Origin: a virus
Strand: one strand, 5' to 3'
DNA: 30,482 bases
Virus record (IMG/VR): IMGVR_UViG_3300031234_000028
Coordinates: 1-30,482 of that record
Positions 1 to 30,482 of this stretch are shown piece after piece. The notes under the pieces were generated by a model, which worked only from the letters and a program-made list of their open reading frames with translations, had not been told where the DNA came from and ran no database searches. A program made the translations under genes and the position numbers. The stretch's first letter is position 1. Each line of letters begins with the position of its first letter.

Positions 1-18
1 GCCACTGAGAGGGATTTC

Positions 19-180
19 ATGAGCGCTCACCCGCACCCGGACGGCCCACGATTTCCGCTGCGGCTGGCGATCCCGATGAACGCGGAGATCGTCGCCGCGC
101 TGGTTGAGCGGGCGGCCACCGAGAGCATTCCCAAGACGACGCTGGCGCGGAAGTTGATCCTGGAGGGGTTACGGAAATGA
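19..180 (+). CDS. Small ribbon-helix-helix (Arc/MetJ-like) DNA-binding protein
   Basis: A 53-residue protein starting at ATG 19 behind a purine-rich ribosome site (GAGAGGGA, 6-13). After a short His/Pro-rich head, residues 11-20 (RFPLRLAIPM) look like the DNA-contacting beta strand. They are followed by two helices (about 21-36 and 38-52) separated by SIPKT, the plan of an Arc-like ribbon-helix-helix fold. Such dimeric proteins bind operators, so a regulator of the downstream operon is likely, but no operator was identified. Some small terminase subunits also use small DNA-binding folds, and this gene lies in the packaging cluster, so a packaging role cannot be excluded. Its stop overlaps the next start (ATGA, 177-180), implying translational coupling. 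The fold assignment is by pattern only. Confidence 0.6.
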   Translation: MSAHPHPDGPRFPLRLAIPMNAEIVAALVERAATESIPKTTLARKLILEGLRK

Positions 181-686
181 CGATCATCGCGTGGCGGGAT
201 GGGGTGATCGCGGCCGACACCGGCCACTGGCAAGGCCCGATCGATGTCGGCCCGGTCCAGAAGTTGAAGCGCCTGGCTGACGGGACGATCTATGGTTGCG
301 CCGGAGACTGCTCCGACATTCGCGAGTTCGAGGAATGGGCGGACATGGGATTTCCGACCGTGGAAAAACCGCCGAAATTCGAGGACTTCGCGGCGGTTCT
401 GATGAAGCCGGACGGCACGGTCTGGCAAACGGACGGCCTGCGGCCTCCCTACGCCATGCCGGGCGAGTTCGGCGCCGTGGGCATCGCCGAGCGGTTTGCC
501 CTGGGGTGTCTGGCCATGGGCGCGAGCCCAGAACAGGCGGTGGCCAAGGCGATCCAATACTGCGCCTATTGCAGCGGCGAAGTGGTGGTGGTGTCGTTGG
601 ACGATGATGGCGTCGCCGAACCCGACGAACCCGCCGTCAGCGTCGTCGACGGCCGAGACTGGCTCCGAAAGCGCGGACTGGCCTGA
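177..686 (+). CDS. HslV/proteasome beta-like Ntn-hydrolase peptidase
   Basis: A 169-residue protein resembling HslV, the peptidase of the bacterial HslUV protease. Removing the initiator Met exposes an N-terminal Thr (MTIIAWRDG), the nucleophile of this family. The HslV pattern AGDG is matched by AADT (Asp13 of the mature chain), and KKVRRL by QKLKRL (Lys28, equivalent to the catalytic Lys33). The next stretch, DGTIYGCAGD, matches the HslV strand KVIAGFAGG. The C-terminal part (AVGIAERFALGCLAMG, then two helices and a GEVVVVSLD strand) also fits. The length is close to HslV (about 175). No HslU-type ATPase is present here, so it may act alone, dock on a host unfoldase, or process virion proteins. 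The ribosome site GGAGGGG (162-168) is strong. Proteasome-like proteins are known in phages; this one's substrate is unknown. Confidence 0.8.
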   Translation: MTIIAWRDGVIAADTGHWQGPIDVGPVQKLKRLADGTIYGCAGDCSDIREFEEWADMGFPTVEKPPKFEDFAAVLMKPDGTVWQTDGLRPPYAMPGEFGAVGIAERFALGCLAMGASPEQAVAKAIQYCAYCSGEVVVVSLDDDGVAEPDEPAVSVVDGRDWLRKRGLA

Positions 687-1327
687 TGGACCCATATGCG
701 GAATTGGGCGTCAATCGTGACGCGCCGATCGAGGTGGTGCGCCGCGCCTACCGCAAGGCGGCCAAGAGGGCGCACCCGGATCACGGGGGCTCCACCGATG
801 CGTTCACCAAGCTGAACCGGGCGCTGAAGGTCCTGACCGATCCGGAGCGGAGGGCGCACTACGACCGCACCGGAGAGGATGCGGAACCAAAGCCGGACGG
901 CACAGAAACGCGGGCCATGCAGACCGCGTTTCAGGCCTTGGGCAACGTCATCGCCAATCTCCAGGCCCAATCGTTCAACCCCGAGACCATGGATGTGTTG
1001 GGCATGGCGGTCAAAGACCTCGGGATCGTGTTGGGCAAGATGGAATCGATAGCCAAACAGGCGCGGGCCAACGCCGACAAGGCCACGAAGTTGGGCAAGC
1101 GTTTCAAGGCCAGGAGGGGAAAGCCCGATATCATCGGCCCCATGTGGGCCGCCCATGTCGCCGGCCTTGAACAGCAGGTGGTGACCGCCCTGGCCGACAA
1201 GCCCGTGGTCGAGCGCGCCATCGCTATCCTGAAGGATCACGAGTTCGAGGTTCTGGCGCGGGAAGCGGCGCCCTATGGCCGCCCGCTATCGCCCTTTGCC
1301 ACGATGCTTCAGTCGCCTATGGTCTAG
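686..1327 (+). CDS. J-domain (DnaJ-like) protein with a helical C-terminal domain
   Basis: A 213-residue protein. Residues 1-65 are a J domain: DPYAELGV at helix I, a basic helix II (VVRRAYRKAAKRA), the diagnostic HPD triplet at 30-32, then helices III/IV ending PERRAHYDRTG. J domains stimulate DnaK ATPase, so this protein should recruit host Hsp70. The remaining 145 residues have no zinc-finger or Gly/Phe region. They look largely helical, with a basic stretch near residues 120-150, and were not recognised. The gene lies immediately before the large terminase, where a small terminase subunit is often found, so a chaperone-linked packaging role is possible. The TGATG overlap with the peptidase gene suggests coupling and co-expression. 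The J domain is secure; the function is inferred. Confidence 0.85.
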   Translation: MDPYAELGVNRDAPIEVVRRAYRKAAKRAHPDHGGSTDAFTKLNRALKVLTDPERRAHYDRTGEDAEPKPDGTETRAMQTAFQALGNVIANLQAQSFNPETMDVLGMAVKDLGIVLGKMESIAKQARANADKATKLGKRFKARRGKPDIIGPMWAAHVAGLEQQVVTALADKPVVERAIAILKDHEFEVLAREAAPYGRPLSPFATMLQSPMV

Positions 1328-1330
1328 GTC

Positions 1331-3229
1331 ATGGCCCAGACCGCTCCCAAGGCGTCCAGCTATCTGAAGCTGCTGCCAGCCTTCTCCGCCGACCTTCGCA
1401 TTTCCTCCAAGGAGGTCATGCAGTCGGACGAGCGGGGGACCAAGCTTGTTCTCTGGGAATCGCAGAAGCGCGCCTTGAACTTCGTCGGTAAGGGGCTCGA
1501 TGACGGTATCCACACCTTTTACATCGCCAAGTCCCGCCAGCTCGGAATCACGACCGCGACGCTGGTGGTCGATGTGTTCTGGGCGGCGATGTTCCCCGGC
1601 CTCAATGGCTGCATCGTCACCGACACCGAGAAGAACCGGGACCGCAACCGTCAGATCATCGTCGGCTATGTCAATTCGTTTCCGGAAGGATACTTCGGGG
1701 ATTACTTCACGATCACGACCAATAATCGCCAAGTCATCCGTTTCTCCAACGGGTCACAGTTTGAGTTGCTGGTCGCTGGTGTACAGAAGAAGAAAAGTAC
1801 ATCTTGGGGCGAGGGTTCGGGCTACAATTATTGCCACCTGACCGAGGTCGCCGCCTACGGCGACGTGGCTGGCCTGGAATCCTTGGAGGAGGGCTTTGCC
1901 CAGGAAAATCCAAACCGGGTGTTCATCTACGAAAGCACCAGCAAGGGCCACAACCACTGGCGGGACCGCTATCTTGAAGGCCAGTCTGATCCATTCAGCA
2001 AGCGCTCGGTCTTCATCGGCTGGTGGGCGGGCGACACCAACCGGATCGAGCGCAACGACGCGCGCTTCGCGATGTTCGGCGAGGCCAAGCCCAGCGGGGC
2101 GGAACTGGAGAAGCTGAACGCCGTCAAGCTCCTCTACGACTGGATCGTGACGCCGGAACAACTTGCCTGGCACAGGTGGCGCTCGGCCAACCCCTCCGCC
2201 GACCTGGACCTCTTGCAGCAGAATCAGCCGTGGACGGCCGACGAGAGCTTCGTGATGACCGGCTACTCGTTCTTCCAGACGAGGCAGGTCAGCAAGGACA
2301 TCCAGGAAATCGCGTCTGGCGACTACGAGTACATCGCCTATCGCTACAACCTGACCAACAGCTTCTTCGAAATGACCCTGGTCCCGATCACCGATGAGGA
2401 TGACCGCGACCTGATCGAACTTCGCGTATGGGAGCCGCCGGTTCCGGAAGGCAAGTATGTGATCGGCTTCGATCCGGCCTGGGGCCGCACGGACCATGGC
2501 GACCGAAGCGTCATCGCCATCTGGCGCTGCTTCGCCGACAAGATGGTGCAGGTCGCCGAGTTCGCCACGGCCAGCGTCGAATTGATCCAATGCACCTGGG
2601 TTCTGGCGCATCTGGCCGGGGCCTACAAGGACTGCGTGGTCAACATCGAACTCAACGGGCCGGGCCGGGTGGTCATGGTGCAGTGGAACCAGCTTCTGGC
2701 CCAGATGCGCGACAAGGTGACCAACGCCCAGGACGGTCCCTCGACATGGGAGGACGCCCTGCCGACCGCCCGCTGGTATCTCTACCACAAGCCCGACACC
2801 ATGGGCGCGGGCTACGCCTACAACACCGACTCGTCGTCGCGGGTGAAGCAGGAGTTGCTGCACAATTTCCGGGGCCACTACTTCACCCGCGACCTGATGA
2901 TCCGGTCCATCCCCCTGCTCCAGGAAATGCTGATCGTCGTCCAGAACGGCAATGTCATCGGCGCCCCGGAAAGTTCCAACGGCGACTGTAAGGACGACCG
3001 GGTGTTCGCCTCCGCCTACGCCGTGGCGGCGTGGCTTGATTGGCGCCGGGTTCCGATGATATCCAATGGAGAGACCTACGAGCGGGCCATGAAGCTCAAG
3101 GAAGAGGGCGAGTTGAGCATGAACGAGCGCATCAACAAGATCGCCTACGGCTTCATGCATAAGGCCATAGAGGCCCAGGCCACCGCCGACAACCGGCCCA
3201 AGTGGCTCGCTGACCGTGGCTTAATTTGA
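1331..3229 (+). CDS. terL: Terminase large subunit (packaging ATPase and nuclease)
   Basis: A 632-residue DNA-packaging motor protein. The N-terminal ATPase contains a Walker A-like AKSRQLGITT (66-75), of the K/R-QLG-x-T/S kind usual in terminases. The aromatic/acidic CHLTEVAAY (168-176) carries the Walker B Glu172. The C-terminal RNase H-like nuclease begins at VIGFDPAWG, with Asp381 as first metal ligand, Glu440 in NIELNGPG as second, and Asp555/Asp556 in GDCKDDRVFA as third. All key residues are present, so it looks intact and active. It docks on the portal, cuts concatemers and pumps DNA into proheads. It is three bases from the J-domain gene and overlaps the next small gene by TGATG. No classical small subunit is evident upstream. 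Confidence 0.95.
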   Translation: MAQTAPKASSYLKLLPAFSADLRISSKEVMQSDERGTKLVLWESQKRALNFVGKGLDDGIHTFYIAKSRQLGITTATLVVDVFWAAMFPGLNGCIVTDTEKNRDRNRQIIVGYVNSFPEGYFGDYFTITTNNRQVIRFSNGSQFELLVAGVQKKKSTSWGEGSGYNYCHLTEVAAYGDVAGLESLEEGFAQENPNRVFIYESTSKGHNHWRDRYLEGQSDPFSKRSVFIGWWAGDTNRIERNDARFAMFGEAKPSGAELEKLNAVKLLYDWIVTPEQLAWHRWRSANPSADLDLLQQNQPWTADESFVMTGYSFFQTRQVSKDIQEIASGDYEYIAYRYNLTNSFFEMTLVPITDEDDRDLIELRVWEPPVPEGKYVIGFDPAWGRTDHGDRSVIAIWRCFADKMVQVAEFATASVELIQCTWVLAHLAGAYKDCVVNIELNGPGRVVMVQWNQLLAQMRDKVTNAQDGPSTWEDALPTARWYLYHKPDTMGAGYAYNTDSSSRVKQELLHNFRGHYFTRDLMIRSIPLLQEMLIVVQNGNVIGAPESSNGDCKDDRVFASAYAVAAWLDWRRVPMISNGETYERAMKLKEEGELSMNERINKIAYGFMHKAIEAQATADNRPKWLADRGLI

Positions 3230-3396
3230 TGGCCTACACCTTACAGGTCTTTGTCGGTTCCCGTCACGGGACCTGGGCCGTGAGCCCGCAGAGATTCGAT
3301 GAACCGGCCGGCGCTGAAGCCGCCATCGCCACGCTCAAGGCGGCCGAAAAGAAAGCTTGCGCGACAGCGCTTCAGAGGCGGATTGTGAGAGTATGA
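3229..3396 (+). CDS. Small hypothetical protein (55 residues)
   Basis: The start ATG overlaps the terminase stop (TGATG, 3227-3231), and the reading frame ends at TGA 3394-3396, inside the next start. The protein begins MAYTLQVFVGSRHGTW and ends in a basic tail (QRRIVRV) after an Ala/Lys-rich helix. I do not recognise it. The head suggests a short two-strand sheet packing on one helix. Support comes from the tightly coupled position and composition like its neighbours; it is too short to be certain. Confidence 0.55.
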   Translation: MAYTLQVFVGSRHGTWAVSPQRFDEPAGAEAAIATLKAAEKKACATALQRRIVRV

Positions 3397-3488
3397 CCGA
3401 CGATATCAGCCTGTCTCCAGCTTTCATGACCAGAGTAGATTTCGACTACTGGTGCGATGAGTTTGAGCGATGGGAGCCCATGCGATGA
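3393..3488 (+). CDS. Possible tiny acidic protein (31 residues)
   Basis: ATGA overlaps at both ends (3393-3396 and 3485-3488) place this short frame in the gap between two other coupled genes. The product, MTDDISLSPAFMTRVDFDYW followed by 11 residues, is acidic and rich in aromatic residues. If real, it keeps ribosomes moving through the cluster. The alternative is that this is a spacer between the 55-residue gene and the next one. No family is recognised. Confidence 0.35.
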   Translation: MTDDISLSPAFMTRVDFDYWCDEFERWEPMR

Positions 3489-3784
3489 CCGAAGCCTATC
3501 CCGAACCCAAACGCGGCCCCGGTCGTCCGCCGAAGCCCCCCGCCGCGCCTCTCGAAGCCGAGTCCGAAACCGTCAAAATCCTGCCGATGTCGTCCGCCCC
3601 TCATGACGGCAAGCCACTCTGGCTGACCGCCAACGGGGCGACGTGGGTCAGGGCGGCCTGGAGGTCGACGCGGGTCATGGACTACGAGAAGCGCCGGTTC
3701 GTGCCGGCCGGTTTCTGGGTGTTCCAGAACACGGTCAGGAAGATCGACTTCGAGCCGACCGGCTGGAGCGAACTCCATGAGTGA
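3485..3784 (+). CDS. Phage protein with an AT-hook-like head and DUF551-like body
   Basis: A 99-residue protein. ATG 3485 is chosen because it overlaps the previous stop (ATGA) and sits ten bases after GGGAG (3471-3475); an in-frame ATG at 3470 would add five residues. Near the N terminus is RGPGRPPKPP, a basic Gly-Arg-Pro core resembling an AT-hook that binds the minor groove. The rest (MSSAPHDGKPLWL, an AAW strand, AGFW, then PTGWSELHE) follows the layout of small phage proteins of the DUF551 type, which read like STAPKDGxPV...W...GWMPLPEP. No function is known for those. The hook is suggestive only, because Pro-rich linkers can mimic it. Confidence 0.6.
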   Translation: MTEAYPEPKRGPGRPPKPPAAPLEAESETVKILPMSSAPHDGKPLWLTANGATWVRAAWRSTRVMDYEKRRFVPAGFWVFQNTVRKIDFEPTGWSELHE

Positions 3785-4388
3785 AACCTATCTGGGCTCC
3801 GAGACGGTGGCGGCCGAGGGCTACCTACAGCCCAAGAGCTACCGCATCTTCTGTCTCTGCAACCGCTGCGGCAACGAATATTCGTGGGTGGCGAAGTCCC
3901 CCGGCGGAAAGGACCGCCCATGCCCGCGCAGGGCGTGCAAGGCCGAGGCCATGGAAGAGGACATCATGGAGCGGGCCGAGCGGCTGGCAACCATGCTGGC
4001 CGAGCAGCGAGCCCCGGCCGTGGTCGGGGCCAATAACCAGGTCCGCGCCATCGACACGACCGCCGAGATTGTCATGCAGGACTACAACATGACCGATCTG
4101 AAGACCAACGTGCGCGAGGGCGAGGGGGTGGCGCCGAAGCTGCCGGCGGCGCAACAGCGTCTGGCGGACGGGTTCTTTGGCGGCAAGGCGATCCGGGAAA
4201 CGCAAGGCAAGAGGGTGGGCGACCAGATGCAGCGCATCGCCGCGCGGGCGATCAAGGGGGCTTACGGCGCCTCGCCCATCAACCCCGGCGCCATTGCCGG
4301 CGGCAAGCCCGGAGTAAAGATACTGCGGCGGGTCAGTGGACCGATCGCGCCGACGCAGGCGCCAGTCAGGCAGTTGGGCCGGGGCTAG
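3777..4388 (+). CDS. Hypothetical phage protein with a putative zinc ribbon
   Basis: A 203-residue protein overlapping the previous gene by eight bases. Residues 23-54 hold five cysteines: FCLCNRC (Cys26, 28, 31) and CPRRAC (Cys49, 54). This is the spacing of a zinc knuckle pair around a GNEYSWVAKSPGG hairpin, like a zinc ribbon. An acidic helix follows (about 56-78). The remainder is polar, with a basic Ala/Gly-rich tail. The family is not recognised. Packed between the terminase and portal genes, it may be a DNA- or protein-binding accessory to packaging. Its stop overlaps that of the opposing gene (CTAG, 4385-4388). Confidence 0.65.
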   Translation: MSETYLGSETVAAEGYLQPKSYRIFCLCNRCGNEYSWVAKSPGGKDRPCPRRACKAEAMEEDIMERAERLATMLAEQRAPAVVGANNQVRAIDTTAEIVMQDYNMTDLKTNVREGEGVAPKLPAAQQRLADGFFGGKAIRETQGKRVGDQMQRIAARAIKGAYGASPINPGAIAGGKPGVKILRRVSGPIAPTQAPVRQLGRG

Positions 4389-4594
4389 GAGCCCTGCGTC
4401 GCCACCAGCTGCATGATGGCGTCCTGATTGTTGAAGCTGGCCCCGAACGCCTGGACTCCCTCGACAACCTGCGTCTCGCCATTGGCGTAGGTCACCAGGA
4501 CTTCCTTGGCGATGGCGTCATAGGTGGCGAATCTGACGATGGAGCCCAGGATTTGATAGGTCCATGTAGCGTTCGGATTTGGAAGCTCGGTCAC
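4385..4594 (-). CDS. Small KTSC-like protein (69 residues)
   Basis: Minus-strand gene with a GTG start at 4594, preceded by GAGGAAG in the tail of the portal gene, whose stop lies two bases upstream. The product reads TWTYQILGSIVRFATYDAIAKEVLVTYANGETQVVEGVQAFGASF. The order of a Ser/Ile strand, a Tyr-Asp, a second strand, Tyr, and a final helix with a small-residue/Phe motif resembles KTSC proteins, a small phage and bacterial family of unknown function. It is co-transcribed with the portal, which suggests a portal-related or accessory role. The similarity is weak and judged by eye. Confidence 0.55.
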   Translation of the reverse strand: MTELPNPNATWTYQILGSIVRFATYDAIAKEVLVTYANGETQVVEGVQAFGASFNNQDAIMQLVATQGS

Positions 4595-4596
4595 GC

Positions 4597-6381
4597 CTAC
4601 TTCTTCCTCGCCCCGCCCTGAAGCAACTTGAGCGCGCCCTGCGGGTCGTTCTTCTCCAGCTCCTGAAGTTGGGCCGCCTTGGCCGCCTCCCGCCGCTCCA
4701 GGCCGGCCACGAGGTTCTCCACGCCGCCGATGTCGGAGCGCTCAAGCACGTCTTCCGCCGAAATCGCGCCGATCTTGAGCAGGTCATACAGCAATGCCTT
4801 GGCCTCCGCCGCGAAGGCGGGCGAAGAGGAATGCGAATCGACCATCAGGGTCACGCCGTCATCAAGGTCAGCGAAGTGGAAATAGATCGGCACGAGGCCT
4901 GGCGCCGGCGGTGTGATCAGCGGATTGGCGGATGCCTTCTCGCCGCCGGCCGCCGCCTCCGGAACCCACGCCACCAGCTTGGTCGCCTCGTGCGCCTTGG
5001 CTTGGTCCAGCATCAGGCCGCCGAGCGACTCCACCGACCGCTCGATCAATAGGGCCGGGTCCTTGAAGCGCGGCGAGGATTGCTGGACCAGGGTCTCGGC
5101 ATGGCCCTGCGAGCGCACCCCCGCCTCGCCGCGCCCCTTGGTGATCGGCGGCTTGCCGCCAACCTCGTCCATCATCCGCTCGTATTCGTGCAGGGTCTCA
5201 TAGAGCCCGGCAGGGACTTCCGGGGCGACGTTCTTGACATCCGCTGTCGGCACGGTGTCCGCCCACCAGCCGCCCGGCTTGTTCAGCTTGGCGACCACGT
5301 TCTGATTGACGCCCGACCCGCCCTTGAAAAACTTCGGTGGGTCTTCCTGCTGGCGAAGCAGTCTGGCGATGCCATTGACCCGCGCGTTGATGGCTTCTTG
5401 CAGTAGCAGGACGTTGGCGATTTCCGGCCATGCCCAGAAGTAGCCATCCAGCGGCGAGGGGCAAACCTCGATAAACGGATGCTTTGCTTTCAGGTATGGG
5501 CTGTCGGCCTGGCTGTCTGTGTTCCAGCTCATGAAATTGGTGGTCTGGTACTTGCCGCGAATGAGCATGTCGTCGCCGACCAGCCAGAAGGTCGCCCAGT
5601 TCTCCCGCTCATCATCCCAGACCCAAAGTTCGTCCATCTGGAGCATGGACGCCTTCATGTCCGCGCTCATGGTCGGGCCGATGCTGGACATCCAGTCGAC
5701 GGTATTGCGGCCCTGAGCCGGCGGGTCATTGGCCCCGCGATAGGGTTGGAACGAGCCGACCACGATCTGCATCCCGGCGTTCATCACCGGGCTGTCGGCG
5801 ATCTTACTGACGTAGGAGCGCGCCTTGCGCTTCAGTTTGGCCTCGTCCGGGTGGCCGGCGATCATCCGGTCAAACTCATATTGCGAAATGTACATGCGGT
5901 GGTTGAACGCATCCATGTCGGTGTCGAGCGAGCCCCGGCTCTCCTGAAGCACGCCCATGGACTCCGGCTGGATCAGTTCAGGCTTGAACCCCGACCCCTT
6001 CCAGTTCTGCTTGATGAAGGTCTTTCCCTTGACCATGGACCACTTCACGCTGTCCGATATCAGGGTGTCGGTGTCCGACTGCCGGGCCATCTTCCGGAGC
6101 GACGCCGACGCCGCGTCCCCCTTGGCCTTTTCCTTGACGTTGGGAAGGTCTGGATCGGTGATCAGCCATTTGAGACTGACCGGAGAATAAAGCAGGCTGC
6201 TGAGATCGTCGATATAGGCTCCGGTCTTGTTATAGACCGCCGCGTCGGCCGCCGATGACGCGCCGTACAGGAAGTAGTTCTTGAAGGTTGCCCCGCGCTG
6301 GATGCGCTCCGCCTGCGATGTCATGCATTGATTGGCGACCTCCTGAACGAAGCCTTCCAACCTCTTGGGGGGAATACGCAT
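4597..6381 (-). CDS. Portal protein (podovirus type)
   Basis: A 594-residue protein, in the size range of podovirus portals. The N-terminal 200 residues form the wing (ATFKNYFLYGASSAADAAVY, then a helix-rich acidic/basic stretch). Around 323-350, NVLLLQEAINARVNGIARLL then RQQEDPPKFF has the typical portal stem-helix pattern (long helix, Asn-Arg, then DPPK). A crown-like region follows, with GKPPITKGRGEAGVRSQGHA (409-428) and a Lys-rich end. The portal forms a twelve-subunit ring at one capsid vertex, where terminase docks and DNA enters and leaves. It is odd that it lies on the strand opposite the terminase and capsid genes. The ribosome site before ATG 6381 is weak. No frameshift or missing region is seen. 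Confidence 0.85.
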   Translation of the reverse strand: MRIPPKRLEGFVQEVANQCMTSQAERIQRGATFKNYFLYGASSAADAAVYNKTGAYIDDLSSLLYSPVSLKWLITDPDLPNVKEKAKGDAASASLRKMARQSDTDTLISDSVKWSMVKGKTFIKQNWKGSGFKPELIQPESMGVLQESRGSLDTDMDAFNHRMYISQYEFDRMIAGHPDEAKLKRKARSYVSKIADSPVMNAGMQIVVGSFQPYRGANDPPAQGRNTVDWMSSIGPTMSADMKASMLQMDELWVWDDERENWATFWLVGDDMLIRGKYQTTNFMSWNTDSQADSPYLKAKHPFIEVCPSPLDGYFWAWPEIANVLLLQEAINARVNGIARLLRQQEDPPKFFKGGSGVNQNVVAKLNKPGGWWADTVPTADVKNVAPEVPAGLYETLHEYERMMDEVGGKPPITKGRGEAGVRSQGHAETLVQQSSPRFKDPALLIERSVESLGGLMLDQAKAHEATKLVAWVPEAAAGGEKASANPLITPPAPGLVPIYFHFADLDDGVTLMVDSHSSSPAFAAEAKALLYDLLKIGAISAEDVLERSDIGGVENLVAGLERREAAKAAQLQELEKNDPQGALKLLQGGARKK

Positions 6382-6400
6382 TCAGTAGTATCCGGTTGTC

Positions 6401-6406
6401 ATTCTA
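6401..6406 (-). promoter_or_regulatory. Possible -10 box for the portal operon
   Basis: Read on the minus strand this is TAGAAT, five of six matches to TATAAT, twenty bases before the portal start. No convincing -35 box stands 16-18 bases upstream, so this is a weak or activator-dependent candidate. It is listed because the portal operon must start in this interval. Confidence 0.3.
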
Positions 6407-6428
6407 AGTAAACCCGCAAAAGATTACG

Positions 6429-6458
6429 TTGACACGACTGATTTCGCCACCTTATTCT
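6429..6458 (+). promoter_or_regulatory. Sigma70-type promoter for the head operon
   Basis: A perfect -35 box TTGACA (6429-6434) is followed, after 18 bases, by TATTCT (6453-6458), which matches TATAAT at four of six positions. Transcription would begin near 6465 and read the small peptide gene and then the head genes. Downstream, CCCGG (6471-6477 region) and CCGGG (about 6488-6492) can form a short leader hairpin before the ribosome site AAGGAG (6505-6510). Confidence 0.6.
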
Positions 6459-6517
6459 TCGCGTCGTCACCCCGGTAGGCTCTCTCGCCGGGTACTTCAA
6501 ACCCAAGGAGACTTTCG

Positions 6518-6565
6518 ATGATCACGCGTTCCAAGCGTCACAAGGGCCGCAAGGGCCGGAAGTAA
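6518..6565 (+). CDS. Fifteen-residue highly basic peptide gene
   Basis: ATG 6518 stands seven bases after a consensus ribosome site (AAGGAG, 6505-6510) and about 53 bases after the predicted transcription start. The frame encodes MITRSKRHKGRKGRK and stops at TAA 6563. Ten of fifteen residues are Lys, Arg or His, with the near-repeat HKGRKGRK. It could be a nucleic-acid-binding micropeptide, or a leader peptide controlling the operon by its translation. The strong ribosome site is better than those of many large genes here. It resembles no family known to me. Confidence 0.5.
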   Translation: MITRSKRHKGRKGRK

Positions 6566-6578
6566 TTCCGACCTCCCC

Positions 6579-6625
6579 GGCGGTCCGACTTCCTCCCCTG
6601 GCCGGCCGCCTGGGAGCCTCTTTTT
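6579..6625 (+). terminator. Possible intrinsic terminator or attenuator after the peptide gene
   Basis: GGCGG (6579-6583) can pair with CCGCC (6606-6610), and the flanking CCC/GGG extends the stem after one mismatch. An alternative stem pairs CTCCC (about 6593-6597) with GGGAG (6611-6615). TCTTTTT follows at 6619-6625. The layout fits termination or attenuation between the peptide gene and the head operon, but the loop is large. Confidence 0.4.
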
Positions 6626-6644
6626 AGGAGCCTAAGTCGCTTCA

Positions 6645-7082
6645 ATGCCGATGCCGATACCAGGGATGGGCGGAGGCGCGCCGCCTCCAGGGATGCCCCC
6701 GCCGGGTATGGGTGGCGGTGGAGCGCCCCCCGGATCGCCGCCGATCGGCACGGGACCGGCCACGGCCCCAGGACCCCAGGCAGGCTCCGCCGCCCAGGGC
6801 ATGTCGCAAGTCAAGCTCGCCGTCGAGATGCTTCAGAAGTCGCTCGTCGGCATTCCCATGGGCTCACCACTCCACAACGACGTGATGAAGGCGATCTCCT
6901 CGCTGTCCAAGAACATCGCGCAGGGCGCCGACGATCAGTCCGCCATGATGCAGCAATTGACCCAACTCGCCCGCAGCGCGCAGCAGGACCCCGCGCGCCA
7001 GGCGCAGATGCGGGCCATGTCCCCCGGCGGCGCCCCTCCAGGCGGCGCTCCACCCCCCTCACCCGCCCCGATGGCGGCATAG
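6645..7082 (+). CDS. Pro/Gly/Met-rich protein with a helical core
   Basis: A 145-residue protein. Residues 1-50 are low complexity (MPMPIPGMGGGAPPPGMPPP and similar), and the last 25 return to Pro/Gly/Ala (SPGGAPPGGAPPPSPAP). Between them, residues 52-118 form two or three amphipathic helices (SQVKLAVEMLQKSLVGI, then NDVMKAISSLSKNIAQ, then a Gln-rich helix). The flexible ends and short helical core suggest an oligomerising head-assembly factor. Position before the scaffold supports a head role, but I do not recognise the family. AGGAG (6626-6630) is rather far (14 bases) from ATG 6645. Both ends are disordered-looking, and the internal ATG at 6651 is an alternative start. Confidence 0.65.
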   Translation: MPMPIPGMGGGAPPPGMPPPGMGGGGAPPGSPPIGTGPATAPGPQAGSAAQGMSQVKLAVEMLQKSLVGIPMGSPLHNDVMKAISSLSKNIAQGADDQSAMMQQLTQLARSAQQDPARQAQMRAMSPGGAPPGGAPPPSPAPMAA

Positions 7083-7092
7083 GAGAACGATC

Positions 7093-7278
7093 ATGTCCAC
7101 CGGCAAGTTTCCCCGCGCCTACGTCCGCGACGTGCCCGCCGAAGGGTCCGATCCGATGATGATTTACGTCCCCTTCGACAACACGCCCTACGGCTCGCCC
7201 AAGTCGGCCATGCCCAAGGACTTGAAGCGCCCGGGTTCGCTTGAGCACGTCGGCGGCACGGCGGGGAAGAAAGGCTGA
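7093..7278 (+). CDS. Small hypothetical head-cluster protein (61 residues)
   Basis: It starts at ATG 7093 after AGGAG (7081-7085) and ends three bases before the scaffold gene. The product begins MSTGKFPRAYVRDVPAEGSD and has a short hydrophobic strand (MMIYVPFDN), then a basic Gly-rich end (GGTAGKKG). Family not recognised. The good ribosome site and tight packing between two head genes argue that it is real. A minor head or assembly component is possible. Confidence 0.6.
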   Translation: MSTGKFPRAYVRDVPAEGSDPMMIYVPFDNTPYGSPKSAMPKDLKRPGSLEHVGGTAGKKG

Positions 7279-7281
7279 TCC

Positions 7282-7863
7282 ATGGCCGAAGCCACCCCCT
7301 CCCAACTGCGCGCCGAAAAACTGGTGGCCGACCTGCTGGCCGACGCCAATGTGAGCGCCACCGTCCGCGCCAAGGCGAAGGCGCTTTTCCCGGACGCCGG
7401 CTTCTCGTTCCCGGAAGACCGAATCGATCCGCTGCTTTCGCCCCTGGTCGCCGAGAACGCGGCCCTCAAGGCGCGGCTGGACAAGTGGGAGGAAGATCGC
7501 GCCGCCGAGAAGGCCACCGCCGAGGAAAACGCCGCCAGGACCACCTTCGAGCAGCGCGTGGCCGAGGCCAAGCAAAAATATTCCCTCAACGCCGAGGGGG
7601 TCGAGGCGGTGCTGGAGCGCATGAAGGCGACCGGCAACTATACCGACGTGGACGCCACCGCCGCGTGGTTCGTCCAGGCCAATCCGCCGGCCAAGGCCCC
7701 GCGCTCCACCTACGGCGCCAGCCGGATCAACATCTTCGAGGGCGGGGGCGAGGATGAATATAAGGAACTGATGCGCGATCCCGACGCGTTCCTCGACGCC
7801 CAACTCAACAAGTTCGCCGCCGATCCGGCCGCCTACGAGGCGGAGACGTTCGGAATCCAATGA
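7282..7863 (+). CDS. Capsid scaffold protein (putative)
   Basis: A 193-residue, highly charged protein directly before the major capsid gene, the usual scaffold position. Residues 55-105 are rich in Ala/Glu/Lys/Arg with heptad-like spacing (AENAALKARLDKWEEDRAAE and onward), fitting a coiled coil. A helical segment follows (KYSLNAEGVEAVLERMKATG). The C-terminal region (EDEYKELMRDPDAFLDAQLN) is acidic and helical; in scaffolds the C terminus commonly binds the capsid protein. The sequence of scaffolds is poorly conserved, so the call rests on composition, size and synteny. The HslV-like peptidase upstream could in principle remove it, but nothing in the sequence shows this. Confidence 0.7.
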   Translation: MAEATPSQLRAEKLVADLLADANVSATVRAKAKALFPDAGFSFPEDRIDPLLSPLVAENAALKARLDKWEEDRAAEKATAEENAARTTFEQRVAEAKQKYSLNAEGVEAVLERMKATGNYTDVDATAAWFVQANPPAKAPRSTYGASRINIFEGGGEDEYKELMRDPDAFLDAQLNKFAADPAAYEAETFGIQ

Positions 7864-7894
7864 TGGCGTCAGTTTTTAGCGAAGGATTTGCCTG

Positions 7895-8965
7895 ATGGCG
7901 TTCCCCAATACTCCGGTCCCCGGCCTCACCGGAAGCGGGATCGTCCCCGGTGGAGTTCTTGGTTCTCAATTGGCCGCGCTGACTCGGCGCGCGGTAATTC
8001 CGTCGGTCTACACGCAGATTTACCAAAGCCATGTCGCGTTGAGCATGTTCATGGCCAACGCCAAGCCGGCTCGCGGCGGTATCAGCAGCATCACCATTCC
8101 GATCCAGGGCGCCAGCTTCGTCTCGTTCGGCTGGGGCTCGTTTTCCGGCGACTTCGCCCTGCCGGAAGACCAGGCCGCCATCCAGGACGCCCGCTACGAC
8201 CTGAAGCTGGGCATGGTCCCGATCGGCTTCTTCGGCATGGAAGCGATCGTCCAGTCGTCCGAAGTGATCATCCCCAAACTCCGCGCCCAGATGAGCGATG
8301 CCGCGGTGGTCATGAAGCAAGCCTACGCCCAGGCCCTCTACTCCAACAACTACGGCCAGAACCTGGTCTGGGACAGCCTGTCGATGGCCTACGACGACGG
8401 GACCAATGTCCCGTCCTACGGCGGTATCGCGCGGGCCGGAAACCAGTACTGGGCCGGCCAGTTGATCACCAACATGCCCGTAGCCGCGACCTCGCGGGTG
8501 GGCATGATGCAGCTCCTGGCGCGGGTGCAGGCCGGCGCCGGCGGCGAGGCTCCGGACTTCGCGGTCATGAACCCGGCCAACTGGGCGGTTCTGGCCGGCG
8601 ACTACATGAACCTGGAGATGTTCACGACCAAGCCGAAGTCGATCTACGAGAAGGATGATGTGGTCAACGCCGGGTTCCGTGGCATCTCCATCATGGACAC
8701 GCCGATCTTCCCCGACCCCTTCTGCCCGCTCGGCTCCATGTTCATCGTCAACTCACGCTACACCGGACTCTATATGTCGGAGTACGCGCCAATGACCTTC
8801 AGCGGGTTCGAAAGCCAGATTCCCCTGGGCCAGATTTCGGAAATCGGCGTCCTGATTTCGTGCTCCGATCTGGTCTGCGCCAAGCCCTCCAGCGGCGCGC
8901 AGGTTCAGGGCATCACGGGTGTCGCCTGGCCCAACACCCCCACCAGTCAACCGGCCGTCATCTAG
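7895..8965 (+). CDS. Major capsid protein
   Basis: A 356-residue protein after the scaffold gene. Its features suit an HK97-like shell protein of podovirus type: an N-terminal arm (VLGSQLAALTRRAVIPSVYT), an extended strand region rich in Gly/Ser/Phe (GASFVSFGWGSFSGDFALPE, 75-94), a long spine helix (IIPKLRAQMSDAAVVMKQAY, 124-143), then alternating strands in the A and P domains (PDFAVMNPANWAVLAGD). The family could not be named from sequence alone. The ribosome site is GAAGGA (7879-7884). It is followed after 13 bases by the repeat-bearing protein, and both end at the terminator at 9798-9828, so they are likely to be expressed at high level together. Confidence 0.85.
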   Translation: MAFPNTPVPGLTGSGIVPGGVLGSQLAALTRRAVIPSVYTQIYQSHVALSMFMANAKPARGGISSITIPIQGASFVSFGWGSFSGDFALPEDQAAIQDARYDLKLGMVPIGFFGMEAIVQSSEVIIPKLRAQMSDAAVVMKQAYAQALYSNNYGQNLVWDSLSMAYDDGTNVPSYGGIARAGNQYWAGQLITNMPVAATSRVGMMQLLARVQAGAGGEAPDFAVMNPANWAVLAGDYMNLEMFTTKPKSIYEKDDVVNAGFRGISIMDTPIFPDPFCPLGSMFIVNSRYTGLYMSEYAPMTFSGFESQIPLGQISEIGVLISCSDLVCAKPSSGAQVQGITGVAWPNTPTSQPAVI

Positions 8966-8978
8966 GAGAAACTGACCA

Positions 8979-9770
8979 ATGCCTATCCAGTATGGCGGTC
9001 CCGGCGTCACTCCATCGCTCGGCGCCCTCGTCACCACGGCGATCGAACTTCAAGGCGCGCAAGCGTACGCCATCCCCGCCGGGCGGTGGAATGTCAATCT
9101 TGGGACCAAGACGGTCTTCCAGGAGTTCAACCCCATCACCCTGGGCTACCAGAATATCGAGGTTGGCTCCACCAGCACGCTCGGCGGAACGGTGTTCTCC
9201 GATGGAGTCAATTATCGGCTGTTCAACCCGACCGGCACCGGAACCGGATCGACCATCTCCGCCGCTGGGTCCGGCTATCTGACGCCGCCCGTGGTAACCG
9301 CCTCGTCCGGCGGATCGGTGTGGCGGGCCATCGTCGGCGGCGCGGTCAGTTCGACCATCTCCATCACCAATGGCGGGACCAACTACACCTATCCGCCGCT
9401 GGTGCTGATCTCCCCGCCTCCCGGCGGCGGCATTCCGGCCACCGCCTACGCCACCCTGACGGCCGGCGTAGTCTCCGCCGTGACCCTGGTCGCGGCCGGA
9501 GCCGGCTACGCTTTCCCGCCGACTATCTCGTTCGTCAACGATCCGCGCGAGGGGCTCAACGGTGTGGCCCAGGGCTACAACGCGGCGGCGACCTGCACCT
9601 TGACCGGCTCTGGAACCGTCACCGGCCTGACGCTGATCGATCCGGGCGCGGCTGTTGCCTCCGCCGCTCCGACCCTGGCCTTCACCTCCGCCTCCGGTTC
9701 GGGTGCGGCGGCGACCGTGACGGGTTGGGTCGCGGCGGCCCTGGATGCGATCACCATACTTCCGACCTGA
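8979..9770 (+). CDS. Capsid-associated protein with GSGY-type beta repeats (putative decoration protein)
   Basis: A 263-residue protein with ribosome site AGGAGAAA (about 8964-8971). Residues 1-85 form a distinct N-terminal domain (IELQGAQAYAIPAGRWNVNL). From about residue 86 to the end lie roughly four imperfect repeats: an AAGSGYLTPPVV edge, GGAVSSTISITNGGTNYTYP, GVVSAVTLVAAGAGYAFPP, then GTVTGLTLIDPGA. These are the same repeats found in the tail hub protein (10641-13433) and two fibre-cluster proteins. Position after the capsid gene suggests a head decoration or cement protein displaying a repeat domain outward. The family is not recognised by name. Repeat recognition is secure; the role is inferred. 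Confidence 0.65.
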   Translation: MPIQYGGPGVTPSLGALVTTAIELQGAQAYAIPAGRWNVNLGTKTVFQEFNPITLGYQNIEVGSTSTLGGTVFSDGVNYRLFNPTGTGTGSTISAAGSGYLTPPVVTASSGGSVWRAIVGGAVSSTISITNGGTNYTYPPLVLISPPPGGGIPATAYATLTAGVVSAVTLVAAGAGYAFPPTISFVNDPREGLNGVAQGYNAAATCTLTGSGTVTGLTLIDPGAAVASAAPTLAFTSASGSGAAATVTGWVAAALDAITILPT

Positions 9771-9797
9771 TCGCCGGAGCCATATGATGATACAGTC

Positions 9798-9828
9798 GGG
9801 CGGCGGTCTCATTGGCCGCCGCCCTTTT
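9798..9828 (+). terminator. Strong intrinsic terminator after the head operon
   Basis: A perfect nine-base stem, GGGCGGCGG (9798-9806) with CCGCCGCCC (9816-9824), closes a nine-base loop and is followed by TTTT (9825-9828). It ends the scaffold/capsid/decoration transcript and would reduce readthrough into the tail genes, consistent with the greater need for capsid protein. Confidence 0.85.
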
Positions 9829-9840
9829 CGTTGGTGACCC

Positions 9841-10641
9841 ATGGCCCTGAGCGACTATCTGAACACGACATCGGCGCTTCTAAGGGACCAGAACTTCGCC
9901 TTCATCAGCAAGACGCAGCTCACCGGATGGATCAACACGAGCCGTGTCACCGTCGCCAAGCGCACCGGCTGCATTCGCCGCTTCGTGACCGGACAGTCGG
10001 CCTGGGGGGCCACGGCGCAACCTGGCTCGATGATCCCCGGCGCCATCCAACCCGGCGCCCTGCCGGCCGCGCAGCCCAGCATCACCGGATCGGCGGTGGG
10101 CGGTCTTCAGACCATCCCCGGCGTCGAGCGCTACCCCTATGAGGGCTTCTTCAACCCGTATATGCAACAGCAGTACGACGGCATTCGCGGGATCGTCGAT
10201 GTCATCACCCTGTCGGTCAACTGGGGTGGCGGCGGGGCTTTCAAGCCGGCTCTGGACTGGTTGCCATGGGAGGACATGCAGGCCTACTGCCGTTCGGTCT
10301 CGACTCAGATGTTCAACGACCCTGCCGTCTGGAGCGTCTATAACGACGGCGAGGATGGCGAGGTGTGGATGTGGCCGCCCCCCTCGCAAATCGGCGTCAT
10401 CGAGGCGGACACAACCTGTCTGCCTGCGCCGCTGAACACCGACGACGACTTCGACGCCATTCCCAAGAGTTTTCGCGACGCCATCAAGTTCGGGGCCGCC
10501 TCCCTGGCCTTCCTGGGCTCGCAGCGCTACGCCCAGGCGGAGGTCATGGATAGCCTGTTCATGAAGGCTCTTGGCGTCGATCGAGTAGCCGTGGATCGGG
10601 GAAAGACGCAGCGGTACTACCCGCAAACCAGGTTTGGCTGA
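9841..10641 (+). CDS. Head-tail adaptor (portal-closing) protein, putative
   Basis: A 266-residue protein following the head terminator. The N terminus (MALSDYLNTTSALLRDQNFA, then a helix with a Trp) and the C-terminal helical segment (PKSFRDAIKFGAASLAFLGS, about 215-234) fit the helical adaptor proteins that podoviruses place under the portal. A middle segment rich in Trp and acidic residues (DGEDGEVWMWPPPSQIG) may be the outward sheet. A 60-residue Gly/Pro/Ala insertion (about 50-90) is less typical. It is coupled to the hub protein by TGATG. The ribosome site is poor. The assignment rests on position and pattern; a tail-tube A-type protein is the alternative. Confidence 0.6.
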   Translation: MALSDYLNTTSALLRDQNFAFISKTQLTGWINTSRVTVAKRTGCIRRFVTGQSAWGATAQPGSMIPGAIQPGALPAAQPSITGSAVGGLQTIPGVERYPYEGFFNPYMQQQYDGIRGIVDVITLSVNWGGGGAFKPALDWLPWEDMQAYCRSVSTQMFNDPAVWSVYNDGEDGEVWMWPPPSQIGVIEADTTCLPAPLNTDDDFDAIPKSFRDAIKFGAASLAFLGSQRYAQAEVMDSLFMKALGVDRVAVDRGKTQRYYPQTRFG

Positions 10642-13433
10642 TGGCCAACGTCGTTGACCAAGCCTCGCGCGGGATGGGCCTGCCGAACCATTGGAAGTTC
10701 TTCTCGCCCTACCCCTTCAGCGGGATCAACCTTCAGTCCTCGCCGGTCGCGGTCAACGATCAGGAGTTTCTGTGGGTCGAGAACTTCCTGAAGTTGGGCG
10801 ATGGCTATCTGAGGACCGCTTGGGGACCAGGCGCGGCCTTTTACACCGCCCCAACCGGCAAGACGATCATCAGCTTCAATTGGTACGTCATCGGCGAGAG
10901 CGACTATGTGGCGGTGTTCCTGAGCGACGGATCGGCCGTCCAAGTGGCGTGGCCCGGCGGCGCCCAGACCGTCATCGGGCCGGCCGCGACGTTCTATAAC
11001 GCCACCTCCGGTTTCATCCCAGCGGTCAGCCAATATGGCGCGCTATACATCCTGATTTCCAACCGCAATTCGGTCAACGACTACTGGGCCTGGGATGGCG
11101 CGCTACTTTATGGCGCGGGCACGGCGGCGCCCAACGGCGTGGTTCTGCTGTCGAGTGGCCTGAAATATGACACTCTGCCCACGGTAACCGCCTTCGGCGG
11201 CCTGGGGTCGGGCATGGTGGTCGTTCCGTCGATCAATGCCGGTGGCGTGGTCTATCTCAACATCACTAACCCCGGCCACGGCTACGGCGTCGGCGATGTT
11301 GTGCAACTGGCCTTCAGTGGCGGCGGGAGCGACACCTCGGCTATCCTGACGGCGAACCTGAACACCGGCGGCGTGGCCGGTGTCAATATCACCGGCGGCG
11401 GAACTGGATATACCTCGGCCACGGCGGCCTTCAGCGGCGGCGGCGGCACGGGCGCGGCCGGAACCGTCATTATCGGTTCCGGCGTCGCCACGCTCAACCT
11501 GACGGCTGGCGGGTCAGGTTACGGCAGTGGCGCCGGGGTCAGTTTTACCGGCGGCGGTGGGTCAGGGGCCACGGCGACCGCCACGGTCACCGGCGGGGTC
11601 GTCACGGCGCTTACGATCACCAGCCCAGGGTCTGGCTACACCTCGGCGCCCACGGTGGCCATTATCGGGGCGGGGACCGGAGCCACAGCCACGGCGACGG
11701 TCCAGAACGACATCATCATCGGCGTGACCATGACCAACCCCGGCACGGGTTACACGACCGCGCCCACGGTGACCTTCAGCGGTACGGGAACCGGCGCGAC
11801 CGGCGTGGCGGTGCTCGACCCCACCAGCGTGGAGGGCGTGACCGTGGTCAATCCGGGGTCCGGGTTCGTCTACGCGCCGGCCATCGCTTTCGTCGGTGGA
11901 GGCGGGACCGGGGCGACCGGGACCGTGGAACTGGTCGGGACCTCTATCGCCAAGGTCAATGTGATCTCTGGGGGACAGAACTATCAGAAGGTCCCCACGG
12001 TGATCTTCACCGGCGGCGGAGCGGGGACCGGCGCGGCGGCTACGGCGATCCTGGGCGGCGGGGAGGTGATCGCCATCAACCTGACCGATGGAGGGTCCGG
12101 CTATACGACCAACGTCGAAGTCATCATCCAGCCGGCGAATTTCAACACCACCAGCCAGGATACCGGGACCGGGGCCGGGGCCATCGCCATCTTTCAACCC
12201 ACCTCTATCGCCGGGGTGCAGATGATGAGCTATGGGCTCAACTACACGACCGCCCCAGCCATCGAGGTCCAGTCGGGGGCCAACAGCTCGGCCTACGCCA
12301 CCGTCCAACTCATGCCGTTCGGTGTGTCGGGATCGTCCATCGAGACGTTTCAGTCTCGGGTGTGGATCTGCGATCCGGCCCCCGGCCAGTTTTCGCCACT
12401 GCCCACCGGCGGCAACTTCGCGGTTAGCGCGCCCGGCTCGATCACCGACTTCGCGACTTCCGACGGCGGCCTGCTGTTCACCAACTCCGACTCGTTCCTC
12501 AAGAAGCGCTATGTCGCCATCCACCAGTCTAACGGCTACCTCTACTTCTTCGGGGACCATTCCTGTTCGGTGGTCTCCAACGTCCAGACTAGCGGCAACC
12601 CGGCGACCACGACATTCGCCTATCAGAACGTCGATCCCCAGGTTGGCCTGTCCTGGCGAGACAGCTTGATCGACTTCGGCCGGTCAACCCTATTCGCCAA
12701 CGAGACGGGGCTCTATGGTCTCTACGGCGGTGCGGTGTCGCGCATCTCCTCCAAGCTGGCGACGCTGTTCGACGATGCGGTGTTCCCGCCCACCGGCGGC
12801 GCCCTGGTCCCCACCTCGGCCATCGCCACGCTGTTCGACATCAAGCATGTGATGATGCTGATGACGGTGACTGACCCTGATACCGAAGCGGCGCGGAACG
12901 TCATGGTCACATGGAACGAGCGGGAGTGGGTGGTCACCTCGCAGGGGCTCGCTCTGACCTTCATCGGATCGCGCACTTTCAACTCGACCTATTACGCCTA
13001 CGGGACCGATGGGGCCTCTCTCTACCCGCTGTTCGCCCAGTCGTCCAACACCCTGACCAAGCGGCTGGATACCAAGCTATACGGCAACGACAAGCCGTTC
13101 ATGACCAAGGAGATGGATGCGCTCTATCTGGTGGCGTCGGACCTGTCGGCCGGGGCGGTCGGCATCGCCATGGACGTGACCGCCGTCTCGTCCGGCCAGG
13201 CGCTTCAGAACCCGTTCGATACGACCACCCAGAACGCGACCTACGCCGACCCCTTCCTTCAGCCGATCGATTTCGCCTCCCCCTCGCCCTACTGGGCCAC
13301 CTGGGGAAGCGGGACTGGCGGCGGGTCCGTTCCGTTCACCAGCATGGGGCTCCGGTTCACGACCACCAGTCCGGATTTTGCTTTGGGCCATCTCATGATA
13401 GCTTACCATGATAGTTCCGCCATCGCGGGCTAA
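10641..13433 (+). CDS. Tail hub / DNA-stabilising propeller protein with a ten-repeat insertion
   Basis: A 930-residue protein. The N-terminal 165 residues (FLWVENFLKLGDGYLRTAWG, GDYVAVFLSDGSAVQVAWPG-like strands, YGALYILISNRNSVNDYWAW) look like propeller blades of podovirus tail hub proteins (P22 gp10 or T7 tubular B-like, judged by pattern). Residues 169-560 are ten imperfect GSGY-type beta repeats. The blade pattern resumes from about 566 (IETFQSRVWICDPAPGQFSP, NGYLYFFGDHSCSVVSNVQT, DETGLYGLYGGAV-like) to about 880. The repeats therefore appear inserted between blades rather than appended, so they probably project from the hub. The protein would close the portal channel and anchor fibres. 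The hub assignment is inferred; repeats are seen directly. Confidence 0.7.
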   Translation: MANVVDQASRGMGLPNHWKFFSPYPFSGINLQSSPVAVNDQEFLWVENFLKLGDGYLRTAWGPGAAFYTAPTGKTIISFNWYVIGESDYVAVFLSDGSAVQVAWPGGAQTVIGPAATFYNATSGFIPAVSQYGALYILISNRNSVNDYWAWDGALLYGAGTAAPNGVVLLSSGLKYDTLPTVTAFGGLGSGMVVVPSINAGGVVYLNITNPGHGYGVGDVVQLAFSGGGSDTSAILTANLNTGGVAGVNITGGGTGYTSATAAFSGGGGTGAAGTVIIGSGVATLNLTAGGSGYGSGAGVSFTGGGGSGATATATVTGGVVTALTITSPGSGYTSAPTVAIIGAGTGATATATVQNDIIIGVTMTNPGTGYTTAPTVTFSGTGTGATGVAVLDPTSVEGVTVVNPGSGFVYAPAIAFVGGGGTGATGTVELVGTSIAKVNVISGGQNYQKVPTVIFTGGGAGTGAAATAILGGGEVIAINLTDGGSGYTTNVEVIIQPANFNTTSQDTGTGAGAIAIFQPTSIAGVQMMSYGLNYTTAPAIEVQSGANSSAYATVQLMPFGVSGSSIETFQSRVWICDPAPGQFSPLPTGGNFAVSAPGSITDFATSDGGLLFTNSDSFLKKRYVAIHQSNGYLYFFGDHSCSVVSNVQTSGNPATTTFAYQNVDPQVGLSWRDSLIDFGRSTLFANETGLYGLYGGAVSRISSKLATLFDDAVFPPTGGALVPTSAIATLFDIKHVMMLMTVTDPDTEAARNVMVTWNEREWVVTSQGLALTFIGSRTFNSTYYAYGTDGASLYPLFAQSSNTLTKRLDTKLYGNDKPFMTKEMDALYLVASDLSAGAVGIAMDVTAVSSGQALQNPFDTTTQNATYADPFLQPIDFASPSPYWATWGSGTGGGSVPFTSMGLRFTTTSPDFALGHLMIAYHDSSAIAG
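11145..12320 (+). repeat. Array of ten degenerate GSGY-type protein repeats
   Basis: Within the tail hub gene (residues 169-560) a unit of 36-40 residues recurs about ten times. Each reads roughly NPGSGYTSAPTVTF, GGGGTGATATATV, then GVVTALTIT. The Gly-x-Gly-Tyr turn and the Gly-rich loop are the most constant parts. The DNA copies are well diverged, so the array is old or under selection to differ. Alternating strands and Gly turns suggest a beta-solenoid or beta-prism. Confidence 0.85.
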
Positions 13434-13443
13434 GGAGAGAGAC

Positions 13444-13653
13444 ATGGCCATCAAGTTTTCGCGCCTCGTCAAGGGCGAGGTTCGGGCAGAGACGCCGAAC
13501 GGAACCGAGCATACGCCATTTGGCGGCTGGAACGGACTCCAGAACGGCGCCAACCGATCGGACAACAAGGCCGAATTGGACGGTTTCGGGTGCGGCGCCG
13601 ACGGCGGGCGCGGCGTCGATCGCAAGATGAGGCGCGGCGGCTGGGGTTGGTAA
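13444..13653 (+). CDS. Small Gly-rich basic protein (69 residues)
   Basis: ATG 13444 is chosen because AAGGAGAG (13432-13439) stands just before it; an upstream ATG at 13408 would overlap the hub gene and lacks a site. The product MAIKFSRLVKGEVRAETPNG continues with Asn/Gly-rich residues and ends RRGGWGW. The C-terminal tail is basic and aromatic. Not recognised. Placed between the tail hub and the internal virion proteins, it may be a minor particle component. Confidence 0.6.
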   Translation: MAIKFSRLVKGEVRAETPNGTEHTPFGGWNGLQNGANRSDNKAELDGFGCGADGGRGVDRKMRRGGWGW

Positions 13654-13989
13654 GTGCTGATCGACCTGCTTTCCCCGCCCCAAAACGCCCAGGACTGGGA
13701 GCGCTACGACCTCGCTCACCGCAAGAGCCATGAGGCGATCATTGCCGCCGCCCAGGCCAAGGGTGTGGCGCTGATCGAATATGTCCTCAGTCCGATCACC
13801 GATGCGGACCTGACCGGGTTTTTGCAGCGTAACCAGCAAATGCATCTTCAGGCCGACGCCCTGGCCGGGGTCCAGTCGATCGACCTTCAGGATGTGAATT
13901 TTTCCGATCAATCCCAGGTGGTCGAATGGGCCTACCTGCACTGGCAAGATCACTTCAACCTCGAACAGTTTTTCGGTATAGCCTCATGA
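13654..13989 (+). CDS. Hypothetical helical protein (111 residues)
   Basis: It starts with GTG 13654, directly abutting the previous stop, and ends in an ATGA overlap with the acetyltransferase gene. The sequence is mostly alpha-helical (AQDWERYDLAHRKSHEAIIA and QRNQQMHLQADALAG), ending with an aromatic segment (VVEWAYLHWQDHFNLEQFFG). No family is recognised. Helical proteins of this size often sit between hub and internal proteins in podoviruses, so an assembly role is possible but unproven. Confidence 0.6.
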   Translation: MLIDLLSPPQNAQDWERYDLAHRKSHEAIIAAAQAKGVALIEYVLSPITDADLTGFLQRNQQMHLQADALAGVQSIDLQDVNFSDQSQVVEWAYLHWQDHFNLEQFFGIAS

Positions 13990-14432
13990 CCATGGAGTTC
14001 TCTATCGAGACCTATGACGAGGTGATCGCCGATATCCGGCCGCTTCTGATCGATCATTGGCTCGAGTTGGCCGCCTATTCCGACATTCCGCTCGATCCGA
14101 ACTATGACCACTATCAGGCCCTGGACCGCGCCGGTCTCATCCGCATCTACACGGCCCGCCTGGACGGCGCGTTGATTGGCTATGTGATCATGACGGTGAT
14201 CAAGTCGCATCCGCACTACCGGGGTCAAGCGTGGGCGGTGAGCGATATCGTGCTGGTGCTCAAGGAACATCGCAATTTCGGCGTCGGAAACGGCCTGTTT
14301 GATCTGCTTGAAGACGACCTCAAGGGTTCCGTGGTTCAAATCCACACCAAGAACGCTCACCCGGAACTTCAAATCCTGCTAAAGTCGCGTGGGTACGACC
14401 CCATAGAGACCACGTTCAGCAAGAGGCTGTGA
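13986..14432 (+). CDS. GNAT-family N-acetyltransferase
   Basis: A 148-residue protein. ATG 13986 is preferred because it overlaps the previous stop as ATGA; an upstream in-frame ATG at 13926 lies inside the preceding gene. Strand 2/3 appears as IRIYTARLDGALIGYVIMTV. The acetyl-CoA-binding loop is RNFGVG (Arg96, Gly99, Gly101), matching R-x-x-G-x-G, followed by helix 3. The C-terminal strand ends HTKNAHPELQILLKSRGYDP, the usual GNAT end. It resembles phage GNATs found beside tail/internal genes, for which acetyl transfer to a virion or host protein is presumed; the substrate is unknown. Co-located with internal virion genes. Confidence 0.8.
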   Translation: MTMEFSIETYDEVIADIRPLLIDHWLELAAYSDIPLDPNYDHYQALDRAGLIRIYTARLDGALIGYVIMTVIKSHPHYRGQAWAVSDIVLVLKEHRNFGVGNGLFDLLEDDLKGSVVQIHTKNAHPELQILLKSRGYDPIETTFSKRL

Positions 14433-14433
14433 G

Positions 14434-15900
14434 ATGCCAGGGTCCGCCATTATTACCGCCATCGGGACGTTTCTGAGCACGACCGCGCCCGAGGCGATTG
14501 CTGGCGCGGCAAGTAGCCTCGGAGTCGGCGCTGGGGTGGCCGGGGCCATCGGAACCGGCCTGACTGACGCGGCCGTAGGCGCCGGACTGGGGGCGACCGA
14601 GGGGGCGATCACGGGCGGTGACATCGGCAAGGGCGCGCTGTTCGGCGGGATCACTGGCGGGATCACTGGCGGCTTTGGTCCTGAAATCAGCGCGGCGACC
14701 GGAATTGGCACGGTTGGGGCCGATGCGATTGCTGGCCTGGCCGGCGGCGCCCTGGGTGGCGTGGCGACCGGACAAAGCCCGCTTACCGGCGCTCTTGAGG
14801 GCGGCGTCGGCGGAGCCATCACCGGCGCGTTGTCGGGCGGCGGAGCGCCAAGTTCGTCGGCAGGCGCGACCGGCGGCGGAGCGACTTCCGCAGCGGCTGG
14901 CGTGGCCCCGGTCGGAGTCAGCGCCAGCGACACCGCCGGTTTCAACGCCTTCGCCCCCGACAGTTCGGCCGTGCCGACAGGCGTGTCAACTTCCGCTCTT
15001 CCCGGCGACGTGGGAGCGGGAGCGGCGGGCGGCGGGGCCACTCCGGCCAGCGCCGGCATACCCAGCGCCACGGGAACCGCTCTGACATCCACGCCGGCCG
15101 GTCTTGGGGCTCCATCCGCTCCGCTCGCTGGCGGCGTGGGAACGGCCCTGACTTCCACCCCGGTCCTGGGGTCTGGAGATAGTCTTGGTGGTTCGTTGGG
15201 AAGCGCGGCCGGAACGGTCGGCGCGACGACCGGCGGGGTGAGCCCAGGTGAAGCAGCCTTCCAGGGCAACTTCCTTGGGGGTGACAATGCTCTCACCAGC
15301 AATCTTGCGCCGGGCACAACGGGGGCGAGCACGGTTGGCGCTCCCCTGGCCGGTAGCGGCGGATCGGCCGGCCCTACCGCAGCGGGAGGCGGCTTGGGGA
15401 GTATGTTCAAGAATCCCATGTTGGACCTCGTGGGGCTCGGCTTCGGTCTGGATATTTTGAAGGGTAGCCAGAAGCCCGAGTTCGAGGGCCAACTTTCCGG
15501 TTCGGCCGCGTCCCTGGCCGCCCAGGCGTCGCAACTCGGAAGCTATGAACTGTCCGGCACGCTCCCCCCTGGCATTCAGGCCACACTCAACACCGCCGGG
15601 GCTTCAGCCGCCGCCTCGATCCGCTCGCAATACGCCTCGCGCGGCATGACCGGATCATCGGCCGAAGCGCAGGACCTTCAGAACCTCGCCCTTCAAATCC
15701 AGGGTCAGGGCCAGACCATTGCCGCCCAACTGTTCAGCCAGGGCTTGCAGGAGACAGGCATGGCCGACCAGCTCTATCAGGGCCTCATGCAGACGCAGAT
15801 TGCCCAGGACCAGGAACTGTCTCAGGGCGTGACGGGCCTCGCCGCAGCGCTGGCGAACTTCAGCCGGCCCGTTCAATATGTCCAGGCGACGGGAGGATAG
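14434..15900 (+). CDS. Putative ejection (internal virion) protein with a Gly-zipper region
   Basis: A 488-residue protein just before two more large internal-type genes. Residues 20-130 are rich in Gly/Ala with glycine zippers (VGAGVAGAIGTGLTDAAVGA, FGGITGGITGGFG), typical of segments that insert in membranes. About 135-320 is a Ser/Gly/Ala/Thr-rich low-complexity linker, and NPMLDLVGLGFGLDILKG (about 325-345) is hydrophobic. The C-terminal 140 residues form amphipathic helices with many Gln residues (EAQDLQNLALQIQGQGQTI). These features fit DNA-ejection proteins, which leave the particle and line a channel across the host envelope. The linker shows no obvious exact repeats. The specific family is unknown. 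Confidence 0.6.
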   Translation: MPGSAIITAIGTFLSTTAPEAIAGAASSLGVGAGVAGAIGTGLTDAAVGAGLGATEGAITGGDIGKGALFGGITGGITGGFGPEISAATGIGTVGADAIAGLAGGALGGVATGQSPLTGALEGGVGGAITGALSGGGAPSSSAGATGGGATSAAAGVAPVGVSASDTAGFNAFAPDSSAVPTGVSTSALPGDVGAGAAGGGATPASAGIPSATGTALTSTPAGLGAPSAPLAGGVGTALTSTPVLGSGDSLGGSLGSAAGTVGATTGGVSPGEAAFQGNFLGGDNALTSNLAPGTTGASTVGAPLAGSGGSAGPTAAGGGLGSMFKNPMLDLVGLGFGLDILKGSQKPEFEGQLSGSAASLAAQASQLGSYELSGTLPPGIQATLNTAGASAAASIRSQYASRGMTGSSAEAQDLQNLALQIQGQGQTIAAQLFSQGLQETGMADQLYQGLMQTQIAQDQELSQGVTGLAAALANFSRPVQYVQATGG

Positions 15901-15903
15901 ACC

Positions 15904-17382
15904 ATGGCTGACGGCGCTCTCGCCCCCTCCCCGGCCCTGCCTACGGATCAACCTGGCCCTCTCGCTGGAAAGTCGGACCTCAAGAAGACCAACCCCCTCG
16001 CCGAGGCGGAATCGGCGATCGATAAGGGAACGGCCGATCTTCAGGGGATCGAAACCCGAAAGACGCAGGAGATGGCGTCGCATGAGCGGTTGCGCGATTC
16101 GGCCACGCCCCCGACGCTGAAGCAGGTTCCGCAACCCACCGAACAGCTCACCGACCCTCAACACGCCTGGTCATCCTCGGCCCTGGGATCGCTGTTCACG
16201 CGCCACCCCCTGACCACGGCCATAAACTCGGCCGCCGCGACGATCAACGCCTTCCACAAGGGCGACACCGAGGCGTTCTCGACCGCGTTCAAGTCCTGGC
16301 AAGTGGCTAGCCAGAACGCCATGGAGTTGTACGACTACCAGCAGAAGGCTTACGAGCGCATCCTGGCCCAAGCCGACCGCCTTGACCGTCTGTCGGTTCA
16401 GGATGCGGCCAACCAGGAACATATCATCCAGGCGGAAATTCAGGCCGCCTCGGCCAAATTCCGCGACAACATCATGGCCGATCAAGCGAAGATCAACGGC
16501 GCCCGTGGGGCTGTCGAGGTATACGAAGGCCGCCAGCGCGGATTTGAAGCCTATGTGAAGTCGCGCAAGGACCTCGAGTCGTTCGGGCTTCAGAACGAAG
16601 CCATGAACGCCTGGCGGAAGGAAAACCCCGCACCCGACCCCAAGACCTCGACGCCGGCGCAACAAAGGGCCTGGGCGGAGGCCGGCGTTCAGGAATGGGG
16701 CAAACTTCAGGCCCAGACCGGACACGCCTGGACGCAGCAGCAGGCCGGTAAACAGGTCACGTCCATGCAGAGCGGGCTCGATAAATCGGCGATCGGGAAG
16801 GCGTGGAACGGGGTGGCCGAGTCCTATCCCGATGTCGCCAAGATCGTGAACGAGGCATATGACCATCCGGAAGCGATTGTTGACGGCGTGCGGCGCGGCG
16901 TTATCTCCGCCTCGGTCGTCACCGATCTGTTCACCCGCGCTTTCAATGGCGGCAACGCCATGCGCGGATTTCAGGTCAAGATGACCAAGGACGACATGAG
17001 CGTGATGGAGCAGGCCGACAAGCAATACCATCAATGGTTCGGCCGTGGCGGCGCGGTTCCCGCCGACGTGATCCGGGACATGGCCGCCGCCATCAAGCTC
17101 TCGACGCGGGAGATCGACAAGCACTACGCCGACGCCGTCAAGGCCCAGAAGTCCGCCCTGGTCGATATGGGAATCGATCCGCACTTGGCGGAGGATGTCG
17201 CCCCCCCAAACTTCAAGAAGGCCCACCCCGAGATTCAGAGGCTATTGGGCGGTGGAGGGGGCGGAAAGGCCCCCCCACCATATGACGTCGACATCCTGAA
17301 GAAATCGCCGACCCCGCGGTACCGGAAGCATTTCGATGAGACCTACGGACCCGGCGCGGCGGCGCGCGTTCTGGGGCAATAG
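15904..17382 (+). CDS. Putative ejection (internal virion) protein, long helical
   Basis: A 492-residue protein behind GGAGG (15892-15896). It has no clear globular enzyme motif. It starts with a Pro/Ala-rich leader and then long amphipathic helices (for example residues 138-200, ELYDYQQKAYERILAQADRL and AANQEHIIQAEIQAASAKFR). Such charged helical bodies are common in podovirus internal proteins. Near the C terminus is a poly-Gly/Pro stretch (GGGGGGKAPPPY) encoded by a very stable RNA hairpin (17251-17279). It is probably packaged in the capsid and ejected. The family is not recognised; size and order relative to its neighbours support the call. Confidence 0.55.
   Translation: MADGALAPSPALPTDQPGPLAGKSDLKKTNPLAEAESAIDKGTADLQGIETRKTQEMASHERLRDSATPPTLKQVPQPTEQLTDPQHAWSSSALGSLFTRHPLTTAINSAAATINAFHKGDTEAFSTAFKSWQVASQNAMELYDYQQKAYERILAQADRLDRLSVQDAANQEHIIQAEIQAASAKFRDNIMADQAKINGARGAVEVYEGRQRGFEAYVKSRKDLESFGLQNEAMNAWRKENPAPDPKTSTPAQQRAWAEAGVQEWGKLQAQTGHAWTQQQAGKQVTSMQSGLDKSAIGKAWNGVAESYPDVAKIVNEAYDHPEAIVDGVRRGVISASVVTDLFTRAFNGGNAMRGFQVKMTKDDMSVMEQADKQYHQWFGRGGAVPADVIRDMAAAIKLSTREIDKHYADAVKAQKSALVDMGIDPHLAEDVAPPNFKKAHPEIQRLLGGGGGGKAPPPYDVDILKKSPTPRYRKHFDETYGPGAAARVLGQ
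17251..17279 (+). other. Very stable hairpin inside the coding sequence
   Basis: GGTGG and GGGGGC, separated by one bulged A, pair with GCCCCC and CCACC around the six-base loop GGAAAG, giving eleven base pairs, nearly all G-C. No T tract follows. It could slow polymerase or ribosomes, or shape mRNA decay between the second and third internal-protein genes. It may instead be a by-product of a Gly6/Pro3 protein stretch. Confidence 0.6.
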
Positions 17383-17384
17383 CC

Positions 17385-19985
17385 ATGCCTGACGGCAATC
17401 CATTCGGCCAACCATCGCCCCCCGCCGCGCCACCGCCACAGGGCGATATCCTGCCTGTCCAGTGGTGGAAGGATTTCGGCGAGCGTCAGAAAGACGCGGC
17501 TGGCCGGATCGAGCAGGATATGCAACCCCGCTCGCCGCTTCAGACCGTCCAGGACGCGGCGGGAGGCCCGTTTAGCCCCCATGCCCTGAAGACCGGCGGC
17601 GACGTGTTCGACTACGCCATGTCGCCCCTCCAGGGGGCGTTTGACACGATGATCGGGCGTCCGGTAGAGCAACTATCCGGCGGTCGGATCAAGAAGAAGA
17701 CGGCCGGCGATGTTGCCTCGTTCGTTGTCCCGTTTGGCGGCGAAGTGGCGGCCGAACGCGCCATGGCGAACGCGGCGCGGAAGATTGGCGTGACCGTCGA
17801 GCAGTTCAAAACCATGCTGAAGGCCCGCGAGGCCGCCTGGGCTGCCAACAAAGGAGAATTGGCTAGACGAACGGCGACCCAGGAGCGCATAGGCGCCAAG
17901 CCGAGCCTGACCGTGGGAACCACCAGCCCCGCGCTCCGGACCATAGCCTCACACCTCGGTGGCACAGCTCTCGCCGGTTATGGCCCTCGCGCGGCGGTGA
18001 AGCGAACCGGCGAGGCGATTGAAAAGACCGGAGCGGAGACGGCGGCGAAGATCGGCCAAGTCGGAACCGATAAGTCTATTGGCGACACCATCCGCGCTGG
18101 GATCAAGCGTTTTTCGCAAAGCAACCCGGACGGCGCTCCGGTCAGGGAAAATCTGGACCCTGGCACTACCGCCGCCCTGGAGTCGGCGGCACGGTCCACG
18201 AAATCCAACATCATCGGCTTTGGCAACAAGGCCAATGTGTTGATGGAGCGCGCCGATCGCCTGGTGGGCAATCCGACCTCCTTGATCAAGGCCGATAACA
18301 CGGCGGCGGCGCTCAATGACCACATGGCCCTGTTTGACAATCCGTCGTTGAGCCAGATGCACCGTAACCCGATCCTGGAGAGATATCAGGGCATCCTCGC
18401 CAAATCTCAGGGCAAGCTATCCTGGCAGGACGCTCGTCAGCTCCGCACCCGCATCAGGATGATGATGACGACACCGGAACTCCGCATCGGCATAGACGAA
18501 GCGGAGCTGAAGCGCATCTATGGCGCGCTCAGTGAAGACCTTCAGGGTGGGGCCTATGCCTTGGGGAAGAAGGCCGGCGGCGACGCCTATAGGGAGGCCA
18601 ACAAGTTCTATTACGCTGGCCAGAAGCGGATCGAGAACACGCTGAACGACGTTTTCAACACTCAGAGCAGCGAAAAAATCTTCGCCGACCTGTACGCTAA
18701 CGCCAGTTCAGGCGTGGCCGGGAAGGGAAATCTGGAGAAGTTGACGCAGGTCAAGCGCTCCCTGACGCCCAGCGAATGGCGCGACTTTTCAGCCTCGGTC
18801 CTCAGCCAGATGGGGGTAACGACACCTGGAAAGCGCGGCGAGCAGGTCTTTTCGCCGGAAACCTTCTTTACCAATTTTGAGAATATGAGTCAGCGTGTCG
18901 GGGGGCGCGAAGATAGCGCGGTCGATAGCGGTCTGAAGCTTCTGTTCGAGGGCGAAGGCAAGGAGGGCACGTTCTCTGCCATCCAGGACATGGCGGAAAA
19001 TTCCGGTTTCCTGCGAGAACTTCGCAAGCTCTACAACCACTCTCAATCCGGCTATACGGCGGCCGACATGGGCATGTTGGGGGGCATGATGGCGGTGGGG
19101 GCGGAGGGCGGGGTTGGGCACGACCTTTTCCTGAAGATTCCAGCCATCGCGATGACCTTGGCCGGCAACTTCGCCCTCGAAAACGCTTCGTTCGTCAAAT
19201 GGCTCGCGAAGGTGAGTAGCGGCACGGGGCCAAAGACCACCGACGCGATCATGGACAGCCTGGGCCAACTCGCCAAGACCAACGCCGCCGTGACCCCTAT
19301 CTACCACGCCGTGGGCGCCGCTATTCATCCTCACGGCCAGGATGTGAGCTTGCCAGCCGATCACAAAGAGCCGGACGCTCCGGATGACGGCAATCCATTC
19401 GGCAAGGGCGAGCCGGACGCTCCGGATGACGGCAATCCATTCGGCAAGGGCGAGCCGGACGCTCCGGATGACGGCAATCCATTCGGCAAGGGCGAGCCGG
19501 ACGCTCCCACCGAAGAAACCGATACCTCCCCCGCCACGCCAGAGGGCGGAGACCTGACGCCAGCCGCCTACACGCCAGACGCCCAGGTGGGCGACTATCT
19601 CAGCTACCACCTGGGCGGCCCGGTCGTGATCACCGGCGGCCCTCGAACAGAAGATCGCAACGACGAAGTGGGCGGGGCCAAGAACTCCGCCCACCTGAAG
19701 GGCGAGGCATGGGATTTCAAGGTTCCCGGCCAGGACAATGAGGAGACGGGCCAGAAGCTCGCCCGGTCGGGTATCCAGTTCGACCAGATCGAAATCACCC
19801 CCACCCACGTCCACGTTTCGTTTGATCCCCGGATGCGCGGCGAAATCATCCACGTCGGCCGCTATGGCGAGCGACGCAACGTCACGCCGGGCTCGCCTCG
19901 CGACGATCTTCCGGATATCAGCCATATGAGCGATGACGAACTGATGGCTCTGGGGGACGCTGGCGAGCCGACCGATGGACAATGA
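17385..19985 (+). CDS. Large internal virion protein with a C-terminal M15 peptidase domain
   Basis: An 866-residue protein. The body (about 1-650) is mostly helical, with a hydrophobic Gly-rich stretch near residues 561-600 (GMLGGMMAVGAEGGVGHDLF onward) that could cross a membrane. Residues 662-708 are three identical 14-residue units plus a partial one. The end (about 720-830) is an M15-type peptidase: SAHLKGEAWDF supplies His770 and Asp777, and THVHVSF supplies His810, the zinc-ligand set, with QFDQIEIT before it. M15 enzymes cut peptide cross-links in peptidoglycan. The arrangement fits a lysozyme-like ejection protein that opens the wall during DNA entry. The N terminus (PDGNPFGQP) echoes the repeat unit. 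The family of the body is unknown. Confidence 0.75.
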   Translation: MPDGNPFGQPSPPAAPPPQGDILPVQWWKDFGERQKDAAGRIEQDMQPRSPLQTVQDAAGGPFSPHALKTGGDVFDYAMSPLQGAFDTMIGRPVEQLSGGRIKKKTAGDVASFVVPFGGEVAAERAMANAARKIGVTVEQFKTMLKAREAAWAANKGELARRTATQERIGAKPSLTVGTTSPALRTIASHLGGTALAGYGPRAAVKRTGEAIEKTGAETAAKIGQVGTDKSIGDTIRAGIKRFSQSNPDGAPVRENLDPGTTAALESAARSTKSNIIGFGNKANVLMERADRLVGNPTSLIKADNTAAALNDHMALFDNPSLSQMHRNPILERYQGILAKSQGKLSWQDARQLRTRIRMMMTTPELRIGIDEAELKRIYGALSEDLQGGAYALGKKAGGDAYREANKFYYAGQKRIENTLNDVFNTQSSEKIFADLYANASSGVAGKGNLEKLTQVKRSLTPSEWRDFSASVLSQMGVTTPGKRGEQVFSPETFFTNFENMSQRVGGREDSAVDSGLKLLFEGEGKEGTFSAIQDMAENSGFLRELRKLYNHSQSGYTAADMGMLGGMMAVGAEGGVGHDLFLKIPAIAMTLAGNFALENASFVKWLAKVSSGTGPKTTDAIMDSLGQLAKTNAAVTPIYHAVGAAIHPHGQDVSLPADHKEPDAPDDGNPFGKGEPDAPDDGNPFGKGEPDAPDDGNPFGKGEPDAPTEETDTSPATPEGGDLTPAAYTPDAQVGDYLSYHLGGPVVITGGPRTEDRNDEVGGAKNSAHLKGEAWDFKVPGQDNEETGQKLARSGIQFDQIEITPTHVHVSFDPRMRGEIIHVGRYGERRNVTPGSPRDDLPDISHMSDDELMALGDAGEPTDGQ
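19368..19507 (+). repeat. Tandem 42-base direct repeat, three full copies plus 14 bases
   Basis: Three identical 42-base copies (19368-19409, 19410-19451, 19452-19493) and a partial copy (19494-19507) encode EPDAPDDGNPFGKG. The exact identity implies recent amplification or homogenisation. The acidic, Pro/Gly-rich unit likely forms a flexible linker between the body and the M15 domain. Copy number may vary among relatives. Confidence 0.95.
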
Positions 19986-20217
19986 CGCCCCCGACATCTT
20001 CGCCGCCCTGGACAAGGCCGCTGTCGCTTTGCTGGCCATCGCGGCCAAGGAGGAGGCCCCGGAGGGTGACGACCCCGGCGCGACCATAGGCGAGCGGGTC
20101 AAGGCGTTCGACGCGGTTTGGAAGTACGCCCAGACGCGTTCGAAGACCTTGCCATCGGCCACCATCACGCCATTTCAGAAATTGCAGGCCAAGGCCCAAG
20201 GGAGAGGAACAAAATGA
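19975..20217 (+). CDS. Small helical protein (80 residues)
   Basis: ATG 19975 lies inside the previous gene's end (overlap of eleven bases). The product has an Ala-rich helix (IFAALDKAAVALLAIAAKEE, 8-27), an acidic/Gly turn, and a second helix (ERVKAFDAVWKYAQTRSKTL). Unrecognised. It ends in an ATGA overlap with the membrane protein gene. It could act with that gene, for example as a regulator or antiholin-like partner, but nothing in the sequence proves this. Confidence 0.55.
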   Translation: MDNDAPDIFAALDKAAVALLAIAAKEEAPEGDDPGATIGERVKAFDAVWKYAQTRSKTLPSATITPFQKLQAKAQGRGTK

Positions 20218-20537
20218 GCGAGACGACACGACTGCGCGTAGAGGCGGTGGAAGAACGGCCACGGCCCAAGGCGGTTGAGCCATTGCCGCCGGCTCCGCCG
20301 CCAACTCCCGAGCCCCCGGCCTACGAAGTCGAATATTCCGCCATGCTGGCCGCGTTCCGTGCCTTGGGTTATGCGGTGTCTGGCCGGATGATCCTGCTTC
20401 TGGCCCTGATCGGCGCGTTCGTCCTGGCCTGCATGGCGATGTTCGATCCGTCCACAATGCGCCTCTACGTCCTGATCGCCTTCGCCGCCCTGGTCATGGC
20501 GCCGTGCGTGTTGCTGGAGGTTCGCAAGCGCATGTAA
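20214..20537 (+). CDS. Two-helix membrane protein, holin candidate
   Basis: A 107-residue protein with start ATG 20214 (ATGA overlap), preceded by GGGAGAGGA (about 20201-20209). A Pro-rich cytoplasm-like head (PLPPAPPPTPEPP) precedes two hydrophobic segments at about 60-77 (MILLLALIGAFVLACMAM) and 83-101 (LYVLIAFAALVMAPCVLL), with a short loop and a basic end (EVRKRM). Two-helix topology, small size and phage location fit a class II-type holin, which punctures the inner membrane at lysis. No separate endolysin lies next to it, so the lysis role is uncertain, and a membrane-anchored injection factor is also possible. Confidence 0.5.
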   Translation: MSETTRLRVEAVEERPRPKAVEPLPPAPPPTPEPPAYEVEYSAMLAAFRALGYAVSGRMILLLALIGAFVLACMAMFDPSTMRLYVLIAFAALVMAPCVLLEVRKRM

Positions 20538-21304
20538 TGGCCTACAATCCCTTCTCCGCCTATCTAACCCGACCGACCCAGGACACGACCGTCAACCTCA
20601 AGGGAGATGCGGCCGGGACGATCAATGTTGTTCAGGGGACGGTGACCACCGCTGATGTCTCCGTCAATTTTCCACCAGTGACGGCGGCTGAAGTCGAAAT
20701 CGCGCTAGGGTTCACGCCGAGTCCAGGCGGCCCAATTACCATTACCGGACAAGGAGGAATTGGCCCTCCAGGATTCGATGGGAATGACGGCGACGATGGC
20801 TGGCCTATCCCCGGCCCTCAAGGCTTGATTGGCCCGGCTGGCGCTATCGGCCTTCAAGGCCCAATCGGCGTTCCCGGTCTGGATGGAGACGAAGGCCCGG
20901 AAGGAATGCCGATTCCCGGACCCATTGGCCCCCAGGGATCAACCGGAAGCACCGGAGCCGCCGGACCACAAGGCTTGATGGGCGTTCCTGGGTTTGACGG
21001 GGACGAAGGCCCGGAAGGCTTCGCCATTCCAGGTCCCGTGGGTCCGACCGGAGCGACGGGCGCACAGGGGCCCATCGGATTTGGACCGCCTGGGATAGAC
21101 GGCGATCAAGGCGACGACGGCTTTCCGATACCGGGACCGCAGGGAGCGACGGGTTCGACGGGCGCCACTGGCCGGATGGGACCTCCAGGCATGGACGGTG
21201 ACGCGGGCGACGATGCTTGGCCGTTCTTCGTTCCGTCGCCAGGGAGCACATCCAGCGGCGCGAGCGCCGGTTATGCCAGCGCCAGAAGTCTGGCGGCCGT
21301 CTGA
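20537..21304 (+). CDS. Collagen-like fibre protein
   Basis: A 255-residue protein starting at ATG 20537 (TAATG overlap). Residues 1-70 form an attachment-type head (GDAAGTINVVQGTVTTADVS, then PPVTAAEVEIALGFTP). About 73-229 is Gly-X-Y collagen-like sequence, acidic in character (PGFDGNDGDDG, PGLDGDEGPEG). Triplets are broken at regular intervals by a PIPGP-type step (GWPIPGP, GMPIPGP, GFAIPGP, GFPIPGP). Bacterial and phage collagen-like segments form triple helices and stiff fibres. The protein has a short Ser/Gly/Ala-rich end and no receptor-binding domain, so it may be a trimeric stalk or adaptor onto which the next protein assembles. Confidence 0.8.
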   Translation: MAYNPFSAYLTRPTQDTTVNLKGDAAGTINVVQGTVTTADVSVNFPPVTAAEVEIALGFTPSPGGPITITGQGGIGPPGFDGNDGDDGWPIPGPQGLIGPAGAIGLQGPIGVPGLDGDEGPEGMPIPGPIGPQGSTGSTGAAGPQGLMGVPGFDGDEGPEGFAIPGPVGPTGATGAQGPIGFGPPGIDGDQGDDGFPIPGPQGATGSTGATGRMGPPGMDGDAGDDAWPFFVPSPGSTSSGASAGYASARSLAAV

Positions 21305-24033
21305 TGATTCTCGACAGCGCCAGCAAGTCCATCCAATTCAACATCGAGGCGGCGGCCACGACGACGGCGCCCTACGCCACGGCGAGTTACGGCGACATCA
21401 ACCAGACCTCGCAGGCGACCTCGACGCTCTACGAGAACGATGCGCCGGCCAGCGGAACAACGCCGGTCACTCTGGTCTCGGCCCCGGCTTCAGGAACCGC
21501 CCGTTCCGTCGTGAAGATGAGCTTCTACAACGCCGATACGGTGAGCCACACCTTCACCGTTCAGCTTCTCGATGGAGCAAGCGCGCGCACGCAAATCGTT
21601 CAAATCCTGACCGCCGGCCAATCCCTGTTCTACAGATCGGACGGTAGTTGGAGCGTCGGCGCATCGGGGGGGACGGGACCGACGGGGGCCACGGGTCCGG
21701 CGGGATTGATGGGCTTTCCGGGCTTCGACGGCCTGGACGCCGATGATCCGATTCTCATTCCGGGGCCGATGGGACCCATGGGGCCGCAGGGGATCATCGG
21801 CTTTCCGGGCTTCGATGGCGAAGAGGGGCCGGAAGGAATGCCCGTCCCAGGTCCCATAGGCGCGACGGGAGCAGCCGGATCGACCGGCTCCCAAGGGTTC
21901 ACCGGATCGCCGGGGCAGGACGGCCTGGATGGCGATGACGGACAGCCGCCATTCGCGAATCTTACGGCTTCATCCCTGGCGCCCGGACCAACTGTTGGGC
22001 AGGGCTTGCAGGTTGGTCCTGGCGGCCTGATGGCGTGGCTCGCCAACCCGGCCCTCAATGTCAAGGCGTATGGCGCCAAGGGTAATGGCGTCTATCTGAC
22101 CGATGGCGCCATCACTTCGGGCCTGAGCGCTCTGACGAGCGCCTCCTACACTTTCGTCGCCACGGATGTTGGCAAGGTCGCGGTTGTCCAGGGGGCGGCC
22201 GCGGCTGGCGCTCAGCTTCACGCGACCATCAGCAGCGTCGCCGCTGGCGCCGCAAACCTCTCCGCCACCGCTGGAACCACGGTCACAGCCGCTCAGGTCA
22301 ATTTCGGGACCGACGATACCACGGCGATCCAGAGCGCGATCAACGCCGGACAGACGAACTGGTATCCCATCGGGGGAACGAACCAGCAGAGCGGCGCCCG
22401 CATCTACTTTCCCGCCGGCCGATATCTGGTGTCGTCGCAGCTGACCGTCACCGGCGACAACATCATGCTGTTCGGCGACGGTCCGGGCTTCAGCGAGGAT
22501 TTCGGGAATGTCTTCGCCACAAACTACGCCGTCGATAGCGCCTCGACCCTCGTATGGATCGGCACGGCCTCGACCACCGGGATTCTGCAAGCCATCCCGC
22601 GCCAGACCCTCGGCACGAGCGGGACGCCGCTAAACGGCTTCTGCCTGGAGCGGCTGGCGTTCGACTGCCGCAACGGCGACCAGAACAATGGCGCCTTCGG
22701 GGTGCAGTTGATCTCCTGCCACGGCTTCCGTCTGTCCGACATCTTCGCCATGGACCCGCTCACGACGGGGTTCGACTTCAACGTACTGCCTGCCACGACG
22801 ACGAATGCGTCCTTCGCGCTACCCCTGTCGGCGGGGTCCATCACGAGCGTCGCCAACGGGGCCAGCGGCACGGGGCCAGCGTTCCCGGCCAACTCCGGCG
22901 GCTCAGGAACAATCATCGTCACCGCAGGCACGGGCAGCACGACCCCCGGCCAGCAGGTCGTAGTCACGTACACCGGCGGCACGGCCACCACGTTCACGGG
23001 ATGCACCGCGTCAGGCTCGGGGACGTTCGCCGTGGGCTCGACCATCCAGATTCTCCCCGGCGCCCAGGACTGCACGCGAGGCTATCTTGGTCGCTTCGGT
23101 GCGCGTGTGCTGGAGACTTCCGGGTGGGGCCTGCGCTTCGACGGCAACCTCGCAGGTCTCGCCAATGCCTGCATCAACCTCGTGCAGGCCGGGTCGATAG
23201 CGTATGGGAACGGAGGGGGCGTAGACTGCATCAACTCGGACACGAACACGTTCGATACGGTGATCTGCAACCGCTCGGGGACTGGCGTAGGCTTTCAGAT
23301 GGGCGCCGCGACGACCGCAGCGGGCGCGAGCAGGAATAACGTCCTCATCAATTGCAGCGCCGGCGCGGGCGGCCTGACGTGCGCGACCAACACCTTTCCG
23401 TCGGGACCGACGTACATCTACAACTACCAGCTCGCCAATGGCGAGCCCGTTCCGACCGTTGGCGCCGGCGCAATCCTGATCGGCAACTATAATGGCGGCG
23501 CCGGAGGCCCGCTTACCGGCTCGAGCCCCGGTGTCTCTCCGATATCCATGGCGGCGTCCACAACCACGATCATCCAGAGCCTGAAACTTCCTCCGCAGGG
23601 TATCCAGAACGGCCTCTTCGCGCGCCTCCTGTTCAATATGGCGAAGACCAACGCAGGCACGGCCACATGGATCATGGGCGTCAAGATCGGAGCCACCGGC
23701 ACGGCGTCCGACGCGACGGTGAACAGCTTCACCTTCACGCCGACGGCGGTCGTCGATACCGGCGAGTTCACGCTCAACTTCGCGATCAACGCCACCCCGA
23801 GCGCCTCGACGTCCTCGGTGATGAACATCTTCCTGAAGCATCAGGTCACTGCGGTTGGCTTCTCCACCGTGCTTGGAACCACCAATGTCAATCTTGGGAC
23901 GCCAGTGAACTTCAATGCCCTGACAAGTGGATTTCTGTTTTTGACCGTCTTCGTGACGACCGGGGCGGCCGATGTCTTCAACGTCGTTGCACCCGTCCCG
24001 CCGATTGAGATACTCTCAAGCGGAAACTCCTAG
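21304..24033 (+). CDS. Tail fibre/spike: beta-sandwich, collagen stalk and beta-helix domain
   Basis: A 909-residue protein from ATG 21304 (TGATG overlap). Residues 1-115 form a small beta-sandwich head (FNIEAAATTTAPYATASYGD). About 119-218 is collagen-like, with the same interrupted pattern as the previous protein. From about 249 begins a pectate-lyase-like beta-helix: NPALNVKAYGAKGNGV is the classic opening, then GTDDTTAIQSAINAG and ARIYFPAGRYLVSSQLTVTG, typical of spike and depolymerase proteins. Stacked rungs follow, with a Thr/Ser-rich interruption near 510-580. The end (about 760-909) is a beta-rich trimerisation or binding domain. It probably recognises and may cut a host polysaccharide. 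Catalytic residues are not identifiable. Confidence 0.8.
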   Translation: MILDSASKSIQFNIEAAATTTAPYATASYGDINQTSQATSTLYENDAPASGTTPVTLVSAPASGTARSVVKMSFYNADTVSHTFTVQLLDGASARTQIVQILTAGQSLFYRSDGSWSVGASGGTGPTGATGPAGLMGFPGFDGLDADDPILIPGPMGPMGPQGIIGFPGFDGEEGPEGMPVPGPIGATGAAGSTGSQGFTGSPGQDGLDGDDGQPPFANLTASSLAPGPTVGQGLQVGPGGLMAWLANPALNVKAYGAKGNGVYLTDGAITSGLSALTSASYTFVATDVGKVAVVQGAAAAGAQLHATISSVAAGAANLSATAGTTVTAAQVNFGTDDTTAIQSAINAGQTNWYPIGGTNQQSGARIYFPAGRYLVSSQLTVTGDNIMLFGDGPGFSEDFGNVFATNYAVDSASTLVWIGTASTTGILQAIPRQTLGTSGTPLNGFCLERLAFDCRNGDQNNGAFGVQLISCHGFRLSDIFAMDPLTTGFDFNVLPATTTNASFALPLSAGSITSVANGASGTGPAFPANSGGSGTIIVTAGTGSTTPGQQVVVTYTGGTATTFTGCTASGSGTFAVGSTIQILPGAQDCTRGYLGRFGARVLETSGWGLRFDGNLAGLANACINLVQAGSIAYGNGGGVDCINSDTNTFDTVICNRSGTGVGFQMGAATTAAGASRNNVLINCSAGAGGLTCATNTFPSGPTYIYNYQLANGEPVPTVGAGAILIGNYNGGAGGPLTGSSPGVSPISMAASTTTIIQSLKLPPQGIQNGLFARLLFNMAKTNAGTATWIMGVKIGATGTASDATVNSFTFTPTAVVDTGEFTLNFAINATPSASTSSVMNIFLKHQVTAVGFSTVLGTTNVNLGTPVNFNALTSGFLFLTVFVTTGAADVFNVVAPVPPIEILSSGNS

Positions 24034-24042
24034 GAGACTACC

Positions 24043-24447
24043 ATGGCCGCCAACAAGATCATCCGCTTCGGGCCGGTGGCCCTCTCGACCACCACGACCA
24101 CAAATATCATCAACCCTCCGACCTTGACCGGCGGCACGGGCCTCGCCGGAACCAACACCAATACCTATGTGGTCCTTCGTCACGTCAGGATCGCGAACAA
24201 GACCACTGCGGCGGCGTCATGCGCCCTCTGGCTCGGCGCGACCGGCGCCAATGCGGCGGGCACCGAAGTGATCGTCGGCGGCATCGCATCGGCCGGCGCG
24301 CTCACCAACGGTGTCAGCATCGCCGCCGGTTCTTATCTGGACTGGTATGGACAACTTCGCCTCGATGTGGCCGACTTCCTCGTGGGCGGCGCGGGCACGG
24401 CGACGGCGCTGACCATCGAGGCCGAGGGTGAAATCGGGATTGTCTAA
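24043..24447 (+). CDS. Small beta-sandwich virion protein (134 residues)
   Basis: TAGGAGACTACC before ATG 24043 gives a strong ribosome site. The sequence is Thr/Ala/Gly-rich and all beta (TYVVLRHVRIANKTTAAASC, then AGTEVIVGGIASAGALTNGV). This layout resembles the N-terminal heads of the spike at 21304 and the proteins at 24536 and 28555. It may be a virion surface or fibre-associated protein. No named family; the confidence in coding is high and in role low. Confidence 0.65.
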   Translation: MAANKIIRFGPVALSTTTTTNIINPPTLTGGTGLAGTNTNTYVVLRHVRIANKTTAAASCALWLGATGANAAGTEVIVGGIASAGALTNGVSIAAGSYLDWYGQLRLDVADFLVGGAGTATALTIEAEGEIGIV

Positions 24448-24462
24448 TTATTGAATGGCAAT

Positions 24463-24513
24463 AGAGTAGCATCGTTCAACTATATGGCGTCCTGACGATT
24501 TATTCGCTACTCT
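24463..24513. promoter_or_regulatory. Extended inverted repeat in the 88-base gap before the next gene
   Basis: AGAGTAGC (24463-24470) pairs with GCTACTCT (24506-24513), and ATCGT (24471-24475) with ACGAT (24495-24499), giving a 13-pair stem with a six-base bulge and a 19-base loop. No T run follows, so it is a poor intrinsic terminator. It may be an mRNA processing or stability element, or an operator. The interval is also the longest untranslated gap in the fibre cluster. Confidence 0.55.
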
Positions 24514-24535
24514 CCGGTCGAGCACGGAGACGAGC

Positions 24536-25171
24536 ATGAAGTTGATGAATGCGGCCGGCCAGAACCGGCATGACACGCTTTATATCGCCGACGCGACCAT
24601 CGTCACCGGCGGGACCGCTCAACTCGTTCTCGGCCGCTCGCAGTCGCGTTCGTTCCTGAAGCTTCAGAACCTCTCGGCCGGCCCGTTGTTTTTCGAGTTC
24701 GGCTCGGCCAGGGCGACTGCCGCAGTGTCGGGCGGGGTGGTCACTGGATGCACCGTCACCAACGCCGGCCGAGGCTTCACCTACGCGCCGGTCATCGAGT
24801 TCCTGGGCGGGGGCGGTAACGACTTCCCCAATCCCAATCCGTCCTATGTCGGCTTGGGCCAGGACGGTGCGCCATCGCCTTCACACTTTGCCAGAGCCCA
24901 CTGCGTCATGACCGGCACAGCGCCAAATCTAACCGTGGCGTCAATCGTCATCGACGATCCGGGGGCAAACTATCTCTGCCCGCCCTATGTGTTCATCCGA
25001 AATTCGGACCTCGACCCCAACGGCTCGGCCCTACCATCCGCGACCTCTGGGATGCTGCTTTCCGGTCAGAGCCCGCCCTATATTCTAAATGGCACGGCCT
25101 GTAATACGGACCCCATTGCGGTCCTGGGCGCATCGACGGGACAAGCGTTCCTGGCGCGGTGGATGTCGTGA
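24536..25171 (+). CDS. Fibre-cluster protein: beta-sandwich head and GSGY-type repeats
   Basis: A 211-residue protein with ribosome site GGAG (24526-24529). Residues 12-62 are a small beta-sandwich (LYIADATIVTGGTAQLVLGR and SRSFLKLQNLSAGPLFFEFG), shared in style with neighbours. Residues about 62-165 carry two imperfect copies of the GSGY repeat: SGGVVTGCTVTNAGRGFTYA with a GGGG turn, then LTVASIVIDDPGANYLCPP, separated by an insertion. The C-terminal part (about 165-211) is short, ending in a Trp-Met-Ser. A head-plus-repeat layout suggests a small decoration or fibre-tip protein. The final codons overlap the next start (GTGA). Confidence 0.6.
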   Translation: MKLMNAAGQNRHDTLYIADATIVTGGTAQLVLGRSQSRSFLKLQNLSAGPLFFEFGSARATAAVSGGVVTGCTVTNAGRGFTYAPVIEFLGGGGNDFPNPNPSYVGLGQDGAPSPSHFARAHCVMTGTAPNLTVASIVIDDPGANYLCPPYVFIRNSDLDPNGSALPSATSGMLLSGQSPPYILNGTACNTDPIAVLGASTGQAFLARWMS

Positions 25172-25782
25172 ATCCCTTCCTTACCGTCTTTAAAAACGGC
25201 CTGGGGGCAGTCAATGCCGACAACCTGAATACGTTCGGCCAGGTCTGTGTCAATTATGCCCAACTCAAGGGCTTCATCGGCCTGACCTCCATGCAGGTCT
25301 ATATGCAGGGGTTCACGTCGGCCGGAGATGGCGGACAGGGGAATTTTGTCTGGGTCGGAACCGGAACTGGGACCGATGACGGTGGATTGACCACCATCGT
25401 CCCGATTGGCGTCACCCAGGGATACTGGAGTCGACTTTCCCTTGAGAGCGTTCAGCTCTACGTGACCGTATCGCCCCCAGTCACGTTTTCGATCACGATT
25501 GGGCCAGCCTATAATCAGAACTATATCCCCTTCAGCTATAGCGCGCCCACCCAGAACACCCTTTCGGCGTCGGCGGCCCTGGGGACATCCTTCGGCGGCT
25601 TTCAATTTGGTTCGGGACAAGTCCAGTTCGTGGCCGGGACCGGCGGGCAGATCATCAACGAGAACGGATACTCCGCGTCATCGCAGCAGTATTCCCCATT
25701 CTGGGGAATCGTGGTTCAGCAGAACAACGTAAATTCGGCGGCAACTTGGCTGATGGGCGGTTCGTTGGCCGCGAATATATGA
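25168..25782 (+). CDS. Short tailspike-like protein (head domain of a beta-helix spike)
   Basis: About 204 residues. GTG 25168 overlaps the previous stop (GTGA), matching the junction style of this genome; the next GTG upstream (25159) would add three residues. The N-terminal half, MQVYMQGFTSAGDGGQGNFV, then TGTDDGGLTTIVPIGVTQGYW, is the leader domain usually found before the beta-helix in tailspikes and pectate-lyase-like proteins (form GDGGGGxFxW, DDGGTVIxP, GRWxR). Here it is not followed by a full helix: the rest (about 100-204) is Ser/Gly-rich beta sequence. It looks like a spike trimmed to its head, or a stand-alone adaptor. It ends in ATGA with the next gene. Confidence 0.65.
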   Translation: MNPFLTVFKNGLGAVNADNLNTFGQVCVNYAQLKGFIGLTSMQVYMQGFTSAGDGGQGNFVWVGTGTGTDDGGLTTIVPIGVTQGYWSRLSLESVQLYVTVSPPVTFSITIGPAYNQNYIPFSYSAPTQNTLSASAALGTSFGGFQFGSGQVQFVAGTGGQIINENGYSASSQQYSPFWGIVVQQNNVNSAATWLMGGSLAANI

Positions 25783-28544
25783 CGAACTCTAGATTTCCTC
25801 TCTATCTGACCCGCACCAATGCGCCGCTCAATTCAATCGTGTCGAACTGGGTAGACGCCCTTCCTGGCGCTAGGATTCCTATTCCCAGGCTGGAGGTGCT
25901 TAACAACGCCGTCATTGCCATGCTCAATGCCGGAATTATCCAGAACTTAGGTCTGCTATATTGGGGGTGGACTCCAGGATTGACAAACACCGCCGTCGAT
26001 TTCATCAACCCCGATATCGTCTACACGATCAACAATCCAGGCGGCAACGCCCTGATCAACAATCCCTATTCTGGAACAAAGGGAAACGGGACGTCAGGAT
26101 ATTATAATTGCAACATAATTCCTTCGGCCATTCCCGGAGTTGGTCTCGATACGAATAGTTTGTGGATGTACAGTCAGAGCGATCTTGGGCCGGTCTCGCC
26201 GTCTCTCAAGACCCGGGAATGTGGGGCGTCGGTGGACGGTTTTGAGTGGGGATGGAGCGAGCACACCGGAAGTCATGCTCAATTCTATGCGTTCGCGACG
26301 GGTGGCGGTCTGGTCTCCTCCGCTTACGGCGGGGGGTTCAAGGGCTTTAGTCGGACCAGTTCGGGTGGTGGGATCACCTGTCTGGATGGGGCGGTCATGC
26401 CGTGGAACGGGACGGTTGGCGGCTTTCCAACTGGCGATTTCTGTCTCTTTCGGGGGGGCACCAGCAGCACCGAATATAGCCAGAACAGCCTCTTTGCCGT
26501 CGGCGCGGGCGGAGAACTCACCAGCGCGCAATGGGTCGTGCTAAATCAGATCGTCCTCAATATGGTTCTGGCGTTAGGAAGCTATGTGACCCCGCCCGTC
26601 CCGCCAATCATTACCCCGCCCAATGCCTTCACCAACATCAGCTATTCCTCTGTAACTCCCTCGAATTGGATATCTTCGAGTGGCGTCATCGTGGTCGAAG
26701 GCAATCCACCGGCGGACAATTCAACGCCATTGCAGATTGCGTCGTTCATCGTATCCGCTGGAGGTTCCGGCTATTCCACCACGCCCTCCGTTATCATCAC
26801 GCCCTCCGGGGCCGGCTTGGGCGCGGCGGCTACGGCGACAGTCTCAGCGGGAGTGGTGACGGCGATTACGGTTACCAATGCCGGGACGGATTATTTTCCC
26901 CCACCCACCGTGAGCTTCACGGGCGGGGGGGGTAGCGGAGCGACGGCGGTCGCCGTGCTTACAGCCAATACCTACTACGCGCAATTCCCGCTCACCGTCG
27001 CACTCGGTCAAAATCGGGGAACAGCGCTCACATCGACCCAGACCATCGTACGGCCAGCCGAATTGATGTGGAGCGACCGATGCACATCCAGCGGGTTTGC
27101 CCAGAACGTGAACGAAATTTTCCCGGCGATAATTCAACCGTCCACTGGACTCATCTGCGCCCCCCAGTTTTCGTCCCCGACCCAGGCCATGTACGCCACC
27201 GCCTGCAAACTGGCCTGGTCCCTGGGGTGGATTCCGTTCAACGAGCCGCGCGATCCCAACGGCAACGGCTGGGGCGACTATGCGGCGTTGGCCGGGTTCG
27301 ACACCACCGGATTGAGTGTTATTGCCGCCTATCCCGCTACTGGTGTCGGCGCGGTCACGGTCACCGCTGGCGGAACCGGATATGCGACAGCGCCAAGTGT
27401 GGTGTTCGGTGGGGACGGCTCGGGCGCGGCGGCTACGGCGACAGTCTCAGCGGGAGTGGTGACGGCGATTACGGTTACCAATGCCGGGACGGGCTACACG
27501 CCAGGCCCGGTGATCACCATCACCGACAGCACCGGACCTGGGACCGGAGCCACCGCGACCGTGACAATCTCCGGCGGATCGGTGACAGGCTTCAACATTA
27601 CCAATGCGGGAGCCGAATATGTCACGCCCGTAGTAACTATCACGGGCGGGGGGGGTAGCGGAGCGACGGCCACGGCGACGCAGACATCCGGCGCCATAAC
27701 CGCCATGGCTGTCAGTGCCGGCGGCAGCGGTTACCCAGTTCCGCTCACCGTGAGCTTCACGGGCGGGGGGGGTAGCGGAGCGACGGCCACGGCCTATACC
27801 GCCAGCCAAGTCCTCACCACCGATGTGAACGCTTTCATCTGTCCCGGCATCCTTCACCGCGCCTATGCGGTAGCCAACGCGAACACCGTTTTCAATACCC
27901 CTCCATATGGGACAGCAAACGGCATCGTCTGCCTGAATACGACCATCCTTGGACTCGGACGAATCTGCGACACAACCAATCCGTGGGGAATCGCGTTCGA
28001 TTTCGAAATGGATGATAGTAGAGGCTCAACCCTAATCCTGATGACTAGAAATCTTTACGCTTCCATGGTTGCTGCCTGTGTTGTTGGTGGAGTCCAGATG
28101 AAGTGTCTGTTCTCCATGGACCCCATCGTTGGCGGGTCCGGAGAGTATATGGATATCACCCCCTCTAACGGTTACCTATTCTGCCTTTCTTCCACTGAGA
28201 CGCAATCTGGTCCGACCTCACCCGGATACACGAATATCGTTGCTGGCGGCAATCCGTCTGGCGGCATGTTGGCCTATCTTAATGCCCAATATAATATCTA
28301 TGCTGGACCAGGCGGCACAACCCCGATCAATGGCGCCAATTTCCTGATGCAGATGATTGTCGGAGTTCCGGCTATAACGCCAGACAATGCCCTGATTGCC
28401 AGGGACTTCGCTATCGCCAATGGGTTTTCCGGCGTTATCATCATTGGTAGTTTCGCTTCGCCCGGCGGGACTGGCATAGGGGTAAACGCGAGCGGCTATA
28501 ATCTCGCCGTCGAGGCGCTCCTGGACATCTCGGCGACCTATTGA
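25779..28544 (+). CDS. Large fibre-cluster protein: LamG-like head, GSGY repeats and a split enzyme-like domain
   Basis: A 921-residue protein. ATG 25779 is chosen for the ATGA overlap; ATG 25746 in the same frame lies inside the previous gene. Residues 1-260 resemble a phage lectin-type head (VDFINPDIVY, YSGTKGNGTSGYYNCN, then GFEWGWSEHTGSH), judged by layout. Repeats of the GSGY type occur at about 318-397 and 523-677. Between and after them lies a putative alpha/beta domain (CKLAWSLGWIPFNEPRDPNG, 440-500, then IAFDFEMDDSRGSTLILM and IARDFAIANGFSGVIII in 680-921). The FDFEMDD motif and strand/helix alternation suggest a glycosidase-like barrel, with repeats inserted in it; catalytic identity is not shown. 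Confidence 0.65.
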   Translation: MTNSRFPLYLTRTNAPLNSIVSNWVDALPGARIPIPRLEVLNNAVIAMLNAGIIQNLGLLYWGWTPGLTNTAVDFINPDIVYTINNPGGNALINNPYSGTKGNGTSGYYNCNIIPSAIPGVGLDTNSLWMYSQSDLGPVSPSLKTRECGASVDGFEWGWSEHTGSHAQFYAFATGGGLVSSAYGGGFKGFSRTSSGGGITCLDGAVMPWNGTVGGFPTGDFCLFRGGTSSTEYSQNSLFAVGAGGELTSAQWVVLNQIVLNMVLALGSYVTPPVPPIITPPNAFTNISYSSVTPSNWISSSGVIVVEGNPPADNSTPLQIASFIVSAGGSGYSTTPSVIITPSGAGLGAAATATVSAGVVTAITVTNAGTDYFPPPTVSFTGGGGSGATAVAVLTANTYYAQFPLTVALGQNRGTALTSTQTIVRPAELMWSDRCTSSGFAQNVNEIFPAIIQPSTGLICAPQFSSPTQAMYATACKLAWSLGWIPFNEPRDPNGNGWGDYAALAGFDTTGLSVIAAYPATGVGAVTVTAGGTGYATAPSVVFGGDGSGAAATATVSAGVVTAITVTNAGTGYTPGPVITITDSTGPGTGATATVTISGGSVTGFNITNAGAEYVTPVVTITGGGGSGATATATQTSGAITAMAVSAGGSGYPVPLTVSFTGGGGSGATATAYTASQVLTTDVNAFICPGILHRAYAVANANTVFNTPPYGTANGIVCLNTTILGLGRICDTTNPWGIAFDFEMDDSRGSTLILMTRNLYASMVAACVVGGVQMKCLFSMDPIVGGSGEYMDITPSNGYLFCLSSTETQSGPTSPGYTNIVAGGNPSGGMLAYLNAQYNIYAGPGGTTPINGANFLMQMIVGVPAITPDNALIARDFAIANGFSGVIIIGSFASPGGTGIGVNASGYNLAVEALLDISATY
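26819..26889 (+). repeat. 71-base exact direct repeat, copy 1
   Basis: Identical over 71 bases to 27422-27492. It lies in the GSGY repeat region and starts GGGCGCGGCGGCTACGGCGA, encoding the AAATATVSAGVVTAITVTNA-type unit. The copies are 603 bases apart, a multiple of three, so recombination between them would delete or duplicate 201 codons in frame. Confidence 0.95.
26906..26947 (+). repeat. 42-base exact direct repeat with a G8 tract, copy 1
   Basis: Identical over 42 bases to 27746-27787. Both contain CACGGGCGGGGGGGGTAGCG, with eight consecutive G (26925-26932). A third, shorter relative at 27641-27662 has a G8 tract at 27648-27655. The tract encodes the Gly4-Ser turn of the repeat. Confidence 0.9.
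27422..27492 (+). repeat. 71-base exact direct repeat, copy 2
   Basis: Second copy of the repeat at 26819-26889. Sequence outside it diverges at once (A at 26890 and G at 27493; T at 26818 and C at 27421). The identity contrasts with the diverged repeats of the tail hub gene and suggests recent duplication or gene conversion. Confidence 0.95.
27746..27787 (+). repeat. 42-base exact direct repeat with a G8 tract, copy 2
   Basis: Second copy of the 26906-26947 repeat, G8 at 27765-27772. Recombination with copy 1 would remove 840 bases, again a multiple of three. Confidence 0.9.
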
Positions 28545-28554
28545 GGAGATCGAC

Positions 28555-29049
28555 GTGAAACGACTGACCCCCATAGCGATCTTCGGATTGATAGTCAGTT
28601 TTCTTTTCTTTGGTCCGGTCGTCCGCGCCCAGACATCCAGCGCCATCGTGGTTTCGGCCTGCGGTACGCCGCCAGTGACCTATGTTGTTGGCCAGGCCTA
28701 CCCGCAAACACAGACAGCGGGTGGGGTGGCCTGCGGCGGCTCTGGAGGCGGAGGAAGTTCGTCCATCACCTCGACCGTCCTCCCCACCGGCGCCACCAAC
28801 AACCCCACCACCCAAGTCACCGTCACCACCTCCTCCACGACGCTGGTCGCCGCCAGAGCCGGCCGCGCGCTGCTGACCGTGCAGAACAACGGCACGAACC
28901 CCGAGTGGGTTGGCCCGTGTCCAGCCGTCGCATCGACTGGCTTGGAGATTTACCCCAACGGCGGCTCAATCACCTATCCCTCGGCCGCCCAGTGGTGCGG
29001 CATCGCGACGGGCGGCTCAAATTCGAACAGCACGTTGGAAATTTACTGA
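28555..29049 (+). CDS. Secreted small beta-sandwich protein with Sec signal peptide
   Basis: A 164-residue protein from GTG 28555, with ribosome site TGAGGAGAT (28542-28550). The head, MKRLTPIAIFGLIVSFLFFG then PVVRAQ, is a signal peptide: basic start, hydrophobic core and an A-x-A-like cleavage site (VRA, cut near residue 25/26). A Gly/Ser-rich stretch (GGSGGGGSSS) follows, then a beta domain (GRALLTVQNNGTNPEWVG, GLEIYPNGGSITYPSAAQWC) like those in neighbouring fibre genes. Four cysteines occur in the mature part plus one near the linker, which could form disulphides outside the cytoplasm. It is unexpected in a virion cluster. It could be an exported surface protein, or a virion protein whose N terminus is only hydrophobic. 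Confidence 0.65.
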   Translation: MKRLTPIAIFGLIVSFLFFGPVVRAQTSSAIVVSACGTPPVTYVVGQAYPQTQTAGGVACGGSGGGGSSSITSTVLPTGATNNPTTQVTVTTSSTTLVAARAGRALLTVQNNGTNPEWVGPCPAVASTGLEIYPNGGSITYPSAAQWCGIATGGSNSNSTLEIY

Positions 29050-30482
29050 TGCGTCACCTCATCCTCGCTTCAGCATTTCTCACACTGGCGGCTTTCGGTG
29101 CTCATGCCCAGAATGTTGGCGTGGGTGGTATCTCGAATCCCCCCGGCCTCAACCCCAACGGCGGCGACGCCTCGGCGACGACGGTGAGAGCAACTGGCGT
29201 GAGCGCGCCTTATGCGGCCTCTCTGGCGAACCTCGCGGCGCAATCCGGCGTCCTGCTGGACACGTTCGCACAATCCGGGGACGCGGACGACACGGCCTCC
29301 ATGACGCGCGCCGTGGCCGCTGGCGTTCCGATCCTGCTTGGGCCGCGCACCTACACGATCAACAATTTTTCCACCGGCGCCGTTGCCCAATTCATCCTTC
29401 GCGGCATTCCCGGCGCGAGCGTCATTCAGCGCACAGCGGCCAGTGGAAGCCATTTTTTCAGCATCGCCGCGACGTCAGTCTATATCGACGGCGTGACGTT
29501 CGATAGCAACAAGGCATCCGTCACGGCAAATCAGTGGGGCGTTCTGATGAACGCGGGGGGGCAAACTGTATTCGTTCAAAACTCCAAGTTTGAGAATAAT
29601 AGCGGCACAATCGGAAGCTGTTTTGCAATGCTTGGGACTGGCCCTGCTGCGGGCGGCGGTGTCACATTCAAAAACAATGAAGTTACTGGATGTACGTTTG
29701 ACTCAGTCTATTTCGGGTCTGTGACAAACGGCGTTGTGGACGGAAACTACGTCCACGACAACACAGGCTTAGGGATATTTGCCGGCTCCTATCTATCAGC
29801 CAGTAGCACAAATTATCTATCAAACTTTATAATTTCCCATAACCGTTCCGTCAGGAACACGACGAATATCGCAATAGGTGGCTTCGGGCCTCCATACACC
29901 TATGGCACACCTTCAGCGGTTAATGTCCTGTCCGAAGCAAACTGGATGCAAGACGCGTCGGCATCGAGCTACAATTTGTCGATGCAAGGGGACCATTTGC
30001 AGTCGGTAGCCGATGTCATAACAGCCGCCACGACGACCGCCCTCGGCGGCATCGACTGCAACTCACGGTATGTATCAATTTCTCTGGCAAGCATCAATCT
30101 TCCTGGGTCTGGTTATGGGATAGACTGCGGGGGCGCGGTTCAGGCAAGCATACAGACCAATACTGTCACAATGACATCTGGAACCGCTCTGGATGTGGGG
30201 GGGACACAATACAGCATAGTCCAGGCGAACACGTTAAATCTATCTGGAACCGCGATAGGTGCTGTCATATACGAAGTGGAGGGTGATGGGAGCGGAAATG
30301 CCTTCCCAACAATTCAGTCCGGCCTAACCTTGCAGGACAACATATTTAACATTTCTGGATCATCGGCGACCGGAATTGATTTGTTCGATAATGCTGGCGG
30401 TAGGACTGGATCATTTCCAACGCTCATACTAAACAACAAATTTAACGTATCAGGAAGTGGATCTGGGCCATTCCAGGATATA
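29049..30482 (+). CDS. Beta-helix protein with signal peptide, partial (runs off window)
   Basis: ATG 29049 (TGATG overlap) opens a frame that stays open to the last base, giving 478 residues with no stop, so the 3' end lies outside. The N terminus MRHLILASAFLTLAAFGAHA is a Sec signal peptide, cut before Gln21. Then comes a Gly/Asn-rich head (GGDASATTVRATGVSAPYAA), then DTFAQSGDADDTASMTRAVA, the opening of a pectate-lyase-like spike, and parallel beta-helix rungs (VYIDGVTFDSNKAS, FVQNSKFENNSG, GVTFKNNEVTG, VVDGNYVHDNTG, LTLQDNIFNISG) to the end. Base use changes: from about 29500 codons such as ATA, TTA, CTA and AGG appear. A depolymerase or receptor-binding spike that was acquired laterally is likely. 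Confidence 0.75.
   Translation, partial: MRHLILASAFLTLAAFGAHAQNVGVGGISNPPGLNPNGGDASATTVRATGVSAPYAASLANLAAQSGVLLDTFAQSGDADDTASMTRAVAAGVPILLGPRTYTINNFSTGAVAQFILRGIPGASVIQRTAASGSHFFSIAATSVYIDGVTFDSNKASVTANQWGVLMNAGGQTVFVQNSKFENNSGTIGSCFAMLGTGPAAGGGVTFKNNEVTGCTFDSVYFGSVTNGVVDGNYVHDNTGLGIFAGSYLSASSTNYLSNFIISHNRSVRNTTNIAIGGFGPPYTYGTPSAVNVLSEANWMQDASASSYNLSMQGDHLQSVADVITAATTTALGGIDCNSRYVSISLASINLPGSGYGIDCGGAVQASIQTNTVTMTSGTALDVGGTQYSIVQANTLNLSGTAIGAVIYEVEGDGSGNAFPTIQSGLTLQDNIFNISGSSATGIDLFDNAGGRTGSFPTLILNNKFNVSGSGSGPFQDI

Follow-up and report, generated by a model that had tools for sequence, protein, structure and literature searches.

Apparent repeated in-place inversion of the portal gene in a lineage of tailed phages, and a candidate family of polybasic micropeptide genes beside it

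The stretch of DNA analysed here, a viral contig of 30,482 bases that is referred to below as the window, carries a head module in which the portal gene is opposite to the other head genes. The large subunit of the terminase (1331-3229, plus strand) was identified by its match to phrog_2 (E 4.9e-12), and the major capsid protein (7895-8965, plus strand) by its match to phrog_9953 (E 3.9e-20). A scaffold-like protein (7282-7863, plus strand) was assigned from a sub-threshold match to the Pfam family Phage_scaffold and from its conserved place before the capsid gene. Three further conserved genes of the module are on the plus strand: o203 (3777-4388), whose product has paired cysteines; o145 (6645-7082), which opens the series of long genes in the capsid unit and encodes a helical protein with Pro/Gly-rich ends and a predicted structure of low confidence (pLDDT 61); and the small gene o61 (7093-7278). 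The portal gene (4597-6381, 594 aa) lies on the minus strand and runs against the terminase, scaffold and capsid genes, and downstream of it on the same strand is an ORF of 69 aa (4385-4594). An earlier sequence-only reading of this DNA had placed the portal and one small gene on the opposite strand, and our analysis confirmed this placement, as the flanking ORFs are all on the plus strand.

Comparison of the window's portal with annotated portals by tblastn gave 28% identity at 92% coverage, which indicates homology. Searches of Pfam, PHROG and PDB with the sequence of this portal protein returned no useful match, and several other members of the portal alignment matched PHROG portal families. 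The AlphaFold model of the protein (pLDDT 80) was compared with the PDB by Foldseek, and the best matches were the podovirus portals of Pan3 (E 8e-15), SU10 (2e-14), T7 (3e-12) and N4. Because of the homology to annotated portals, the PHROG matches of the relatives and the modelled fold, the product of ORF 4597-6381 is predicted to be a podovirus-type portal.

Homologues of the 69-aa ORF were found only in near-identical contigs, and its slot is filled by different genes in relatives. Different long ORFs were seen behind the portal in the portal-strand block of L053 (4036-6582), L058 (3683-6671), L011 (1908-4025) and L041 (1271-1477), all of them on the minus strand. The ORFs of these four genomes include glycine-rich tail-like and membrane-like kinds, as if accessory genes were inserted into the block behind the portal. 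In L005, a truncated ORF that resembles an NAD-dependent epimerase follows the portal on the portal strand from about 4790 (plus strand); it starts with MIVITGAAGFIGSNLVAELN, and CTATAGGA precedes both this ORF and the portal.

The window's contig is an unfinished metagenomic fragment, and an inverted fragment wrongly joined in it would produce the same picture. However, an identical portal orientation and gene order were found in contigs from four other IMG datasets, which are 99.98-100% identical to the window and have different end points, and the same order is present in dozens of diverged genomes; the chance of such an artefact is negligible. The relatives were gathered through their capsid protein, blind to portal orientation. 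Among the loci with both genes, a few near-copies included, the portal is opposite to the capsid gene in 73, many of them diverged, and co-directional in 50. The comparison of gene order in related genomes thus upholds the inverted placement that had been read from the window. Since independent contigs and a deep clade have the same arrangement, misassembly is excluded and the inverted portal is not an assembly artefact. A search of a phage collection at the DNA level with this region gave no match.

The outgroups, including Mx8 and two Manatee Spring phages (MW202753 and MW202825), have a co-directional portal, and the portal flip is therefore derived. A careful tree was built from the concatenated capsid, portal and terminase, with L005 left out, and single-gene trees were built as well. 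Most of the inverted genomes fall in one main clade of the concatenated tree, with a support of 100/100. Outside this clade, the portal is also inverted in L068, L070, L073 and L104, of which L070, L073 and L104 are each represented by one contig; L104 is paired at 100/100 with its sister L103, whose portal is co-directional. Four orientation changes are needed on the tree and the starred branches force at least two, counts that alone do not separate gains from losses. A single orientation change was found in 0 of the 200 bootstrap trees. The portal has thus turned around more than once in this lineage, at least twice.

Orientation changes in such number, one of them between the sisters L103 and L104, might also come from an invertible, phase-variable cassette, which would be switched back and forth when inverted repeats on either side of the portal recombine. 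In the four genomes scanned (the window, L043, L103 and L104), neither long nor near-perfect inverted repeats were found around this gene. Moreover, one orientation is common to all of the near-identical contigs, and in the main clade, which makes up 68 rows of the capsid tree, every portal that is present is inverted. We consider a reversible cassette highly improbable, and prefer repeated, derived inversions of the portal.

On the downstream side of the inverted segment, o203 and the 69-aa ORF end in converging stop codons, as had been described from the sequence, and these overlap in a palindrome, CTAG (4385-4388), which is common to both. In co-directional relatives o203 abuts or overlaps the portal start, as in L075 and L102, where the o203 stop overlaps it. 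This link is lost in the inverted genomes, in which the stop codons of o203 and the portal are often 0-18 nt apart. A symmetrical hairpin was found at or near the convergent junction in L016, L024, L027, L034, L038 and L099. The hairpins of L038 and L027, with a stem of 14-15 pairs and A and T runs on both sides, could in principle stop both transcripts and act as bidirectional terminators. No terminator hairpin was found by the scan at the convergent stops of the window.

On the other side of the portal, the interval 6382-6644 had been taken as a divergent control region. It is indeed divergent and has a conserved TTGACA, but it also holds a micro-ORF (6518-6565, plus strand), and the control region as we describe it extends from the portal start to this micropeptide gene (6382-6517). 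Scanning and conservation revealed a putative sigma-70-like promoter in it, TTGACA-18-TATTCT (6429-6458, plus strand), which faces the capsid genes. Of the 35 main-clade representatives, 24 have an exact TTGACA at a distance of 46-53 nt from the portal start, as counted by hand and with L051 read from its printed sequence, and a weaker second hexamer lies about 18 nt beyond the TTGACA in the main clade. TTGACA is absent from the matching place in co-directional relatives, and its conserved spacing is absent from L068, L070, L073 and L104, which are inverted but do not belong to the main clade.

The scan of the region reported no sigma-70-like promoter on the portal side. An element of the ATAGGAT type was seen by eye close upstream of the portal start in many main-clade genomes. 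Among the 12 genomes scanned for it, 11 have one copy and L063 has two: there, GATAGGATCGGATGACATG occurs twice by the portal start, about 43 nt apart (approximately 3130-3195, portal strand). The element points to some portal-specific signal, which matches no known promoter. A phage-RNA-polymerase promoter was considered for this element and rejected, as a single copy in 11 of 12 genomes does not fit a repeated phage promoter. Near-palindromes and tiny upstream ORFs by the portal start, also seen by eye, were too inconsistent to claim, and no known RNA elements were found in the region.

Because of the divergent region, the conserved TTGACA, the junction terminators in relatives and the lost overlap of o203 and portal, it is well supported that the portal would be expressed separately from the capsid and terminase units. 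The sequence-only reading had suggested that independent expression may set the amount of portal. The first part of this suggestion agrees with the sequence marks given above, the terminators being those of several relatives. As to the second part, the inversion is unnecessary for correct portal amounts, because about 50 relatives keep the portal co-directional.

We propose the following course of events for this podovirus-like lineage. The ancestral order on one strand, as the outgroups show, was terminase, o203, portal, micropeptide(s), o145, scaffold and capsid. The trees show that the portal, which lay between o203 and the micropeptide gene, was afterwards reversed at its own site on at least two occasions. 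Three transcription units would result. The first would comprise terminase and o203; the second, with the portal, would read back towards the first and stop at their convergent junction; and the third would comprise micropeptide, o145, scaffold and capsid, and in the main clade would be driven by the conserved TTGACA-type promoter. The portal would then likely be neither translated in a chain with o203 nor co-transcribed with the capsid, and its level and timing could be set separately. The micropeptide gene keeps its leading place in the capsid unit in either portal orientation. As a whole, an explanation that combines a derived and repeated in-place portal flip, three units and a selected polybasic micropeptide appears to us quite probable.

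The persistence of both orientations among related genomes, together with the lack of a recognisable portal-side promoter, would also fit a neutral rearrangement, in which transcripts from elsewhere cover both strands, expression is unchanged and the new order was fixed by drift. This is unlikely, in that the inverted arrangement is deeply conserved and is accompanied by a conserved TTGACA and by putative bidirectional terminators at the junction. Separate transcription units therefore remain our preferred reading of the inverted order.

The micropeptide gene of the window, MITRSKRHKGRKGRK (6518-6565, plus strand), has an AAGGAG Shine-Dalgarno sequence just upstream and belongs to a polybasic family that is located between the portal and o145. 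Genes for such peptides were found at this place in relatives with either portal orientation, in one to three copies, and examples are MARHKGRKGRRK, MARKARKGRKARK and MARRHKRGKRK. The peptides are 9-23 aa in length (median 13 aa) and have a median net charge of +7. When a micro-ORF was required to have 8-25 aa, with K/R/H making up at least half, and a Shine-Dalgarno sequence (the strict definition), one was found in 83 of the 96 distinct gaps, against 0.28 expected from dinucleotide shuffles, and no strict micro-ORF was found on the reverse strand of these 96 gaps. Strict micro-ORFs had a density of 2.3 per kb in the gaps and of 0.007 per kb in the remainder of these contigs. Of the 13 gaps that failed the strict test, most have a micro-ORF with a longer, less basic N-terminus, and when the definition was applied to the last nine residues only 3 of the 96 gaps were without one.

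In genome pairs chosen by capsid identity, the pN/pS of the micro-ORFs was 0.43-0.45 in frame and 1.5-1.8 in the other two frames, which served as controls; at a capsid identity of at least 85% the values were 0.43 and 1.57-1.83. In these capsid-paired genomes, the divergence of the 30 nt downstream of the micro-ORF is more than double that of the micro-ORF itself. Pairs over a wide range of capsid identity (70-98%) gave a weaker signal, 0.76 in frame versus 1.15-1.41 off frame. A pN/pS of 0.23 was discarded, as it was biased by the selection of similar peptides, and was replaced by the values from the capsid-identity pairs. The peptide MARKARKGRKARK is encoded identically by five different DNA sequences. 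From the gap counts, the in-frame pN/pS and the five DNA sequences for one peptide, we infer through codon evolution that the micro-ORFs are translated and that purifying selection maintains a polybasic product.

The micro-ORFs are short and lie upstream of the capsid unit, and polybasic chains can slow ribosomes. They could accordingly be leader peptides, which would regulate the translation of o145 in cis by ribosome stalling on the polybasic codons. However, the distance from micropeptide to o145 ranges from 37 to 1506 nt, and 34 of the 96 gaps have two or three copies. The variable spacing and the multiple copies fit an attenuator less well than a peptide that acts in trans, and we regard leader peptides as rather unlikely.

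For a peptide that would act in trans, a comparison is offered by the J/VP8 proteins of Microviridae, short Arg/Lys-rich peptides that guide or bind packaged DNA inside the capsid (PMC11281519). Both are short polybasic peptides encoded in a virion gene cluster, whereas the Microviridae are ssDNA viruses with a different capsid fold. J/VP8 proteins are recognised by homology and by docking of the C-terminus in a mostly hydrophobic capsid pocket; the window-type micropeptides end K/R-rich, without a hydrophobic tail, and are not classed as members. By this analogy, and because of its place heading the scaffold-capsid unit and its composition, our hypothesis is that the most likely binding target of the micropeptide, as heads assemble or DNA is packaged, is DNA itself or an acidic partner, with a DNA-binding, J-protein-like head peptide as the leading guess. 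We tentatively put forward that these peptides of 9-23 aa form a previously undescribed polybasic family, near-universal in the head module of this dsDNA phage lineage. They may be a tailed-phage counterpart of the J protein or of protamine, with an action in trans on head assembly or on the packaged DNA.

The sequence-only reading had started from the premise that the head genes of tailed phages normally run in one direction. This was too strong, as in phage P2 (Peduoviridae; P/Q and O-N-M-L operons) the portal also diverges from scaffold and capsid. In the annotated record of P2, each of the two units has a promoter, and an activator site lies between the promoters; set beside this site, the ATAGGAT-type element is found near the portal start of many main-clade genomes, with one copy in most of those scanned. 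In P2 the large subunit of the terminase goes with the portal, whereas in the window the terminase is on the capsid strand. The window's portal further differs from that of P2 in having flipped without the terminase, in converging on the terminase unit, in the apparently repeated flips within its lineage, and in a divergent gap that carries a micropeptide gene.

Podoviruses of the Mx8/PhiGT1 type have a distant capsid protein (26-27%) and a similar order of terminase, portal and then head genes, but in Mx8 all of these are co-directional, and no micro-ORF of Mx8 passed our scan for polybasic micro-ORFs preceded by a Shine-Dalgarno sequence. The Manatee Spring phages (Bacteriophage sp. MW202753 and MW202825) have homologous terminase, portal and capsid, and two polybasic micro-ORFs lie between the portal and the position of o145. 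They differ in that the portal is co-directional and the micro-ORFs are unannotated, with minus-strand hypothetical genes over or next to them. Micro-ORFs were seen in the portal-o145 gaps of L005-L150, and in two GenBank relatives they are not annotated. In L007 (8246-8506) and L008 (4740-5038), minus-strand hypothetical genes of the GenBank records lie over, or end beside, plus-strand micro-ORFs and are probably spurious gene calls. Hydrogenobaculum phage 1 was rejected as a relative, since it has the terminase alone in common. Nothing direct on an inverted portal or on a polybasic peptide by the portal was found in the literature, within an incomplete coverage of journals.

Head gene order in tailed phages is often treated as fixed, and the present lineage shows that it can be broken repeatedly at the portal. 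Sister genomes with opposite portal orientations allow testing of what co-transcription is for. The micropeptide family is the more surprising result: a conserved family of micro-genes beside the portal is missed by standard annotation. If true, these polybasic micropeptides would be among the smallest phage genes, lost to gene callers with a length cut-off; and if their action on DNA or the capsid is in trans, dsDNA phages would have in them a minor head component of a new kind.

Several other genes of the window were also observed. An HslV-like peptidase family protein (177-686, plus strand; phrog_1040, E 3e-31) is adjoined by a DnaJ-domain protein (686-1327). In a protein of 866 aa (17385-19985, plus strand), which is possibly a virion-associated lysin, the C-terminal domain is endolysin-like (phrog_894) and a GEPDAPDDGNPFGK segment is repeated. 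Repeated Gly/Thr-rich units of the type GGGGSGATATATV are found in the long proteins encoded at 10641-13433 and 25746-28544 (plus strand), and units that resemble these repeats are also present at 8979-9770.
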